DNA from: Stappia taiwanensis
Lineage (GTDB): Bacteria; Pseudomonadota; Alphaproteobacteria; Rhizobiales; Stappiaceae
Direction of reading: 5' to 3'
DNA: 64,000 nucleotides
Assembly (NCBI RefSeq): GCF_014635285.1
Contig: NZ_BMCR01000001.1
Span: forward strand, 1-64,000
Below the pieces are notes generated by a model that saw nothing but the letters and a program-made list of their open reading frames with translations, did not search any database and was not told the origin of the DNA. Of the stretch, positions 1-64,000 are shown in pieces; the first letter of the stretch is position 1; each line of letters opens with the position of its first letter. The position numbers were made by a program, and so were the translations under genes.

Positions 1-250
1 CGAATGGACCACAACGTGAACGGCGCTAGCCTATGAACGGGTACATTCAGGGGAGCAGGTCATGGCGATTGTGCCATCGTTCGAGACACCGCTTTGCCAG
101 GGCTCTGCCGAGGCTTGGGTGGTGGCGCCGGGCAAGGACAGGAGGGCAGCGAGAAAAAGGCCGGCGAAAAGGCGGGGAGTGTACGTTCGCTGCGGTTTGA
201 TCGAATGACTGGAAAGAGGCCGACAGCTGACCTTAAGTCGTGCTGTGGGC
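1..250. other. Window edge without a supported gene
   Basis: I see no convincing coding region here. Short open frames exist on both strands, but they have biased composition (Pro/Ser/Arg-rich) and no recognisable domain. A plus-strand frame open from the first base stops at about position 34 and could be the last codons of a gene lying outside the window; this cannot be decided here. Confidence 0.4.
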
Positions 251-2731
251 TCAGTGTACCCGAGATTTCGCGTTGTCCGCTCGTGGTGAAGTATCCCAAC
301 GCTCTATCAACGTCGCCATAGGAACGGAGTCCAAATGATGCTCAGAGCTCGACATCAACAATAGCCGATTGATGGTGTTGTCCTGAAAACCACCGAAGCG
401 AAACGCGGTCGTAAGGCGCGCCGCTACGGCGGGGACGTTTGCGCGCGCGATCAAGGATTTCATAGAGTCCCGTTGTCGCTGGAAGCGTGCAGCGAGCTGA
501 GCCTCGAAATTAGGTTTCAGGTTCTCCGCGGAACGCTTAGCAGTGTACGAGAATGCGGAACGGAAGAGCGATCCCATCTCACGGAACAACGGGTTGTCGA
601 ATACACTGAGTATCGCCTGGTGGCCCACCGGAAATTCGACCGGGGTAGACGCAATCGCTCGCTGCAACTGGATCAGGGTAGGTGTAGTACCGAGATGGCG
701 TCTGGCGAGCGCCGCTTGGAGTTCTTTCCATCGGAAGGGACTGTCGGTCACGATCTGAGCGCCGGTCGCCTGGGCCAGGTACATCGCCATCTCAAAATTG
801 GGCGCCATCTTCATCAATTCGAACTGGCCGCCATCCGTGAGGGAGTCTTCCTGTAGGATGGCCAACGTGTCCTCAACCTTCATCTTTTCGACGAGGTCGA
901 CGAGTGTATTCATCGGGATCGGTTCGTCATCGCTGGCCATCTTCAACATGCGCTTGGCAAGGAAGTCTTTTGGCATGTTCAGCATCGTACGGCGTATGTC
1001 TTCTTGCATCACAGCCTCGACTCTCGGGTCGTCAGCCGGACCAAACTTGATGGCCCGAGATCGGACCTCAGACATTGCCATCATCTGATCCCTGAGGTGA
1101 AAATCGAAATCGCAGGGATCCGGGATCAGGATGATCAGTCCGGCCTCAACGAGCGGCATGAGCTGGAAAAAGGTCATCAGGGTCTTGAGAGCTTCGCCTC
1201 GGTACTTGCGAGGGTGCAGTGTGGGTCGCTTGTCCTCTTGTAGGGTTCGAGAGATCAAGAACGGGTTCTGGATAATTACCTCACCGAAATACAAAGGCGC
1301 CCCGAGTGCGAACTCCAAGATCAGTTTGGGATGCAGCGATCCTGTATAGACAGAGCGCATCTTGCCATCCGGCTTAGGCAAGAGGGCTAGCAGGTCGGTT
1401 TCTAGCGGCCACAGAGCCTCATACAGGCGATACATCCGCGCAATCTTGTCGTCGGTCATCTCGCGGCGGATCGTATCCCAATCCTTGGTCTTCAATTGGA
1501 AGAGCTTGGTCAGAGCGTTCATGAACATCATGTTGCGCTCTCGGATGCTTTTCTCCGTCCATGACGTGCGCAGGTGCGCCGGTTTGTCTCGACAGCAGTT
1601 CCCGAACGACTGGCCGGATCCACACGGACAGTAGTCGCGTGGCCGTGGAGGGGTTTTCAGCTTTTCCTTTAGCAGCCATTCCCGCGGTTTTTCGGTTCGC
1701 CCGAACTCGTCTTGATAGTAAACATCTCCATTCTCGAAGCTGGCATACATCTCTCCGCCGAACCGGTAGAGCTCGTCCGACGGCGGAAGGAACGTCGTAC
1801 GCAGGTCGGCCCAGGACTTGGATACCACCTTTTCAGGGAAAAGATCCTCCCGGCGGGAACCGGCGACATAGCGGTCAGCACGAGCCTTGATCACGAGGTT
1901 CACCTCGGCGACCTGATCGTCGGTCAGGTGCCGCTTCTTGATGAACTCAATCGTGGACACCATCGTGGACTGGTAGTTCCGCGCGAACGTCCGCTTCGCG
2001 TCGGGGTTAGTTTCGGGGTTCCTCGCGTATTCGAGGTTGGTCAGGATTAGGAGGTGATCCGGCCCCAACGGGAAAAGCGTCTGCGAGCCTTTGAGAGCGG
2101 TCGACGGATCCTCGGGATACCGGTTCCGGGCGTCGGACGGTGGTATGGCATGGTTATAGACCGTGATAGGGTGGTCGCTTACGATGAACTTGACGCCGGC
2201 CCGCTCCGCTGAAACGATCTCCCGAACTCCGGAGGTCCAGGTCGTAATGTTGAGCATACGGATACCCTGCATCTCGACCATCAACTGGTTCTGGGCGGCG
2301 CCCGGAAACTTCTCGCTGACTCGACCGATCTCCGGATACTGCTGGCGTAGCCATGCGAGACCTTTGGGGGTTCGCAGCTTCTGGATGTCCAGGAATTCGA
2401 AGAGGTCCATGAAATGTTCATGCCAGGCACCTTGATCATCGCCGCAGAATGCCCGGACCGCGTCGGCACCTCGCCTATCGATGTCACCGAAAAACATTCT
2501 CTCGATCTCATCGTTGACCCCGGCACCGAAGAATGTCGAGTAGAGGTCCTGCTCGACAAACGCCCGGGCCGTAGGTGAATCGAAAAGGCAGCGCCCGCTA
2601 GCGGCCGTTCCGTCCCGACGCTTGAAAGTGGGTGGCTTCAGGTCGAGGAGGCAATGCGTGGTTTTCCCAGGCGTGAAGAACCTTTCCTGATACCATTGCG
2701 GGACATAGTGGTTCTTCCTGGTTACTGACAT
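251..2731 (-). CDS. DUF4238 domain protein with SEC-C zinc motif
   Basis: Large protein of about 826 residues. The N-terminus (MSVTRKNHYVPQWYQERFF) is the hallmark opening of DUF4238, a family of unknown function, which spans roughly residues 3-280. At about residues 367-382 is a SEC-C type zinc-binding motif (CPCGSG followed by GNCC, pattern C-x-C-x8-C-C). The remaining 430 or so residues match nothing I recognise. The ATG at 2731 is preferred over an in-frame start 26 codons upstream because it begins exactly at the conserved family start. Base composition is visibly less GC-rich than the neighbouring genes. The gene stands alone, which suggests an accessory, possibly transferred, gene. SEC-C motifs are found as add-ons in many unrelated proteins, so no reaction can be inferred. 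Confidence 0.85.
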   Translation of the reverse strand: MSVTRKNHYVPQWYQERFFTPGKTTHCLLDLKPPTFKRRDGTAASGRCLFDSPTARAFVEQDLYSTFFGAGVNDEIERMFFGDIDRRGADAVRAFCGDDQGAWHEHFMDLFEFLDIQKLRTPKGLAWLRQQYPEIGRVSEKFPGAAQNQLMVEMQGIRMLNITTWTSGVREIVSAERAGVKFIVSDHPITVYNHAIPPSDARNRYPEDPSTALKGSQTLFPLGPDHLLILTNLEYARNPETNPDAKRTFARNYQSTMVSTIEFIKKRHLTDDQVAEVNLVIKARADRYVAGSRREDLFPEKVVSKSWADLRTTFLPPSDELYRFGGEMYASFENGDVYYQDEFGRTEKPREWLLKEKLKTPPRPRDYCPCGSGQSFGNCCRDKPAHLRTSWTEKSIRERNMMFMNALTKLFQLKTKDWDTIRREMTDDKIARMYRLYEALWPLETDLLALLPKPDGKMRSVYTGSLHPKLILEFALGAPLYFGEVIIQNPFLISRTLQEDKRPTLHPRKYRGEALKTLMTFFQLMPLVEAGLIILIPDPCDFDFHLRDQMMAMSEVRSRAIKFGPADDPRVEAVMQEDIRRTMLNMPKDFLAKRMLKMASDDEPIPMNTLVDLVEKMKVEDTLAILQEDSLTDGGQFELMKMAPNFEMAMYLAQATGAQIVTDSPFRWKELQAALARRHLGTTPTLIQLQRAIASTPVEFPVGHQAILSVFDNPLFREMGSLFRSAFSYTAKRSAENLKPNFEAQLAARFQRQRDSMKSLIARANVPAVAARLTTAFRFGGFQDNTINRLLLMSSSEHHLDSVPMATLIERWDTSPRADNAKSRVH

Positions 2732-3126
2732 AAGTACTCGCTGCGTTCGATACAGGATATCCAACCAGCCTGATTCGATTATCGGCCGACCAACAATACC
2801 CACTATCAACCGTAGCGAGAAACTTGCTGAATGTCAGGAATGGCGTCGCGAAGCCGCCATTGATTGGCAAAGTTCCCTCTGTCCGCTATGGGCCGCCTCT
2901 GTCGATTCGGCGGGCGCGGACGCCTGGGGCGGCATGCGACGTCGCCCCACTGACGCCCCGCCGGTGAACTCTGATCATGATCTGGTCGTGCAGAAATTTC
3001 CGTTGGTTTTTTCACGGTGAGCCGAGGAACAAAACAGGGGTACTTTCCCAGCGGATTCCGGGACTATTCCGGGACTCCTTTGCCGCAAGGTGCTAAATCC
3101 GCCCAAAAATTCCCGTTTCGTTCCCC
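2732..3126. other. Intergenic stretch between DUF4238 gene and tRNA-Pro
   Basis: Nearly 400 bases with no credible gene. It would contain the promoter of the minus-strand DUF4238 gene. Near its right end lies a small perfect tandem repeat (annotated separately). No integrase, transposase or clear attachment core is visible. Confidence 0.5.
3055..3076. repeat. Tandem 11-bp direct repeat
   Basis: The 11-mer ATTCCGGGACT occurs twice back to back, at 3055-3065 and 3066-3076, about 100 bases upstream of tRNA-Pro and next to the composition change at the DUF4238 gene. The function is unknown. It may be a protein-binding site or a scar of an integration event. Confidence 0.6.
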
Positions 3127-3155
3127 CTTGACGGCACCCCGATATGGCGGATAAA
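3127..3155 (+). promoter_or_regulatory. Predicted promoter of tRNA-Pro
   Basis: CTTGAC at 3127-3132 is followed after 17 bases by GATAAA at 3150-3155. The upstream hexamer is identical to the known Sinorhizobium vegetative consensus CTTGAC-N17-CTATAT. Transcription would begin roughly 12 bases before the mature tRNA 5' end. Confidence 0.6.
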
Positions 3156-3173
3156 CCGCAGAACTCCTTGGAT

Positions 3174-3250
3174 CGGGGTATAGCGCAGCCTGGTAGCGCA
3201 TCTGCTTTGGGAGCAGAGGGTCGCAGGTTCAAATCCTGCTGCCCCGACCA
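3174..3250 (+). tRNA. tRNA-Pro (anticodon TGG)
   Basis: Complete 77-nt cloverleaf with encoded CCA. The acceptor CGGGGTA pairs with TGCCCCG. The anticodon loop TTTGGGA is closed by TCTGC/GCAGA and gives anticodon TGG. The T arm carries GGTTCAAAT. Confidence 0.97.
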
Positions 3251-3408
3251 TTCTTCAAAAAAATCGATTCACTCTTCGCCGGCCACATTGGTTCCGGATC
3301 TGGCGTATGCGCGGTGTATCGGCGGTTGGTCTTCAGGCAATCGGCGAGGGACGGGAGGCGTTTTCCCAAATCCCCGGCCCTGCGGCCCGCTAGCGCCGAT
3401 TTGCGATG

Positions 3409-3437
3409 TTGACTTCGCCCGGCGGCGGGGAAATAAA
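3409..3437 (+). promoter_or_regulatory. Possible promoter of the complex I subunit gene
   Basis: TTGACT at 3409-3414 followed after 17 bases by AATAAA at 3432-3437, about 60 bases before the ATG at 3499. The spacing is good but the -10 match is only moderate. Confidence 0.35.
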
Positions 3438-3498
3438 CAGGCGCAGTTGGTGCGCAACCGCGCACCGGAACAGCGAATTGAGCGACGGGAGCCGTCCG

Positions 3499-3804
3499 AT
3501 GGTGGCACGCATCTATTCTCCGGCCAAGACCGCAACCCAGTCCGGCCGTGGCAAGACCCATGACTGGGTGCTGGATTACGTTCCGGAGGTGGCGCGGACG
3601 ATCGAGCCGCTGATGGGCTACACCTCCTCCAGCGACATGCGCCAGCAGGTGCGCCTGCGCTTTGCCAGCGAGGAAGAGGCCGTGGCCTACGCCCGGCGCA
3701 ACGGCATTGCCTACCGGGTGGAAAAGCCGCGCGAGCGGCATGTGCCCAAGGTGACCTATTCCGACAACTTCCGCTTCAATCGGCACATGCCCTGGACCCA
3801 CTGA
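3499..3804 (+). CDS. NADH dehydrogenase (complex I) accessory subunit, NDUFS4-like
   Basis: A 101-residue protein of the ETC complex I subunit family (bacterial relatives of mitochondrial NDUFS4, the 18 kDa subunit). Recognisable are the N-terminal ARIYSPAKTATQSG segment, the central HDWVLDYVP and the C-terminal RHMPWTH ending that defines the family. It has no membrane segment and would bind the peripheral arm of complex I in the cytoplasm. The ATG at 3499 is chosen because it directly precedes the conserved ARIY segment; the longer frame upstream has no similarity. Alphaproteobacteria usually carry this gene away from the nuo operon, as here. tRNA-Arg follows after 31 bases and may be co-transcribed. 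Confidence 0.93.
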   Translation: MVARIYSPAKTATQSGRGKTHDWVLDYVPEVARTIEPLMGYTSSSDMRQQVRLRFASEEEAVAYARRNGIAYRVEKPRERHVPKVTYSDNFRFNRHMPWTH

Positions 3805-3835
3805 CGGCCCAGAGCGGCGGGCTTCGTGCCCGTCC

Positions 3836-3912
3836 GGCCCCGTAGCTCAGGTGGATAGAGCATCGGTCTTCTAAACCGACGGTCGCAGGTTCGAATCCTG
3901 CCGGGGTCGCCA
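3836..3912 (+). tRNA. tRNA-Arg (anticodon TCT)
   Basis: Complete 77-nt tRNA with encoded CCA. The acceptor GGCCCCG pairs with CGGGGTC (one G-U pair). The anticodon loop CTTCTAA is closed by TCGGT/ACCGA and gives anticodon TCT. No promoter of its own is evident, so it may be read through from the complex I subunit gene. Confidence 0.97.
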
Positions 3913-3996
3913 TTTTCCATGTTATCCAGCTTGCAAGACGACTGCCCCTGCGCGCCCACGCGCCGGGCGGTCGGTGCGTCACGCTCTCCAGGCCAT

Positions 3997-4038
3997 AAAA
4001 AAACCACGCGCGGGAAGGCCCCACGCGTGGTTTTGTTT
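3997..4038. terminator. Bidirectional intrinsic terminator
   Basis: CCACGCG at 4004-4010 pairs with CGCGTGG at 4024-4030. The stem is flanked by an A-run on the left and TTTTGTTTT on the right. It can end the minus-strand proVWX operon and the plus-strand tRNA-Arg transcript. Confidence 0.8.
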
Positions 4039-4089
4039 TGCGGTAGGGGCGGCCCGCCCGGAGGGGAGGGCCGCCGTGTCCGGTGCGGC

Positions 4090-5103
4090 TTACTGCGCCG
4101 CGCCGCGCGCGGTGGCGAGCCAGCCGTCGACCATCTCGCGGTTGGCCTTGATCCAGTCGGAGGCCTGCTTCTTGATGTCTTCCGGGCTGTCGGCGCCATC
4201 GTTCATCGCCGAGTTCTGCGCGAAGATGTCCTCAAGCGGGATCGAGGCGGTCTTCAGCAGGGTGGCGACGGCGGGGTTCTCCTTCAGGAACTTGGAGTTG
4301 GCCACCGGCACGATGTCGTTGGCGGCAAAGCCCATCACGCACGGGTCGGCGACGCAGGAAGCAACGCCCTTGGCAGCGTTCTCCTCGGTGGCCTCTTCCG
4401 GCACCTGGATCCAGACCACGTCCTTGCCGAGCTTCAGCTCGTTGACGGTCCAGTTCGGGGTCCAGGTGTAGAACAGGATCGGCTCGCCGGCGCCATAGGC
4501 GGCAACCGCATCGGCCATGGACGCGGAGTAGCTGGCCTTGATCTCGTTGATGTCGCCCTTGAGATCGTACTTGGTCAGGTGCTCGTCAATGGCGACCTCA
4601 CAGCCCCAGCCCGGGGGGCAGGCGACCAGATCCGCACGGCCATCGCCGTCACGGTCGAAGGCTTCCTTGACGTCGTCGCGTTTGAAGTCGGCCAGCGACT
4701 TGATGTTGAACTTCTCCGCCGAAGCCTTGTCGACGAGATAGCCCTGCAGCGCGCCGCCGGCGGCAACCGCACCGATGATCTCGGCCGAGCCCTCGAAGGC
4801 CGGACGGTAGGTGTCGTGGATCGGGAACCAGCCGTTGACCCACAGGTCGACGTCGCCATAGCCGACCGCCTGATAGAAGGGCGGGTTGTCGAGGGTGGTC
4901 GGGCCGTCGATGGAATAGCCGAGCTCCTCGAAGAGCTGCTTGTAGATTTCCGAATGGAACCAGCCGGTGTCCCAGGTGGCCTGAGCCATCTTGATGGTCT
5001 TGCCGGCGCCCGGGCCGTCCTGTGCCGAAGCCGGGGCGGCGGCAAGGGTGCCGGCCAGCGCCAGAGCCGTCACCGACAGGAGCGTCTTCTTGAGGCTGTT
5101 CAT
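4090..5103 (-). CDS. proX: Glycine betaine/proline ABC transporter substrate-binding protein ProX
   Basis: Periplasmic binding protein of 337 residues. A Sec signal peptide (MNSLKKTLLSVTALALAG...ASA) covers the first 27 or so residues. The mature part carries ProX landmarks: GYLVDKASA, the EF-hand-like loop FDRDGDGRADL followed by PPGWGCE, and YTWTPNW. The Trp and Tyr residues in these segments are expected to form the aromatic cage for the quaternary ammonium of betaine. Two cysteines (VASCVADPCVMGF) may form a disulfide. The ATG at 5103 has a GGAGA ribosome site and starts the signal peptide; the 15-codon upstream extension is ignored. It is the last gene of the proV-proW-proX operon, separated from proW by 117 bases holding a strong hairpin. 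The role is osmoprotectant uptake. Confidence 0.93.
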   Translation of the reverse strand: MNSLKKTLLSVTALALAGTLAAAPASAQDGPGAGKTIKMAQATWDTGWFHSEIYKQLFEELGYSIDGPTTLDNPPFYQAVGYGDVDLWVNGWFPIHDTYRPAFEGSAEIIGAVAAGGALQGYLVDKASAEKFNIKSLADFKRDDVKEAFDRDGDGRADLVACPPGWGCEVAIDEHLTKYDLKGDINEIKASYSASMADAVAAYGAGEPILFYTWTPNWTVNELKLGKDVVWIQVPEEATEENAAKGVASCVADPCVMGFAANDIVPVANSKFLKENPAVATLLKTASIPLEDIFAQNSAMNDGADSPEDIKKQASDWIKANREMVDGWLATARGAAQ

Positions 5104-5166
5104 GGTGTGAAATCTCCAGATTGGAACGTCAGATGGGGATGGCGGCAAGCGCCGCCACCTTGGGCA

Positions 5167-5192
5167 CGCGGCCCCGCTGGAACGGGGCCGCG
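5167..5192 (-). other. Intercistronic hairpin between proW and proX
   Basis: Perfect 10-bp GC stem, CGCGGCCCCG (5167-5176) pairing with CGGGGCCGCG (5183-5192), with a 6-base loop and no U-tract. It lies inside the operon just before the binding-protein gene. By analogy with other ABC operons it could stabilise proX mRNA or attenuate read-through; this is inference. Confidence 0.6.
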
Positions 5193-5220
5193 CGAAACGG
5201 TGTGTCGGGGCAGCCGCCCG

Positions 5221-6153
5221 TCAGGCCGGCTTGCCGCTCTGCGCACCCACGTCCGCCTTGCTGGCGGAGAACAGCGAGCGCAGCGACTGCCAGAGAGAGG
5301 GTGTCTGCACGCCCTTCTTGTCGCCCAGCGACTGGGTAATGCGGTCCAGAATGATCGCCAGGAGGACGATGCCGATGCCGCCGGTCGTCGCCGCGCCGAC
5401 ATTGAGCCGCCCGAGGCCGGTGTAGACCGTCAGGCCGAGGCCGCCGGCGCCGATCAGCGCCGCGATGACGACCATCGACAGGGCCAGCATCAGCGTCTGG
5501 TTGAGGCCGGCCATGATCGTTCTGAGGGCCAGCGGCAACTGCACCTCCCAAAGCATCTGCCAGCGGGTCGAGCCGAAGGCCTCGGCGGCCTCGATCAGGT
5601 CGCCGCGCACGTTGCGGATGCCAAGGTTGGTCAGCCGGATGATCGGCGGCAGGGCGAAGATGATGGTGGCGATGATGCCAGGCACCATGCCAACGCCGAA
5701 CAGCATCACGATCGGCACCAGATAGACGAAGGAAGGGATCGTCTGCATGATGTCGAGGATCGGCCGGACCACGAGCAGGACCCGGTCGCTGCGGGCGGTC
5801 CAGATGCCCAGCGGAATGCCGATTACCGCGCAGAAGAACACCGAGGTCAGGATCATCGACAGGGTGGTCATGGTTTCCGCCCACAAGCCGATCATGTCGA
5901 TGAAGATCAGCGCCACCAGCGAGAACAGCGCAACGCCGCGTCCCGCCGTACGGTCGGCGATCAGCGTCAGCCCGACGGTGAACACCAGCATCGGCAGCCA
6001 GTGGAAGAAGGTGTCGATCTGCTCAAGGACCTTGGTGATCGGCACCTGCATGGCGCGAAAGGCCGGGCGAAAGTTCGGCACCAGGAAATCGCGCACGAAG
6101 GAATTCACCCAGTCGTCGAGCGGGATCTGGACAAAGTCAGCGGGGCTGATCAT
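5221..6153 (-). CDS. proW: Glycine betaine/proline ABC transporter permease ProW
   Basis: Inner-membrane permease of 310 residues with about six hydrophobic segments. The ABC-permease EAA loop is visible as EAAEAFGSTRWQMLWEVQLP in the second half, the contact point for ProV. Its start codon overlaps the end of proV by 4 bases, so the two are translationally coupled. The N-terminal region before the first membrane span is short compared with the E. coli protein. It forms the channel of the osmoprotectant importer with ProV and ProX. Confidence 0.93.
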   Translation of the reverse strand: MISPADFVQIPLDDWVNSFVRDFLVPNFRPAFRAMQVPITKVLEQIDTFFHWLPMLVFTVGLTLIADRTAGRGVALFSLVALIFIDMIGLWAETMTTLSMILTSVFFCAVIGIPLGIWTARSDRVLLVVRPILDIMQTIPSFVYLVPIVMLFGVGMVPGIIATIIFALPPIIRLTNLGIRNVRGDLIEAAEAFGSTRWQMLWEVQLPLALRTIMAGLNQTLMLALSMVVIAALIGAGGLGLTVYTGLGRLNVGAATTGGIGIVLLAIILDRITQSLGDKKGVQTPSLWQSLRSLFSASKADVGAQSGKPA

Positions 6154-7415
6154 CGGGGCGTCCCTCCTTGTGCGGTCTCAGTCTTTTCCTCGGCGGGCGG
6201 CGTGCTGCCCTCTTCTCCTGTCTCGTCTTCGGACGCGTCGCCCGAAAGCTGGGAGAACACCGCTTCGACCTCGATCACGCCGGTCAGACGCCCGCGCTTG
6301 TCGGTCACGGCAATCGGGTGGCCGGCGCTGGCTGCGCCGTAAAGCTCGTTCAGCGGCGTGTCCTGGTCGACCACCGGAACGTCCGTCACCATCACCTCGG
6401 TAAGGTCGGTACGCCCTTCCTCGCGGGCGGCAACCGACAGTTCCTGGTAGGTGACCAGGCCGGCGACCTTCTTGTTGTCGAGCACATAAAGCGCATTGCG
6501 GTTGTGCTCTTCCATCAGCTGGAGAGCCTTTTCCGCCGCACCCTTTTCGTTCTGCTCGACGGTCACCGGATCGGTGACCACATGGCCCGCCTCGAACACG
6601 CGGCCGCGGTCGATGTCGGCGACAAAGGCGGCGACATAGTCATCGGCCGGGTTGTCGACGATTTCCTGGGCGGTGCCCACCTGCACGAAGCGACCATCCT
6701 TCATGATGGCGATCTTGTCGCCCAGAAGCAGGGCTTCGTTGAGGTCGTGGGTGATGAAGATGATGGTCTTCTTCAGGATCTTCTGAAGGTGCAGCAGCTC
6801 ATCCTGCATCTCACGGCGAATCAGCGGGTCGAGCGCGCCGAACGGCTCGTCCATCAGCAGGATCTGCGGATCCGTCGCGAGCCCGCGCGCCAGACCGACC
6901 CTTTGCTGCATGCCGCCGGACAGCTCGCCGGGCAAGCTGTCGGCATAGGCGGCCAGTCCCACCTGCTCCAGCGCCGCAAGTGCCTTCTTGCGTCGCGAGG
7001 CGGCGCTTTCGCCCTTGATCTTCAGTCCGTAGGCCACGTTCTCGGCGACGGTCTTGTGCGGGAACAGCGCGAAATGCTGGAAGACCATGGTGATCTTCTC
7101 GCGCCGGATCTTGCGCAGGCGCTCCGCCGAGCAACTGGCAACGTCGTCGTCGTCGATCAGGATCTTGCCGGAAGTGGGCGGGATCAGGCCATTGAACGTC
7201 CGCACCAGGGTGGACTTGCCGGACCCGGACAGGCCCATGACCACGAAGATTTCCCCTTCGCCGACCTCGAAGCTGACATCCTGGACGCCGACGGTTTGGC
7301 CGGTTTCCTCGAAAATCTCGATCTTCGATTTTCCGGCATTCAGTGCGTCAAGGGCCCCTTGCGGGTCCTCGCCAAATATTTTGTAAACACCTTCGACCCT
7401 TATTTTGGGTTTCAT
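6150..7415 (-). CDS. proV: Glycine betaine/proline ABC transporter ATPase ProV with CBS domains
   Basis: ATPase subunit of 421 residues. The Walker A motif GLSGSGKST lies at residues 61-69, the signature LSGGMQQR around residue 165, and the Walker B motif as ILLMDEPFGALD. Two CBS domains occupy roughly residues 275-400, as in ProV/OpuAA, where they sense ionic strength or nucleotides. The last 25 or so residues are an acidic, proline/threonine-rich tail. It is the first gene of the operon, and the 363-base upstream region is strikingly AT-rich compared with its surroundings, suggesting the regulatory region sits there. Confidence 0.94.
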   Translation of the reverse strand: MKPKIRVEGVYKIFGEDPQGALDALNAGKSKIEIFEETGQTVGVQDVSFEVGEGEIFVVMGLSGSGKSTLVRTFNGLIPPTSGKILIDDDDVASCSAERLRKIRREKITMVFQHFALFPHKTVAENVAYGLKIKGESAASRRKKALAALEQVGLAAYADSLPGELSGGMQQRVGLARGLATDPQILLMDEPFGALDPLIRREMQDELLHLQKILKKTIIFITHDLNEALLLGDKIAIMKDGRFVQVGTAQEIVDNPADDYVAAFVADIDRGRVFEAGHVVTDPVTVEQNEKGAAEKALQLMEEHNRNALYVLDNKKVAGLVTYQELSVAAREEGRTDLTEVMVTDVPVVDQDTPLNELYGAASAGHPIAVTDKRGRLTGVIEVEAVFSQLSGDASEDETGEEGSTPPAEEKTETAQGGTPR

Positions 7416-7778
7416 GGATCCTCTTTTTGATTTCTTGATTGTTTACTGGGAAAATCTTTCAGGTTACGTAAGGTTTCTTTTGCAAATTTACTTGCGATAT
7501 TTTGCGGTTGTTGCCGCATATGCTTTCAATTTTGCTTCGATTTTCCCATATCGCGGCGCAATATATCGTTTGTTATTATAATTCTCAACCGCAAATCAGA
7601 TTTAATTTTATACGTTGCTCACGGCCGCGCTCCTGGCCGCGAAATATGCTGGCCGATGTGGCGGTAAGTGAATGGACATGCGGGCGATTTGGCGCTCGGA
7701 TGCATCGGCCGGGAGCGTGCGTGTGTGTTCGCCTGAACGGCGTGATCGCGCGCTGTTTGAGTGGATCGGGGGGGCGTC
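7416..7778. other. AT-rich intergenic region upstream of proV
   Basis: No gene is supported. Positions about 7430-7620 are markedly AT-rich (T-runs, TATTATAATT) in an otherwise GC-rich genome, which fits a promoter/regulatory zone for the minus-strand proVWX operon. I could not fix a single -35/-10 pair. The right part, next to the convergent end of the YhiN-type gene, is GC-rich and featureless. Confidence 0.5.
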
Positions 7779-8960
7779 TTACGCGAACTGGCCGGCGCAC
7801 CAGCCGGAGGACCAGGCCCACTGGAAGTTATAGCCGCCGAGCCAGCCGGTCACGTCCACCACCTCACCAATGAAATAAAGCCCGGGGGTGGCTCTGGCTT
7901 CCATGGTCTTGGAATCGAGGTCGCGGGTGTCCACACCGCCAAGGGTCACTTCGGCGGTGCGATAGCCTTCCGAGCCGGTCGGCTTGATCCGCCAGTCGGT
8001 GATCGCGGCGGCAACGCGCCGTAGCGCCGTGTCCGACATGTCGGCCAGTCTGGCGGGTGCTGCGGCCTCCGTGGCGATCATCTGCGCCAGTTTTCGCGGT
8101 AGGTGCTGTGACAGTGCGGTCTGGAGCGCCTGGCGCCCGTTCGTGGCGCGCTGCGTGCGCAAGGTCTCGAACAGGTCGGCTCCCGGCAGCATGGAGAGGG
8201 CGATCTCGTCGCCTTCGCGCCAGTAGGAGGAGATTTGCAGGATGGCCGGGCCGCTGAGGCCGCGATGGGTGAACAGCATCGCCTCATTGAAGCGGGTCTT
8301 GCGGCAGGTGGCGGTGGCCTCGACCGCAACGCCGGCCAAGGGCTTCAGCTGTTCCAAAAGGTTCGGGTCGAAGGTCAGCGGCACCAGCCCGGGGCGGGTG
8401 TCCACCAGGCGCAGGCCGAATTGGGTCGCCAGGTCGTAGCCAAACCCCGTCGCGCCCATCTTCGGGATCGACTTGCCGCCCGTGGCCACCACCAGCGACT
8501 GGCAGGACAGGCTTCCGCCTGAGTGGCGCACGGTGAAGCCGCCCTCGGATTTTTCAACGCTTTCTACGCGGGTGGCGAGTTCCAGCTTTGCGCCGTGGCT
8601 CCGCATCTCGGAAAGCAGCATGGCGATGATCTGGGTGGCGGACTCATCGCAAAAAAGCTGTCCGAGCGTTTTCTCGTGATAGGCGATGCCGTGCCGCTCG
8701 ACCAGCTGGATAAAATCCCGCTGGGTGTAGCGGCTGAGCGCGGAAATGCAGAAGCGCGGGTTGCGGGACAGGAAGTTCCGCGCGCTGGTGTGAAGGTTGG
8801 TGAAATTGCAGCGGCCGCCGCCGGAGATTCGGATTTTTTCGCCGGGCGCCTTGGCGTGATCCAGCGCCAGCACCGATCGGCCGCGCTTTGCAGCTTCGAT
8901 CGCGCACATCATGCCGGCGGCGCCGGCGCCAATTACCACGACATCGATGTGCTGCAACAT
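7779..8960 (-). CDS. NAD(P)/FAD-dependent oxidoreductase, YhiN/HI0933 family
   Basis: Flavoprotein of 393 residues. An N-terminal Rossmann FAD motif (VVIGAGAAGMMCAIEAAKRG) is followed by the family-specific ISGGGRCNFTN box. The C-terminus ends with the GGYNFQWAWSSG flavin-contacting segment typical of the HI0933/YhiN group, often annotated as an aminoacetone oxidase-like protein. Length is normal for the family. The in vivo substrate is unknown. It is monocistronic, lying between tRNA-Asn and the proVWX promoter region. Confidence 0.88.
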   Translation of the reverse strand: MLQHIDVVVIGAGAAGMMCAIEAAKRGRSVLALDHAKAPGEKIRISGGGRCNFTNLHTSARNFLSRNPRFCISALSRYTQRDFIQLVERHGIAYHEKTLGQLFCDESATQIIAMLLSEMRSHGAKLELATRVESVEKSEGGFTVRHSGGSLSCQSLVVATGGKSIPKMGATGFGYDLATQFGLRLVDTRPGLVPLTFDPNLLEQLKPLAGVAVEATATCRKTRFNEAMLFTHRGLSGPAILQISSYWREGDEIALSMLPGADLFETLRTQRATNGRQALQTALSQHLPRKLAQMIATEAAAPARLADMSDTALRRVAAAITDWRIKPTGSEGYRTAEVTLGGVDTRDLDSKTMEARATPGLYFIGEVVDVTGWLGGYNFQWAWSSGWCAGQFA

Positions 8961-9252
8961 CCTGCTCCAAATGGCGGGTCGGGTCGCCGACGGGGTGAGC
9001 GGCGGTTCGTGCCCTGGGGAATCGAGACGCGGTCGGTCTTCTTCCCCGCGTCAAGCGTGCCAGCGCTCATATAGGAAACCGCCCGGCAGGGCCATGCGCG
9101 AGGCTGAAAAACGTCAGCAACGTCAGATGTCGGGTGTTCTGTGGGGGGGGCGCAGATGCGCTGCCCACGGCACTCTGAGGCACAAAGCGCCTCGCAGGCC
9201 GGGAGGCCTGCTTGATCTATCTGTGATGTGTGAGAAACACCTTGAGAGGGTG
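8961..9252. other. Intergenic region between the YhiN-type gene and tRNA-Asn
   Basis: Nearly 300 bases with no supported gene. It must include the promoter of the minus-strand flavoprotein gene and the 3' trailer of tRNA-Asn. I see no clear terminator or conserved motif. Confidence 0.4.
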
Positions 9253-9328
9253 TGGCTCCCCGGGCCGGACTCGAACCAGCGACCCAGCGGTTAACAGCCG
9301 CTTGCTCTACCAACTGAGCTACCGGGGA
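9253..9328 (-). tRNA. tRNA-Asn (anticodon GTT)
   Basis: 76-nt tRNA read on the minus strand, with encoded CCA. The acceptor TCCCCGG pairs with CCGGGGA. The D arm has AGCTCAGTTGGTAGAGC, the anticodon is GTT within CTGTTAACC, and the T arm is GGTTCGAGTCC. Confidence 0.96.
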
Positions 9329-9367
9329 TCACCCTGTGCAGCGAGCTTCGCTGCGTCGGTGGCGAGC

Positions 9368-9396
9368 ATATAGCAAACGGTTGGCGCGCTTGCCAA
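9368..9396 (-). promoter_or_regulatory. Predicted promoter of tRNA-Asn
   Basis: Read on the minus strand, TTGGCA (9391-9396) is followed after 17 bases by CTATAT (9368-9373), the rhizobial -10 consensus. Its position about 40 bases upstream of the mature tRNA is appropriate. Confidence 0.55.
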
Positions 9397-9552
9397 GCGT
9401 TTTGTCCGGAAAAATTTGCAAGGCTGGGGAAAACTTGTCCGCAATACCGGTTCCGGTGGTCGGGGGTGGCCAGCCTCCTCAAGGCGTATCCCTGATGAAA
9501 TGCCGCTTGCGGGCCCTTGTTGCTGTGACGGCAAAGCGGTACAAGGGAGATG

Positions 9553-9755
9553 TGTTCCGGTTCCCCGCTTCGGGCAAAGCCCGATGGGGATGAAAAGGGA
9601 ATGCGGTGAGGGAGGACCCAATCAGGGCTCCCGATTCCGCAGCTGCCCCCGCAACTGTATGCGGCGAGCCGCCCTGCGAAATGCCACTGGATCGGTTGAT
9701 CCGGGAAGGCGCAAGGGCGGCGATGACCCGCGAGCCAGGAGACCGGCCGGATCAC
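9553..9755 (+). ncRNA. Cobalamin (B12) riboswitch
   Basis: The leader of cbtB carries the conserved AdoCbl-riboswitch blocks in order: GATGAAAAGGGAATGCGGTG (9590-9609), GCTGCCCCCGCAACTGT (9642-9658), ATGCCACTG (9681-9689), GGGAAGGC, and the B12 box GAGCCAGGAGACC at 9732-9744. The limits are approximate. In this class the ligand-bound form represses downstream expression. Here it would shut off cobalt uptake (cbtBA) and the following cob genes when B12 is plentiful. Confidence 0.93.
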
Positions 9756-9800
9756 GTGACTCGCACATGTCGTCGGGTGGACGACCAATGGAGAATGCCA

Positions 9801-9992
9801 ATGTCCGCTTCTGTTTCCTCCGCCGCTTCCGCTTCGCAGGCTTCCGTCTCGCGCGCCGCCCTGTTGCCGATCGTGCTCCTCAGCGCCTTTGTCGGCGCTT
9901 TCGTGGTCTTTGGCGTGGGCTTTGCCCATTCCAATGTGCTGCACAATGCGGCGCATGACAGCCGGCACGCGCTCGGCTTTCCCTGCCACTGA
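9801..9992 (+). CDS. cbtB: Cobalt transporter subunit CbtB
   Basis: Small 63-residue protein with one transmembrane helix (about residues 15-40) and the diagnostic histidine-rich C-terminus HNAAHDSRHALGFPCH, thought to bind Co2+. It works with CbtA as a riboswitch-controlled cobalt importer. The ATG at 9801 is chosen over one at 9795 because the GGAG site at 9790-9793 gives normal spacing only for 9801. It is the first gene after the B12 riboswitch, with cbtA 46 bases downstream. Confidence 0.9.
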   Translation: MSASVSSAASASQASVSRAALLPIVLLSAFVGAFVVFGVGFAHSNVLHNAAHDSRHALGFPCH

Positions 9993-10038
9993 CGATCCGG
10001 AGCGCTCGCGGATCTGATCCGCGTGGCCTTTCAGTCCA

Positions 10039-10845
10039 GTGATCACACGGATATTCGGTGTTGCCCTCGGCGCGGGATGCGCTGCGGGTATTGCCTTGGC
10101 TGTGCTTCAGGCACTCATCACGACACCGCTGATTCTTCAGGCTGAGACCTATGAGGTGGCCGGCCTGTCCGCGCCAGTGCTGCATCAGGCTGCCGGCATG
10201 AAGGCTGTCGGCGCCAGTGCGGAGCTTGCCCCATACGCGGGCGGATTGACCGACGATGGTCGGGTGTGGCTTGCCCATTCCCCCGGCGAGCATGACGAGG
10301 CGGCGGGCGAGCTCGGGTTTCTCGATTCGATGATCGGCGCCTGGGCGCCGGAGGATGGTCTGGAGCGCACGCTCTACACCAGCCTGTCGAGCATTCTCAC
10401 CGGGTTCGGCTTCGGCCTGATGCTGCTGGCGGCGATGCTGCTCGGCGCGCGGCGGATCGATGCGGCGACAGGTCTGCAATGGGGTCTTGGTGCCTTTGCC
10501 GCCGTGGCGCTTGCCCCGGCGCTCGGCCTGCCGCCGGAACTGCCCGGCTCGGCCGCCGCCGAACTGGTCGCCCGTCAGACCTGGTGGGTCGGCACCGCCG
10601 TTGCCACCGGTCTCGGCCTCTGGCTCGTGGTGGGGCGCGGTGAGCCGCTGCTGAAGATCGCCGGCGTTTTGCTGATTATCGCGCCGCATCTGATCGGCGC
10701 GCCGCATCCGCATGAATATGCTTCTCGCGTCCCGGCGGAGCTGCAGGGCCATTTCGTCGCCGCGTCGATGGTGTCGGCGGCGGTGTTCTGGGCGATTCTC
10801 GGCAGCGCCCTTGGCTGGCTCTGGCAGCGCGGCGAGACGACATGA
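10039..10845 (+). CDS. cbtA: Cobalt transporter subunit CbtA
   Basis: Integral membrane protein of 268 residues with a GTG start. About five to six hydrophobic helices are visible, including the first (ITRIFGVALGAGCAAGIAL) and a helix containing FGFGLMLLAAMLL. The sequence APHPHEYASRVP with clustered histidines, late in the protein, is typical of CbtA. It follows cbtB and overlaps cobU by 4 bases, so cobalt import and corrin synthesis are transcribed together. Confidence 0.9.
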   Translation: MITRIFGVALGAGCAAGIALAVLQALITTPLILQAETYEVAGLSAPVLHQAAGMKAVGASAELAPYAGGLTDDGRVWLAHSPGEHDEAAGELGFLDSMIGAWAPEDGLERTLYTSLSSILTGFGFGLMLLAAMLLGARRIDAATGLQWGLGAFAAVALAPALGLPPELPGSAAAELVARQTWWVGTAVATGLGLWLVVGRGEPLLKIAGVLLIIAPHLIGAPHPHEYASRVPAELQGHFVAASMVSAAVFWAILGSALGWLWQRGETT

Positions 10846-11396
10846 CACATGGAGCGCGCGCGGCTGCGACCCTGGTCGTCGGGGGCGCGCGCTCCGGCAA
10901 GAGCGCGTTTGCCGAACGTCTCATCGTCGAAAGCGGATTGCGGCGGGTTTATGTGGCCACCTCCGCGCCCGGCGATGGCGAAATGGCCGAGCGGATCGCC
11001 CGGCACCGGGCCGATCGCGGTGACGGCTGGACCACGGTTGAGGAACAGCGCGACATCGCCGGCGTTCTCTCCCGCGAATGTGGGCCGGACCGCGCCGTGC
11101 TGGTGGATTGCCTGACGCTGTGGCTGTCGAATCTGATGTTCGCGCAAGCCGATATCGAGGCCGAGACCGGCCGCCTCGTCGCCGCATTGACAGCGGTGCG
11201 AGGGCCGGTGGTGCTGGTCTCCAACGAAGTCGGCCAGGGCATCGTCCCCGAAAATGCACTTGCGCGGCGGTTTCGCGATGCGCAAGGCCGCCTCAATCGA
11301 ACGATTGCGCAAGCCGCGCATCAGGTGGTGCTGGTCGCCGCCGGTCTGCCGCTGCTTCTCAAACCCAATCCCATGCAACCGGAGATTCGCCTATGA
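10842..11396 (+). CDS. cobU: Bifunctional adenosylcobinamide kinase/guanylyltransferase
   Basis: 184-residue enzyme (CobU, called CobP in the aerobic-pathway nomenclature). It phosphorylates adenosylcobinamide and then transfers GMP to give AdoCbi-GDP, preparing for addition of the lower ligand. The P-loop GGARSGKS is near the N-terminus. The RHRADRG region should contain the guanylylated histidine, and VSNEVGQGIVP is conserved in the family. The ATG overlaps the cbtA stop and its own end overlaps cobW by 4 bases, so translation is coupled on both sides. Confidence 0.93.
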   Translation: MTHGARAAATLVVGGARSGKSAFAERLIVESGLRRVYVATSAPGDGEMAERIARHRADRGDGWTTVEEQRDIAGVLSRECGPDRAVLVDCLTLWLSNLMFAQADIEAETGRLVAALTAVRGPVVLVSNEVGQGIVPENALARRFRDAQGRLNRTIAQAAHQVVLVAAGLPLLLKPNPMQPEIRL

Positions 11397-12499
11397 GTGC
11401 CGGACCCTCGTCTTCCGCCAAGATCCCCGCCACCATCGTCACCGGCTTTCTCGGTGCGGGCAAGACCACGCTGCTGACCAACCTTCTCACCGAAGCCAAG
11501 GGCAAGCGCATTGCCCTCATCGTCAACGAGTTTGGCGACATGGGCTTCGACGGCTCGCTGGTCGATGGCTGCGCCGATCCCAATTGCGCCGCCGAAGAGG
11601 TGGTGGAGCTGACCAACGGCTGTATCTGCTGCACCGTTGCCGATGATTTCCTGCCGACCATGGAAATGCTGATTTCCCGCGATCAGGCGCCGGATCACAT
11701 TGTCATCGAGACCTCGGGTCTTGCCCTGCCGCAGCCGCTGGTACGAGCGTTTTCCTGGCCGAGCGTGCGCAACCGGGTGACCGTCGATGCGGTGGTGACG
11801 GTGGTCGATACGGCTGCCGTTGCCGAGGGGCGGGTTGCCGCCGATGAGGCGGCGGTCGCCGCCCAGCGGGCCGCCGACGAGGCGCTCGATCACGACAGCC
11901 CGGTGGAGGAGCTGTTCGCCGATCAGCTCGTCTGCGCCGACCTCGTCGTTCTCAACAAATCCGATCTGGTGGATGCGGAGACCCTTGACCGGGTGCGCCA
12001 GAGCGTTGCCGCCCGGGTGCGCCCGGCGGTGGAGATTGTTGCCGCCGAGCGGGGCAGCCTTGCCGCCGATGTGCTGCTCGGCCGTGCCAGCGCCTCGGAG
12101 GACGACATGACCGGGCGCGCCGGCCATCACGAGGCGCATCATCACGATGATGATGACGATCACGATCATGACGATGACCACGACCATCATCACCACCACC
12201 ATGATCATGACCACGATGAATTTGCCAGCCATGTGATCGAGACCGGGGTCTTTGCCGGGCTCGATGACATTCGCGACAAGGTGGCGGCGGCCATGGCGGT
12301 GCCCGGCGTTCTGCGCATCAAGGGCGCGGTGGCGGTCGCGGGCAAGCCGGCGCCGGCGATGGTGCAGGCGGTCGGGCCCCGGGTCGAGACCTGGTTCGCC
12401 CGCGATGCGCGTGCCCCCGGGCGTCTGGTGGTGATCGGCCTCAGCGGCTTCGACCTTTCGCGGATCGAGGACATTCTGCGGGCGACTGTCGCCGCCTGA
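11393..12499 (+). CDS. cobW: Cobalamin biosynthesis GTPase/metallochaperone CobW
   Basis: 368-residue G3E-family GTPase. The P-loop GFLGAGKTTLL and the metal-binding CxCC motif (NGCICCTV) are in the N-terminal half, and the guanine-specificity NKSD follows. A long His/Asp-rich insertion lies at about residues 245-276, followed by the CobW C-terminal domain. It is thought to deliver Co2+ to the CobNST chelatase, and lies immediately before cobN. The start at 11393 overlaps cobU by 4 bases; the longer frame upstream is the shadow of cobU. Confidence 0.94.
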   Translation: MSAGPSSSAKIPATIVTGFLGAGKTTLLTNLLTEAKGKRIALIVNEFGDMGFDGSLVDGCADPNCAAEEVVELTNGCICCTVADDFLPTMEMLISRDQAPDHIVIETSGLALPQPLVRAFSWPSVRNRVTVDAVVTVVDTAAVAEGRVAADEAAVAAQRAADEALDHDSPVEELFADQLVCADLVVLNKSDLVDAETLDRVRQSVAARVRPAVEIVAAERGSLAADVLLGRASASEDDMTGRAGHHEAHHHDDDDDHDHDDDHDHHHHHHDHDHDEFASHVIETGVFAGLDDIRDKVAAAMAVPGVLRIKGAVAVAGKPAPAMVQAVGPRVETWFARDARAPGRLVVIGLSGFDLSRIEDILRATVAA

Positions 12500-12542
12500 C
12501 ACGCTGGCGGTCAGAGCCGCCACAGCCCACACGGGAGACGAC

Positions 12543-15500
12543 ATGCATATTCTGGCCGGCCGCAGCGGGCGGATCGATCAGGGGGACGAGGCGGTTGACC
12601 TGGAACAGGCCCCCGCCGACATCCTCTTTCTGTCCGCCGCCGATACGGAATTGGCGTCGCTGGCCGCCGTTGCCGGTGATCTTGGCGACGATGGCGCGCT
12701 GAGCCTGCGGCTGGCCAGCCTGCTGGCGCTCTCCCATCCCTATTCGGTCGACCTTTACGCCCAGCAGACCGTCGAGGGCTCGAAGCTGGTGGTGCTGCGC
12801 CTGCTCGGCGGAGCGGAATACTGGCCCTATGGGCTCGACCGGCTCACCGAGGTCGCGCGTGGATTTGGCGTCAAGCTGGCGGTCATGCCCGGCGATGACC
12901 GCTGGGATGCGGATCTGGCCGCCCGCTCCACGCTGCCGGTGGAGGAGGTTGCCACCCTCTGGCGCTATTGCGTGGAAGGGGGCGCCGGCAATCTGTCCAA
13001 TCTGCTGGGCTATTGCGGCTATCTGCTTGAGCGCAACCCGGAGCCCGACCCGCCGCGTGCTCTGCCGCGCGCAGGCGTGTTCCTGCCCGGCCATGCGGCG
13101 CCCGCGCTGGAGGACCTGACACGGGGCTGGGCCGATCCGGCCGCGCCCTGCGCTGCCATCGTCTTCTACCGGGCGCTGGTGCAAAGCGCGGCCACCGCGC
13201 CGGTCGAGGCCCTGTGTTCAGCGCTGACCGACCGGGGCATCAACCCGCTGCCGGTCTATGTCTCCTCGCTGAAGGAGGCGGAAAGCGCCGGTGTTCTCGC
13301 CGCGCTGTTCGCCGAGGCGCGGCCCGATGTGGTGCTGAATGCCACGGCCTTTGCCGTGTCCAAGGCGGGCGGCCCGCACCGCACAACGCCGCTCGATGCG
13401 CCCGGTGTGCCGGTGATGCAGGTGGTGTTCTCCTCCTCTTCAGAAGAAGGGTGGCGCGAGGCCGACCAGGGCCTGTCGATCCGCGATCTGGCCATGCATG
13501 TGGTGCTGCCGGAGGTGGATGGGCGGATCCTGACCCGCGCCGTGTCCTTCAAGGAGCAGGGCGCGCGCGACCCGCGTACCCAGTCCGCGCCGGTGCGGTT
13601 CGTGCCCAAGCCTGACCGGATCGCTTTCGTCGCCGATCTGGCGGCGCGCACCGCCCGGCTCGGCCGGACGCCGCCGGAAGAGCGCAAGGTGGCGCTGATT
13701 CTCGCCAACTATCCCAACAAGGACGGCCGGCTCGCCAATGGCGTCGGGCTCGACACGCCTGCCTCCTGCGCCGGGCTGCTCGCGGCCATGCGCGCCGAGG
13801 GCTACCGGGTCGACGGTGCGCCGGAAACCTCCGCCGGGCTGATGGAGCGGATCTCGCACGGCCCGACCAATGCGCTGGCGGACAGGCAGGTTAGCCCCGG
13901 CGGTGCGGTGCTCGATCTGGATAGCTACCGCCGGCATTTCGCGGGTCTTCCTGAAAAGGTGCGCCGGCAGGTGAGCGAGCGTTGGGGCGCCCCGGAGGGT
14001 GATCCGCATGTGGCCGAGGGCGGCTTTCGTCTCGCCCTCCATGTGTTCGGCAACACGCTGGTCGGCATTCAGCCGGCCCGTGGCTACAACATCGACCCCA
14101 AGGCGACCTATCACGACCCGGACCTGGTGCCGCCGCACCATTATTTCGCGTTTTACATCTGGCTGCGCGAGGTCTTCGGCATCGATGCCGTGGTTCATCT
14201 GGGCAAACACGGCAATCTGGAATGGCTGCCGGGCAAGGCGCTGGCGCTTTCCGAGGCGTGCTATCCGGAAGCGGTGCTCGGCCCGGTACCAAACATCTAC
14301 CCGTTCATCGTCAACGATCCGGGCGAGGGGGCACAGGCCAAACGGCGCACATCGGCGGTGATCGTCGATCACCTGACGCCGCCGCTCGGCCGGGCCGAAA
14401 GCCACGGCGTCGGCGCTGAACTGGAGGTGTTGCTCGATGAATACTATCTGGCGCAAGGCGTCGACCCGCGCCGCCTCAAGGCGCTGACTCGCGACATTCT
14501 CGACACCGCGACCCGGCACGGGCTCGACCGGGACATCGGCCTCAGCGACGAGATGGATGAGGAAACCCGGCTTGCCCGGCTCGATGCCCATCTGTGCGAC
14601 CTGAAGGAATTGCAGATCCGCGACGGGCTGCATGTGTTCGGCGATGCGCCGCAGGGCGATGCGCTTTCCCATCTTCTGGTGGCGATGACGCGCATTCCGC
14701 GCGGCGAGGGTGCGGCGAACGAAAGCCTGCTGCGCGCTCTGGCGCGGGATTTGGACCTCGGCGAGGCGTTCGACCCGCTCGACTGCGCCTTCGAGGCACC
14801 CTGGCAGGGGCCGCGCCCGCAAGCCCTCGCCGAGGTCTCGGATGCGCCCTGGCGCAGCTGTGGCGACACGGTGGAGCGGCTGGAGATCCTCGCCCATCGC
14901 TGCGTGGAGGCCGGCGCCCCAGAGGGCTTTGCCGCGACCAATGCGGTGCTTGCCGAGATCGCCGAGCGGATCGCCCCCGCCATCACCGCATCGGGAGAGC
15001 TGGAAACGCGCGGTGTGCTCGATGCGCTGGCCGGCCGCTTCGTGCCGCCGGGGCCGTCCGGTGCGCCGACGCGCGGGCGTCCCGATGTGCTGCCGACGGG
15101 TCGGAATTTCTACTCCGTCGATGTGCGCGCCGTACCCACCGAAACCTCCTGGCGCATCGGCGAGGCGAGCGCGGACCGGCTGGTGGAGCGGCATTTCCAG
15201 GATGAGGGCGAGTACCCCAGCGCGGTGGTGCTGACCTGCTGGGGCACGGCCAACATGCGCACCGGCGGCGATGACATCGCCCAGGCGCTGGCGCTGATCG
15301 GCACGCGGCCGAAATGGGAACCGGGGTCGGGCCGGGTGACCGGCTTCGACATTCTCGGCCTGTCGGAGCTGGGCCGTCCGCGCATTGATGTGACCTTGCG
15401 CATCTCTGGTTTCTTCCGCGATGCCTTCCCCCATCAGATCGACCTGTTCCAGTCGGCGGTGGCGGCGGTTGCCGCGCTGGACGAGCCGACCGACGCCAAC

Positions 15501-16292
15501 CCCATCGCCGCCCGGGTGGCGGAGGAAACCCGCCGCCGGATTGCGGGCGGCGAGGCGGCGGAGGCGGCGGCGCTGAGCGCCGGCTACCGGGTGTTCGGCT
15601 CAAAGCCCGGTGCCTACGGCGCGGGGCTGCAGGCGCTGATCGATGAGCGTATCTGGGACCAGCGCGCGGATTTCGCCGAAGCTTTTCTGGCCTGGGGCGG
15701 CTATGCCTATGGCGCGGGCGCGGACGGGGCGGGCGCGCGCGGTGCGCTGGAGGACCGGCTGTCGCGGGTCGATGCGGTGCTGCACAATCAGGACAACCGC
15801 GAGCACGATCTGCTCGACAGCGATGACTATTACCAGTTCGAAGGCGGGCTGGCGGCGACGGTGGAAACGCTGAAGGGCGAAGCGCCGAAGGTCTATCACA
15901 ACGACCATTCCCGGCCCGAACGGCCGGTGATCCGCACCCTCGGCGAGGAAATCGGCCGGGTGGTACGCGGCCGGGCCGCCAATCCGAAATGGATCGCCGG
16001 GGTCATGCGTCACGGCTACAAGGGGGCGTTCGAGATCGCGGCGACGGTCGATTATCTCTTCGCCTTCGCCGCGACCACCCGGGCGGTCGGCGATCACCAT
16101 TTCGACCAGCTGTTCGATGCCTATATTGGCGACGAGACCGTGCGCGCCTTTCTGGAAGAGGCCAATCCGAAGGCGCTTGAGGAAATCATGGACCGGTTCC
16201 GTGAGGCGCTGGACCGGGGGCTGTGGGCGCCAAGGCGCAACAGCTCGCGGGCGCTGCTGGAACGACAGGACAACGGGGAGACGATCACGTGA
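12543..16292 (+). CDS. cobN: Cobaltochelatase subunit CobN
   Basis: Full-length 1,249-residue large subunit of the ATP-dependent aerobic cobalt chelatase, which inserts Co2+ into hydrogenobyrinate a,c-diamide. The family motif HLGKHGNLEWLPGK lies near residue 555, and many conserved segments (RGYNIDPKATYHDPDLVPP, GCYPEAV-like region, YHNDHSRPERP) are present. A GGGAG site precedes the ATG. The partner AAA+ and VWA subunits CobS and CobT are not in the window, as is usual in Hyphomicrobiales where they sit elsewhere. Its stop overlaps the GTG start of cobO. Confidence 0.95.
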   Translation: MHILAGRSGRIDQGDEAVDLEQAPADILFLSAADTELASLAAVAGDLGDDGALSLRLASLLALSHPYSVDLYAQQTVEGSKLVVLRLLGGAEYWPYGLDRLTEVARGFGVKLAVMPGDDRWDADLAARSTLPVEEVATLWRYCVEGGAGNLSNLLGYCGYLLERNPEPDPPRALPRAGVFLPGHAAPALEDLTRGWADPAAPCAAIVFYRALVQSAATAPVEALCSALTDRGINPLPVYVSSLKEAESAGVLAALFAEARPDVVLNATAFAVSKAGGPHRTTPLDAPGVPVMQVVFSSSSEEGWREADQGLSIRDLAMHVVLPEVDGRILTRAVSFKEQGARDPRTQSAPVRFVPKPDRIAFVADLAARTARLGRTPPEERKVALILANYPNKDGRLANGVGLDTPASCAGLLAAMRAEGYRVDGAPETSAGLMERISHGPTNALADRQVSPGGAVLDLDSYRRHFAGLPEKVRRQVSERWGAPEGDPHVAEGGFRLALHVFGNTLVGIQPARGYNIDPKATYHDPDLVPPHHYFAFYIWLREVFGIDAVVHLGKHGNLEWLPGKALALSEACYPEAVLGPVPNIYPFIVNDPGEGAQAKRRTSAVIVDHLTPPLGRAESHGVGAELEVLLDEYYLAQGVDPRRLKALTRDILDTATRHGLDRDIGLSDEMDEETRLARLDAHLCDLKELQIRDGLHVFGDAPQGDALSHLLVAMTRIPRGEGAANESLLRALARDLDLGEAFDPLDCAFEAPWQGPRPQALAEVSDAPWRSCGDTVERLEILAHRCVEAGAPEGFAATNAVLAEIAERIAPAITASGELETRGVLDALAGRFVPPGPSGAPTRGRPDVLPTGRNFYSVDVRAVPTETSWRIGEASADRLVERHFQDEGEYPSAVVLTCWGTANMRTGGDDIAQALALIGTRPKWEPGSGRVTGFDILGLSELGRPRIDVTLRISGFFRDAFPHQIDLFQSAVAAVAALDEPTDANPIAARVAEETRRRIAGGEAAEAAALSAGYRVFGSKPGAYGAGLQALIDERIWDQRADFAEAFLAWGGYAYGAGADGAGARGALEDRLSRVDAVLHNQDNREHDLLDSDDYYQFEGGLAATVETLKGEAPKVYHNDHSRPERPVIRTLGEEIGRVVRGRAANPKWIAGVMRHGYKGAFEIAATVDYLFAFAATTRAVGDHHFDQLFDAYIGDETVRAFLEEANPKALEEIMDRFREALDRGLWAPRRNSSRALLERQDNGETIT

Positions 16293-16921
16293 GCGACAAG
16301 AAAGCGGAAATGAGCGAAGAAGAACTGAACGCTCGCCATGCGGAGAAGATGCGCAAGAAGAAGGCCGCGCGCGACAAGATCATGGCCACCAAGACCATCG
16401 AAAAGGGGCTGTTGATCGTCCACACCGGCAAGGGCAAGGGCAAGTCCACCGCCGGTTTCGGCATGGTGTTCCGCTCCCTCGGTCATGGTCACAAGGTGGC
16501 GGTGGTGCAGTTCGTCAAGGGACGGATCGAGACCGGCGAACGCATGGCGCTGGACCGCTTCTCCGACCTCGTGACGATCAAGCGCATGGGTGAGGGCTTC
16601 ACCTGGGAGACCCAGGACCGCCAGCGCGACATTGACGCCGCCCGCCAGGCCTGGGAGGCGGCCAAGGAGATGATCCGCTCGCGCGAATACCGGCTGATCC
16701 TGTGCGACGAGCTGAACATCGTCCTGCGCTACGACTACCTGCCGATCGACGAGGTTGTCGCCTTCCTGCGCGATGAAAAGCCGGAGGATGTGCATGTGGT
16801 CATCACCGGCCGCAACGCCAAGGACGAGTTGATCGAGATTGCCGATCTCGTCACCGAGATGACCCAGATCAAGCATCCGTTCCGCTCCGGTGTGAAGCCG
16901 CAGGAGGGGATCGAGTTTTGA
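16289..16921 (+). CDS. cobO: Cob(I)yrinic acid a,c-diamide adenosyltransferase
   Basis: 210-residue BtuR/CobO-type adenosyltransferase, which attaches the 5'-deoxyadenosyl ligand to cobalt from ATP. The N-terminal 30 residues are charged and helical (KKAEMSEEELNAR). The P-loop is HTGKGKGKSTAGFG and the Walker B-like segment is LILCDELNIVLRYDY. The GTG at 16289 overlaps the cobN stop and matches the usual N-terminus; an in-frame ATG upstream lies inside cobN and is ignored. Confidence 0.94.
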   Translation: MSDKKAEMSEEELNARHAEKMRKKKAARDKIMATKTIEKGLLIVHTGKGKGKSTAGFGMVFRSLGHGHKVAVVQFVKGRIETGERMALDRFSDLVTIKRMGEGFTWETQDRQRDIDAARQAWEAAKEMIRSREYRLILCDELNIVLRYDYLPIDEVVAFLRDEKPEDVHVVITGRNAKDELIEIADLVTEMTQIKHPFRSGVKPQEGIEF

Positions 16922-16933
16922 GCCTTTCCCGCC

Positions 16934-18409
16934 ATGGCTGAGCGCCGCACCCCCGCCCTGATGATCCAGGGCACCGGCTCCAATGTGGGCAAGAGCCTGA
17001 TCGTTGCCGGGCTCTGCCGGCTGTTCGCCGACCGGGGCCTGAAGGTGCGTCCGTTCAAGCCGCAGAACATGTCGAACAACGCCGCCGTCACCGCCGATGG
17101 CGGCGAGATCGGCCGCGCCCAGGCGCTGCAGGCCATCGCCGCGCGGGTGCCCCTGAGCGTGCACATGAACCCGGTTCTCCTGAAGCCGGAGACCGATGTG
17201 GGCGCCCAGGTGATCGTGCAAGGAAAGCGCGCCGGCACCATGCGCGCCCGCGACTATGGCAAGCGCAAGGGCGAGCTTTTGCCGCGCGTGCTGGAAAGCT
17301 TCGCCATGGTCGGCGATGGCGCCGATCTGGTGCTGGTGGAAGGCGCGGGCAGCCCGGCGGAAATCAACCTGCGAGCCGGGGATATCGCCAACATGGGCTT
17401 TGCCGAGGCTGCCGATGTGCCGGTGGTGCTGTGCGGCGATATCGACCGGGGCGGGGTGATCGCCTCGCTGGTCGGGACCCATGCGATCCTGCCCGAAGCG
17501 GAGCGGGCCCGCGTCCGCGCCTTCCTGATCAACCGGTTTCGCGGCGATCCGTCCCTGTTCGCGCAAGGGACGCGGGAGATTGCGGAGCGTACCGGCTGGC
17601 CGTCGCTCGGTGTGGTGCCCTGGTTCGATGCGGCCCATCGCCTGCCGGCGGAGGACGCGCTGGAGCTGGCGGAAAGCGCAGGCTCAGGCGCGGTGAAGAT
17701 CGCCGTGCCGGTGATCAGCCGGATCGCCAATTTCGACGATCTCGATCCCTTGCGGCTGGAACCGGAGGTGACGCTGGAGCTGGTGCCGCCCGGCGCGCCG
17801 CTGCCGGGGGATGCCGATCTGGTGCTTCTGCCGGGCACCAAGTCGACCATCGGCGATCTCGCCTTCTTCCGCGCGCAAGGCTGGGACATCGACCTTGCCG
17901 CTCACCTGCGGCGCGGCGGCAAGGTGCTTGGCGTGTGCGGTGGCTATCAGATGCTGGGCCGGAGCATCGCAGATCCACAAGGCATCGAGGGCACTGCCGG
18001 TACAGTCCAGGGGCTCGGCCTTCTCGATGTGGAAACGGTGCTGACCCCGGACAAGCGGCTGGTCGAGGTGATGGGCACCCATCTGCCAAGTGGCGCGCCG
18101 CTGTCCGGCTACGAGATCCATATCGGCCGCACCGAAGGTCCCGATTGCGCGCGGCCCTTCGCCGAGGTGGCCGGGGAGGGCGACCGGAGCCACCCCGATG
18201 GCGCGATTTCGCCGGACGGGCGGGTGATGGGCACCTACATGCACGGGCTGTTTTCCGCCGACGGATTTCGCGCAGGATTCCTGGAAGGGCTCGGCGCCCG
18301 CTCCGGCTTCCGCTACGCGGGCGAGGTGGACGCGACCCTCGATGGTCTGGCCCGGCATCTGCAAAAGGTGCTGGATGTGGAGGCGCTGCTGGCAATCGCT
18401 GGCAGGTAG
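16934..18409 (+). CDS. cobQ: Cobyric acid synthase
   Basis: 491-residue glutamine-dependent amidotransferase that amidates four carboxylates of adenosylcobyrinic acid a,c-diamide. The N-terminal dethiobiotin-synthetase-like ATPase opens with [12 protein letters not shown]. The C-terminal glutamine amidotransferase carries the nucleophile in [11 protein letters not shown] and the catalytic histidine in GTYMHGLF. It begins 12 bases after cobO and is the last plus-strand cob gene; it converges on the minus-strand DUF938 gene with only 20 bases between stops. Confidence 0.95.
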
Positions 18410-18429
18410 AGGGCGCGGCTCCGGCTCCC

Positions 18430-19044
18430 TCAGCCGGCGGCGCGGCGCCAGATGAGCAACTGATTGTTGGCCGGCATGGCGATGTCGTCTTCAAGGGTCA
18501 GACCCTGCGCGCCGGCAAGGGCGTCAAGCGCTTCGAAGTCGCGAATGCCGCTCTCCGGGTTGCCGGCCCGCAACTGTGCGTCGAAGGCGGCGTTGCTCGG
18601 TGTGGTGAAGGCGCCGCCGTATTTCATCGGCCCGTAGACGCAGCAGACCCCGCCCGGCGCCAGCAGCTCGCCAACGCGCTGGAAGAATTCTTTCACATGC
18701 GCAAACGACATGATGTGCAAGGTGTTGGCCGTGAAGATGGCGTCAAAGGCCTCCGGGCTGGTCGCGGCCGGAACCGGCCAGGGCGGCATGGCAACATCGA
18801 GGGTGAGCGGCGGCGGTGTGCGGTCGCTGCCTTCCTCAGCCAATCGCGCGGCGATGCCCGGAACGGACGCGGGCAGATCGCTGCATTGCCATAGGAGATG
18901 CGGCAGGGCCGTCGTGACATGCACTGCGTGCTGGCCCGTGCCGCTGCCGACCTCCAGAACGCGCCGACACCGCGCCACAATGGGGCGGAGCGCGGTGAGG
19001 ATCGCATCCTTGTTACGTTCGGCGGCGGGGGCGACAGGCAGCAT
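18430..19044 (-). CDS. DUF938 family SAM-dependent methyltransferase
   Basis: 204-residue protein of the DUF938 family. The Rossmann SAM-binding motif VLEVGSGTGQHAVHVT is near residue 35, and the family features FDAIFTANTLHIMS and GELLAPGGVCCVYGPMKYGG follow. The substrate is unknown. It lies 8 bases downstream of cobD and is evidently the last gene of a cobC-cobD-DUF938 operon. DUF938 proteins are not part of the known cobalamin pathway, so the link may be only transcriptional. Confidence 0.85.
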   Translation of the reverse strand: MLPVAPAAERNKDAILTALRPIVARCRRVLEVGSGTGQHAVHVTTALPHLLWQCSDLPASVPGIAARLAEEGSDRTPPPLTLDVAMPPWPVPAATSPEAFDAIFTANTLHIMSFAHVKEFFQRVGELLAPGGVCCVYGPMKYGGAFTTPSNAAFDAQLRAGNPESGIRDFEALDALAGAQGLTLEDDIAMPANNQLLIWRRAAG

Positions 19045-19052
19045 GACGAACC

Positions 19053-20033
19053 TCAGGTGAAAAGGGGAAGGGCGGCGATCAGCGCCACGAGCATGAATTG
19101 CAGCGCGGCGGCGATGGACAGGGCTTTCAGTGCACGCGAGATATCACCGGCGGTGAGAGTTTTGCGCCCCTCGTCATGGATGAACGGATCCTCCACCGTA
19201 TAGCCCGGGTAGACCCGCCGGCCGGCCAGGGCGATGCCGAGAACTGCCGCCATTGCCGCTTCCGGCCAGCCGGCATTGGGCGAGCGGTGCTGGGGCGCGT
19301 CGCGGCGCATGACGGCGAAACACGCGGTCAGGCTGCGTCCCAGAAACGGCGCGGCGCCGACAAGCGTCAGCCCGGCAAGGCGGGAGGCGGGCAGGTTCAC
19401 CAGATCGTCGAACCGTGCCGAGGCCCAGCCGAAGGCGCCATGGCGCTCGGTCTTGTGGCCGATCATCGAATCGGCGGTGTTGACCGCCTTGTAGGCGATC
19501 AGCCCGGGCAGGCCGAAGAGCAGGAACCAGAGCGCGGGAGCAGTGACGCCATCGGCGTAGTTTTCCGCGCAGGATTCGATGGCCGCGCGCGCCACGCCGC
19601 TTTCGTCGAGCTGCTCCGGGTCGCGGCCGACGATCATTGCCACCGCCCGCCGTCCACCGGCAATGCCCTCCTGCGCCAGCCCGTCGCGCACGGCGGCCAC
19701 ATGCCGGTAGAGTGAGTTCTGCGCCAGAAACACGGCGGCGATGACGACAATGCCGACCTCGCCGAAGGGCAGGCCGCGCAGGATCGCTTCCAGCAGAAAG
19801 CCGATCAAAAGGGCGCAGGCCACCAGCGCGGCGAGGAACAGGGTGCCGTAGATCCGGCGTAGCCGCCGGGAAAGATCCGGCGTGTTGAAATCCTGATCGG
19901 CGATCTCGATGATCTTGCCGAACAGCGTCACCGGATGGGGCAATCGGCGCCACAGCCAGTCCGGATCGCCGACAAGCGCATCGAGCAGGAGCGCCAGCGC
20001 GAGCAACAGGGCGGCGTCGGAAAACAGCAGCAT
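19053..20033 (-). CDS. cobD: Cobalamin biosynthesis protein CobD/CbiB
   Basis: 326-residue integral membrane protein with at least four hydrophobic segments. CobD/CbiB joins (R)-1-amino-2-propanol phosphate (or the free amine) to cobyric acid, giving adenosylcobinamide. Family landmarks include LLLDALVGDPDWLWRRLPHP near the N-terminus, SCAENYADGVTAP in the middle, and NTADSMIGHKTERHGAFGWA. It is separated from cobC by 8 bases and from the DUF938 gene by 8 bases, so all three form one operon. Confidence 0.93.
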   Translation of the reverse strand: MLLFSDAALLLALALLLDALVGDPDWLWRRLPHPVTLFGKIIEIADQDFNTPDLSRRLRRIYGTLFLAALVACALLIGFLLEAILRGLPFGEVGIVVIAAVFLAQNSLYRHVAAVRDGLAQEGIAGGRRAVAMIVGRDPEQLDESGVARAAIESCAENYADGVTAPALWFLLFGLPGLIAYKAVNTADSMIGHKTERHGAFGWASARFDDLVNLPASRLAGLTLVGAAPFLGRSLTACFAVMRRDAPQHRSPNAGWPEAAMAAVLGIALAGRRVYPGYTVEDPFIHDEGRKTLTAGDISRALKALSIAAALQFMLVALIAALPLFT

Positions 20034-20041
20034 CGCCGGGC

Positions 20042-21043
20042 TCAGTCCCCGGCCATGGCGCGTGCCAGCGCCGCGTCGAGCCGGTCGAAGGCCGGCTTGT
20101 CGCCCGGCAGGCCGATCCGCATCCAGGTCGGTGCATAGTCGAACACCCGGGTCCAGATCCGTTGCCGCGCCAGCGCGCCTTGCAGCGCCGCCGCATCTCG
20201 CGTGCCGGCCAGCACGAACAGCGGCGTGCCGCCAAAGACGCTGAGCCCGTGTTTGTGCATCAGCATGGTGAGGTCGGCCGCCTCGTCGGCGAGCCGCGCG
20301 CGCATCCCGTCCTGCCAGTGCGTGTCGGCGAGCGCCGCCGTGCCGATGGCCAGCGCGGGCCCGGACACCGCCCAGCTTTCCAGATCCGCCGCCAGGCGGT
20401 CGATATCCTCCGGCGGTCCGGCGACAAAGCCGAGCCGGAGCCCGGCAAGGCCATAGAACTTGCCGAAGGAGCGCAGCACCAGTGCCGGCATGCCCTCCAG
20501 ATGCGGCAACACGCTGGTGCCGGGAAAGCTGTCGGTGAAGGCTTCGTCAATGACGAGCCGTCCGCCGCGCCGCTGCATTTCGCCGGCCAGATGACGCAGG
20601 CTGGTGGCATCGACAAGCCGCCCGTCGGGATTGTTCGGATTGACGATCACCAGGATGCGGACCGCCGGGTCGAGATCGGCGAACGGGGTGCGGATCTCGG
20701 TGACCTGCCGCCCGGCGCGCCGCCAGGTGTCCGCGTGGCTGCCATAGGTGGGGCCGACCACGGCGACATCGCCGGTGGGTAGAACATGCGGCAGCCACGC
20801 CAGAATGGCCTGGGTGCCGGGCGCGGCGGCAAGGGCGAGATGATCCGGCACCTGATAGGTGGCGCGGGCGGTCGCCAGCAGCCGGTCGAGCGCGTCCTGC
20901 CCCGGCAGCGCGGTCCACACATGCGCCGGCAACGTTGGCAGAGGATAGGCGTGGGGGTTGATGCCGGTGGACAGGTCAAGCCAGTCTTCCGCCAGACCGC
21001 CGGCCTGTGCGATCGCCGCGCCGAGGTCACCGCCGTGTTTCAT
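20042..21043 (-). CDS. cobC: Threonine-phosphate decarboxylase CobC
   Basis: 333-residue fold-type I PLP enzyme that decarboxylates L-threonine O-3-phosphate to aminopropanol phosphate for the corrin side chain. The N-terminal HGGDLGAAIAQ and DLSTGINPHAYP are characteristic. The PLP-binding lysine is in LRSFGKFYGLAGLRLGF, and NPNNPDGR is also conserved. First gene of the cobC-cobD-DUF938 operon. No riboswitch could be recognised in the 255 bases upstream. Confidence 0.93.
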   Translation of the reverse strand: MKHGGDLGAAIAQAGGLAEDWLDLSTGINPHAYPLPTLPAHVWTALPGQDALDRLLATARATYQVPDHLALAAAPGTQAILAWLPHVLPTGDVAVVGPTYGSHADTWRRAGRQVTEIRTPFADLDPAVRILVIVNPNNPDGRLVDATSLRHLAGEMQRRGGRLVIDEAFTDSFPGTSVLPHLEGMPALVLRSFGKFYGLAGLRLGFVAGPPEDIDRLAADLESWAVSGPALAIGTAALADTHWQDGMRARLADEAADLTMLMHKHGLSVFGGTPLFVLAGTRDAAALQGALARQRIWTRVFDYAPTWMRIGLPGDKPAFDRLDAALARAMAGD

Positions 21044-21298
21044 GCCCGCTCCCGTTCGAAAAATCCGGATCGCCGCCGCAAGGGGACTGTCGCTCTCCGC
21101 CGGTTGGCTCTGTTGTCTGAGCGACCGTACTGCGCCGGACCCGCCGCGCCAAGGCGGACAAGCGACATGCGGCGCTTCGTAAGGGCCGCTATCCCCTGCC
21201 TGAACGGAGAGGGAGGCACGGCCAATGCGGATGGCACGGCGCGCGGAAAAGCACCAGCTGCAAGGGCTGCCGGGAATTCGTCAGATTTTGAAGGGAGT

Positions 21299-21372
21299 TG
21301 GAGGCCTCGCCCGGAATCGAACCGGGGTACACGGATTTGCAATCCGCTGCGTCACCACTCCGCCACGAGGCC
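21299..21372 (-). tRNA. tRNA-Cys (anticodon GCA)
   Basis: 74-nt tRNA on the minus strand with encoded CCA. The acceptor GGCCTCG pairs with CGAGGCC. The anticodon loop TTGCAAA between GCGGA and TCCGT gives anticodon GCA, and the T arm is GGTTCGATTCC. Confidence 0.96.
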
Positions 21373-21382
21373 TTGCCACGCT

Positions 21383-21411
21383 GTATCAACGGCTTGAGGT
21401 CCGGTGTCAAG
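21383..21411 (-). promoter_or_regulatory. Predicted promoter of tRNA-Cys
   Basis: On the minus strand, CTTGAC (21406-21411) is followed after exactly 17 bases by TGATAC (21383-21388). It fits the rhizobial CTTGAC-N17-CTATAT pattern and lies just upstream of the tRNA 5' end. Confidence 0.6.
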
Positions 21412-21562
21412 CGGTGATGGAGAGTTTATCCGCAGCGTTTGACAAATCCATGTCTCCGCCGTTTTGAAACCCGCGCGTCGATGCCGTTTATCCACAAGTG
21501 GGCGACAGGGCAGGAGGGCGATGATGGCATCGCCCGTCCTCGCTACATCCCGCGAAGGGGGA

Positions 21563-22084
21563 TCAGGCTGCGTCTTCGACGGCACCGTGCAGCCGGTGCC
21601 AGCGGCGGTCGAGATAAACGAGGGTTTCCCGTGCCGGATCCTCCGGTCCCGGTGTCGCCTGTCCGTCAAGCAGCTGCGCGCTGACGATCGTTGCGCCATC
21701 GACGGGCAGGGTGCCGTAAAGACGAGCGCGAAACCAGGTGGCGACCCGGCTGTAGCGGGGTTCTCCGGTCTCCAGCCACTCCCAGGGTTCGGCCGGGCCA
21801 AAGCGCTCCGCACCGCTTGTCGCGCAGAGCCGGGCAAGATCCTGATCGGCATAGCGCAGGAAGTGAACGACCATGGTCTCTGCCGTCAGCAGCGCGGCGG
21901 CGGAGCTGGAAGACGCGGAGAGCGAGAAGGCGACGACCGGAGGATCTGCGCTGACCGAGATCAGGGAACTGACCGTCAGGGCGACGGGGCCGGTTTCGGT
22001 CTGGGCGGTGATCACCGCCACGCCGGCGGGGTGGTAGCGAAAGGCCTCGCGAAAGGCCGCGCTCACCGGGTGCGACTGCTGCAT
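21563..22084 (-). CDS. Flavin reductase (FMN-binding, two-component monooxygenase partner)
   Basis: 173-residue protein of the flavin reductase-like domain family (HpaC/RutF type). It has the N-terminal FREAFRYHPAGVAVITA, the TVSSLISVSADPPVVAFSLS flavin-binding stretch and VHFLRYADQDLARL. It would supply reduced FMN or FAD from NAD(P)H to the acyl-CoA-dehydrogenase-fold monooxygenase encoded two genes upstream. The ATG at 22084 has a textbook AAGGAGGAG site; the upstream extension in frame lies within the esterase gene. It is the last gene of the five-gene operon running from the cupin gene. Confidence 0.88.
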   Translation of the reverse strand: MQQSHPVSAAFREAFRYHPAGVAVITAQTETGPVALTVSSLISVSADPPVVAFSLSASSSSAAALLTAETMVVHFLRYADQDLARLCATSGAERFGPAEPWEWLETGEPRYSRVATWFRARLYGTLPVDGATIVSAQLLDGQATPGPEDPARETLVYLDRRWHRLHGAVEDAA

Positions 22085-22098
22085 GTTCTTCTCCTCCT

Positions 22099-23469
22099 TC
22101 AGTTGCGGTGCGGCCCGCTCTCCGCGCCCAGGGTGCGGTGGCCGTCTTGGTGGTGGCCGGCGACGAAGGCGGCAAGGTCCCTCCTGACCTCCCGACTCAC
22201 CTCCTCGAAGTCTTCCGCTGACCAGCCCTCCAGCATCGGGGCATCGTGCCAGTCCGCGCGATTTCCGAACTGGAAGGGCAGGTCGAGGCAATGCGCCGCG
22301 CCGAGCCTTGCCGGTCCGGCGAGCGCCGCAAAGGCCCGTTGGATCACAAGACGGCCATCGCGTTCCGCCGCGCCGGCGATCACGCTGGCGAACCGCCCGA
22401 ACCCGATCCAGGACGCGAGCGTGACGAGGGCGGCGTGATCGCGTGGCCAGTCCGGAGGGCAGGGAACCGGTGGCACCGGTGCCGTGCCGGCACGGGCGCG
22501 CAGATGCGCGAGGGTTGCTTCCATTTCGCTGGAGCCGGAAAGAGAGGCGGGCAGAAACACTGACATCTCGTGCCGGGTCGCCCTCAGATAAAGCGCATCC
22601 ACGTGAAATTTGTTGGCTGGCCTCGCCGGATCTTCGGGCCAGACTGGCAGATACATCGGCGGGATCGCGCCCGGCTCCCCGGGGGCTTGGGACAGAACCC
22701 GGGCGCCGGCGCGAAGCAGCGCCTCGCGCGGCTCCTGACGGGAGGCCGGATCTCTGGCCTTGGCGGCGAGGACCGCCCGGGTGAAGGCGCTGCGCTGTAC
22801 CGGCGTCCAGGGTTTGATTGCGGGAATGCTCAAAAGCGCGGCCCGGCGGAACAGGCCAGCGGCGGCCGGCAGCGTGGACAGAGCCCAGGCATACCAGGCG
22901 CCAGCGGATTGTCCGGCAAGCGTGACCTGGTCGGGATCCCCGCCGAAATCGGCGATCTGCCTTTGGACCCAGCGGAGCGCTTCCAGAATGTCCTCTATTG
23001 GCCGGTGATAGGAACCAGGCTCATCGTCATCGAGATGACCGGCAGGGCCGAGACGGTAGTTCAGCGTCACGACCACGAGGCCCTCGCTTGCCAGTCGCTC
23101 ACCGCGATACCAGCGGGCCGCGCCGCCGCCGCTGACCCAGGCGCCGCCATGCAGGAAGACGAGGACAGGAAGACCGGTGGCCTCTTCCGGCGCCCAGACA
23201 TTCAGGAAAAAGGCCGCGTCATCCTGCGGGTTGTCGCGAATGCCGGGGCCCATCACGCTCTCAAGCCGGCTGGGAAGCTGCGGAAAGACCGGGACATCGG
23301 TCAGGTCTTCCACCGTGAGCTGGCCGCCCGCCGTGGTGATGGCGGAGCGAGGGCTCCCCGGATGCCGGAGCTGTCCGTATCTGAGGCCGTAAAAGCAGGC
23401 GATGCCGTCACGCGATACGCCGACCGCACCGCCGCGTTGCACGGTTCTCTGGTCCGGGGAGTCTGTCAT
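22099..23469 (-). CDS. Type B carboxylesterase family alpha/beta hydrolase
   Basis: 456-residue carboxylesterase. The oxyanion-hole segment VFLHGGAWVSGGG and the nucleophile elbow LAGQSAGAW (GxSxG, serine near residue 190) are clear. It has no signal peptide, so it is probably cytoplasmic. It sits between the monooxygenase and the flavin reductase genes with gaps of 9-14 bases, and may hydrolyse an ester or lactone made or exposed by the oxygenation step. The substrate is unknown. An AGGAGG site precedes the ATG. Confidence 0.87.
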   Translation of the reverse strand: MTDSPDQRTVQRGGAVGVSRDGIACFYGLRYGQLRHPGSPRSAITTAGGQLTVEDLTDVPVFPQLPSRLESVMGPGIRDNPQDDAAFFLNVWAPEEATGLPVLVFLHGGAWVSGGGAARWYRGERLASEGLVVVTLNYRLGPAGHLDDDEPGSYHRPIEDILEALRWVQRQIADFGGDPDQVTLAGQSAGAWYAWALSTLPAAAGLFRRAALLSIPAIKPWTPVQRSAFTRAVLAAKARDPASRQEPREALLRAGARVLSQAPGEPGAIPPMYLPVWPEDPARPANKFHVDALYLRATRHEMSVFLPASLSGSSEMEATLAHLRARAGTAPVPPVPCPPDWPRDHAALVTLASWIGFGRFASVIAGAAERDGRLVIQRAFAALAGPARLGAAHCLDLPFQFGNRADWHDAPMLEGWSAEDFEEVSREVRRDLAAFVAGHHQDGHRTLGAESGPHRN

Positions 23470-23478
23470 CGTCGCCTC

Positions 23479-24669
23479 CTAGACCAGCGGTGTCGGCTGC
23501 TCGATACCCAGCAGGCCAGCGCCGCCGATTTCATAGCAGAGCGGGCTGGCAGCGATGGCATGGCGCACGCCGGTATTGACGTCGCGCCAGAGCCGGCCCA
23601 GCGGGTTGGCCTCGGCGAACAGCGCGGTGCCATGCAGCCAGGCGATGTCGTTCATCGCCTCGGCCAGGTTATGGGTGGCATGGGCACAGCAATTGCGCAC
23701 GCTGGCCCGGTCGGCCACCGACAGCGGCTGGCTGCCTTGAGCGGCCGTGTCGATCATGTCGGCGGCGCGCTGCAGGAACATTTCGGCGGCGTCGATCTTC
23801 GCCCGTGTCGCACCGATCCCCTGAACGAAGACGCCGGAGCTGGTTTGCGGCTGATACTTCGAATAGGTCACCGGCCGCTTTGCGGAGGTTTGCATCACCA
23901 TCTCCAGCGCCGCCTTGGCCGCGCCGAGCGGGCCGGAGATGACGACGGTCGGAAACATCGACACGGGGGGCAGCCGCTGCAGGAAATGCGCATCCTCGCG
24001 CTCCTCGAAACCGGGGCCGAGCAGCACGTCGGCGCCGACCACCTGATCGGCGGGAAGCCACAGGTCCTCGGTCACGAAGTTGTTGCTGCCGGTGCCGCGC
24101 ATGCCGATGGTGAACCAGGTGTCCTTGATCGTGTACTGGTCCTTGTGCAGCAGCACATAGCCGGGGCGGGGTTCGGCATCCGCGCTCTCGCGCATCTGCA
24201 CCGCGCCGATGGCCCATTCCGCGTTCAGGATGTTGGAGCCGAAGGGCCATTCGCCGGTGACGCGATAGTCATCGCCGTCACGCACCGCAGTGCTGCCCAT
24301 GTTGACGATGACCGAAGCCATGCGCACGGGCCTGCCATCGTGGAAGATGCGCTCGCGGACGGGCTCGGGAAAACGCATCGGCAGCAGCGACGATACGCTG
24401 GAGATCACCGAAATCCAGGCCGCGTTGGTGCAATACTGGCCAATGGCGCTGGTGACGTCGAGCAGCATCCGCGCGCCGCCTTCCTGCCCGCCGTAGCGCT
24501 CCAGCGTGTTGATGCCGAATACGCCAGTGCTCTCCAACGCGGCGAGGGAAGCGTCGGGCACGCGCCTGTCGCGGTCCGCCTGGGCGGCATTGTCACGCAG
24601 GATCGGGCCGATCTCGTGGACGCGGGCGATCATCTGCGCGGTGAGGTCTTGCTTGTATGGGGTCGACAT
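23479..24669 (-). CDS. Acyl-CoA dehydrogenase-fold flavin-dependent monooxygenase
   Basis: 396-residue protein of the acyl-CoA dehydrogenase superfamily. The C-terminal half has hydroxylase-type features (HpaB-C/HsaA-like segment with NCCAHATHNLAEAMNDIAWLHGTALF) and there is no acyl-CoA partner gene. With a flavin reductase in the same operon it is best read as a group D two-component monooxygenase that uses reduced flavin and O2. Characterised relatives hydroxylate phenols, steroid rings, indole or thiophenes. The substrate here is unknown. The central FAD region includes VTGEWPFGSNILNAEWAIG. A GAGGAGA site precedes the ATG. Confidence 0.82.
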   Translation of the reverse strand: MSTPYKQDLTAQMIARVHEIGPILRDNAAQADRDRRVPDASLAALESTGVFGINTLERYGGQEGGARMLLDVTSAIGQYCTNAAWISVISSVSSLLPMRFPEPVRERIFHDGRPVRMASVIVNMGSTAVRDGDDYRVTGEWPFGSNILNAEWAIGAVQMRESADAEPRPGYVLLHKDQYTIKDTWFTIGMRGTGSNNFVTEDLWLPADQVVGADVLLGPGFEEREDAHFLQRLPPVSMFPTVVISGPLGAAKAALEMVMQTSAKRPVTYSKYQPQTSSGVFVQGIGATRAKIDAAEMFLQRAADMIDTAAQGSQPLSVADRASVRNCCAHATHNLAEAMNDIAWLHGTALFAEANPLGRLWRDVNTGVRHAIAASPLCYEIGGAGLLGIEQPTPLV

Positions 24670-24678
24670 GTCGTCTCC

Positions 24679-25080
24679 TCAGAAACCGAAAGCGGCGTTG
24701 ACGGCGGCGAGATCCATCACTTCGCGGACGTCAATGATCTGGCCATCGCGCACGGTGATCACGTCGACGATCTCCAGGGAGATGCTGTTGCCGTTGTGCA
24801 AGGTGGCGGTTTCCTCAAGGTGCAGGATGCCGACGCCCTGCTCCTCATCGGCATAGAGTCCCTTCAGCCGCATGGTCAGCGTGCCCGGCACGAAGGCGGC
24901 GGCCAGTCCGCCGAGCAATTCGCCGAAGAAGCCATCCCAGCCTTCATAGGTTCTGGCGATGGGGCAGGTGTCGCCAACCACCGTCCAGCGTATGTCTTTG
25001 GCAACGATGGTCTTGAGTGCGTCGTGATCGCCGGCGCTGTGGCCGTGCCAGAACGCCTCGACTGTGGATTTCACATTCAT
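24679..25080 (-). CDS. NTF2/SnoaL-like protein
   Basis: 133-residue single-domain protein with the NTF2-like cone fold signature: VEAFWHGHSAGDHDALKTIVA at the start, DIRWTVVGD, then a C-terminal DVITVRDGQIIDVREVMDL. SnoaL-type members are often cyclases, isomerases or hydrolases without cofactor, or accessory proteins to monooxygenases. It lies 9 bases upstream of the monooxygenase gene and has a strong AAGGAGAGA site, so it is part of the same pathway; the reaction is not known. Confidence 0.82.
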   Translation of the reverse strand: MNVKSTVEAFWHGHSAGDHDALKTIVAKDIRWTVVGDTCPIARTYEGWDGFFGELLGGLAAAFVPGTLTMRLKGLYADEEQGVGILHLEETATLHNGNSISLEIVDVITVRDGQIIDVREVMDLAAVNAAFGF

Positions 25081-25251
25081 TTCGGATCTCTCCTTTAGGG
25101 AGGGCAGCGTGACCCGCTGGGCGCACGGGGTCGTTGTCCGGTTGCGGTGCCGAACCCGTGCGCTCTGCCTGTTGTTGGAGTGGTGCCAGGGTATACCTTT
25201 GGCCGGGGTGCGCGCTGTCAGGCGCAGGTCATCCCATGTGTGGCCTTGCGG

Positions 25252-25680
25252 TCAGACGAAGCGGATCTCGTGTTCCGCCCCGAGGCGGACCACTTCGGCC
25301 GGATCGCTCAGCCCGTCGATCCGGGCCATGTAGTCGTACATTTTCCCGGTCGGCGAGACGAAGACCAGTGCCCGGGCGGTCTTGCCCGACCGGTTGTGCA
25401 GGGCATGGGGAATGCCCATCGGCAGGGTGACCGTGGTGCCGGCCGCTGCCTTGATCGTCTTGCCTTCCAGTTCGAATTCCATCTCCCCCTCCATGATGTA
25501 GAGCGTTTCATCCTGGGTTTCGTGAAGGTGGGTGGGAACGAAGCTGTCCGGGCCGAATTCGGCATGCATCAGCAGCGAGGAAGGGGTCATGTGCAGCGGC
25601 ACATAAGGCTCGCCGAGGATCGTCCACTTCTGCCCCTGGAAGCCTTCGCCGATGGTCATCGGACCTTTGCTGAAATCCAT
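25252..25680 (-). CDS. Small cupin-domain protein
   Basis: 142-residue single-domain cupin. The first motif resembles HLHETQDETLYIMEGEMEFE, with two histidines and a glutamate positioned to bind a metal, and the second is PMGIPHALHNRSG. It may be a dioxygenase, isomerase or ligand-binding protein. It is first in the minus-strand catabolic operon, followed by a 171-base gap before the NTF2-like gene, and divergent from the AraC regulator gene. Confidence 0.85.
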   Translation of the reverse strand: MDFSKGPMTIGEGFQGQKWTILGEPYVPLHMTPSSLLMHAEFGPDSFVPTHLHETQDETLYIMEGEMEFELEGKTIKAAAGTTVTLPMGIPHALHNRSGKTARALVFVSPTGKMYDYMARIDGLSDPAEVVRLGAEHEIRFV

Positions 25681-25945
25681 TTTCTCTCTCCCTTTTGAAA
25701 TGTCCCGGCGGGGCGCGCGCAGCGTGTGCGGCGCTGGGCCGGGTGATCGCCGTTTTCGGTGTTGCGCGCAGTGGCGCGTCGTCGCGGCGGCGTCTTGCGC
25801 GGCCTGCGGTCCTCCTCTTTCTCCTCCTTGACGCGCCTCTTAATCGCGCGTTTCATATTATTGTATGTTGATAAGAATGGCGGTGCCGAAGCGGCCTCTC
25901 TATCCAGTTACTGCGGGAAATGTACAGATCGTGCAGGAAAGAACC
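25681..25945. promoter_or_regulatory. Divergent control region between cupin operon and AraC regulator
   Basis: Roughly 180-260 bases between the divergent genes, depending on the regulator start. The AT-rich patch around 25850-25880 (CATATTATTGTATGTTGATAAG) is the likeliest site for one or both promoters. I cannot name an operator. An AraC-family protein normally binds its own divergent control region. Confidence 0.4.
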
Positions 25946-26938
25946 TTGAGCGACCAAGACGAGACGCCCGTGCCCATGTCGCGTTATTTCCTCTTCGAGA
26001 CATCCGATCTCGACGAGGCCCGCGAGCGGGTGGGGAAGGTCTTTTGCAGGCACCGTCTCGACTATGCCGGGCGCGGGCGCGGCCTTGCGATCCGGCAACA
26101 TCTCGCGCCGCTTGGCCGGCTTGCGCTGAGCCATATCACCTATGGCGAGGAGGTGGAGATCGACGCAGGCGAGCCGGAAAACTGGTTCATGGTGCATTCC
26201 GTCGACCGTGGCGGCTGCGAGATGCAGGTCGGCAACCGCTATGTTTCCGCATCGCCGGCCATGAGCGTGATCAGTTCGGCGACGCTGCCGCTGCACATGA
26301 CCTGGACCGAGAATTGCGACCATCTGGTGCTGAAGGTCGACCGCAGTGCGCTGGAACGGCATCTCGGCAGCTTGCTGAACGACGCGGTGACCCGGCCGAT
26401 CGAGTTCTATCCGAAGTTGCCCACCGGATCTTGCGAGAATCAGGGATACCGCCGGGCGCTGAACTTCGTCATCGAGGAGATCGACCAGGACGCCACGTTC
26501 TTTCGGACCCAGGTGGGGATCCGGCATCTGGAACAGACGCTGATGACCATGCTGCTGACGACGTTCCGCAACAACTATTCCGAGGCGTTGGCGGCGCCGG
26601 TGAGCCCGTCGGCACCGCGTCATGTGGTCCGGGCCGAGGACTTCATGATCGCCAATGCCGACCGGGCGATCTCGGTCGAGGATATCGCCGCGGCGGCCGG
26701 CGTTGGCGTGCGCACCCTGTTCGATGGTTTCCGCCGTTTTCGCGCCACGACGCCGATGGCGCGGCTCCGGACGATGCGGCTGGAAGGCGTGCGGAAGGAT
26801 CTGCTGGCCGCCGATGCGTCAGCCTCCGTTACCGACATCGCGCTGAAATGGGGCTTCACCAACCTTGGCCGCTTCGCCGACACCTACCGCAAGCGCTACG
26901 GCGAATTGCCATCGCATACCCTCAAGCGCCATCGCTGA
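25946..26938 (+). CDS. AraC family transcriptional regulator
   Basis: Regulator of about 330 residues. The N-terminal half is an AraC-binding-like ligand domain (FLFETSDLDEARERVGKVF... typical of this subfamily). The C-terminal half carries two helix-turn-helix units (VEDIAAAAGVGVRTLFDGFR and VTDIALKWGFTNLGRFADTY) ending in the family box YRKRYGELP. The start is uncertain: a TTG at 25946 has a good AGGAAAG site, while ATGs at 25865, 25877 and 25976 lack one. It is divergent from the cupin-to-flavin-reductase operon and presumably activates it in response to the pathway substrate. Confidence 0.87.
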   Translation: MSDQDETPVPMSRYFLFETSDLDEARERVGKVFCRHRLDYAGRGRGLAIRQHLAPLGRLALSHITYGEEVEIDAGEPENWFMVHSVDRGGCEMQVGNRYVSASPAMSVISSATLPLHMTWTENCDHLVLKVDRSALERHLGSLLNDAVTRPIEFYPKLPTGSCENQGYRRALNFVIEEIDQDATFFRTQVGIRHLEQTLMTMLLTTFRNNYSEALAAPVSPSAPRHVVRAEDFMIANADRAISVEDIAAAAGVGVRTLFDGFRRFRATTPMARLRTMRLEGVRKDLLAADASASVTDIALKWGFTNLGRFADTYRKRYGELPSHTLKRHR

Positions 26939-27220
26939 TTGGGGCCTGCGAGACCGGCGCCCGCGAAAAACAGCCGGTTTCTTGCAAAGCGCGCGACGTC
27001 TGCCTGCGGGGCGGGGCCTGCTTGTCCAGCGCAATTTCATATATATCGTTTAATGAACATTGGAATGATTATTGAGTATATAGATTGGAATTATTGTAAA
27101 ATAATACCTGTTTGCATGATAGGTAATTCTATTTACTTGAGAATGATTTTCATTTGCTTTATTCGAAGTGTGTTGCTTGTTCGATGGTAGGGCCTTGAAC
27201 CCTGTTTATCGGAGATGGAA
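26939..27220. other. AT-rich intergenic region before the ftr operon
   Basis: Positions about 27035-27180 are unusually AT-rich for this genome. The region includes an inverted repeat ATTATT-gtaa-AATAAT (27090-27105) and a Fur-box-like site (27139-27157). No gene is supported. It is the likely promoter region of ftrABCD. Confidence 0.55.
27139..27157 (+). promoter_or_regulatory. Fur-box-like operator upstream of ftrA
   Basis: GAGAATGATTTTCATTTGC matches the classical 19-bp Fur box GATAATGATAATCATTATC at 14 of 19 positions, including the AATGAT and TCATT cores. It lies about 160 bases upstream of an iron-transport operon, which supports iron repression by Fur or a relative such as Irr/Mur. 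Confidence 0.6.
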
Positions 27221-27325
27221 ATGCACACACCACCTTCAGCTCCATCAGAAGGGGCATGGCTTCTATGCGTCGATTGGCAACTCCGGCCCTTGAAACCGAA
27301 GGAGTTGTTCGATCATGTCCCGTAA
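27221..27325 (+). CDS. Possible 34-residue leader peptide overlapping ftrA
   Basis: An ATG at 27221 with a GGAGA site at 27211-27215 opens a 34-codon frame whose TAA (27323-27325) overlaps the ftrA start by 11 bases in another frame. The peptide contains LLCVDWQLRPLKPKEL and many prolines. The geometry would couple ftrA translation to translation of the leader. There is no homology evidence that I can assess; chance is possible because the frame is short. Confidence 0.35.
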   Translation: MHTPPSAPSEGAWLLCVDWQLRPLKPKELFDHVP

Positions 27326-27863
27326 AATCACCCTGACACTTGCCGGCAGTCTGCTTGCCGCAGCCTGGGCTTCTCCCGCGCTGGCGGCGGAATATCCGAT
27401 CGGCGCGCCGCAAACCGGTGGCGGATTGGAGGTGGCGGCGGTCTATCTGCAGCCGATCACCATGGAGCCTGCGGGGATGATGCGCCCGGCGGCCGACAGC
27501 GATATCCATCTGGAAGCCGATATTCACGCCCTGGCGGATAACAAGAACGGTCTGGCGGAAGGGGAATGGGCGCCGTATCTGGTCGTCACCTACACTCTGA
27601 CCAAGCTCGACAGCGGTGAAACCCAGACTGGCCCGCTTATGCCGATGGTGGCCAGTGACGGGCCGCACTATGGGGACAATGTGAAGCTGATGGGCGTTGG
27701 CAAATACGAACTGAAGTTCGACATCGCTCCGCCAAGCGGCAAGACCATGACCGGGTTCGGCCGGCATGTGGACAAGGAAACCGGCGTCGCGCCGTGGTTC
27801 GAACCTTTCACCACCACCTATGAATTCGTCTACGCCGGGGTGGGCAAGAAGGGCGGCTACTGA
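27315..27863 (+). CDS. ftrA: Periplasmic iron-binding protein FtrA (P19/Tp34 family)
   Basis: 182-residue secreted protein. The signal peptide ends at ALAAEYP (about residue 24). The P19 fold is recognised by the early motif YPIGAPQTGGGLEVAAVYLQ, then MEPAGMM and DIHLEADIHA. The Met and His residues in these segments bind copper/iron in characterised P19 proteins. It acts with the FtrB cupredoxin, the FtrC permease and the FtrD ferredoxin in high-affinity ferrous iron uptake, as shown for Bordetella and Brucella FtrABCD. AAGGAG lies 10 bases before the ATG. Confidence 0.9.
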   Translation: MSRKITLTLAGSLLAAAWASPALAAEYPIGAPQTGGGLEVAAVYLQPITMEPAGMMRPAADSDIHLEADIHALADNKNGLAEGEWAPYLVVTYTLTKLDSGETQTGPLMPMVASDGPHYGDNVKLMGVGKYELKFDIAPPSGKTMTGFGRHVDKETGVAPWFEPFTTTYEFVYAGVGKKGGY

Positions 27864-27931
27864 CCCGTTGAAAATGCGGCCGGCGGATGCTTCGCCGGTC
27901 GCGTTTCGCCCATGTTCAGGAGCTGCCCCCC

Positions 27932-28315
27932 ATGTCTCTTTTTCGCTTTGTTTCTCCCGGCCTGGCACGTGCTCAGGCGCGCGTGCTTGCCCTGACCCTT
28001 CCTCTTTGCCTCGCCCTTGCCCCGTCCCCGAGCCTTGCCGCCGATATGCCGGTGTTCGAGATGGAGCTTCGCGACGGCGTCGTCACGCCCACCCGGATCG
28101 AGGTCGAGGCCGGGACTACCTTCAAGATCGTGCTGCACAACACTGGCACGACCGCTGCCGAATTCGAGAGCCTGCGCATGCGCAAGGAAAAGGTGCTCGG
28201 CCCCGGCGTGACCTCCTTTGTGGTGATCCGGCGCCTGTCGCCGGGCAGCTATCCGTTCTTCGATGAGTTTCACATGGACAAGGAAACGGCCCATGGGGTG
28301 ATCGTTGCCAGATAG
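27932..28315 (+). CDS. ftrB: Cupredoxin-domain iron transport protein FtrB
   Basis: 127-residue periplasmic protein. A signal peptide (ALTLPLCLALAPSPSLAAD) is followed by one small cupredoxin-like domain: FEMELRDGVVTPTRIEVEAG, VLHNTGTTAAEFES, and a C-terminal FFDEFHMD. It is thought to oxidise or hand over Fe2+ for the FTR1-type permease. The ATG at 27932 has AGGAG at spacing 9; an in-frame ATG 45 bases upstream is less likely. It lies 68 bases after ftrA. Confidence 0.87.
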   Translation: MSLFRFVSPGLARAQARVLALTLPLCLALAPSPSLAADMPVFEMELRDGVVTPTRIEVEAGTTFKIVLHNTGTTAAEFESLRMRKEKVLGPGVTSFVVIRRLSPGSYPFFDEFHMDKETAHGVIVAR

Positions 28316-28365
28316 CGTTCGCGCGCGGCAACGAGGCGTTCCGAGGTGGCCAGGGATTTGGCATC

Positions 28366-29205
28366 ATGACGACGCAAATTGCATTCATTGTCTGGCGCGA
28401 AAGCGTCGAGGCGCTGCTGGTGATCGGCATTCTCAATGCCTGGATCGGTCAGAGCGGAATGGGGACTGCCGCCCGGCGTTATCTCTGGGGCGGTGTGGCA
28501 GCCGGTCTGGCCTGCGCCCTGGCGCTTGCCTTCGCCATCCTGCGGTTTTCCGAAAGCCTCGCCGGCGACCGGCTGGAGTATTTCCAGACCGCGCTGGTGC
28601 TTGGCGCCGCCGGGCTGATCGTGCAGATGGTGGTATGGATGCGTCGTCACGGTCGCCAGATGCAACGGGATCTGGAGCGCGATCTCACCCGGGCCGCCGC
28701 CCGCGGCCGCTGGTGGATGGTCTTCTTTCTGGCGCTGATCGCCGTGGCCCGCGAGGGCAGCGAGACCGTCGTCTTCCTCTATGGCTTGCTGGGCGCCGGT
28801 CCCGGGATCGGCCGTATCACCGTGCTGGCCGCCGCCGTGACCGGGCTGCTGCTGGCCCTTGGCTCCTACGCGCTGTTGCAGCTCGGCCATCGCGCCCTGT
28901 CGTGGCGGGTGTTCTTTCGCATCACCGAAATCATGTTGTTGCTGTTGGCCTGCGCGCTGCTGGTCACCGGTATCGGCAACCTCGTGGCGCTCGGTTTCCT
29001 GCCTTACACCGCGCCCTTGTGGGATACCAGCTGGCTGCTGGATGATACCGGCCGGGTCGGCGGCAGCATTGCCTTGCTCACCGGATATCGCGCCGCACCG
29101 GATCTGGCGACCGTCGCCACATGGGGCGGCTTCGCACTGCTGATGGGCATTGCCGGCTGGTGGCAGAGCCACCGGGCGGTGGCCGCGCGGGAGGGAAGGT
29201 CATGA
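28366..29205 (+). CDS. ftrC: FTR1 family iron permease FtrC
   Basis: 279-residue inner-membrane permease with about seven hydrophobic segments. Both iron-coordinating RExxE motifs are intact: WRESVEALL near the N-terminus and AREGSETVVF at about residue 125. It imports iron that has been bound by FtrA and oxidised by FtrB. The stop overlaps the start of ftrD by 4 bases. Confidence 0.93.
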   Translation: MTTQIAFIVWRESVEALLVIGILNAWIGQSGMGTAARRYLWGGVAAGLACALALAFAILRFSESLAGDRLEYFQTALVLGAAGLIVQMVVWMRRHGRQMQRDLERDLTRAAARGRWWMVFFLALIAVAREGSETVVFLYGLLGAGPGIGRITVLAAAVTGLLLALGSYALLQLGHRALSWRVFFRITEIMLLLLACALLVTGIGNLVALGFLPYTAPLWDTSWLLDDTGRVGGSIALLTGYRAAPDLATVATWGGFALLMGIAGWWQSHRAVAAREGRS

Positions 29206-30617
29206 CCGGGAAACCCGCGCCCTGCACCGTCTACGCCACTGATCTTCATCCAGGCGGTCGGTTTGAAGCCGCGGGCCACTGGCTGCGGCGGCACCAGCGT
29301 CTGATCCGCCTTCTGCAATGGGGCGTCGTCGCGGTCTATGCCACCTTGCTGGTGGTGCCCTCGGTGCTGCCGCTTCCTGGAGAAACGGCGCGCATCTGGA
29401 ACGATGTCACGGTGTTTGCCCAGTTCGTCTTCTGGGGCATCTGGTGGCCGGGCGTGCTGATCTCCATGCTGGTTTTCGGTCGGCTGTGGTGCGGCGTTCT
29501 TTGCCCGGAAGGCGCCCTGTCGGAGTTCGCCAGTCGGAACGGGCGCGGCGGCGCCATTCCCCGTTGGGTGCGCTGGCCGGGCTGGCCCTTTCTGGCGTTT
29601 GTCCTGACCACGGTTTATGGCCAGATGGTCAGCGTCTACCAGTACCCCAAGCCGGCGCTGCTGATCCTCGGCGGGTCGACCCTCGCGGCAATGGCGATCG
29701 GCTATCTCTATGGGCGCGAAAAGCGGGTGTGGTGCCGGTACCTATGCCCGGTGAACGGAGTCTTCGGGCTTCTGGCCAAGCTTGCCCCCATGCATTACGC
29801 GGTGGACCGGACCGCCTGGGAGGGCAACGCAAGGCGCGCCGATCTGCTGCAGGGCTATACCTGTGCGCCGCTGGTCCCGGTGAAAAACATGCAGAGCGCC
29901 TCGCCCTGCCACATGTGCGGGCGCTGCAGCGGTTTTCGGGCGGCGGTCCGGCTGGAGCCGCGTGCCCCCAATCACGAAGTGGTGGAGGTGTCCGGCCGCA
30001 CGGCGACCCGCTGGGACAGCCTCCTGATCATCGTCGGGCTGATCGGGGTTGCCGGCGGCGCGTTCCAATGGGCCTCGAGCCCGTGGTTTGTCGACCTGAA
30101 GCAGGCGGCGGCCACATGGCTGGTCGAGCGGGGCATTTTCTGGCCCCTCGACACGAGCCTTCCCTGGTGGATGCTCACCAACTATGCCGCCCAGAGCGAT
30201 GTGATGACGCTGCTCGACGGGGCGATGCTGCTTGCCTATATCGGCGCGGTCACCGTCGGTCTGAGCGTTGCGGTCGGCCTGCCACTGGCGCTGGCGACAC
30301 GTCTATGCGGTCCCTGGCACTGGCAGAGGTTTCATCATCTTGCTCATGCGCTGATCCCGGTCGCGGCCTGCGGCGTCATCCTCGGGCTGTCGGCGCAGAC
30401 GGTCACCCTGCTGCATCAAAGCGGCATCGACTTTGCGTGGATCCAGCCGGCCCGCGCGCTCGCGCTTGCCGGAGCCGCGCTCTGGTCCGTCTGGCTCGCT
30501 GGCCGGATCGTCGCCAGAACATGTCGCGGCGGACGGGCGATGGCCGCGACCGCAAGCTTCCTGTTGTCGTTGGTGGCGCCGGTCACCGGCTGGGTTCTGC
30601 TGTTCTGGCTGTGGTAG
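29202..30617 (+). CDS. ftrD: Polyferredoxin-like membrane iron-sulfur protein FtrD
   Basis: 471-residue membrane protein with several transmembrane helices and cysteine motifs of the NapH/CcoG-type membrane ferredoxins: WCGVLCPEGAL, WCRYLCPVNGV and SPCHMCGRCSG. It probably passes electrons to the periplasmic Ftr partners. The ATG at 29202 overlaps ftrC by 4 bases; the longer upstream frame lies inside ftrC. It is the last gene of the operon, before a hairpin shared with the convergent gabD. Confidence 0.9.
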   Translation: MTGKPAPCTVYATDLHPGGRFEAAGHWLRRHQRLIRLLQWGVVAVYATLLVVPSVLPLPGETARIWNDVTVFAQFVFWGIWWPGVLISMLVFGRLWCGVLCPEGALSEFASRNGRGGAIPRWVRWPGWPFLAFVLTTVYGQMVSVYQYPKPALLILGGSTLAAMAIGYLYGREKRVWCRYLCPVNGVFGLLAKLAPMHYAVDRTAWEGNARRADLLQGYTCAPLVPVKNMQSASPCHMCGRCSGFRAAVRLEPRAPNHEVVEVSGRTATRWDSLLIIVGLIGVAGGAFQWASSPWFVDLKQAAATWLVERGIFWPLDTSLPWWMLTNYAAQSDVMTLLDGAMLLAYIGAVTVGLSVAVGLPLALATRLCGPWHWQRFHHLAHALIPVAACGVILGLSAQTVTLLHQSGIDFAWIQPARALALAGAALWSVWLAGRIVARTCRGGRAMAATASFLLSLVAPVTGWVLLFWLW

Positions 30618-30626
30618 GCTGTCTTC

Positions 30627-30659
30627 TTCCCGGCGGTGCATGTGTCGCGCCGCCGGGAA
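30627..30659. terminator. Hairpin between convergent ftrD and gabD
   Basis: TTCCCGGCGG (30627-30636) pairs with CCGCCGGGAA (30650-30659). There is no long U-run, but the position between two convergent genes fits a shared transcription stop. Confidence 0.55.
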
Positions 30660-30672
30660 ATCGTCGCGGCGA

Positions 30673-32127
30673 TCAGCCGCCGAGACCGCCGAGGCAGACG
30701 TATTTGATGTTGAGGTAGTCCTCGACACCGTATTTCGAGCCCTCGTTGCCGACGCCCGAATCCTTGACCCCGCCAAAGGGGGCGACCTCGGTGGTGATCA
30801 GCCCTTCGTTGACGCCGACAAGGCCGTATTCCAGCGCGTCCATCACCCGGAACACCCGGCCAAGGTCCTGCGAGTAGAAATAGCAGGCAAGGCCGTATTC
30901 GGTGTCATTGGCGCGCGCGATGGCCTCCTCTTCGCTTTCGAAGCGGAACACCGGCGCCAGCGGGCCGAAGGTCTCCTCCCGTGCCACCTTCATGTCGGAC
31001 GTCACGTCGGCGACGAGCGTCGGTTCGAAGAAGCTGCCGCCATTGGCGTGGCGGCGCCCCCCCGTCACCAGCCGGGCGCCCTTGCCGATGGCGTCCTGAA
31101 TGTGTTCCTCGACCTTCTCCACCGCCCGTGCGTCGATCAGCGGCCCCTGGGTGGTGCCAGGCTCAAGCCCGTTGCCGACCTTGAGCCCTTTCACCGCAGC
31201 GGCGAGCTTCTCGGTGAAGGCGTCATAGATGCCGGCCTGGGCGTAGATCCGGTTGGCGCAGACGCAGGTCTGGCCGGAGTTGCGGAACTTGGAGATCATC
31301 GCCCCCTCGACCGCCGCATCGAGATCGGCATCGTCGAAGACGATGAACGGCGCATTGCCGCCCAGTTCCATGGAGATCTTCTTCATGTTGGCGCTGGCCG
31401 CGCTGGCCAGCGTCTTGCCCACCTCGGTGGAGCCGGTGAAGGTGATCTTGCGCAAGTTGGGGTTCTCGCACATCTCCGCCGCGATCTCGGAGGCCGATCC
31501 GGTCAGGACATTGACGACCCCGCGCGGGAAGCCGACCTGTTCGGCCAGCGCACCGATGGCCAGCGCCGAATAGGGGGTCTGGCTTGCGGGTTTGATCACC
31601 ATGGTGCAGCCGGCGGCCAGCGCCGCGCCGAGCTTGCGCGAGATCATCGAGTGGGGAAAATTCCAGGGGGTGATCGCGCCGGTGACGCCAACGGGCTCCT
31701 TGGAAACGAGGATCTTCTTGCCGCGCCAGGGGGAGGGGATGATGTCGCCGTCGATCCGCTTGGCCTGTTCGGCGAAGAACCGCACGTATTTGACGCCGAG
31801 CGCGATCTCGCCCTTGGCCTCGGCCAGTGGCTTGCCCATCTCCGTGGTCAGGATTTCCGCCAGCGCGTCGTGGTTGTCCATGATCGCGTCGCACAGCGCA
31901 TGCATCAAGCTGGCGCGCTCCTCGGCGGTGGTCTGCTTCCAGTCCTGAAACGCCAGATAGGCGGATTCGATCGCCCGAGTGGTTTCCGCCCGGCCGCATT
32001 TGGGTACGGTGCCGATGATCTCGCCGGTCGCCGGATTGGTGACCTCGATCACCGCGCCGTCATCGGCATGGCTCCACAGCCCGCCGATGTAGCAGGCCTG
32101 CTTGAAAAAGGGGTGCTCGTTGATCAT
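30673..32127 (-). CDS. gabD: NAD(P)-dependent succinate-semialdehyde dehydrogenase
   Basis: 484-residue aldehyde dehydrogenase, the usual GabD length. The catalytic glutamate is in MELGGNAPFIVFDDADLD and the catalytic cysteine in NSGQTCVCANRIY; the NAD-binding TGSTEVGKTL is also clear. It oxidises succinate semialdehyde to succinate in GABA breakdown, although related class members accept glutarate semialdehyde. It stands alone, with no gabT neighbour, between the ftr operon and tamB. The specific substrate assignment is by overall resemblance. Confidence 0.88.
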   Translation of the reverse strand: MINEHPFFKQACYIGGLWSHADDGAVIEVTNPATGEIIGTVPKCGRAETTRAIESAYLAFQDWKQTTAEERASLMHALCDAIMDNHDALAEILTTEMGKPLAEAKGEIALGVKYVRFFAEQAKRIDGDIIPSPWRGKKILVSKEPVGVTGAITPWNFPHSMISRKLGAALAAGCTMVIKPASQTPYSALAIGALAEQVGFPRGVVNVLTGSASEIAAEMCENPNLRKITFTGSTEVGKTLASAASANMKKISMELGGNAPFIVFDDADLDAAVEGAMISKFRNSGQTCVCANRIYAQAGIYDAFTEKLAAAVKGLKVGNGLEPGTTQGPLIDARAVEKVEEHIQDAIGKGARLVTGGRRHANGGSFFEPTLVADVTSDMKVAREETFGPLAPVFRFESEEEAIARANDTEYGLACYFYSQDLGRVFRVMDALEYGLVGVNEGLITTEVAPFGGVKDSGVGNEGSKYGVEDYLNIKYVCLGGLGG

Positions 32128-32305
32128 GACTGCCTCCCGCGCTGTGGCCGCTCCGCCGTGTCGTCTGAAAGCCAGACACGGGCGAAGCCTGCGATCCGCG
32201 CGGTCCGCGCGAATCTCCTCATGGGGAAGACAATAGGGCCGGCTGCCGCCGGGTGAAATAGACCGTCGGCCGACCCCTTACAAAATTGCTGGGCGTTGCC
32301 GACGA

Positions 32306-35300
32306 TCAGTCGCCGAATTCCCGCTCGTAGAAAATACCGGCTTTGGATTCGCCGTCGGCGCCCATCTCGCCGCGCAGCTTCAGCGATTTGGTCACGTCGA
32401 TGTCGACGGTCACCCGGCTGGAGTTGCTTTCCGTGCCCTGCTTGACGCCCAGGTAAATGTTTTCATTCAGGTATTTGCCGACGGAGACCGACGGGCCGCC
32501 TTCGCCGCCGGCATCGATGTCGATGGCGTCGAGGCCAAGCGAGTTGCGCAGGGAGCCAAGCGGGCCCTCGCCGCTGCCGCCGGTCAGCGTCAGCACCGAG
32601 GCGCCGAGCTGGGCGATCTGCAGCGGCGACAATTCGCTCATGCTGCGGCCGAACAGCAGCCGGGCGAGGATTTCGTCCTGTGGCAGGTCGGGCGAGGAGG
32701 TGAGGGCAATGACCGGCGCATCGGCCTCGCCCTTGACGGTGATGGTGATGCTGGTGCCATCCGCTGAGGTCGTCGCCGCGAAGTCGAGGCTCGGGGTCAG
32801 CGATCCGGTGAAGGAGACATTGCCCTTGTCGAAGGTCAGCCGGCGGCGCAAGAGGTCCATCCGCCCGCGCCGCATGGAAAAGCCGCCCACCGCATTGGGA
32901 TCGGCGACCGTGCCGGCGATGCGCAGGGTCCCGCCCATTTCCGCGTCGAGCCCGCGTCCGCGCACAAACATCTGTCCCGGCGAGGTAACGGTGAGATCGA
33001 GCGCAATCGGCGCGCTGCCTCCGCCGCCGCCTGAACTGCCACCCTCGTCGCGGCGCAGGGCTCTGTCCTGGGCACGCACGGCGGCCGGCGCATGCCGGTG
33101 CACCACCGCCACCGGGTCGATAGCGCCGGGGAAGGTACTTGGGATGGTGATCTCCGCGCGCGGAATGGTGACCGTGCCCGACAGTCGGGCGGCGCGGCCG
33201 GCATCGGCGAGCGGGCCGCTCAGCGCCAGCGCGGCGTTGAGGGTGGCCGTGACGATCCGACCATCGGAGTAGCGCCCGTTCTGCACGGCCACGTTGATAT
33301 CGGCCGGAATGCCGGCGTCGAAGCCGACCCGTCCGCCGACGGTGACCGTTCCGCCGCCGGCGATATTGGCGCGGATGCCGTTTAGTGCCGCACCAGTGTT
33401 GGACACGTCCACCTGTCCGGCCAGCCCATTGAGGGTGAAGCCGCTGGAGAGCTGGGTGAGCGAGACCCCGCGCGGGCGGATGGTGGCGCTGTAGCGCGGC
33501 CCGGTGAGCGGACCGCTGACCTTGCCGGCGATGTCGAAGGTGCCAACGCCGGAAAAGCCGGACAGGATCAGCTTCTGCCGTGCGAGGGCCAGCGGTGCCG
33601 ACCCGGAAATGTCGATGTCCATCCGTGTCGGCGCGGCCAGCGCGACCGGTCCCTTGACCGTGATGGCAAGGCCCTCCGGACCGGTGACCCGGGTTGTCTG
33701 GGTGACCCTGTCATTGGCGAAGGCGCCTTCGGAGGCGATGGCCAGCGGCGGAAGACCATTGCTGCGCAGCGGCTCGGCGGAGAGTGACGCCAGCGCAATA
33801 GACCAGTTGGCCAGGGGGGAGGCCGGCGTGCCGGTGACCTTGGCGGTGCCGCTCGCCGTGCCGGAAATGCCGAGCCCGGAGGTGAAGGCATTGGCCAGCG
33901 CCAGCGGAATGGAATTCAAGCTTGCATCAAGCGCCAGCGTTTCCCCGGCGCTGCCGGTGACCGCGAGGCTGCCGCTGCCAAGACCGAGGGTCAGCGCCTC
34001 GATCCGGGTGACGCCGTCATTGCCGTGCAGGATGCGGGCCGGGGCGGCAAGGCGCGTGTCGATCCCCATGTAGCGGCCATCAAGCCGGGCAAGGGAGAGG
34101 ACGAGACCAGTGTCGTTTGGCTCCAGCGCACCTTCCAGCGCCACCCCGTCGGCGGTGGGTGTGTCGGTCAGCCGGGCGTCCACGGTGAAGGCCGTGCCGG
34201 CCCCTTCGGTTCGGGCGGTGGCATCAATCCGGGCGACAGGAGTGCCGGAAAGGTCGAGGGACGCGAGAGACACGGTGCCTTCGGCCTGCGGCGAGCGGAC
34301 CGGATCACGCAAGGTGGCGTTGGCGCTCAAGCTCCCGATGCGCACAGGCCCGGCAGCGATGTCACTGCCGGTCAGGGCCACCGCCGCCTGGGGCGCGCCG
34401 TTCTCGGGAGCAATGGAAATCTCGCCGGAAAGAGCGCCGGCCAGCTCGGTCAGGGCCAGGGTGGAGAAGGCGGCAAGGTCGGGCGCCTCGATCCGGGCCT
34501 TGCCGGCCAGCCCGTCGAGCGGGGCGGCCAGATCGGCCAGGGAGAACTCGCCGGTGATCGCATTGCGTCCAAGACGCAGCGACAGGGTCTCCGCCACAAG
34601 GCCGGCGCCTTGCGGTTTTGCCGCCAACTGCCCTTCAAGTCGGGCACCGTCGACCAGCGCGGAGACCTTAATATCGGCGGCAAGAGCGGTCTGGTCGGTG
34701 GAGATGTCGGCATCGAGCGCCAGATCGCCGACCGGCTTTCCGGCAAGCGTCAAGGTCGGAGCGCGCAAGGTGGCGGCGACCTTCGGGCCAGTGAGCGGAC
34801 CGGAGAGCTTGGCTTCCAGCGTAAGATCGCCCTCAACGCGCGGGTCGATCCGGTCAAGGCCGCTGGCGTCAACGCGCAGATCGGCGGAGACGGTCTGAAG
34901 GTCGCTGGTGCCGCTGGCGGTGGCCTTCAGCCCGCTCGCCTCAACCGACAGGGCCGAAAGCGTGAGCTGCCCGTCGCTGTCGCCCTGTGCCGTCATGGTC
35001 AGGCGCAGCGGCTCGGTGAGGAACGCGTCGGCATGGGCAATGCCGGTGGACAGATCGCGCGCCGTCATCGCAGCCTTCAGCTCGCCGGCAAGGGTCTCCG
35101 GATTGAGACTGGCCGTCAGCGTGCCCTCGGCGGCGCCGGAAAGCGGCTGACCGGAGAGAGCGGCAAAGGCGGCAAGGTCCGGCAGGCGGAAGGAGAGGTC
35201 GCCGGCAACCTCGGTCGGCGAGAGGCCCGCCTTGGTCAGCGCCAGCGCGGCGGCCGGATGGTCGAGGGTCAGGCGGTCGAGCGCGATGCGGCTTTCGGCG

Positions 35301-36691
35301 GAAAAGGCGCGCCCGCTGGCGGCCAGCTTGAGCGGGCCGGCAAGGCTTTCCATGCCAGCCAGGCGCGGTGCCAGGGTGGCAATGGTCGCATCGAGCGTGA
35401 ATGGCAACTCCGGCTCTTCGGCGGAAAGGTCGGCATCGCTGCCGGCAAGGCGCAGGTCGAGCCCGTCGAGCCGGGCTTCCTGTGTGTCGACGCTCTGGCT
35501 GGTCAGGGACGCCGACCAGTCGAGGGCCGACAGGGTGCCGGAGGCGCTGAGCTGCATGTCGCTCTCGCCAAGGGCGATCCGCCGGTCGGGCAGCTCAAGC
35601 GCGATCATCGCGCCGGCGCCAGCCGAAAGGGCCACCTGCGTGGTGAGGTCGATGCTGCCGGTGCCGGGCGCATAGCGCGCGGTGGAGGTCGCGCGCAGGG
35701 TTCCGGTCGAAAGCTCCGCATCGAGGACAAGCGGGGTGAAATCCTCGCCAAGGCGTGCCTTGGCCGAAAGCGCGGTCTGGCCGAGCAGGAAGGCTTCGGC
35801 CACCGGCGGGGCGAGCGGCGCCAGCGCGCCGCCAAGCGTGAGGGTAACATCCCGCTCAGCGCCGTCGCGGGTCAGGCGGGCATTGCCGGCAACTTCCGTG
35901 GCGCCGTCCAGCTTGACCTGAAGGTCGGCGCGCCAGTCATCCAGCGGCCCGTCGCCCTCAAGCGACAGCGACAGGGCGGGCAGGCCCGGAACCTCCAGAA
36001 GCCGCGCCGTGAGCCCGCCGCGCGGCTCATCGACGGCAACGGAAAAGGTCAGGGTATCCTCTTCGGGGGCAAAGCGCGCCGAGGCCAGCACCGTCCCTTC
36101 GGTTCCGTCGGTGCGGGCAATCGACAGGGTGCCGGCCAGGGTGGTCGGGCCGGTTGCCAGCCAGGCGTCGCCGCTGGCGGTCAGGCTCATCGCCGCGCCG
36201 GCGATGTCTTGTCCCAGTCGGATATCCTCGATGGCGAAATGCTTCAGGGCCAGCGGAATGCCGGGCAGGCCGCCGCCTTCGCTCGCGTCGCTGGCCTCGG
36301 CAGCGTCTGCCGCAGGTTCGGGCAGGCGGGCAAGATCGACCTCGCCGATGGTGGCCTGTTCAATGTCGAGCGCGCCGGCCAACAGGGCGGTGGGACGCCA
36401 ATTCACCGCAAGATCGGCGACCGTCAGATAGGGCCCGTGTGCATCGGACACTTCGATCCGCGAGATCGCCGCATCCAGCCCCCAGCTCAGCCTGATATCG
36501 GAAATGACGATTTCCGCGCCCGGTGCCGAGGCGAGCGCGCTCACCAGCCGTCCGGCCAGCGCCTGACCATTCCTGGTCTGCAGGGCGGCAAGGGTCAGCA
36601 CCCCCAGCACGATGACCAGCGCCACCAGGGCAAGAAGGAGTTTCGGCAACAGAAGCAGAAGGCGGGAGGTCCGCCGCCAGGAGAACGACAA
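32306..36691 (-). CDS. tamB: Translocation and assembly module protein TamB
   Basis: 1,461-residue protein anchored in the inner membrane by an N-terminal helix (LLLLLPKLLLALVALVIVLG, about residues 12-31). Long repetitive beta-rich (AsmA-like) stretches span the periplasm. The C-terminal DUF490/TamB domain is clear (ILARLLFGRSMSELSPLQIAQ, then GKYLNENIYLGVKQG and a terminal FYEREFGD). With TamA it forms a bridge used for insertion of some outer-membrane proteins and probably for lipid transport. It follows tamA in the same direction after 216 bases. Confidence 0.93.
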   Translation of the reverse strand: MSFSWRRTSRLLLLLPKLLLALVALVIVLGVLTLAALQTRNGQALAGRLVSALASAPGAEIVISDIRLSWGLDAAISRIEVSDAHGPYLTVADLAVNWRPTALLAGALDIEQATIGEVDLARLPEPAADAAEASDASEGGGLPGIPLALKHFAIEDIRLGQDIAGAAMSLTASGDAWLATGPTTLAGTLSIARTDGTEGTVLASARFAPEEDTLTFSVAVDEPRGGLTARLLEVPGLPALSLSLEGDGPLDDWRADLQVKLDGATEVAGNARLTRDGAERDVTLTLGGALAPLAPPVAEAFLLGQTALSAKARLGEDFTPLVLDAELSTGTLRATSTARYAPGTGSIDLTTQVALSAGAGAMIALELPDRRIALGESDMQLSASGTLSALDWSASLTSQSVDTQEARLDGLDLRLAGSDADLSAEEPELPFTLDATIATLAPRLAGMESLAGPLKLAASGRAFSAESRIALDRLTLDHPAAALALTKAGLSPTEVAGDLSFRLPDLAAFAALSGQPLSGAAEGTLTASLNPETLAGELKAAMTARDLSTGIAHADAFLTEPLRLTMTAQGDSDGQLTLSALSVEASGLKATASGTSDLQTVSADLRVDASGLDRIDPRVEGDLTLEAKLSGPLTGPKVAATLRAPTLTLAGKPVGDLALDADISTDQTALAADIKVSALVDGARLEGQLAAKPQGAGLVAETLSLRLGRNAITGEFSLADLAAPLDGLAGKARIEAPDLAAFSTLALTELAGALSGEISIAPENGAPQAAVALTGSDIAAGPVRIGSLSANATLRDPVRSPQAEGTVSLASLDLSGTPVARIDATARTEGAGTAFTVDARLTDTPTADGVALEGALEPNDTGLVLSLARLDGRYMGIDTRLAAPARILHGNDGVTRIEALTLGLGSGSLAVTGSAGETLALDASLNSIPLALANAFTSGLGISGTASGTAKVTGTPASPLANWSIALASLSAEPLRSNGLPPLAIASEGAFANDRVTQTTRVTGPEGLAITVKGPVALAAPTRMDIDISGSAPLALARQKLILSGFSGVGTFDIAGKVSGPLTGPRYSATIRPRGVSLTQLSSGFTLNGLAGQVDVSNTGAALNGIRANIAGGGTVTVGGRVGFDAGIPADINVAVQNGRYSDGRIVTATLNAALALSGPLADAGRAARLSGTVTIPRAEITIPSTFPGAIDPVAVVHRHAPAAVRAQDRALRRDEGGSSGGGGGSAPIALDLTVTSPGQMFVRGRGLDAEMGGTLRIAGTVADPNAVGGFSMRRGRMDLLRRRLTFDKGNVSFTGSLTPSLDFAATTSADGTSITITVKGEADAPVIALTSSPDLPQDEILARLLFGRSMSELSPLQIAQLGASVLTLTGGSGEGPLGSLRNSLGLDAIDIDAGGEGGPSVSVGKYLNENIYLGVKQGTESNSSRVTVDIDVTKSLKLRGEMGADGESKAGIFYEREFGD

Positions 36692-36907
36692 GGCTATCTA
36701 TCCCTTCAGGCGCCAAAGCGATTCGCGCGCAGTATCTTGCTCGATCTTGTTAAAGCATAATCATGGCTTCACCGCGAAGACCCGGGTTTTTGGGCGTCCC
36801 GGTTCGCTCGCAGGCCACGGATCCGGAATCAGATTGTCCGCATTCGGCCGCAGGCTCTTGAAGCGGAAGATATTTTTCTCCGTTGCGTCAGAGAGGGCGT
36901 GGACGGC

Positions 36908-38881
36908 CTAGAATGCCTGGCTAAGCCCCAGATAGATGGCGAATTTCGGGTCGTCCTTGTCCGGGGACAGCGGCACGGCCACATCGAGCCGAAGCGGGCC
37001 GACGGGCGTGAAATAGCGCAGGCCCGCGCCGACGCCGATCTTCAGGGCCTGGGAGAAATCCGGGTACATGGCATCGAAGGCATTGCCCGCGTCGACAAAG
37101 CCGACAAGGCCGATGGTCTCGGTGACGCGCATGCGCACTTCCGCCGAGGCTTCGACAAAGCTGCGCCCACCGGTCACCTCGCCGTTGAGGCGCGGGCCGA
37201 TGTTGCGATAGGCATAGCCGCGCACGGAACCGCCGCCGCCGACGAAGTAGCGCCGCGCCGCCGGCACGTCACGCACCGAGGGCGCGATGATGCTACCGGC
37301 ACCGACCCGGCCGGCGAGGACGAAACGTTTGGCCTCGTCGAGCGCCTGATAGGTCGAGGCGTAGCCGCGCACGAACAGCATGCCGTTGCCGCCGCGCATG
37401 TCATAGGCCGGCTCGGCGAACAGCAGCGCGTTGATGCCCTTCGTCGGATTGAGCGGATCGTCACGGGTGTCGTAGGACAATTCGCCGATGACCCCGGCCA
37501 TCATGTAGGTGTTGTCGCCGAAGACGTCCTGTTCATCGGCATAGAAGAACTCTCCGCCAACCCTGGCGGACAGGCTGTCGCTGAACTGGCGCACCAGAAA
37601 GGCATCGGCGGTGATGCTGCGGCTGCGATAGGCGTCGGGGACTTCCTGTTTCGCGCCGAGACTGGTGGTGAATTTGGTCAAGGGGCCGAACGCACCGGGC
37701 TTTTCAAAGGCGATGCGGGCGGCGTACTCTAGGTCCGACAGGGCGTTCTGGCCAATCCGTCCGACGGAGCCTTCAAGGCTCAGGAGCTCGCCCTTGCCGA
37801 ACAGGTTGCGCCGGCGCCAGTAGGATTCGACGCCGAACCCTTCCGAACTCGACCAGTTCGCGCCAAGGCCGATGACATTGCGCTTGCGCTCCGACACCTC
37901 GATGGTGATCGGCAACAGGCCATCGGGTCCCGGTGCCTTGCCCTCGACAATCCGGACGCTTGAGAAGATCCCAAGATCGTTCAGGCGCTTGTTGGCGTCC
38001 TTGATTGCCTTGGGGTCATAGACAGCGCGGGTCGGGATCATCGCCTGTTCGATGACGAAGTCCGGGTCGGTGCGCTTCGTTCCGGACACGGTGACCTCGC
38101 CGAAGCGTGCTTCCGGTCCGACGGTGACCGAAAGCCGCACATCGAGCTGGTTGTTGTCGTGATCGGCGACGATCTCGCGCTGGCCGATCCGGGCAAAGGC
38201 ATAGCCGCCCGCTTTCAGGTCACGGACGATCCGCGCTTCCGCGCGCAGGATTGCGTCGGATTTGGCAACTTCGCCGCGCACCAGGCCATAGTCGGACGGG
38301 CTGTCGACAAGCGCGCGCGCGGCGGCGGAGGCATCGCGCGCGTCGATGGAAATGGTTCCGAAGGTAAAGCGCGGACCGGGCGTGACGGAAATCGTCACCG
38401 GCACCGGGCGTGGGCCGGGAAGGGAGGGGGCGGCAAGCGCCTGCTGCAGCTCCAGCCCGGCCACCCGGATCGACACGGTTCCGGCGTAGTATCCCTCCAC
38501 ATAGAGCTGGCCGACCAGCCGTTCGAAGTCGGCAATGGCGCGGGCCACAAGCCCGGCTTCCCCCGAGGGCGGCGTCGCCTGTTCGCTGACGAGTTGGGAG
38601 GCGCCGTTCAGCGTCTTTTCGAGGTCGCTGTCCTCACCGGCCAGGGTGAGCGTGACCTCATAAGGGAACGGGTTGGGGATACCGTTTTCCTCGGCGTCCT
38701 GGGAACTGGAGAACGGGTTCCAGCCAAACAGGTCGAAGGCGTGTGCCGGGGCGTCGCTGAGAGCGAGGGATACAAGGAACGTCGACAGTAGCAGGCCCGC
38801 ACGCGCGCGCGCGCCGGCCGCACGAAAGGGTGCGGCGCACGACGGGGTGCCTGTTGCTGGCGTACTCCCATTGATGCGCAC
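36908..38881 (-). CDS. tamA: Translocation and assembly module outer-membrane protein TamA
   Basis: About 657 residues with a GTG start. A signal-like segment (GLLLSTFLVSLALSDAPAHA) leads into periplasmic POTRA-type domains (roughly residues 60-290) and a BamA/Omp85 family C-terminal beta-barrel, with the lid-loop type segment SVRGYAYRNIGP and an aromatic final residue (GLSQAF) as needed for barrel insertion. GTG at 38881 is favoured because AGGA lies 7 bases upstream; an ATG at 38986 would add 35 residues with no similarity. It is in tandem with tamB. Confidence 0.9.
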   Translation of the reverse strand: MRINGSTPATGTPSCAAPFRAAGARARAGLLLSTFLVSLALSDAPAHAFDLFGWNPFSSSQDAEENGIPNPFPYEVTLTLAGEDSDLEKTLNGASQLVSEQATPPSGEAGLVARAIADFERLVGQLYVEGYYAGTVSIRVAGLELQQALAAPSLPGPRPVPVTISVTPGPRFTFGTISIDARDASAAARALVDSPSDYGLVRGEVAKSDAILRAEARIVRDLKAGGYAFARIGQREIVADHDNNQLDVRLSVTVGPEARFGEVTVSGTKRTDPDFVIEQAMIPTRAVYDPKAIKDANKRLNDLGIFSSVRIVEGKAPGPDGLLPITIEVSERKRNVIGLGANWSSSEGFGVESYWRRRNLFGKGELLSLEGSVGRIGQNALSDLEYAARIAFEKPGAFGPLTKFTTSLGAKQEVPDAYRSRSITADAFLVRQFSDSLSARVGGEFFYADEQDVFGDNTYMMAGVIGELSYDTRDDPLNPTKGINALLFAEPAYDMRGGNGMLFVRGYASTYQALDEAKRFVLAGRVGAGSIIAPSVRDVPAARRYFVGGGGSVRGYAYRNIGPRLNGEVTGGRSFVEASAEVRMRVTETIGLVGFVDAGNAFDAMYPDFSQALKIGVGAGLRYFTPVGPLRLDVAVPLSPDKDDPKFAIYLGLSQAF

Positions 38882-39295
38882 GAGATCGTCCTGACGTCTG
38901 GTCCCGGGGTGTGTGCCCGGGCTCTCTACCGGTTCTGCCGGGTTATGGCACGTTTGCTGTCCGATTTCGATTCCGTTTCCGGTCATGAGAAACGCTCGGA
39001 CGGCCTTCAGGATGGGGTTGCAGGGTTAAGTTTGTCTCACCTTGTCGGGCGGTAAAGGCGGACAAGCGCATACTGGAAAGGCAGAACCGGCGGATTCCGC
39101 AAGGTTCCGGGGGAAAAGGAAAAGGGTCAAATTGATTCCAGTTGGTTAATGTTTTCTTGAGATGATGTTGCCGTTCGAACACAGCCACCGATGGAGCGTC
39201 CGGTGGCTTGTAACGTTCTTGGACTCGCGCCTCGCGCGGTGGTAACAGGATGCATCCGCGCGAGGGGCTGCGGACAAAGTGCGAATGGGATCTGG
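38882..39295. other. Divergent intergenic region between tamA and the capsule export gene
   Basis: About 410 bases with no supported gene. It should contain divergent promoters for tamA (minus) and the KpsD/RkpU-type gene (plus). An AT-richer patch at about 39115-39175 (GGTTAATGTTTTCTTGAG) is the best place for the latter. I could not define a confident -35/-10 pair. Confidence 0.4.
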
Positions 39296-40426
39296 ATGCG
39301 GTTTCTTCTTGTTGCGATCTGTGCATCTTTCCTGACGGGCTGCGGGGCGCTGCCGGGGCAGGGGCCGACGGCAATCACCATCACCTCCGAGGATATCGAG
39401 GGCGATGCGATCCGCTCGCAATATGCGCTGATCAACGTGGACCGGAAAGCGGTCAACGCCATCCACGCCTATCGTCCGGAATTGTTTTCCAAGAGCTTTC
39501 GCAAGGTGCCCGGTGGGAGCCGGTCCAGTCGTCTGGGCATTGGCGACCGGCTGGTGGTGACCATTTGGGAGGCGGCGCCCGAAGGGCTGTTCTCCACCCC
39601 CGATGGCAAGCAGGTCTCGGTGCCGGTCGTCGTTGACGAGAACGGATACATCTTCATTCCCTATGCCGGGCGGATCCGCGTTGCCGGCCTGTCGGTCGAG
39701 GGTGTGCGCGCCGGCATTCAGGAGCGGCTGAAGGGCAAGGCGATCGAACCGCAGGTTCTGGTGGTCGTCGAGGGCAACGAAAGCAGCGGCGTGGTGGTCG
39801 TCGGCGATGTGAACAAGCCGGGCCAATACACCATGTCGGTACGCGGCATGCGGCTTCTGGAAGCGGTCGCCCGGGCGGGCGGGTCGCGCCAGGCCACCTA
39901 TGAGACCGTCGTCACCGTCAAGCGGGGCCGCGGGGCGGGGACCGCGCGGCTCGTCGATCTGATCGAATACCCGGAAAACAACATCTGGCTGGTGCCCGGC
40001 GACAACATCCTGCTGACGCACAAGCCGCGCACCTTCTCCGCCTTCGGAGCGGTAAAGAGTACGCAGCTCGTGCCGTTCAAGACCGAATCGGTGACGCTGG
40101 CCGAGGGGCTCGCGCAGGTCGGCGGGCTGAAGGACTTTTTCGCCGATGCCGCCGGTATCTTCCTGTTCCGCTATGAGGACCGCGCTCTGGTGCGCAAGCT
40201 CAAGGGGCCGAGCGCCGACAAGTTCACCAGCAACCGCGTTCCGGTTGTCTACAAGCTCAATCTGCGTCAGGCCGAGGCATTTTTCCTCGCCCGCTCGCTG
40301 GAGATGCGCGACAAGGATATCATCTACGTCGCCAATCATCCGACCGCGGAATTCGGCAAGTTCCTGCAGATCATCGGCCCGCTTCTGTCGAACGTGAACA
40401 CGGCCAATGCGCTGATCACCGATTAG
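39296..40426 (+). CDS. Polysaccharide export lipoprotein, KpsD/RkpU-like (Poly_export family)
   Basis: 376-residue outer-membrane auxiliary export protein. The N-terminus MRFLLVAICASFLTGCGA is a lipoprotein signal with lipobox LTGC. The polysaccharide export domain follows (RLGIGDRLVVTIWEA, then VVVDENGYIFIPYAGRI), then SLBB-like repeats (VVVVGDVNKPGQYTM and FSAFGAVKSTQLVPF). It would form the channel through which capsule or K-antigen leaves the cell. The ATG at 39296 is picked because it begins the signal peptide. It heads the plus-strand capsule genes; KpsM/T/E partners are not in the window. Confidence 0.9.
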   Translation: MRFLLVAICASFLTGCGALPGQGPTAITITSEDIEGDAIRSQYALINVDRKAVNAIHAYRPELFSKSFRKVPGGSRSSRLGIGDRLVVTIWEAAPEGLFSTPDGKQVSVPVVVDENGYIFIPYAGRIRVAGLSVEGVRAGIQERLKGKAIEPQVLVVVEGNESSGVVVVGDVNKPGQYTMSVRGMRLLEAVARAGGSRQATYETVVTVKRGRGAGTARLVDLIEYPENNIWLVPGDNILLTHKPRTFSAFGAVKSTQLVPFKTESVTLAEGLAQVGGLKDFFADAAGIFLFRYEDRALVRKLKGPSADKFTSNRVPVVYKLNLRQAEAFFLARSLEMRDKDIIYVANHPTAEFGKFLQIIGPLLSNVNTANALITD

Positions 40427-40491
40427 GCGGTCGTGGCCATCGGGCCAGATTGCGGGAATGATGAACGGGTGCTGAAATAGGGACGCAAGAC

Positions 40492-40518
40492 ACGCAGGGG
40501 CGCCATGGCGCCCTGCGT
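40492..40518 (+). other. Intergenic hairpin after the export lipoprotein gene
   Basis: ACGCAGGGGCGCCA (40492-40505) can pair with TGGCGCCCTGCGT (40506-40518) with one bulged G. This leaves no free loop unless the central bases open. There is no U-tract. It may attenuate transcription from the export gene into the kps genes. Confidence 0.5.
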
Positions 40519-40558
40519 CTGGCGGATGTCGGGTCGTTAGGGGGGGCAGACAAGACAG

Positions 40559-41911
40559 ATGTCCAACGATCCATCCCCGCACACCGTTCTCTTCCTTCAG
40601 GGGCCTCCGTCGAACTTTCCGCGCATCGTTGCCGACGAGCTGGAAAAGCTTGGACACAAGACGTTTCGCATCAATCTTTCCCTGTCCGACTGGCTGTTGT
40701 GGCATGATCGACGGGCGGTGAGCTTTCGCGGCGGGCTCTCGGCCTGGCCGGCGTTTCTGAAGGCGTTTCTGCTCCGCCACCAGGTGACGGATATCGTCTA
40801 TTATCAGGATCGGTTTCCTTACCATTCGGCGGCGATCGAGGTGGCCCGGGAGCTCGGCCTGCGGGTGATTGCCTATGAGAATGGCTACCTGCGTCCCGAC
40901 TGGATCACGGCGGAGCGGGTGGGCATGTCGGTCCGCTCCCAGTTCCCGGCCGATCCCGGTGCGATTCTTGCCGCCGCGCGCGACTTGCCGCCCATCGATC
41001 TCACGGTGCGTTACCGGCATCCCTTTCCGCTGGAGGCCACCCATGAGGTGGCATTCCACCTGATCAATTTCTTCGTGCGTGCCTTTTATCCCCGGTTCGA
41101 GGCGGACAAGTATTACAGCCCGTTGTTCGAATATCTGTCGATGCTGCCACGGCTCCTGTTTTCCCGGCGTCGGGACCGGATCGCCAAAATTCTGATCGAC
41201 GACGTGATCGAATCCGAAGCGCCCTATTTCGTCTTTGCTCTTCAGCTTCAGAGCGATTACCAGCTTCGCTACAATGCTCCGTTCCCGCATCTGGCCGATG
41301 CGCTCGAAAAGACGATTGCCTCTTTCGCGCAGCATGCGCACCCGGTGGCGCAGCTCGTGGTCAAGGTTCACCCGATGGATCAGGGCATCGAGCCCTGGGG
41401 GCGGATCGTGCGGCAGTTGGCGCGCAAGTATCGGGTGAAGCGGCGCGTGCATCTGGTCGATGGCGGGCATCTGGTGACCTTGCTTCAGCATGCCAGCGGC
41501 GCGTTGATGGTCAACAGCACCACCGGTTTGCACGCCGTCGATCTCGGCTGTCCGGTGAAGATCCTTGGCGCGGCGATCTATGATTTGCCTGGGCTGACCT
41601 GTCAGTTGCCACTCGATCAGTTCTGGCGCAATCCGCAGGCGCCGGACGAGGAGGTTCTGGAGGCCACGCAGCGGCTGCTGGGGCATACCATCCAGATTCA
41701 GGGCAGTTTCTATTCCCGCGCCGGCAAGCAGGCGGCGGCCCGGGAATTCGCCGCCCGGCTCGGCGCCGGTCGGATCAATGGCCCCGGAGGCTGGGTGGAG
41801 CCGCCGCCACGGGAGGAAAAGGCCCGGGCCATGGGCTTGCCGCTGACCTACAGCGAGGAAATGGCCGTGCGTGGCAAGGTCGGACGGTGGCGTCGTGCCT
41901 GGCGCGGGTGA
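40559..41911 (+). CDS. KpsS-like capsule polysaccharide biosynthesis protein, copy 1
   Basis: 450-residue protein of the Capsule_synth family (KpsS type). It has the N-terminal TVLFLQGPPSNFPRIVADEL, a central HPMDQGIEPWGRI (His-Pro typical of the CMP-Kdo site) and VNSTTGLHAVDLGCPVKILG. KpsS proteins are Kdo transferases that start the poly-Kdo linker on a lipid at the cytoplasmic face. No signal peptide is present. It overlaps the next gene, a paralogue, by 41 bases, so the two are translationally coupled. Confidence 0.85.
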   Translation: MSNDPSPHTVLFLQGPPSNFPRIVADELEKLGHKTFRINLSLSDWLLWHDRRAVSFRGGLSAWPAFLKAFLLRHQVTDIVYYQDRFPYHSAAIEVARELGLRVIAYENGYLRPDWITAERVGMSVRSQFPADPGAILAAARDLPPIDLTVRYRHPFPLEATHEVAFHLINFFVRAFYPRFEADKYYSPLFEYLSMLPRLLFSRRRDRIAKILIDDVIESEAPYFVFALQLQSDYQLRYNAPFPHLADALEKTIASFAQHAHPVAQLVVKVHPMDQGIEPWGRIVRQLARKYRVKRRVHLVDGGHLVTLLQHASGALMVNSTTGLHAVDLGCPVKILGAAIYDLPGLTCQLPLDQFWRNPQAPDEEVLEATQRLLGHTIQIQGSFYSRAGKQAAAREFAARLGAGRINGPGGWVEPPPREEKARAMGLPLTYSEEMAVRGKVGRWRRAWRG

Positions 41912-43217
41912 GGGCCAGTCCCCGGCCGGGGCGACACGGCAGCCGGTTCGGCGGTTTCTGTTTCTGCAAGGGCCGTTGTCGCCACTTTTTCGGCGGATCG
42001 GCGCCCGGCTCACCGAGGCCGGGCATGAGGTGCGCCGTATCAATTTCTGCCCCGGCGACTGGTTGCACTGGCATGGGCGTGGCACCATCAGCTATCGTGG
42101 GAGGAGCGCGGACTGGCCAGCCTTCATCGCCGGGTATCTGGCAGAGCATGGCATCACCGATCTGGTGGTGCACGGCGACACGCGGCCCTATCACCGGGCG
42201 GCGGTGCGGGCGGCTGAGGATCTTGGCATTTCAGTGGCCGCCACCGAACTGGGCTATCTGCGGCCCGGCTGGATGACCATTGAACGTGGCGGCCTTTCCA
42301 CCCTCAGCCGCTTTCCCGATACCGCCGACGCAATCCGCGCCGCCGCGCATGCCGCCGGGACCGTTGACCTTACGCCGCGCTACCCCGGCTCTTTCGCGCT
42401 GGAAGCCTGGCAGGATGTCTCCTACCATCTGCCGAATGTGCTCCTGGGATTTCTCTACCCGGGCTACCGGCGCCACACGCCGCTGCATCCGGTCGTCGAT
42501 TACAGCCGCTGGCTGTTGCGGCTTGCCGGCGCGCGGCGGCGAAAAGCGCGCGCGGTCCGGCGCCAGAAGGCGCTGGCGGATGGGAAAGGGCCGCTGTTTC
42601 TGCTGCCTTTGCAGGTGGAGGGGGATTATCAGATCCTCGCCCATTCGCCCTTCGCCACGATGGCGGAGGCGCTGGAGCGGATCATGACCTCCTTCGCCGC
42701 CCACGCCCCGGCGGATGCCCGGCTCGTTGTCAAATCGCACCCGCTGGACAATGGCCATCGCGACTGGCAGCGCTGTGTCACCGAGCTCGCCCGTCGGTTG
42801 GGGCGAGAGGACAGGGTGGTGTTTCTCGATGGCGGTGCGCTGCCGGAGCTGCTGCGCCGGGCAGCGGGGCTCGTCACCGTGAATTCCTCCGCCGGGCTGG
42901 AGGCCTTGCGAGCCGGGGTGTCCGTGAAAACGATGACCCCGGCGCTCTATGATGTCGCGGGATTGACCCATCAGGGCGAGCTGGACGGATTCTGGTCAGC
43001 GCCCGAGGCGCCCGACAGTGCGCTCCTTGCCGATTTCGTCACCGCCATTGCCGCCAGCCTTCAGGTGCGCGGCTCGATCCACAACCGCGCCGGGCTCGAT
43101 GCGGCGGTCGACGGCATGGCGGCGCGCATTCTGACCCAGACGCTCAACGCGCCGGCCAAACCGGTGGAACCGCCACCGCGTCTTGCGCGGGCCCGGGCCC
43201 TCGGGGTGCCGTTGTGA
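41871..43217 (+). CDS. KpsS-like capsule polysaccharide biosynthesis protein, copy 2
   Basis: 448-residue paralogue of the preceding protein. It has the matching blocks FLFLQGPLSPLFRRIGARL, INFCPGDWLHWHGRGTISY, the HPLDNGHRDWQR histidine-proline block and VNSSAGLEALRAGVSVKTM. The GTG at 41871 gives an N-terminal extension of about 20 residues; another GTG at 41895 is possible. Tandem KpsS-like genes are unusual, since most group 2 capsule loci have one. The copies differ widely, suggesting distinct acceptors or linkages rather than recent duplication. Its end overlaps the next gene by 4 bases. Confidence 0.82.
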   Translation: MARSDGGVVPGAGEGQSPAGATRQPVRRFLFLQGPLSPLFRRIGARLTEAGHEVRRINFCPGDWLHWHGRGTISYRGRSADWPAFIAGYLAEHGITDLVVHGDTRPYHRAAVRAAEDLGISVAATELGYLRPGWMTIERGGLSTLSRFPDTADAIRAAAHAAGTVDLTPRYPGSFALEAWQDVSYHLPNVLLGFLYPGYRRHTPLHPVVDYSRWLLRLAGARRRKARAVRRQKALADGKGPLFLLPLQVEGDYQILAHSPFATMAEALERIMTSFAAHAPADARLVVKSHPLDNGHRDWQRCVTELARRLGREDRVVFLDGGALPELLRRAAGLVTVNSSAGLEALRAGVSVKTMTPALYDVAGLTHQGELDGFWSAPEAPDSALLADFVTAIAASLQVRGSIHNRAGLDAAVDGMAARILTQTLNAPAKPVEPPPRLARARALGVPL

Positions 43218-44887
43218 GCGCGCCGATCTGGCTGGCCGACCCGGTGTTGCGACCGATGCGCAAGGCCCTTTCCGCCTGCCTTGGCGCGCCGGTCGACGCC
43301 AACCGCCACCCGCCCGCTTTTTGCGGCGGTATCCTTGTGGCCTTCGCCAGTCCGGCCTTTGAACGCTGGCGGATGATGGCGCTGGAACGGTCCCTTCCGC
43401 TCATTCTCGCTGATGCCGCACCGATGGTGGCGGGGCATGCCTTGCCTGCCTCCGCCTTTCCGCTAAAGGGCATGGTCCGGCTCAGTTTGGCCGAGGTGCC
43501 AAGGACCGTGCTGACGGAAACGATGGACGCCGATGCGGCGCTGATCGGCGCCTTGCGGGCGGCCGGGGAGGCGCAGGCGATGGTCTCGCCGGCGACCTTG
43601 TCCGAGGCGGATGTCTGGCGTTTCGATGCGCTGGAACGGGCGTTGCAGCGGCTCGGCGGGGAACCGGCGGGCGAGCCACAGCAGGCCGGGCTGCACGGCG
43701 CGCTGATGGCCGCGTCTTTCGTTTATCCCAGCCCTTATGACCGCAAGACGTGCCTGTCTGCCGTTCACATGCAGCACGCTCTGAACGCCGCGCTGCGCCG
43801 CGACCGGCTGGCGGATCGCCGCGGGCATTGTTTCGGCGTGAAATCCTGGAACCAGGCTGCCGTGCGCGCGGCTTTCGGAGCGCCGGGGCTGGAGGTTGTC
43901 ATGGAGCGCTCAGCGGCGGAGGCGGTGGCCGGCGCTCGTCGCGATGGCGGCCGCGTGCTTGCCTGGGCCGGGCAGGTGAACGCGGATCTGATCGACCGCG
44001 CCCGAGCCGAGGAGATCGAACTCTGGCGTATTGAAGACGGGTTCCTGCGCTCCGTCGGTCTCGGCGCCGGCCTCGCCCGAGGCGCGTCCTTCGCCTATGA
44101 CGATACGGGTGTCTATTTCGATGCGCGCGGCGCGAGCCGCATGGAACGGCTGCTGCAGGAGCGGAGCCTTCAACCGCATGAGGTGGCCCGCGCCCGTGCG
44201 CTGCTGCGGTGCATCGTCGAGGCGGGCCTGTCGAAGTACAACATCGCCGGCCGCCGGTCGCTGCCGGCCTTGCCTTCGGACAGGGAGGTGATTCTGGTGC
44301 CGGGTCAGGTCGCCGACGATGCCGGCGTGCACCGCTCGTTGTCCGACGTGATCGACTGCGAGCGCGTTGCCAACATCAATCTGGAGCTGTTGCGCTGCGT
44401 GCGTGACCGCAACCCGCAGGCGCATATCCTCTACAAACCGCATCCGGATGTGGATGCACGCTTGCGGGCCGGACGGTTGTCAGCCTCGGAGTTGTCGGGC
44501 CTTGCCGATGATGTGGTTGCCGGCTGCGACCTGGGAGAGCTGTTGCGCGCCTGCTCCCGGGTCGAGACGTTTTCCTCCCTGACCGGCTTCGAGGCGTTGC
44601 TGCGCGGCAAGCCGGTGACGGTCTACGGTATGCCGTTCTATGCGGGCTGGGGCCTGACGCAGGATCTCAGCCGATGCGCCCGTCGGACCCGGCGCCTTGA
44701 TCTGGAGACCCTGGTGCATGTGGCCTTCATCGACTATCCGCTGAGTGTCGATCCGGTGTCCCTGAAGCCTTGCGGTCCGGAATTCCTGATCGAGCGGCTG
44801 CAGCAGCAGCGCGGCGATGCCCGCTATCGCTTGCGCCAGCGGGTGCGGCAGGAGCTATCCTGGCTGGGGCGCAAACTGGGGCTCTGA
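43214..44887 (+). CDS. KpsC-like (RkpJ-like) capsule polysaccharide biosynthesis protein
   Basis: 557 residues, GTG start overlapping the previous stop. The C-terminal half (about 260-520) has strong KpsC features: VILVPGQVADDAGVHRS, HILYKPHPDVDARL, and VETFSSLTGFEALLRGKPVT followed by YGMPFYAGWGLT. The N-terminal half lacks a recognisable complete second copy of that module. Classical KpsC is about 675 residues with two Kdo transferase modules that alternate linkages. Here only one appears intact. This may relate to the extra KpsS-like gene upstream. It is the last plus-strand gene before the convergent PKS operon. Confidence 0.85.
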   Translation: MSAPIWLADPVLRPMRKALSACLGAPVDANRHPPAFCGGILVAFASPAFERWRMMALERSLPLILADAAPMVAGHALPASAFPLKGMVRLSLAEVPRTVLTETMDADAALIGALRAAGEAQAMVSPATLSEADVWRFDALERALQRLGGEPAGEPQQAGLHGALMAASFVYPSPYDRKTCLSAVHMQHALNAALRRDRLADRRGHCFGVKSWNQAAVRAAFGAPGLEVVMERSAAEAVAGARRDGGRVLAWAGQVNADLIDRARAEEIELWRIEDGFLRSVGLGAGLARGASFAYDDTGVYFDARGASRMERLLQERSLQPHEVARARALLRCIVEAGLSKYNIAGRRSLPALPSDREVILVPGQVADDAGVHRSLSDVIDCERVANINLELLRCVRDRNPQAHILYKPHPDVDARLRAGRLSASELSGLADDVVAGCDLGELLRACSRVETFSSLTGFEALLRGKPVTVYGMPFYAGWGLTQDLSRCARRTRRLDLETLVHVAFIDYPLSVDPVSLKPCGPEFLIERLQQQRGDARYRLRQRVRQELSWLGRKLGL

Positions 44888-44933
44888 GGCGGGGTGAAAG
44901 GGGGCGTGCGGTTGCGGTCAGGGGGAGGCGAGA

Positions 44934-46322
44934 TCAGTCCCGGGCGCTTTTGACGAGTGAGCCAAAGCCGACATTCTGCTCGCGCAACAGCGCCAGTTCC
45001 TCGGCGGTGGCCGCAACCGCCCGGTCGATCTGCGCATCGCTGTGCTCGCTGGTGATGAAGAAGCGAAGCCGCGCCGATTTCTCCGCCACCGCCGGAAAGA
45101 CGATCGGCAGCGCGTTGATTCTGCGTTTCAGCAACCGGTTGGAAAGCGTTGCCGCGCCGATGGAATCGCCGACAATGACGGGAATGACGCTGTAGCCGGC
45201 GCTGTTTCCGGTATCGAGACCGGCGGCGCGCGCGCGGGTGAGAAAACGCTGGCCGTTGGCCGCGAGCCGCGCCACCCGTTCCGGCTCCTGCTCCAGGATT
45301 TCCGCCGAGGCGAGGGCGGCGGCGGCCAGCGGCGGTGCCAGCCCGACGGAAAAGACGAAGCCCGGCGCGGTGGCCCTCAGATAATCGCACAGGGCCTTTG
45401 AGCCGGCGATATAGCCGCCACAGGCCGACAGGGTCTTCGACAGGGTGCCCATCCACATCTCGACCGTGTTTGGGTCGATGCCGAAATGCTCGGCGATCCC
45501 CTTGCCGGTCTTGCCGAGGACGCCGAAGGAATGGGCTTCGTCCACCAGCAGCCAGGCGCCGAACTCCTGTTTCAGGCGGATCAGTCGGGGCAGGTCGGGG
45601 AAATCCCCATCCATGCTGTAAATGCCTTCCACGGCGATCAGCACGTTTTCGTAGCGGTGCCGGTTGTCGATCAGCAGCTTTTCCAGCGCGTCGAGATCGT
45701 CATGGGGGAAGTTCTTGCGTGCGGCACCGGACAGGCGCGCGCCCTCACTGATCGAGTTGTGCACCAGCGCATCGGTCAGGACCAGGTCGCCTTCGCCGAG
45801 CAGGTGACCGATGGTTGTCACATTGGTGGCATGACCGCTGACCATGACCACCGCGTCCTCGACGCCGTGCAGCCGGGCAAGGGCTGCCTCCAGCGCGCCA
45901 TGCACCGGGCGCTCGCCCGCCACCACCCGGCTGGCGGAGGCGCTGGTGCCGTAGGTGCGGATCGCCGCTTCCGCCGCTGCGTTGACGCGCGGATCACCGG
46001 TCAGGCCGAGGTAGTTGTAGGAGGAGAAGTTGTCGTGCTCGGTGCCGTGCAGGACGCTGGTTGCGCCAGCGACCCCCTCATGGGGCTGAAAGAACGGATT
46101 GTCGAGGCCGATCATGTCCGCCGCCGCCCGGTGCATGCGGAGCTGCCGCACGGGCGCCAGCTCCGAGAAGTCGAAGGCGCCGGGCTTGTGTGCTGAGGCG
46201 GCCGGAGTGGACGGAGACGCGGCTGGTGCGGTGCTGCGCTGACGTGCGGATTTGTGTCCGGCGCGCAAATTCGCCACCAGCTTGTCGCGCTTGGTGCCGG
46301 ACGGTTTGCGCGCGTCGGTCAC
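44934..46322 (-). CDS. Alpha-oxoamine synthase (AONS/RkpG-like)
   Basis: 462-residue PLP-dependent enzyme of the 8-amino-7-oxononanoate synthase/serine palmitoyltransferase family. The first 50 or so residues are basic and Ser/Ala-rich. The core shows NYLGLTGDPRV, LVDEAHSFGVLGKTGKG and the PLP lysine in MGTLSKTLSACGGYIAG. Such enzymes condense an acyl thioester with an amino acid. No other bio genes are near, and its start overlaps the stop of the PKS gene by 4 bases. It therefore most likely releases the PKS-bound acyl chain as an amino-ketone lipid, as proposed for Sinorhizobium RkpG beside RkpA. Confidence 0.88.
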   Translation of the reverse strand: MTDARKPSGTKRDKLVANLRAGHKSARQRSTAPAASPSTPAASAHKPGAFDFSELAPVRQLRMHRAAADMIGLDNPFFQPHEGVAGATSVLHGTEHDNFSSYNYLGLTGDPRVNAAAEAAIRTYGTSASASRVVAGERPVHGALEAALARLHGVEDAVVMVSGHATNVTTIGHLLGEGDLVLTDALVHNSISEGARLSGAARKNFPHDDLDALEKLLIDNRHRYENVLIAVEGIYSMDGDFPDLPRLIRLKQEFGAWLLVDEAHSFGVLGKTGKGIAEHFGIDPNTVEMWMGTLSKTLSACGGYIAGSKALCDYLRATAPGFVFSVGLAPPLAAAALASAEILEQEPERVARLAANGQRFLTRARAAGLDTGNSAGYSVIPVIVGDSIGAATLSNRLLKRRINALPIVFPAVAEKSARLRFFITSEHSDAQIDRAVAATAEELALLREQNVGFGSLVKSARD

Positions 46323-49300
46323 AGCAGGGACCTCACGTCCTTGCTCCGCGCTTCCACCTTCGCCGCCACATCGGCCAGCGCCTCCTTGTCCGCAAGGGCT
46401 TCCTCGCCAAGATGCTGCTGCGAGGTTGCCCGGGCATCGGCGGACAGTCCTGCGTCCGCGTCCCCGTCGCCGGACATCGCCTGATCGGCGATCCGACCGG
46501 CCATGTCCTGGAGTGTTGCCCCGTTGGCAAGCGACATCAGCGGAATGTCGATGCCGAACTGGCGCTCCGCGGCCATCCGCAGCTCCAGCGCCATCAGCGA
46601 ATCCATGCCGACCTCCGCCAGAGGCCGCGCGGCGTCGATCTCCTCCCGGCCGATACGCAGGATCCGGGCGATCTCGACCGCGAGCAAATCGCTGATCCTG
46701 GCAATCGCCTGCGGCCGATCGAGGCCGGACAGAAGCTCGGCAAGGTCAACGGCCGCGCCTTCTCCGGAGCGGTCGTCGGCCTCGCCAAGGCCGAGCCGTT
46801 CGGCAAAGGGAGTGGCCAGGAGGGCCAGATCGCGCCGGGCCGCCGCCCAGTCGATGCGGGCAAAGCCGGGCGCGGCGTCATCCTGCTGCTCCGGCGGCAG
46901 GGACATCAGCACAACGAGCGCATCGAGCGCCTCGCGCGCGGTCAGGGCATGGCGCCCCAGCTTGCGCGCCAGCTTGTCGCCGACCTCATCGTTGCGGGCG
47001 AGATAACCGGCGTCGGAAATGGCACCCCAAGCAATGGCGAGGCCGGGATGTCCGGCGGCGCGGCGACGGCGCACGAGCCCTTCCAGATAGCCATTGGCCG
47101 CAACGTAATTCGCCTGTCCCGGATTGCCGACCAGGGTGGTCGCCGAGGAAAACAGCACGAAATGGGCGAGCGGATCGTCCCGGGTCAGCCGGTCGAGCAG
47201 GTCCGCGCCGCGCACCTTCGGCGCCAGCACCGCATCGAGCGCCGCGCGGTCGAGATTGGCCAGTAGCGTATCCTTCAGCACCATCGCCGTGTGGAACACG
47301 CCGCCAATCGGCCCGAGCGTGCCGCGCACGTCAGCCAGGGCGGCGGTCAGCGCCGTCTCGTCGGTGACGTCGCAGGCGTGCCCGGCAAGCGTGACGCCGC
47401 GTCCGGCCATTTCGGCGATCAGCGCCTCGGCACCCGGCGTTTCGGCCCCGCGCCGCGACAGAACCGCGATCTTGCGGGCACCGACATCGGCAAGGCGGCG
47501 GATCAGCTCCGCACCAAAGCCGCCGAAGCCGCCGACCACCACCTGCACGGTTTCCGCTTGGAGGGAAACAGGCGCGACCGGTTCTGCCGGTGCGCTCACC
47601 CGCGGCGGTTGCAGCACCAATTTGCCGATATGGCCGGCCTGCTGCATCAGCCGGAAGGCGCCCACCGCGTCATCGGCCGGGAAGGTGCGATAGGGCAGCG
47701 GGGCAAGTTCGCCAGCGGCGAACAGCGCCATCAACTCCTGCATCACCTTTTGTGCCAGCACGGGCTGGTGGATCAGCAACTGGTCGGCGTCGATGCCGAA
47801 ATAGCTGAGGTTCTGGCGGAACGGCCTGAGGCCGATATGGGTGTTGGCGTAGTAGTCCCGCTTGCCCAGTTCGAGGAACCGTCCGAACGGCTTCAGCACG
47901 TCGATGCTGCGTTCCATTGCCTCGCCGGAGAGCGAGTTCAGCACCACCTCCACACCGGCGCCGTCGGTGATTTCCATCACCGCATCGGCGAAGTCGAGTG
48001 AGCGGGAATCAAGCACATGATCGACGCCGAGATGGGTCAGGAAGCTGCGCTTCTCGTCGCTGCCGGCGGTCGCGATCACCGTCGCGCCGATATGCCGGGC
48101 GATCTGGAAGGCGGCCAATCCGACGCCGCCGGCGCCGCCATGGATGAGGATGGTCTCGCCCGGTTGCAACTGCGCAAGACGGGTGAGGGCGTAGAAGGTC
48201 GTCAGGAACGCCACCGGGATGGTCGCGGCGGCCTCGGCCGGGATCCCCTCGGGCGCTGCGGCGCAGCCGGTTTCCGCGACCTGCACATGACTGGCGAAAC
48301 AGGCTGGAGCAAAGGCGATCACCCGATCCCCGACCGCAAAGCGGGTGGCCTCGGGACCGCAGGCAACGACCCGACCACAGCATTCCATGCCCAGCGTCGC
48401 GCCGGCAAAACCGTCTTCCAGCGCTTCTTCGGGAAGCAGTCCGAGCGCCCACATCACATCGCGGAAGTTCAGGCCGCTGGCCTCCACCGCAATTTCCACA
48501 TCCGCGCCGCGTGGTGGCGTGCGGGTCGTCTCCTGCCATTCCAGCCGGTCGAGGGAGCCCTGGCCGGCGATCTCAAGACGCATGGCCGGTGCGCCGGCGG
48601 GCGTGCCGCCAGCACGGGGCGGCAAGGCAATCCCGGCATCAAGGCGCAGGCCAAGCCGCGTGTCGCCGGTCAGAATGATTTCGCGCTCATCGTCCTCCTG
48701 CAGCACCTCACGCGCCAGACGTAGCGCGGCATTGCTGGCTTCCAGATGCGCGTCGATGTCGATTAGCTTGAGGTTCAGCGACGGGTATTCGTTGAGCGCC
48801 ACCCGGGCGTAGGTCCAGATCGCCGCCTGAACCGGATCGGCGGCGCGCCGCGCGCCGTGGGGGGCGACTATGGTGAGAGGGAGGTTGAGCGCCGAAAGCT
48901 GGCGCAGCAAGAGGGTCAGCGCCCAGCTTCGCGCACTGACGGCTGCCGCATCGTCGCCGCCGTGAAGATACGCCCCCTGCAGATGCACGACCCCGGCCTG
49001 TGCGGCGCTGGAGAGATCGTCATCTTCAGCCAGCGCTTGCGGGTCTGACGGGTCCAGCTGCCATTCGTTGGGCGCGAGACGACAGGTTTCCGGCCCCAGA
49101 ACGGCCAGCGCGGCCTCGACGCCGTGGCGCGACAGGGTCTCGCGCAGGGCGCTGGCCACCGCTCGACTCTGTCCGTCGGCATCGCACAAAAGCAGCATCC
49201 GCCGGCGCGGCGCATCCTCTGAGGCCTCGGCGGCAGGTTCAGCGGCGGGGACGATCCGGGCAATCTCGTCGGCATGGGCGAGGATCAGGTTCGCCTCTAC

Positions 49301-52300
49301 CAGATCGGTTGCGAGCGGCGCGCTTTCCATCCCGCGCCAGCCGCAGGCCGCAAGGCGGTCGTTCCAGTCCGGACCGTCGCGCAGCGGCGACCGCGCCACC
49401 GCCGTATCGGTTTCACCGGACCACCAGCCGCTGCCAATGCCATTGATGAGGTCGATGCCGGCCGCCGGCACCCGCTCCACAGCGATCAGCCGGCCATCGG
49501 CGGCCATCCGCTTGCCAAGGAGGGAAAGCCTGCTGGACGCTGTCTCCGACAGAGCATCGCAGGCAAGCACCAGATCGAAGGGGCCGAGGGGGGCAAGCGC
49601 CTCCGCATCGAGCGGCGCGAAACTGGTCGTCGGATTGCCGGTCCACTGCCGCCCCAGTCGTTCGACACTGGAGGCGGTCCGGTCGGTGACCACCAGCTTC
49701 ATGCGGTTGTCGTTGAGCAAGCCGGCGAGCCGGCGCGCGAGCACCGGGTCGCGCGCGCCCAGCAGGAGTACCGTCAGGGGCCGGTCTTCCGGCCAGTCGC
49801 GCGTGAGGCGCGCGGCGAGCGCCAACAGGGCACTGCGCATTGCCTCCGCCGCCGGGCTGGCGCTGCGATAGGCCTCAAGCAGCGCCGGGGCGAACAGCGC
49901 TTGCGCCGTCTCGCCCAGGCCGTCGCGCAGTACCGTGGGCAGGTCGCCCGCGAGGCGAGCAAGAAGCGCCGTCTCCGGTCCATGGGCGCTGGCTTCCTGG
50001 AACAGGGTCTGCACTAGATCGGCGATGCCGAAGTCCTCGTCCGGTGGTGCGATCTCCCAGCCGGCATCTGTCAGCCAGGCCAACTCATGGGTCGCCAGCA
50101 GGTCGAGGCACCGGGTGGCCAGCGGCATTGCGCTGTCATGCAAGGTTCCGCGCGCGATCACCTCGGCAAGGTCCAGCGGTCCGGCGACCTCGATGGCAAG
50201 CCCGTGGAAGGCATGATGAACGAGCGTGCGCGCCAGCGCATCGAGCAGCAGTGTTGCATCGTCGGGATCGAAATCCTCGCCATCCGGACGCAGAAGGTCG
50301 AGTTCGTCCGCCAGAGCGGCGATGCGCGGGACATCGGGAGCCGGCGCGTCGTCATTGCCGCGGAGCAGGCGCTGGGACACGCGGTAGAGCATCCCGTCAT
50401 CGTGCGGTCCGCTGTCGAACTGCACCGCCTTGAAGCGAGCCCCCGCAAGGCGCGCCACCAGCTCTCCAGCGGCATCGAGATAGTCGAGATCGGCCAGGAT
50501 CGAGCGCTGCCCCGCCCGGATGACGGTGATGCGCACGGAGGTGGGAGCGCGTTCCGGTTGGTAGAGCTTCACCGCACCGATGCGGATCGGCAGGAAGCCG
50601 GTTTTGCCATCTGCCGCCGCGTGCTCGGCCATCAGGGCGAACAGGCCGTGGAAGCCAGCGTCGGTGAGAGCCGGATGCAGAGCGAACTGAGCAGCTTCAG
50701 GCGTTGCGACTGCTGGTGTCAGGGTGGCGATCGCCATGCGCGGCCCTGCCAGTTCGACCGTTTCGACGAGCCGGAAAGAGGGGCCGTAGTCAAGGCCATG
50801 CGCACGGGTGATGGTGTAGAGCGCCTCCGCGTCAAGGCGCCTGGCCTCGGGCCGGGAGCGGGCGGCGTCGACCTTTCCGGCTCCGGCAAGGCTGCGGTAG
50901 CTGGCGCGCGCGTTCAGCGACCAGTCCGCCCCTTGCAGCCGGGGGCGGCTGAGAATCTCGATGACCCGATCGTCCGGAGACAGTCGAACAAGGGTCTCTT
51001 GCAAGCTGCGGTCGTCAAACACCAGCGGCCGCAGGATCTCCAGATCGCGGATTTCGACGTCGCCGGAGCCGGTCCACTCAAGCGCGGCGCGCAAGGCCAT
51101 CTCGATGAAGCCGGTTGCCGGGAAGACCGTGGCCTCTTCCACCTTGTGGTCGGCGAGGAAGGGCAGGAGGTCCGGATCGAGGGTGTTGAACCATTCACCG
51201 GTTTCCGGCCGGAGCCGGGCGCCGGCCAGCGGCCAGAAATCGCCGAAGGCGCCGCCGATCCGTTCATCTGTGTGCTCGACGAGATGGGGGCTGTTCTGCC
51301 ACGGGTAATGTGGCAGGTCCGGCAGATCTCGGCCGTTGGGGCCGATATAGGCATCGAGATCGGGGCGGGCGCCATGGGCGACAAGGCGGGCGGCGATCAT
51401 GTCGATGGTGACCTCGCCGCCGTCGCGCCTGGGGGCATCGAGCGAGGTCAGAATGGCGGCGCTGTTTGTTTCTTCGCGCAGCACGTCGCGGATGTAGGTG
51501 GTCAGGATCGGCCGGGGACCGATTTCGACGATCATATCGATCTCGCCTTCGATCAGCCGCGTCAGCCCCTCTCGGAAGCGCACGGGCAGTCGGACGTTCT
51601 GCCACCAGTAGGTGGCATCGGGTGTAATCGAGTCCCGCTCCGGGAAGACGGTCGAGATGAAGGGGGGGGCAGGCGTGCGACTTTCGATCTCGCCCAGCGC
51701 CGCGCGCAATGGCTCTTCGATCGGATCGACAAGAGCGCAGTGGAACGGGTAGGCGAGGCCAAGCTTGCGGAAGGCCCAGCGGCGTTTGCGGGCAAGGGCG
51801 GCGAAGGCATCGATGCTCTCGACCGGACCGGAAAGGGTCACGCTGCGCGGGCTGTTCACCGCCGACAGCTCGATACCCGGCAGGCCGGCGTCGGCGATGG
51901 CCGCGCGGGCATCCGCCTCCGGCAGCAGCAGGGCCGCCATGGTGCCGAGGTGGCGAACCACCTCCTGCTGGGTGGAGCGGGCATGGATGATCCGCGTGGC
52001 GGTGGCCAGATCGACCATGCCGGCACACCAGGCAGCGGCGACCTCGCCAACGCTGTGGCCGATCACCGCGTCAGGGCGAAGGCCCCGCGCCTCAAGCGCG
52101 CGCACCAGGGCGACCTGCAGGCCGAACAGCAGCGGCTGGGCGATCTCCGTCCGCTCGATTTCTGCGTCGAGATCCTTGGAAAACAGCATGGTGACAAGCG
52201 ACCAGCCGGAGACTGCCATGAAATGCCGGTCGGTCTCTTCCAGCGCCTCGCGGAAAGCGGCATCGCCCCGGTAGGCGGACTGGCCCATGCCGGCCCACTG

Positions 52301-53908
52301 CGAGCCGTTGCCGGCAAAGGCATAGGCAAGACCCCGGGCGCGTGGATTGGCCTTGCCTTCGATCAACCCGGGGGCGCTGTCACCGTGCGCATGCGCTTCA
52401 AGGGCCGCGCGTTTGTCGGCGGCGGTCTCGCCCAATATCACCAGCCGGTGGTCGAGCAGGTCGCGGCGCCGGGCGGCCGCGTCGAGCAGCGGGCCGACCG
52501 TTTCGGTCTTCTCCGCGTGCTCAAGTGCCTCGGCATAGCGGGCGGCCAGGTCACGCAAGGCAGCCTGACTGCGCGCGGAAATCACTAGCGGCGCTGTGTC
52601 GGGAACATCGCTTTGCGGCGGGCGGATCGGGTCCCCTTCTGCGATCACCGTATGCGCATTGGTGCCGCCGAAGCCGAAGGAGTTGATCCCAGCGAGCCGG
52701 CCCACTCCGGGGGTGTCAAGGGCAAGGGGTGCGCCCGCGACCGACAGGTTGAGCGCCTCGAAATCGATATTCGGATTCGGCGTATCGAAATGGAGGGAAC
52801 GCGGCAGCTGCCGGTGTTGCAGGGCCAGGATCGACTTGAGGACACCGGCAAGGCCCGAGACCGGCTCCAGATGGCCGATGTTGGTCTTGACCGATCCGAT
52901 TGGCACCGGCGTCTGGCGACGCTGGCCGATGGCAACGCCCAGTGCGTTGGCCTCAGCCGGATCTCCCACCGGCGTGCCGGTGCCATGCGCCTCGATGAAG
53001 GCAAGATCTTCGGGGGAAATGTCGAAGTCGCGGTAGATGGAGTGCAGCAGGGCGGCCTGTGCCTGCGAGCAGGGCAGGGAAAGGCCCGTGGTGCGGCCAT
53101 CCGCGTTGATGCCGCTGGCAATGATGCGGGCGTGGCGCTTCAGAATGGCGGCGTCGTCCCGCTGCAACACCAGGGCGACCGCGCCTTCGGAGCGCACGTA
53201 TCCATCACCATTGGCATCGAAAGCCCGGCACAGGCCGTTTTGCGACAGCATGGAGGCGCGGGCGAAGCCGATGAAGGAGAACGGGCTGAGCAACAGGTTG
53301 ACGCCGGCGACGATGGCGGTCTCGATCTGCCCGCTTTCAAGGGCGCTGACCGCCTGATGCAGGGCCACCAGCGACGAGGAGCAGGCCGTGTCGAGGGTGA
53401 AGCTTGGTCCGCGCAGGTCGAAAATGTAGGAAATGCGGTTGGAGACGATCGACAGGGTGTTGCCGGTCATCATCTGAACATCGACGATCGGCAGGTCGAA
53501 CAGCAGCCGGTGATGATAGTCGAGGGCGGAGGCCCCCACATAGACGCCAGTGTTGGTCCCGGCCAGCTCCGACGGCTTCAGGCCGGCATGCTCGATGGCT
53601 TCCCAGACCACTTGCAGCAGCAGCCGTTGCTGTGGGTCGATCTGCGCCGCTTCGCGCGGGGAAATTCCAAAGAATCCGGGATCGAACCCCCAGACATCGT
53701 CAATCTGGCCGGCAGCGAAGGTGAAGCTTCTGCCAGCGGTATTCGGCCGGGGATGAAAGAACCGGCGCTTGTCGAAGCGATCCTCGGAGATCTCGCCGAC
53801 CGAACAGCGTCCCTCGGTGAGCAGCGACCAGAATTCGTCCGGCGTTGAGGCGCCGGGCAGGCGCGCGGCGAATCCGGTAATCGCAGTGTTATGGGCACGT
53901 AGCGACAT
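46319..53908 (-). CDS. Type I polyketide/fatty acid synthase (RkpA-like), KS-AT-DH-(MT0)-ER-KR-ACP
   Basis: 2,529-residue single-module highly reducing synthase. Domains in order: ketosynthase (about 8-430, active cysteine in DTACSSS near residue 176); acyltransferase (about 530-840, serine in GHSVGEV near 618); dehydratase (about 900-1170, HKVEEATVFP near 921 and the aspartate in HPALTDAGFH near 1082); a methyltransferase-like region (about 1370-1520) lacking the SAM glycine motif; enoyl reductase (about 1775-2100, GGAGGVGLA); ketoreductase (about 2120-2300, VGGFGGFG and NPGQANYVAANGY); and ACP (GMDSLMALELR, serine near 2436). No thioesterase is present, which fits release by the downstream oxoamine synthase. 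A GGAAG site precedes the ATG at 53908. It probably iterates to a saturated chain for a capsule lipid. Confidence 0.92.
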   Translation of the reverse strand: MSLRAHNTAITGFAARLPGASTPDEFWSLLTEGRCSVGEISEDRFDKRRFFHPRPNTAGRSFTFAAGQIDDVWGFDPGFFGISPREAAQIDPQQRLLLQVVWEAIEHAGLKPSELAGTNTGVYVGASALDYHHRLLFDLPIVDVQMMTGNTLSIVSNRISYIFDLRGPSFTLDTACSSSLVALHQAVSALESGQIETAIVAGVNLLLSPFSFIGFARASMLSQNGLCRAFDANGDGYVRSEGAVALVLQRDDAAILKRHARIIASGINADGRTTGLSLPCSQAQAALLHSIYRDFDISPEDLAFIEAHGTGTPVGDPAEANALGVAIGQRRQTPVPIGSVKTNIGHLEPVSGLAGVLKSILALQHRQLPRSLHFDTPNPNIDFEALNLSVAGAPLALDTPGVGRLAGINSFGFGGTNAHTVIAEGDPIRPPQSDVPDTAPLVISARSQAALRDLAARYAEALEHAEKTETVGPLLDAAARRRDLLDHRLVILGETAADKRAALEAHAHGDSAPGLIEGKANPRARGLAYAFAGNGSQWAGMGQSAYRGDAAFREALEETDRHFMAVSGWSLVTMLFSKDLDAEIERTEIAQPLLFGLQVALVRALEARGLRPDAVIGHSVGEVAAAWCAGMVDLATATRIIHARSTQQEVVRHLGTMAALLLPEADARAAIADAGLPGIELSAVNSPRSVTLSGPVESIDAFAALARKRRWAFRKLGLAYPFHCALVDPIEEPLRAALGEIESRTPAPPFISTVFPERDSITPDATYWWQNVRLPVRFREGLTRLIEGEIDMIVEIGPRPILTTYIRDVLREETNSAAILTSLDAPRRDGGEVTIDMIAARLVAHGARPDLDAYIGPNGRDLPDLPHYPWQNSPHLVEHTDERIGGAFGDFWPLAGARLRPETGEWFNTLDPDLLPFLADHKVEEATVFPATGFIEMALRAALEWTGSGDVEIRDLEILRPLVFDDRSLQETLVRLSPDDRVIEILSRPRLQGADWSLNARASYRSLAGAGKVDAARSRPEARRLDAEALYTITRAHGLDYGPSFRLVETVELAGPRMAIATLTPAVATPEAAQFALHPALTDAGFHGLFALMAEHAAADGKTGFLPIRIGAVKLYQPERAPTSVRITVIRAGQRSILADLDYLDAAGELVARLAGARFKAVQFDSGPHDDGMLYRVSQRLLRGNDDAPAPDVPRIAALADELDLLRPDGEDFDPDDATLLLDALARTLVHHAFHGLAIEVAGPLDLAEVIARGTLHDSAMPLATRCLDLLATHELAWLTDAGWEIAPPDEDFGIADLVQTLFQEASAHGPETALLARLAGDLPTVLRDGLGETAQALFAPALLEAYRSASPAAEAMRSALLALAARLTRDWPEDRPLTVLLLGARDPVLARRLAGLLNDNRMKLVVTDRTASSVERLGRQWTGNPTTSFAPLDAEALAPLGPFDLVLACDALSETASSRLSLLGKRMAADGRLIAVERVPAAGIDLINGIGSGWWSGETDTAVARSPLRDGPDWNDRLAACGWRGMESAPLATDLVEANLILAHADEIARIVPAAEPAAEASEDAPRRRMLLLCDADGQSRAVASALRETLSRHGVEAALAVLGPETCRLAPNEWQLDPSDPQALAEDDDLSSAAQAGVVHLQGAYLHGGDDAAAVSARSWALTLLLRQLSALNLPLTIVAPHGARRAADPVQAAIWTYARVALNEYPSLNLKLIDIDAHLEASNAALRLAREVLQEDDEREIILTGDTRLGLRLDAGIALPPRAGGTPAGAPAMRLEIAGQGSLDRLEWQETTRTPPRGADVEIAVEASGLNFRDVMWALGLLPEEALEDGFAGATLGMECCGRVVACGPEATRFAVGDRVIAFAPACFASHVQVAETGCAAAPEGIPAEAAATIPVAFLTTFYALTRLAQLQPGETILIHGGAGGVGLAAFQIARHIGATVIATAGSDEKRSFLTHLGVDHVLDSRSLDFADAVMEITDGAGVEVVLNSLSGEAMERSIDVLKPFGRFLELGKRDYYANTHIGLRPFRQNLSYFGIDADQLLIHQPVLAQKVMQELMALFAAGELAPLPYRTFPADDAVGAFRLMQQAGHIGKLVLQPPRVSAPAEPVAPVSLQAETVQVVVGGFGGFGAELIRRLADVGARKIAVLSRRGAETPGAEALIAEMAGRGVTLAGHACDVTDETALTAALADVRGTLGPIGGVFHTAMVLKDTLLANLDRAALDAVLAPKVRGADLLDRLTRDDPLAHFVLFSSATTLVGNPGQANYVAANGYLEGLVRRRRAAGHPGLAIAWGAISDAGYLARNDEVGDKLARKLGRHALTAREALDALVVLMSLPPEQQDDAAPGFARIDWAAARRDLALLATPFAERLGLGEADDRSGEGAAVDLAELLSGLDRPQAIARISDLLAVEIARILRIGREEIDAARPLAEVGMDSLMALELRMAAERQFGIDIPLMSLANGATLQDMAGRIADQAMSGDGDADAGLSADARATSQQHLGEEALADKEALADVAAKVEARSKDVRSLL

Positions 53909-54191
53909 AAAAATCTTCCAGCTCAATGCCTGTGACTTAAGACAAGTAGCTGGCGAATGATACTGTTATGTAAAAATGCCGCGCGTTTTCCACGGAGTTG
54001 GCTTCTCAAAGTCATCGTTGGGTCGGTAAATTTCACAGGTGGGCGTTTAGCCACGCGAGGCTTTGCCTCTACGTCAGCACCTTGGACGTTCGCTGCGGTG
54101 GCGTGACTGTGGGGGCTTTTACTCGCGTCGGTGACGAGTTTCTGTCCTGCGTGTGCGAAGGGTTGCATGCCCCTCCTTTTGCGGAGGGACT

Positions 54192-55199
54192 TCAAGAAAC
54201 CCCTTCCTGGGCACCCATGTTGCGTTGGGCGAGATGTTTTTCCCAGTCGAGCGCATGCTGGACGATCAGATCGAGATCGGCGTATTGCGGCTGCCAGTCG
54301 AGTTTTTCAAGGATGGCGGTATTGTCGGCGATGACACGCGGGGAATCACCCACTCTGCGTTGTCCCAGCTGGATCGGGAAGTCGTTGCCGGACAGCCGCT
54401 TTACGGCGTCGATCACCTCATACACGGAGTAGCCGTGGCCATAACCGCAATTGAGCGTAAAGCTCTCCGGCTTGATGCGCAGGTGCTGCAGTGCCAGATA
54501 GTGGGCATTCACGAGATCGGACACATGGATGTAGTCGCGCAGGGCGGTGCCGTCGGCGGTGTCGTAGTCGGTGCCGAAGACGCTCATGCCCGGGCGTTTT
54601 CCGGTTGCCGCCTCGCAAGCCACCTTGATCAGGTGGGTCGCACCATCGGTTGATTGTCCGGTGCGTTGGTGGGGGTCGGCGCCCGCCACATTGAAATAGC
54701 GCAGCGCAACATAGTGTAACGCACCGGTCGCTGCGATGTCGCGCAGCATCTGCTCGATCATCAGCTTCGACGTGCCATAGGGGGAGAGGGGGGCAAGAGG
54801 GGTATCCTCGGCCACCGGAGCCTCTTCCGGAGCGCCATAGAGGGCGGCGGTGGAGGAGAAGATCAGTCGATTGATCCCGGCCTTGAGGCAGTGGTCGACA
54901 AGCGCGAGCGTGGCGCAGGTGTTGTTGCGATAGTATTTGATCGGGTCGGCGACGGATTCAGGGACCACCACCGATCCGGCGAAATGGATCACGGCCTCGA
55001 TGTCATGCGCGTTGGTGATCCGTTCGATGATGGCCGGATCGTCGATGTCGCCGCGCACGAAATGCGCTTGCCCGGCGATCGCCCATTCATGTCCGGTGCA
55101 CAGGTTGTCGAGGACCACCACATCTTCGCCAGCGTCGAGCAATGTCCAGACCATATGGCTGCCGATATAGCCGGCGCCGCCGGTGACCAAGATCGCCAT
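54192..55199 (-). CDS. galE: UDP-glucose 4-epimerase
   Basis: 335-residue short-chain dehydrogenase-type epimerase, full length. The NAD motif VTGGAGYIGSHMVWTLLDAG opens the protein. The catalytic YxxxK is in SPYGTSKLMIEQM, and the family segments FNVAGADPHQRTGQ and TADGTALRDYIHVSD are present. It interconverts UDP-glucose and UDP-galactose for surface glycans. An AGGAGG site precedes the ATG. It lies upstream of the PKS gene in the same direction, 283 bases away, and is divergent from ugd. Confidence 0.95.
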   Translation of the reverse strand: MAILVTGGAGYIGSHMVWTLLDAGEDVVVLDNLCTGHEWAIAGQAHFVRGDIDDPAIIERITNAHDIEAVIHFAGSVVVPESVADPIKYYRNNTCATLALVDHCLKAGINRLIFSSTAALYGAPEEAPVAEDTPLAPLSPYGTSKLMIEQMLRDIAATGALHYVALRYFNVAGADPHQRTGQSTDGATHLIKVACEAATGKRPGMSVFGTDYDTADGTALRDYIHVSDLVNAHYLALQHLRIKPESFTLNCGYGHGYSVYEVIDAVKRLSGNDFPIQLGQRRVGDSPRVIADNTAILEKLDWQPQYADLDLIVQHALDWEKHLAQRNMGAQEGVS

Positions 55200-55614
55200 G
55201 GGGTGTCCTCCTGCCTGCTTGGGTCGCTGCGCGATGGTTGAAGTCTAGCACAACCTGTATGGGTAGGCGTCAATGTCTTGCCGTTTGTGACAATTCAATA
55301 GTCGCTCCCCTACTTTCGGATGATCTGCGACTATCTTCGGTGGAAAGCTGCCAGAACCGAATCCCGGGTTGACAAACCGTTTGGCGCGGAACACCAAGGC
55401 GAAGATTTCGCAACGGGCGCTATCGGCAGAGGCAAAATATCGTGGAGCTTGTCTCCAACCAGAACGGGTCAGGCGTGGAAGCTGTCTCTGTGTGGGCCCA
55501 GGCGGGGCCACGGGACCCTCGACAATCCGCCAGCGCGCTGCCGCGCGCCGAGAGTATCCAGAACAGATCGCAACGCCCCGTTGAGCGGGGTCATGTCAGG
55601 ACACAGGAGTTGTC
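55200..55614. other. Divergent intergenic region galE/ugd
   Basis: About 415 bases with no supported gene. Divergent promoters are expected here. A TTGACA occurs near 55370, but no good -10 follows at standard spacing. No repeat or riboswitch was recognised. Confidence 0.4.
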
Positions 55615-56931
55615 ATGCGTATTGCCATGATCGGAACGGGGTATGTCGGGCTCGTTTCCGGTGTTTGTTTCTCCGAGTTCGGGTTCGATGTGACCTGTGT
55701 GGATATCGATGCGGACAAGATTGCCAGGCTGAACAACAAGGAAATTCCGATCTACGAGCCGGGGCTGGATGCGCTGGTGGAGCGGAATCTGGAAGCGGGA
55801 CGGCTTGCTTTCACCACCGATCTGGAAGGCGCTGTTGCTGCCGCCAATGTGGTGTTCATCGCCGTGGGGACCCCCTCCCGGCGCGGCGATGGCGAAGCCG
55901 ACCTGACCTACGTCTTTGATGCTGCGCGGCAGGTCGCCCGGGTGATGACGCCGGGCACCGTCGTGGTGATCAAGTCGACCGTCGTGGTGGGGACCTGCCG
56001 CAAGGTGGCTCAGATCATTCGTGAGGAACGCCCGGACACGGAGTTCTCGATTGCCTCCAATCCGGAATTCCTGCGCGAAGGCTCGGCGATCGAGGACTTC
56101 ATGCGCCCGGACCGGGTGGTGGTCGGCGCGGAGGATGAGCGTGCCGAAGAAGCGCTGCGCCGGCTCTATCGGCCGCTGTATCTGCGCGAGACGCCGATTC
56201 TCGTCTCGACGCTGGAAAACGCGGAGCTGACCAAATACGCGGCCAATGCCTTCCTGGCGCTGAAGATTACCTTCATCAACGAGATCGCCAACCTGTGCGA
56301 GCAGGTCGGTGCCGACGTGCAGAAAGTGGCCAGTGGCATCGGCCTCGACAACCGCATTGGCGGCAAGTTCCTGCATGCGGGGCCGGGTTTCGGCGGGTCC
56401 TGCTTTCCCAAGGATACGTCCGCGCTGGCCGCGACCGGGGCCCGCCACGGTGCGCCGCTGCGTCTGGTGGAAACCACCATCGAGGTGAACGAGGCGCGCA
56501 AGCGCGACATGGCAACGCGGATCCTGACGGCGCTGGGGCCTGAGACGACCGGCAAACGGGTCGGCATTCTCGGCATTGCCTTCAAGCCCAATACCGACGA
56601 TGTGCGCGATGCGCCGTCGCTGGTGATCGTCCCGGCCCTGCAGGCGGCGGGCGTCGAGGTCGTCGCGCACGATCCGGAAGCGCGCGAGCAGGCCGAACCG
56701 CTGCTGCCGGGTGTTATCTGGTGTGACAACCCCTATGACGTGGCAAACGATGTGGACGTTCTGGCGGTGGTGACCGAATGGAACCTTTATCGCGGTCTGG
56801 CACCTGAGGAACTGGCGACGCGGATGCGTGGTCGGTCGGTGATCGACATGCGCAACATCTGGGCGGGGCCAGACGTCGAGGCCGCTGGCCTCAGCTACCA
56901 GGGGATCGGCAAGCCGGCGGCGAAGGGCTGA
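55615..56931 (+). CDS. ugd: UDP-glucose 6-dehydrogenase (RkpK-like)
   Basis: 438-residue enzyme oxidising UDP-glucose to UDP-glucuronate with two NAD+. The Rossmann motif IGTGYVGLVSG is at the N-terminus. The catalytic cysteine is in GPGFGGSCFPKD near residue 264, with ASNPEFLREGSAIEDF upstream. Length and motifs match RkpK/UGD. An AGGAG site lies before the ATG. It supplies uronic acid for the acidic capsule, and starts the plus-strand precursor gene set that continues to the window end. Confidence 0.95.
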   Translation: MRIAMIGTGYVGLVSGVCFSEFGFDVTCVDIDADKIARLNNKEIPIYEPGLDALVERNLEAGRLAFTTDLEGAVAAANVVFIAVGTPSRRGDGEADLTYVFDAARQVARVMTPGTVVVIKSTVVVGTCRKVAQIIREERPDTEFSIASNPEFLREGSAIEDFMRPDRVVVGAEDERAEEALRRLYRPLYLRETPILVSTLENAELTKYAANAFLALKITFINEIANLCEQVGADVQKVASGIGLDNRIGGKFLHAGPGFGGSCFPKDTSALAATGARHGAPLRLVETTIEVNEARKRDMATRILTALGPETTGKRVGILGIAFKPNTDDVRDAPSLVIVPALQAAGVEVVAHDPEAREQAEPLLPGVIWCDNPYDVANDVDVLAVVTEWNLYRGLAPEELATRMRGRSVIDMRNIWAGPDVEAAGLSYQGIGKPAAKG

Positions 56932-56979
56932 CCTTCGCTTTGCCGGAAGGTGTGTTCGAACAAGGAAAGAGCGGTGATC

Positions 56980-57798
56980 ATGTCCCCCCAATTGGACTGT
57001 CTGCGGCGGATCGGCGAGGATGCCGGAGCCTTGATCCTGTCCTACTACCGGGGCGGCGTCGAGGTTGAGCGCAAGAGCGACGACAGCCCGGTCACCGAGG
57101 CGGACCGGCGGGCGGAGGCGTTGATTCTGTCGCGTTTGGCGGAGGAATTCCCCGGCATTCCGATGATCGCCGAGGAGGCCGCCGCCGCCGGCAAGCTGCC
57201 GCATATCGGCGAACGCTTCTTCCTGATCGATCCGCTGGACGGCACCCGCGAGTTCATCGGCGGGCGCGGAGATTTTACCGTGAATATCGCTCTCATCGAC
57301 AACGGGCGTCCGGTCATGGGGCTGGTGCACGCGCCCGCTCATGAGAAAACCTTCGTGGGCAGCATCGAGGATGGCGCCTTCCTGTCGCGCGCGGGGGAAG
57401 GGGAGATGCGCCGCATCCGGACCCGGATGGCGGATCTCGAGGCCCTGACGGCGGTGGCAAGCCGCTCCCACCGCTCCGAGCGCACCGATCTGTTGCTGGA
57501 TACGCTCGCCGTGTCTCAGCGCGTCAATGTGGGCTCGTCCCTGAAGTTCTGCCTGGTCGCGCAGGGCGAAGCCGACTTCTATCCCCGCTTCAGCCGGACC
57601 ATGGAGTGGGACACGGCGGCCGGGCATGCGGTCCTGGTGGCCGCTGGTGGTTGCCTTGCCGGACTTGATGGCGGTGTCTTCGCCTATGGCAAGCGCAATC
57701 AGACCGATGATGCGGATTTCGCCAATCCGGGCTTTCTCGCCGCCGGCGATCCGCGCATCATCGATCAGGCCACGCCTCACATCGGCGCCGATCTCTGA
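56980..57798 (+). CDS. cysQ: 3'(2'),5'-bisphosphate nucleotidase CysQ
   Basis: 272-residue member of the inositol monophosphatase fold. The metal-binding motifs are complete: ITEA-type DSPVTEADRRAE, MIAEE, LIDPLDGTREFIGG and EWDTAAGHAVLVAAGG. CysQ hydrolyses PAP, the by-product of PAPS-dependent sulfotransfer or sulfate reduction, to AMP. The ATG at 56980 is taken, 10 bases after AAGGAAAG; a GTG at 56974 is also possible. It lies 48 bases after ugd and before cysD, tying sulfur activation to the glycan precursor genes. Confidence 0.9.
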   Translation: MSPQLDCLRRIGEDAGALILSYYRGGVEVERKSDDSPVTEADRRAEALILSRLAEEFPGIPMIAEEAAAAGKLPHIGERFFLIDPLDGTREFIGGRGDFTVNIALIDNGRPVMGLVHAPAHEKTFVGSIEDGAFLSRAGEGEMRRIRTRMADLEALTAVASRSHRSERTDLLLDTLAVSQRVNVGSSLKFCLVAQGEADFYPRFSRTMEWDTAAGHAVLVAAGGCLAGLDGGVFAYGKRNQTDDADFANPGFLAAGDPRIIDQATPHIGADL

Positions 57799-57915
57799 CC
57801 ACTGAAGCTGAATGACAGAGATTTTTTAATCTCCGGCATTTGTCCGCAATCCTGTTCCTCGCACATCCCCCGCCTTGCGCCTTAAGTCAGGAGAGAAGGG
57901 ACGGCGCTGAGCCGT

Positions 57916-57936
57916 CCCGACAAGGTTCCTGTCGGG
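57916..57936 (+). other. Hairpin in the cysQ-cysD gap
   Basis: CCCGACA (57916-57922) pairs with TGTCGGG (57930-57936) around a 7-base loop, with no U-tract. A second small one (GAGATT-TTTT-AATCTC, 57818-57833) lies just after the cysQ stop. Either could shape the 222-base leader of cysD; no known riboswitch class was recognised. Confidence 0.45.
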
Positions 57937-58020
57937 GCCGGGCGTTGCCGCATGTCGCGGATGGCCCGCACGGCGAAGGCCACACGCGAAAAAGCGCGCG
58001 TGGAGAGCGAGGGTCAGATC

Positions 58021-58926
58021 GTGTCGAACAGACGAAGCCATCTTCAGCGTCTGGAAGCTGAATCCATCCGTATCCTGCGCGAGGTCGTGGCCGAGATGAA
58101 AAATCCGGTCATGCTCTATTCGATCGGCAAGGATTCCAGCGTCATGCTGCATCTGGCGCGCAAGGCCTTTTATCCGGCGCCGCCGCCGTTCCCGCTGCTG
58201 CATGTGGACACCACCTGGAAGTTCCGGGAGATGATCAGCTTTCGCGACCAGATGGCCGCCGAGGCCGGGATGCGGCTCTTGACCCACACCAATGCGCAAG
58301 GTGTGGCGGAAGGGGTCAATCCGTTCGATCACGGTTCGTCCTACTACACCCAGGTCATGAAGACCGATGCGCTGAAACAGGCGCTCGACCGGTTCGGTTT
58401 CGACGCGGCCTTTGGCGGTGCCCGGCGCGATGAGGAAAAGTCCCGGTCAAAGGAGCGGGTCTTCTCGTTCCGCTCCGCCGCCCATGGCTGGGATCCGAAG
58501 AACCAGCGTCCGGAGCTCTGGTCGATCTTCAACACCCGGGTGAAGCCGGGCGAGTCCATGCGCGTCTTCCCCTTGTCCAACTGGACCGAGCTGGACATCT
58601 GGCAATACATCCGCACCGAGAACATCCCGATCGTGCCGCTGTATTTCGCCAAGGAACGGCCGGTGGTCCAGCGTGACGGCGCGCTGGTGATGGTCGACGA
58701 CGACCGCCTGCCGCTGCACCCCGGCGAGATGCCGCAGATGCGCCGGATCCGGTTCCGTACCCTTGGCTGCTATCCGCTGACGGCTGCGGTGGAATCCGAT
58801 GCCGATACGCTCGATGACATCGTCACCGAAATGCTGATCGCCCGCACCTCCGAACGCTCGGGCCGGCTGATCGACCACGACGAAGCCGCTTCGATGGAAA
58901 AGAAGAAGCGCGAAGGCTATTTCTGA
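58021..58926 (+). CDS. cysD: Sulfate adenylyltransferase subunit 2
   Basis: 301-residue PP-loop enzyme (CysD/NodP) with the ATP-pyrophosphatase motif [11 protein letters not shown] and the conserved [12 protein letters not shown] start. It further has [15 protein letters not shown] and a C-terminal EKKKREGYF identical in style to the family. The GTG at 58021 is chosen because AGGG lies 7 bases upstream and because it gives the family's usual 300-residue length; the longer frame is discarded. With CysN it makes adenosine 5'-phosphosulfate from sulfate and ATP. It lies 10 bases before cysNC. Confidence 0.94.
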
Positions 58927-58936
58927 GGACCATGAC

Positions 58937-60823
58937 ATGAACCAGCTGCCTTCGATTTCCGCGCCGGTCGTCGATTACCTGGAAAGCCACGAGCAGAAGG
59001 GTCTGCTGCGGTTCCTGACCTGCGGCAGCGTCGATGATGGAAAATCCACGCTGATCGGTCGCCTGCTGCATGACAGCAAGCGGGTGTTCGAGGACCAACT
59101 CGCTGCCCTTCGTTCCGACTCGCGCAAGCACGGCACGCAAGGGGAGGAGATCGACTTCGCTCTTCTGGTCGATGGGTTGGAGGCGGAGCGCGAGCAGGGC
59201 ATCACCATCGACGTTGCCTACCGGTTTTTCGCTACCGATCACCGCAAGTTCATCGTTGCCGATACGCCGGGCCATGAGCAATACACCCGCAACATGGCGA
59301 CCGGCGCTTCGACCTCCGACCTCGCCGTGATCCTTGTGGATGCGCGCAAGGGCATCTTGCAGCAGACCCGGCGCCATTCCTTCATCGTCTCGCTGCTTGG
59401 CATTCGCCACGTGGTGGTCGCGGTCAACAAGATGGATCTGATCGACTTCGACGCGGATCGGTTCGCGGAGATCGAGACCGGGTATCGCGCTTTTGCCGAA
59501 AGCTTCGGCTTCGACACGCTGCAGGTGATCCCGATTTCGGCGCTTCAGGGCGACAACATCGTTGAGCGTTCGCCGCAGATGCCTTGGTACGCAGGGCCGA
59601 CGCTGCTCGGCCATCTCAACGAGATCGATGTGTCGAGCGACGATGCGGGCCAGCCGTTCCGCATGCCGGTGCAGTGGATCAACCGGCCGGACCTGGATTT
59701 CCGCGGCTATTGCGGCACCATCGTCAGCGGCCGCATCTGCCCCGGTGATCCGGTTGCGGTGGCCGCCTCCGGCCAGCACACCCGTATTGCCCGGATCGTC
59801 ACCATGGATGGCGACGTGGAGGAAGCCCAGAGCGGTGATGCGGTGACCCTCACGCTGGCCGATGAGGTCGATGCCTCGCGCGGCGATGTGATCTGCGATC
59901 CGAAGGCGCGGCCGGAAATCGCCGACCGGTTTTCCGCCCATCTCATCTGGATGGGGGACCAGAAGCTGGTGCCGGGGCGCACCTATGCGGTCAAGGCAGG
60001 CAAGCAGTCGGCCACCGGTGTCGTCTCGCGGATCGGCCACCGGATCGACGTCAACACCTTTGCCCAGGACGAGGTCGACAGCCTGTCGCTCAACGAGATC
60101 GGATTTTGCAATCTGGCCCTGTCGGCGCCGATTGCCTTCGATCCGTATGAGGTCAACCGGGAGATGGGATCCTTCATCCTGATCGACCGGATGACCAATC
60201 AGACCGTGGCGGCCGGGGTGATCTGGCGCAGCCTGCGTTCGGCGGACAACATTCACCGCCAGGCGGTCGATGTGGACAAGCAGTCACGGGCGATCCTGAC
60301 CGGGCAGAAGCCGGTGGCGCTGTGGTTCACCGGCCTGTCGGGGGCGGGCAAGTCGACCATCGCCAATCTGGTGGAGCGCAAGCTGCACGCCAGGGGGCGG
60401 CTGACCTATCTGCTTGATGGGGACAACCTGCGCCACGGCCTTAACCAGGATCTCGGTTTCTCCGACGCCGACCGGGTTGAGAACATTCGCCGGGTTGGCG
60501 AGATGGCGAAGCTGTTCGTCGATGCCGGACTGATTTCGCTGGTCTCCTTCATCTCGCCCTTCCGTTCCGACCGCCAGCTTGCGCGCAAGCTGTTCGAGGA
60601 GGGGGAGTTCGTAGAGATCCATGTTGCGGCCCCGCTTGAGGTTGCCGAGGCGCGGGATCCGAAGGGGCTTTATCAGAAGGCCCGCGAAGGGAAGATCCGC
60701 AACTTTACCGGCATCGACAGCCCGTATGAGCCGCCCGAGGCAGCGGAACTGGTGCTCGATACCGTGGCCCGGGATGCCGAGGCGTTGGCTGATGAGGTGA
60801 TCCGCTATCTCGGTCTGGACTGA
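58937..60823 (+). CDS. cysNC: Bifunctional sulfate adenylyltransferase subunit 1/adenylylsulfate kinase (CysN/C, NodQ-like)
   Basis: 628-residue fusion. The N-terminal GTPase (CysN) has the P-loop [16 protein letters not shown], the switch [17 protein letters not shown] and NKMD. The C-terminal APS kinase (CysC) begins near residue 460 with [15 protein letters not shown], then [12 protein letters not shown]. Together with CysD it converts sulfate to PAPS. The fusion is the form used by rhizobia for sulfation (NodPQ) and by other proteobacteria for assimilation. No sulfotransferase gene is visible in the window. Confidence 0.95.
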
Positions 60824-60831
60824 TCGGTCTT

Positions 60832-60865
60832 GCCCCCTTCCTGTGTTCGAACACCGGAAGGGGGC
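60832..60865 (+). terminator. Long hairpin after cysNC
   Basis: GCCCCCTTCC (60832-60841) pairs with GGAAGGGGGC (60856-60865). Between them the palindrome GTGTTCGAACAC extends the stem after a single mismatch. It starts 9 bases after the cysNC stop. The structure is strong, but there is no U-run, so it may be a Rho-assisted stop or an RNA stabiliser. Confidence 0.6.
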
Positions 60866-61032
60866 ACTGCCGCAGGGATCTGAAAGGAGGCGCGCCGCTC
60901 GCACGGAGCGAGATGCGGGGTGGGAAGCGTCCCGCCTGTCTAGGCAAGGCCGGACGAATTGAATAAGGAGAGGGTGCGACTTTTTGAAAATTGTTGGCCA
61001 TCATCTGACCGCCCGGCCCTGACGGAGTTCTC

Positions 61033-61869
61033 ATGTCAGCTCTTTACGAAATGAAGCGGCGCTTCCAGAGGAAGCTGCCGAAAGCCTGGCAGCACCGGTT
61101 TCAGGAGGCAATCTACGTTCTGCTTTATCGGGTCTCTCCGGCCCGGAAACAAAATTTCTTCAACAGCGGCTATGCGCCGGCCCTGGCTGAGCTTGAAGCC
61201 ATGCCGCCGTTTGACCGCGAGCCGCTTCAGGCAACGCTCTACGATGTGGTGCTGCGGCAGCTCGTCGACGATATTCCCGGCGCGCGCGGCACGATTCTCG
61301 ACATCGGCTGCGGTCTCGGAGGCGGGATCCGGCTTGCCTCCGTGCGCTATCCAGAAAGCAAGGTGACCGGGGTCGACATCAATGCGACCGCCGTCAAGGT
61401 CTGCCGCAAGCGGATGAAGGACTTGTCGAACGTCACGGTCACCCTTGGCAATGGCCGGGCCCTGCCGCTGCCCGATGCGGCCTTCGATTTCATCTTCAGT
61501 GTCGGCGCGGCAAGCTACATCTCCCTGCCGGAGTTTTTGCAGGAAGCTTCCCGGGTGCTGAAGCCCGGTGGAACGCTGTCCTTTTCGGTCGGCTATACGG
61601 ATGCGCAGTTCGAGCAGCATCGGCAGATGGTCGAGAACCAGGCCCGCAAGGCCGGGCTCACCCTGCGCCGGGCTGTTGACATCACCGAAAACGTGTTCGC
61701 GGCAATCGCCGAGGATACGCCCCGTCGTCAGGCCCTGATCGACCGGGTGCCCTGGCCGTTCCGTGGCTACGCCCTGAACTGGGCCGATATGCCAGGGACG
61801 CCGCGCTACCAGGAATATGCCGATGGGCGCCGGCTCGATTACGCTGTGGTCTGCACCAAGGATGCCTGA
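61033..61869 (+). CDS. Class I SAM-dependent methyltransferase
   Basis: 278-residue methyltransferase. Motif I is TILDIGCGLGGGIRLAS near residue 95, with VTGVDINATAV as motif II, LPLPDAAFDFIFSVGAASY as motif IV and VLKPGGTLSFSVGY after it, the Methyltransf_11 layout. The basic N-terminal 90 residues have no named domain. The acceptor is unknown. It lies among nucleotide-sugar genes, which makes a glycan methyl group one possibility. It follows the hairpin after cysNC by about 170 bases and has no close operon partner. Confidence 0.85.
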   Translation: MSALYEMKRRFQRKLPKAWQHRFQEAIYVLLYRVSPARKQNFFNSGYAPALAELEAMPPFDREPLQATLYDVVLRQLVDDIPGARGTILDIGCGLGGGIRLASVRYPESKVTGVDINATAVKVCRKRMKDLSNVTVTLGNGRALPLPDAAFDFIFSVGAASYISLPEFLQEASRVLKPGGTLSFSVGYTDAQFEQHRQMVENQARKAGLTLRRAVDITENVFAAIAEDTPRRQALIDRVPWPFRGYALNWADMPGTPRYQEYADGRRLDYAVVCTKDA

Positions 61870-62043
61870 GTGGCGCCATACTGATCTCGCATGAGGTCGG
61901 CCGCGCGTCGCCCTTGTGGGATAGGCCTTCAAGGAAAAACGCGTTAACGTCCTTGCAGGACCGTGGGGTTATATCCATGGTCAAGCACATCCTGTGGCTG
62001 CGGCGCCGCCCGCCGCGCGGATTGTGCAGCGAGACAACTCGGC

Positions 62044-63489
62044 ATGAGGGTGCCCGTGATCATTCCCTGTATTCTGTCCGGCGGCGCCGGATCCCGCCTT
62101 TGGCCCCTGTCGCGGTCTTTGCGTCCGAAACAGTTCCTGCCGATTTTCGATGGCGAAAGCCTGTTCCAGAAGACCTTGCGGCGGTTTCCCGCCGGAGAGT
62201 TCGCCGCGCCGATCGTCATAGCCAATGCCAATCATCGGTTCCTCGTCGGCGAGCAGATGGGCGAGGTGTCCGCCGCTAACGGGGAAGGAGCCATCGTGCT
62301 TGAACCCGTCGGGCGCAACACGGCTGCCCCGGTGGCCATTGCCGCCTTGCGTGCGGCCGAAGCGGATCCGGATGCGCTGGTGCTGATCGCCCCGTCCGAT
62401 CACCTGGTGCGCGATGGGGACCGGTTCCGCGAGGCGGTCCGCGCGGCCAAGCCTGCGGCGCAGGCTGGAAAGATCGTCACCTTCGGCATTCAGCCGTCGG
62501 AACCGCACACCGGCTATGGCTATATCCGGCTGGCTGGGGCAGCGGGCGGAGTGCGGCCGGTCGAGGCCTTTGTCGAGAAGCCGGATCTTGCCCGTGCGGA
62601 AGCCTTCCTCAAGGACGGCAACTATGTCTGGAATGCCGGGATCTTCCTGTTCAGTGCCCGCACCATGATCGCCGAATTCGAGCAGCACAGCCCGGAGATC
62701 CTTGCCAGCGTGCGCCGTGCCCTTGACGCGGCAACCAACGATCTCGATTTCCTGCGGCTCGATGCCGATCTCTTCCGCGCCGTGCCGGATATTTCCATCG
62801 ACTACGCCATCATGGAAAAGACCGATCGGGTTGCTTGCGTGCCGATGGATCCGGGCTGGAACGACCTGGGGTCCTGGTCCGCGGTCTGGGAGACTTTTGA
62901 CAAGAGCGCGGAAGGAAACGGTTCCCTTGGTGAGGCGATCTACATCGAAAGCCGTGACAATCTGGTGGTCAGCGATGCCGCGTTGGTGTCGGTGGTCGGC
63001 CTGGATAACGTAATGGTGGTGGCCACCAAGGATGCGGTGCTGGTCGCCGCCAAGGACCGGGCGCAGGACGTCAAGGAAGTGGTGGAGCGCCTGAAGGTGA
63101 ACGACCGGCGCGAGGTGCGCGAGCACCGGCGGGTCTACCGGCCCTGGGGTTGGCGCGAGGAGATCGCCACCGGCGACCGGTTCCACGTGCAGGAGATCGA
63201 GATCCAGCCCGGCGGCGCCATGTCGGAACAAAGTCATGTCAACCGCGCCGAGCATTGGGTCGTGGTGTCCGGCACGCTGGAGATCACCCTTGACGGTGAG
63301 GCGCGCCTGATGACGGAAAATCAGTCGGCCTATGCGCCGGTCGGAACCCGGCACCGGCTGGCAAATCCGGGGCGCGTGCCCGCCCGCGTCATTGAAATAC
63401 AATCCGGCGCCTATATCGGAGACGATGATATCGTTCGCTACAGCGATGCGGACGTGCTTGGCGCCGAGGGCGACTGCGGGTGGGACTGA
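62044..63489 (+). CDS. manC: Mannose-1-phosphate guanylyltransferase/mannose-6-phosphate isomerase
   Basis: 481-residue type II bifunctional enzyme (ManC/AlgA/XanB). The N-terminal pyrophosphorylase has ILSGGAGSRLWPLSRSLRPK and FVEKPDLARAE. The C-terminal cupin-type isomerase domain has SEQSHVNRAEHWVVVSGTLE and PVGTRHRLANPG. It forms mannose-6-phosphate from fructose-6-phosphate and GDP-mannose from mannose-1-phosphate. The ATG at 62044 precedes the conserved start; about 27 extra in-frame upstream codons lack similarity. The following phosphomannomutase completes the GDP-mannose pathway. Confidence 0.94.
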   Translation: MRVPVIIPCILSGGAGSRLWPLSRSLRPKQFLPIFDGESLFQKTLRRFPAGEFAAPIVIANANHRFLVGEQMGEVSAANGEGAIVLEPVGRNTAAPVAIAALRAAEADPDALVLIAPSDHLVRDGDRFREAVRAAKPAAQAGKIVTFGIQPSEPHTGYGYIRLAGAAGGVRPVEAFVEKPDLARAEAFLKDGNYVWNAGIFLFSARTMIAEFEQHSPEILASVRRALDAATNDLDFLRLDADLFRAVPDISIDYAIMEKTDRVACVPMDPGWNDLGSWSAVWETFDKSAEGNGSLGEAIYIESRDNLVVSDAALVSVVGLDNVMVVATKDAVLVAAKDRAQDVKEVVERLKVNDRREVREHRRVYRPWGWREEIATGDRFHVQEIEIQPGGAMSEQSHVNRAEHWVVVSGTLEITLDGEARLMTENQSAYAPVGTRHRLANPGRVPARVIEIQSGAYIGDDDIVRYSDADVLGAEGDCGWD

Positions 63490-63608
63490 CGCCGCCGCCC
63501 GGCTCCGGGTCGACGTACACAAGAGATATCCGTTTCCGCCAGTCGGGAGCGAACCAGAACCATTGCGCAAGCAGCCGTGGCTGCACACAGAACACTTGAG
63601 GGGTTTTC

Positions 63609-64000
63609 ATGTTTCCGCTGCCCGTCGCCCAGCTTCTCCCCAACACGCCCGAATTTGAATCGCACCCGATGGTCAAGCCGACCGGCTTCCGCGAATATGA
63701 CGCCAGATGGTTGTTCGAGAAGGAAATCAACCTGATGGGCATTCAGGCCCTCGGGATGGGTGTCGCCACCTTGATGCACGAGCGCGGAACCCGGCCGGAT
63801 ATCGTCGTCGGTCATGATTTCCGCAGCTATTCCGCCTCGATCAAGATGGCGCTGATCACCGGGCTGATGGCTGGTGGCGTGCGCGTGCATGACATTGGCC
63901 TGGCCCTGTCGCCGATGGCCTATTTCGCCCAGTTCGCGCTCGATGTTCCGGCGGTTGCCATGGTCACCGCCTCGCATAACGACAACGGCTGGACCGGCGT
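63609..64000 (+). CDS. Phosphomannomutase/phosphoglucomutase (partial, 3' end outside window)
   Basis: The first 130 residues of an alpha-D-phosphohexomutase. The beginning FREYDARWLFEKEINLMG, the substrate segment DIVVGHDFRSYS and the phosphoserine loop TASHNDNGWTGV are clear (active serine in ASHN). It converts mannose-6-phosphate to mannose-1-phosphate for ManC, or the glucose equivalents. It starts 119 bases after manC in the same direction and runs past the window end. Confidence 0.93.
   Translation, partial: MFPLPVAQLLPNTPEFESHPMVKPTGFREYDARWLFEKEINLMGIQALGMGVATLMHERGTRPDIVVGHDFRSYSASIKMALITGLMAGGVRVHDIGLALSPMAYFAQFALDVPAVAMVTASHNDNGWTG

Follow-up and report, generated by a model that had tools for sequence, protein, structure and literature searches.

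A polyketide synthase and an oxoamine synthase that converge with capsule genes in Stappia taiwanensis: a probable sphingolipid factory and suggested source of a capsule anchor

Why does a capsule locus carry a probable lipid factory of its own? The question is raised by a 64,000-nucleotide stretch of S. taiwanensis DNA (the window), in which Kps-type genes converge on a polyketide synthase (PKS) and an alpha-oxoamine synthase (AOS). Four genes lie on the forward strand: an outer-membrane polysaccharide export lipoprotein (OPX, KpsD/Wza-like; 39296..40426, start taken at 39296 where the program-made ORF begins at 39191; PF02563 57 bits, SLBB domains, lipobox LTGC), two KpsS-like transferases (KpsS1, 40559..41911, PF05159 256 bits; KpsS2, 41871..43217, PF05159 254 bits) and a single-module KpsC-like Kdo transferase (43214..44887, PF05159 107 bits). 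The RkpG-like AOS (44934..46322) and the RkpA-like iterative type I PKS (46319..53908, with its ATG at 53908 and the program-made ORF opening with TTG at 53926) lie on the reverse strand, and the PKS stop and AOS start overlap by 4 bases (GTGA). The six genes of the original prediction were confirmed by ORFs, families, overlap and conservation in close loci, and their convergence was borne out by strands and Pfam matches. All six were kept in 17/17 of the loci nearest in the scan, which carry the names Stappia, Roseibium or Labrenzia apart from one bin labelled Rhodobacteraceae, indicating that the block is not due to chance.

Beyond the PKS, the window carries genes for probable sugar-nucleotide supply: a UDP-glucose 4-epimerase GalE (54192..55199, reverse strand; TIGR01179 440 bits, above cut-off), a nucleotide-sugar (UDP-glucose) dehydrogenase (55615..56931, forward; TIGR03026 460 bits, above cut-off) and a SAM methyltransferase with a mannose-1-P guanylyltransferase/isomerase (61033..63489, forward). 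Between them lie cysQ, cysD and cysNC (56950..60823, forward; CysQ, CysD and CysNC models above cut-off), for sulfate activation and PAP recycling, which possibly serve capsule sulfation. Frames resembling the cys genes, named by eye, also stand beside the PKS-AOS pair in loci L234 and L236. Among the genes of the locus, none was recognised as a repeat-unit glycosyltransferase.

The Pfam domain order of the PKS was KS-AT-DH-ER-KR-ACP, that of a fully reducing type I synthase with its own ACP, and no thioesterase (TE) match was found in it. A TE-less synthase of this kind adjoining an RkpG-clade AOS is the arrangement of rkpAGHIJ-type loci, and the PKS and AOS pair is also that of the SgaAB sphinganine pathway of Pseudomonas fluorescens MYb115. 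There, the SgaA PKS and the SgaB AOS make C24-C28 sphinganines, as well as compounds 154 Da heavier that were assigned as probable PG-sphingolipids (PMC12134224). This chemistry is an experimental precedent for two points of the original prediction, that the PLP enzyme is the release step of the TE-less synthase and that the product is of sphingoid type, and both are supported. The two-gene factory probably makes a sphingolipid-like lipid.

In the tree, the AOS grouped with Sinorhizobium meliloti RkpG (50% identity), within an RkpG-like group of 16 members with moderate support (80/80), apart from BioF, Kbl, ALAS and canonical SPT. Canonical SPT identity was ruled out by this grouping, as the Sphingomonas and Roseomonas SPT stand separately. 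The AOS carries a GTLSK motif, at K296, whose SK is common to the SPT rows of the alignment. Among solved structures, it scored highest against a BioF/Kbl enzyme, at 222 bits, with human SPTLC2 close behind at 216 bits, a pair that leaves the substrate undecided. As substrate residues are not fixed with certainty by sequence, and as the Kbl, ALAS and BioF relatives, including the best solved match, take glycine or alanine, the AOS could release an amino-ketone of the 1-deoxysphingoid type into the capsule pathway. We consider this improbable: assayed SgaB had SPT activity and was almost exclusive for serine (PMC12134224), the SK motif is shared with SPT, and a 1-deoxy base would lack the 1-OH that receives phosphoglycerol or a sugar. 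The AOS is accordingly annotated as a predicted serine-using, SPT-like enzyme.

The original prediction would fall if the AOS were the genome's only KAPA synthase (BioF) of the biotin pathway. The AOS matches the bioF model and bioB is present in the genome; however, the score was 340 bits against a 426-bit cut-off (TIGR00858), the AOS belongs to a clade separate from BioF, its gene overlaps the PKS, bioB has no neighbouring bioF, and bioD had no match anywhere in the genome, in a search whose control found bioD in 9/14 genomes. The biotin role was rejected and is extremely improbable.

The tie of the lipid pair to the capsule was supported by co-occurrence. The Capsule_synth family (PF05159) was present in 84/98 genomes with an RkpG-like AOS, compared to 40/299 others (26/36 genera with the AOS vs. 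22/105 without it, p 7e-8), and at least 47/101 AOS-PF05159 pairs lay within 30 kb. At E 1e-10, there was no PF05159 match in 14/98 RkpG-like genomes (10/36 genera), and no capsule gene is annotated in the part seen of Streptomyces and Planktothrix plasmids that encode PKS-AOS fusion proteins; the pair is therefore not used for capsules only. These settings are consistent with a free sphingolipid, a membrane lipid or secretable signal that is co-inherited with capsule genes and has no anchor role, as was proposed for SgaAB, whose lipids act on the nematode host (PMC12134224). However, joint presence of the AOS and Capsule_synth was 17/17 vs. 0/3 in the window's own family, and the gene content of KpsS loci and the clade of KpsS vary with AOS presence (see below); we regard a free lipid as unlikely at this locus.

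No RkpH-type reductase was found beside the AOS in the window, as the original prediction had stated. The locus reductase was missing in 8/8 genomes of the two nearest genera, and a second AOS was present in all 8/8 searched genomes of the two genera without it. By contrast, in a sister genus all genomes with an RkpG-like AOS had an SDR at the locus (6/6) and were without the second AOS; in the Roseibium relatives the reductase also stands beside the AOS. A reductase adjoined the second AOS in 6/6 loci inspected, including the genome of the window, where contig C10 carries a reductase of the 3-ketosphinganine-reductase kind (TSC10-like, KDSR-like). The further suggestion that the chemistry may differ for want of rkpH is thus weakened by this enzyme elsewhere in the genome. 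The best solved relative of S. meliloti RkpH and of the Roseibium reductase was not TSC10, and the Roseibium-type reductase gave 35 SDR matches in the window's genome, the best-scoring at 35% identity, with no clear counterpart.

A second enzyme, an RkpI-like phosphoglycerol transferase, was overlooked in the original prediction; other bacteria have it as the last piece of the module, and here it is missing. A protein search of the window's genome with the longer RkpI piece, run with no positive control, was empty. The genome has three PF00884 proteins, none of which matched the phosphoglycerol-transferase model and which we take to be arylsulfatase-like by their CxPxR-type motifs. For the two members of the transferase family searched, the nearest solved relative was GacH, joined in one case by the LTA primase. 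Three genomes from a single family outside the order have the transferase gene directly abutting the PKS, and in stretches of at most 20 kb around 40 RkpG-like loci it was present in 3/40 (KpsS in 16/40).

We then compared KpsS loci that are not beside an AOS in the assembly, 20 from AOS-bearing genomes and 20 from 19 AOS-free genomes, hand-picked across genera. The phosphoglycerol transferase was present in 9/20 of the former vs. 0/20 of the latter (no profile match at E < 1e-3), and the reductase in 11/20 vs. 1/20. The profiles were built from AOS-linked loci and therefore lean towards such loci (six of eight plasmid examples in the phosphoglycerol-transferase profile). Four of the nine loci with the transferase, from one genus, are on 10-11 kb contigs and may adjoin an AOS; the other five lie at least about 30 kb from it, three of them at least 0.3 Mb. 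Leaving out the four short contigs gave 5/16 for the transferase and 7/16 for the reductase, and at genus level the transferase was found in 3/9 vs. 0/12 (p 0.06; reductase p 0.12). Loci bearing the LtaS-like transferase had the reductase in 20/20 cases and two KpsS in 0/20, while two KpsS were present in 16/29 LtaS-free loci (0/12 vs. 11/19 by hand-merged genus, p 0.0014); these two-KpsS counts omit 13 near-copy loci (L025, L026, L028-L038) and mix named loci chosen by AOS similarity with order-wide loci. A second KpsS thus appears swapped for the transferase across loci. Acting together, the reductase and the GacH/LtaS-like transferase would yield a primer resembling lyso-PG.

The two KpsS of the window are KpsS-like (RkpJ-like, group 2 type) and scored under the NCBIfam equivalog cut-off (NF050054, 224 and 211 bits vs. 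600). KpsS1 belongs to a clade of 26 rows (support 100/100) that contained 0/20 rows from phosphoglycerol-transferase loci and 0/20 from AOS-free genomes; in this sample, the subfamily was confined to loci that lack the phosphoglycerol transferase. D233 and H271 of KpsS1 are invariant across a 9-row alignment. KpsS2 is in an 11-row sister clade, so any division of labour between the two is a guess; identity to S. meliloti RkpJ was 48% for KpsS2 and 44% for KpsS1. In the AlphaFold model, the KpsC-like protein has a single Kdo-transferase module (residues about 200-535), compared to the two of E. coli KpsC. Its best solved relative was 6mgd, a beta-(2-7)-Kdo transferase, but 6mgd (Z 29.9) and 6mgb (29.8) were tied, so that the fold search does not separate 2,7- from 2,4-Kdo transferase. 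Its first 200 residues had no fold-search match, an uninformative absence. KpsC was one-module in 35/39 AOS-associated cases, 19/39 being from the window's family, and two-module in 9/10 cases from AOS-free genomes. The kpsMTE genes, which the original prediction proposed to look for elsewhere in the genome, were found at C4:197036-199822 (local models 170, 285 and 249 bits for M, T and E; NCBIfam KpsM and KpsE models matched under cut-off), as in group 2 systems.

These transferases bear on a further alternative, in which the (lyso)PG normal for group 2 capsules is the anchor and RkpA/RkpG either produce a substituent, acyl or aminoacyl, or have an indirect effect on capsule or LPS. KpsS and KpsC both being at the locus agrees with it, and in E. 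coli the group 2 capsule terminates in (lyso)PG-Kdo (PMC10148158). It is nonetheless quite improbable, since it leaves unexplained the reductase and phosphoglycerol transferase of AOS-bearing genomes, and likewise their one-module KpsC and separate KpsS clades.

The gene patterns in relatives suggest instead that the lipid is the anchor on which the capsule is built. Our main reading, that the PKS-AOS pair is a capsule-dedicated lipid module whose sphingoid base is the starting point for KpsS/KpsC, has slightly better than even odds (about 0.52). Working iteratively, the PKS would extend a long saturated acyl chain held by its own ACP. The AOS, whose translation begins at the overlapping start, would condense this chain with L-serine and release a 3-keto sphingoid base, which a reductase would convert into sphinganine. 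Where relatives have every gene of the set, the GacH/LtaS-like enzyme would transfer glycerol phosphate from PG, giving a lyso-PG-like phosphoglycerol-sphinganine to which KpsS would add the first Kdo. The window is a variant of this module: it has neither the locus reductase nor the phosphoglycerol transferase, its KpsC has one module, and its extra KpsS belongs to a distinct subfamily. Because the transferase was not found and KpsS1, of a distinct subfamily, is present, the first sugar in the window's family is probably added straight onto the sphingoid base, after which KpsS2 and the one-module KpsC would act and the chain would be exported via KpsMTE and the OPX lipoprotein. In this reading the genes present, their overlap, the domain order, the tree grouping, the co-occurrence and the exchange between loci are observations, while each reaction, the use of serine and the anchor role are inferred.

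We advance more tentatively, as a possibility against which the odds still lie, the joint reading that a dedicated PKS supplies a sphingolipid as the capsule anchor in many Proteobacteria; that the primer of the rkpI-bearing branch is phosphoglycerol-sphinganine, a lyso-PG mimic; that KpsS1, a duplicated KpsS, takes the place of the phosphoglycerol step in the branch of the window by glycosylating the base directly; and that the P. fluorescens MYb115 cluster is a capsule-anchor cluster. Gene patterns and the 2025 SgaAB chemistry together give a complete and testable pathway by which malonyl-CoA, serine and PG would be turned into a lyso-PG-like KpsS primer. If true, not every capsule anchor is a glycerophospholipid, the KpsS clade may reveal acceptor specificity, and a sphingolipid published as a 'secondary metabolite' may serve as material for capsule anchors. 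Overall, the release step, the sphingoid product and the capsule tie of the original prediction were supported; its rkpH inference was weakened, and the RkpI-like enzyme has to be added to its picture.

Among known systems, the rkp-1 region of S. meliloti (rkpA-G-H-I-J, gene letters assigned from gene order) resembles the window in its TE-less PKS followed by an AOS, its KpsS-like RkpJ and a nearby export protein. The window differs in having no adjacent RkpH reductase, no RkpI phosphoglycerol-transferase-like protein, two KpsS with a one-module KpsC, and convergent orientation. To our knowledge, the product of rkpA-G-H-I is still open. The Burkholderia wcb capsule cluster, in which WcbT is presumably the AOS, was represented in the sequence comparison by plasmid relatives from Caballeronia and Paraburkholderia. 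By its description, this cluster is like the window in holding a PKS of the WcbR/RkpA kind inside capsule genes (PMC3908369); we did not count the sponge synthases Swf as relatives because their authors separate Swf from WcbR/RkpA (PMC3908369). The sgaAB(C) cluster was likened to the window by make-up (a monomodular iterative PKS and an AOS) and not by SgaB sequence, and the window differs from it in having no reductase at the locus. The main text on SgaAB does not contain 'capsul', 'rkp' or 'wcb' (PMC12134224), the text available of a 2025 capsule review does not mention 'sphing', 'polyketide', 'rkp' or 'wcb' (PMC12220298), and no paper linking PKS-made sphingolipids to capsule anchors was among the matches listed in a limited literature search. 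Canonical bacterial SPT clusters (Caulobacter, Sphingomonas) have the AOS family in common with the window, but the Caulobacter acyl chain comes from a stand-alone AcpR and an acyl-ACP synthetase (PMC9386255), whereas the ACP of the window is part of the PKS. Finally, the genome of the window shares with E. coli group 2 KpsSC initiation the KpsS-like and KpsC-like Kdo transferases, KpsMTE and an OPX protein, and differs from it in a KpsC of one module instead of two, a doubled KpsS and an attached lipid factory.

Open reading frames and family matches bore out the original placement of all six genes. The export lipoprotein (39296-40426), the two KpsS-like transferases KpsS1 (40559-41911) and KpsS2 (41871-43217) and the KpsC-like transferase (43214-44887) are encoded on the plus strand, and the alpha-oxoamine synthase (AOS; 44934-46322, GTG start) and the RkpA-like type I polyketide synthase (PKS; 46319-53908) on the minus strand; the KpsC-like and AOS gene ends are 46 bases apart. 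The PKS has KS, AT, DH, ER, KR and ACP domains and terminates soon after the ACP domain, and a domain search of the protein returned no thioesterase. The proposed 4-base overlap between PKS and AOS was also correct, with GTGA common to the PKS stop and the AOS GTG start. The S. taiwanensis genome comprises 4.4 Mb in 20 contigs, and the window is the beginning of contig 1. The closest named genome in the locus scan was Stappia indica SN13-18, whose AOS is 95% identical. A full-length PKS adjoined AOS in 18 of the 43 loci from the scan, and 17 of these 18 kept all six genes (titles Stappia, Roseibium or Labrenzia, plus one bin titled Rhodobacteraceae; one locus truncated at a contig end). The eighteenth, from an alphaproteobacterial bin, kept the PKS, the AOS and the export protein.

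Among 34 oxoamine synthases compared in a tree, the window AOS fell inside a fully supported group of 18 members, formed by 16 RkpG-like enzymes and a second type (contig C10 of the same genome, and Acidisoma). The inner RkpG-like group (support 80/80) contained enzymes from S. meliloti, R. sullae, Shinella, Methylobacterium, Caballeronia, Paraburkholderia, a Pseudomonas plasmid, Stappiaceae and one bin, together with the Planktothrix and Streptomyces forms that are fused to a PKS. The Planktothrix fusion (L086:5560-13158) is 2532 aa long and has a fatty acyl-AMP ligase nearby, and the Streptomyces fusion (L089:8347-13170) is a KS-AT-ACP-AOS protein without reducing domains; no capsule genes were annotated beside either in the stretch. 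E. coli BioF and Kbl, the ALAS of this genome, and the Sphingomonas and Roseomonas serine palmitoyltransferases (SPT) were placed outside the 18-member group. K296 of the AOS lies within GTLSK. The residue before this lysine is serine, a feature shared with the SPT rows; BioF, Kbl and ALAS have glycine there. The closest solved structures, a BioF/Kbl enzyme and human SPTLC2, would fit either kind of enzyme. The alternative raised at the outset, that the AOS is the genome's only KAPA synthase for biotin, failed on the score against the bioF model (340 bits, cut-off 426), the separate tree position, a lone bioB (C10:48829-49746, no adjoining bioF) and the absence of a bioD match in the genome (the positive control matched in 9 of 14 genomes). 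Judging from this gene content, the strain is probably auxotrophic for a biotin precursor.

RkpG-like AOS, defined by a score of at least 530 bits (a cut set between two separate score groups), was detected at 101 places in 98 of the 397 genomes of the order. Capsule_synth (PF05159, E 1e-10) was present in 124 of these 397 genomes, corresponding to 84 of the 98 AOS-bearing genomes vs. 40 of the other 299 (odds ratio 39). The genus-level count, which is the sole correction for kinship, gave 26/36 genera with AOS vs. 22/105 without (p 7e-8). Within the window's family, Capsule_synth was found in 17/17 genomes with AOS and 0/3 without (p 0.0009). PF05159 was not found at E 1e-10 in 14 AOS-bearing genomes from 10 genera, which counts against the capsule tie.

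The S. meliloti gene row is PKS, AOS, reductase, RkpI-like frame and KpsS. RkpI and the corresponding proteins of Caballeronia, Paraburkholderia, Pseudomonas, Shinella and Acidisoma belong to PF00884 and have membrane-like front parts. The GacH phosphoglycerol transferase was the best solved match for the two members searched (RkpI and the Paraburkholderia protein), one of which also matched a lipoteichoic acid primase. Residues E220, T262, D442 and H443, which we take to be catalytic, are invariant across six aligned RkpI-like members. Among 12 plasmid loci chosen by AOS similarity, the phosphoglycerol transferase was not seen in those of Methylocystis and Roseomonas, whose AOS belong to other groups. 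It was present in all eight proteobacterial loci of the remaining ten, and absent from the Streptomyces and Planktothrix stretches opened. The Acidisoma plasmid (L094) carries AOS, reductase, KpsS, KpsC, an LTA-synthase-family phosphoglycerol transferase and an ABC exporter; no PKS was seen in the 29 kb covered for this capsule cluster, for which the usual fatty acid pathway may supply the acyl chain. The Caballeronia and Paraburkholderia loci (L084, L090) harbour an LpxC-family deacetylase gene between PKS and AOS.

As the AOS neighbourhood alone was to be avoided as judge, we compared 20 KpsS loci of AOS-bearing genomes, lying apart from AOS in the assembly, with 20 from AOS-free genomes. 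The phosphoglycerol transferase was present at 9/20 vs. 0/20 and the reductase at 11/20 vs. 1/20 (p 0.0012 each). Four of the AOS-bearing loci, all of one genus, came from contigs 10-11 kb long and may adjoin AOS; without them, the AOS-bearing values were 5/16 and 7/16 respectively (p 0.012 each). At the genus level, the phosphoglycerol transferase was found in 3/9 AOS-bearing vs. 0/12 AOS-free (p 0.06), and the reductase in 4/9 vs. 1/12 (p 0.12). Across 40 RkpG-like loci, each spanning 20 kb or less, PKS was present at 35, KpsS at 16, a reductase of either type at 20 and the phosphoglycerol transferase at 3. RkpG-like AOS was found in 17 of the 398 genomes of the phylum search, seven of them outside the order; in three of these seven, which all come from one family, the genes for phosphoglycerol transferase and PKS overlap (PF00884 confirmed for one of the three).

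The noted absence of rkpH held at the capsule locus, but a TSC10-like reductase is present beside a second AOS on contig C10. Among solved structures this reductase is closest to TSC10 (3-ketodihydrosphingosine reductase), and it is 40% identical to S. meliloti RkpH, whose own best solved match is other than TSC10. A reductase of this type adjoined the second AOS in all six loci examined (L066 of this genome, L176-L179 and L184). The second AOS was present in 8/8 genomes of the two genera without a reductase at the capsule locus; in a sister genus, all six RkpG-bearing genomes lack it, and their capsule locus retains a reductase that belongs to a different SDR type. Lack of the locus reductase and presence of the second AOS may be one evolutionary change.

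To our knowledge, a Bacteroides-type inositol-sphingolipid set is unexpected in an alphaproteobacterium. L066 (C10:86000-104000) encodes the second, SPT-like AOS, the KDSR-like reductase, myo-inositol-phosphate synthase, DUF4833, PgpA, a CTP transferase, an LptF/LptG permease and a CDP-alcohol phosphatidyltransferase, and looks like such a set (compare PMC9246714). Adjacent genes (L066:10200-17438) encode a PEP mutase-nucleotidyltransferase fusion and phosphonopyruvate decarboxylase (both scoring above the cut-off), PhyH, and aminotransferases of classes V and III. Because these phosphonate genes adjoin the SPT-like AOS set, a phosphono-sphingolipid is a possible product.

The search for kpsMTE, also proposed originally, located these genes at C4:197036-199822, where another cysD-cysNC pair and a low-scoring sulfotransferase match adjoin them. 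An acidic capsule, perhaps a sulfated one, would be in keeping with the UDP-glucuronate, GDP-mannose and PAPS genes of the window. The cysD/cysNC genes recur beside PKS-AOS or kpsMTE genes (window 56950-60823, L068, L234 and L236), hinting at a sulfated capsule, and are accompanied by cysQ in the window, L234 and L236 (in the latter two, the cys genes were named by eye from frames).

Two KpsS were found in none of the 20 KpsS-bearing loci with phosphoglycerol transferase vs. 16 of the 29 without; merged by genus, the values were 0/12 and 11/19 (p 0.0014). The reductase was present in 20/20 and 14/29 respectively. When 85 KpsS proteins were placed in a tree, KpsS1 belonged to a 26-row clade (support 100/100) containing exactly one copy from each of the 16 two-KpsS loci, 0/20 rows from phosphoglycerol-transferase loci and 0/20 from AOS-free genomes. 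KpsS2 fell in a sister clade of 11 rows (joint support of the two clades 97/93), and the other copy of some two-KpsS loci was placed elsewhere. KpsS2 and KpsS1 are 48% and 44% identical to RkpJ. The confinement of two-KpsS loci to those without phosphoglycerol transferase, together with the clade pattern, suggests that KpsS was duplicated in lineages without this enzyme and that one copy may have taken over readying the base for the linker; any division of labour between KpsS1 and KpsS2 would be a guess.

The KpsC-like protein has a single module, which spans residues 200-535 in the AlphaFold model (mean pLDDT 81). Canonical KpsC has two modules, and 6MGD is described as a 2,7 transferase (PMC10148158). 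Two-module KpsC was found in 9/10 AOS-free genomes and one-module KpsC in 35/39 AOS-associated loci (tallied from a list, with 19 of the 39 from the window's family, and with even a very weak second module scored as a two-module protein).

PKS genes of the wcbR/rkpA kind in capsule clusters were already known (PMC3908369). In P. fluorescens MYb115, a monomodular PKS and an AOS with a near-exclusive preference for serine are reported to make C24, C26 and C28 sphinganines, alongside compounds of +154 Da assigned as phosphoglycerol sphingolipids; 6,101 homologous clusters were counted, mostly in Burkholderia (PMC12134224). The main text of that paper has no use of 'capsul', 'rkp' or 'wcb'. On the Pseudomonas plasmid, counting from AOS, the reductase comes five locus tags later, and the genes in between include KpsC and the phosphoglycerol transferase. 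SgaC of MYb115 is likewise five tags past SgaB (RS19800 to RS19775, counted in steps of five; PMC12134224). Given this equal spacing in the tag numbering alone, the MYb115 cluster would be a capsule cluster if its intervening genes match those of the plasmid. The individual parts of the window locus are ordinary, and their combination as a whole is a new variant. Its interest is that the long-standing problem of the rkp lipid can now be reduced to a few assays.
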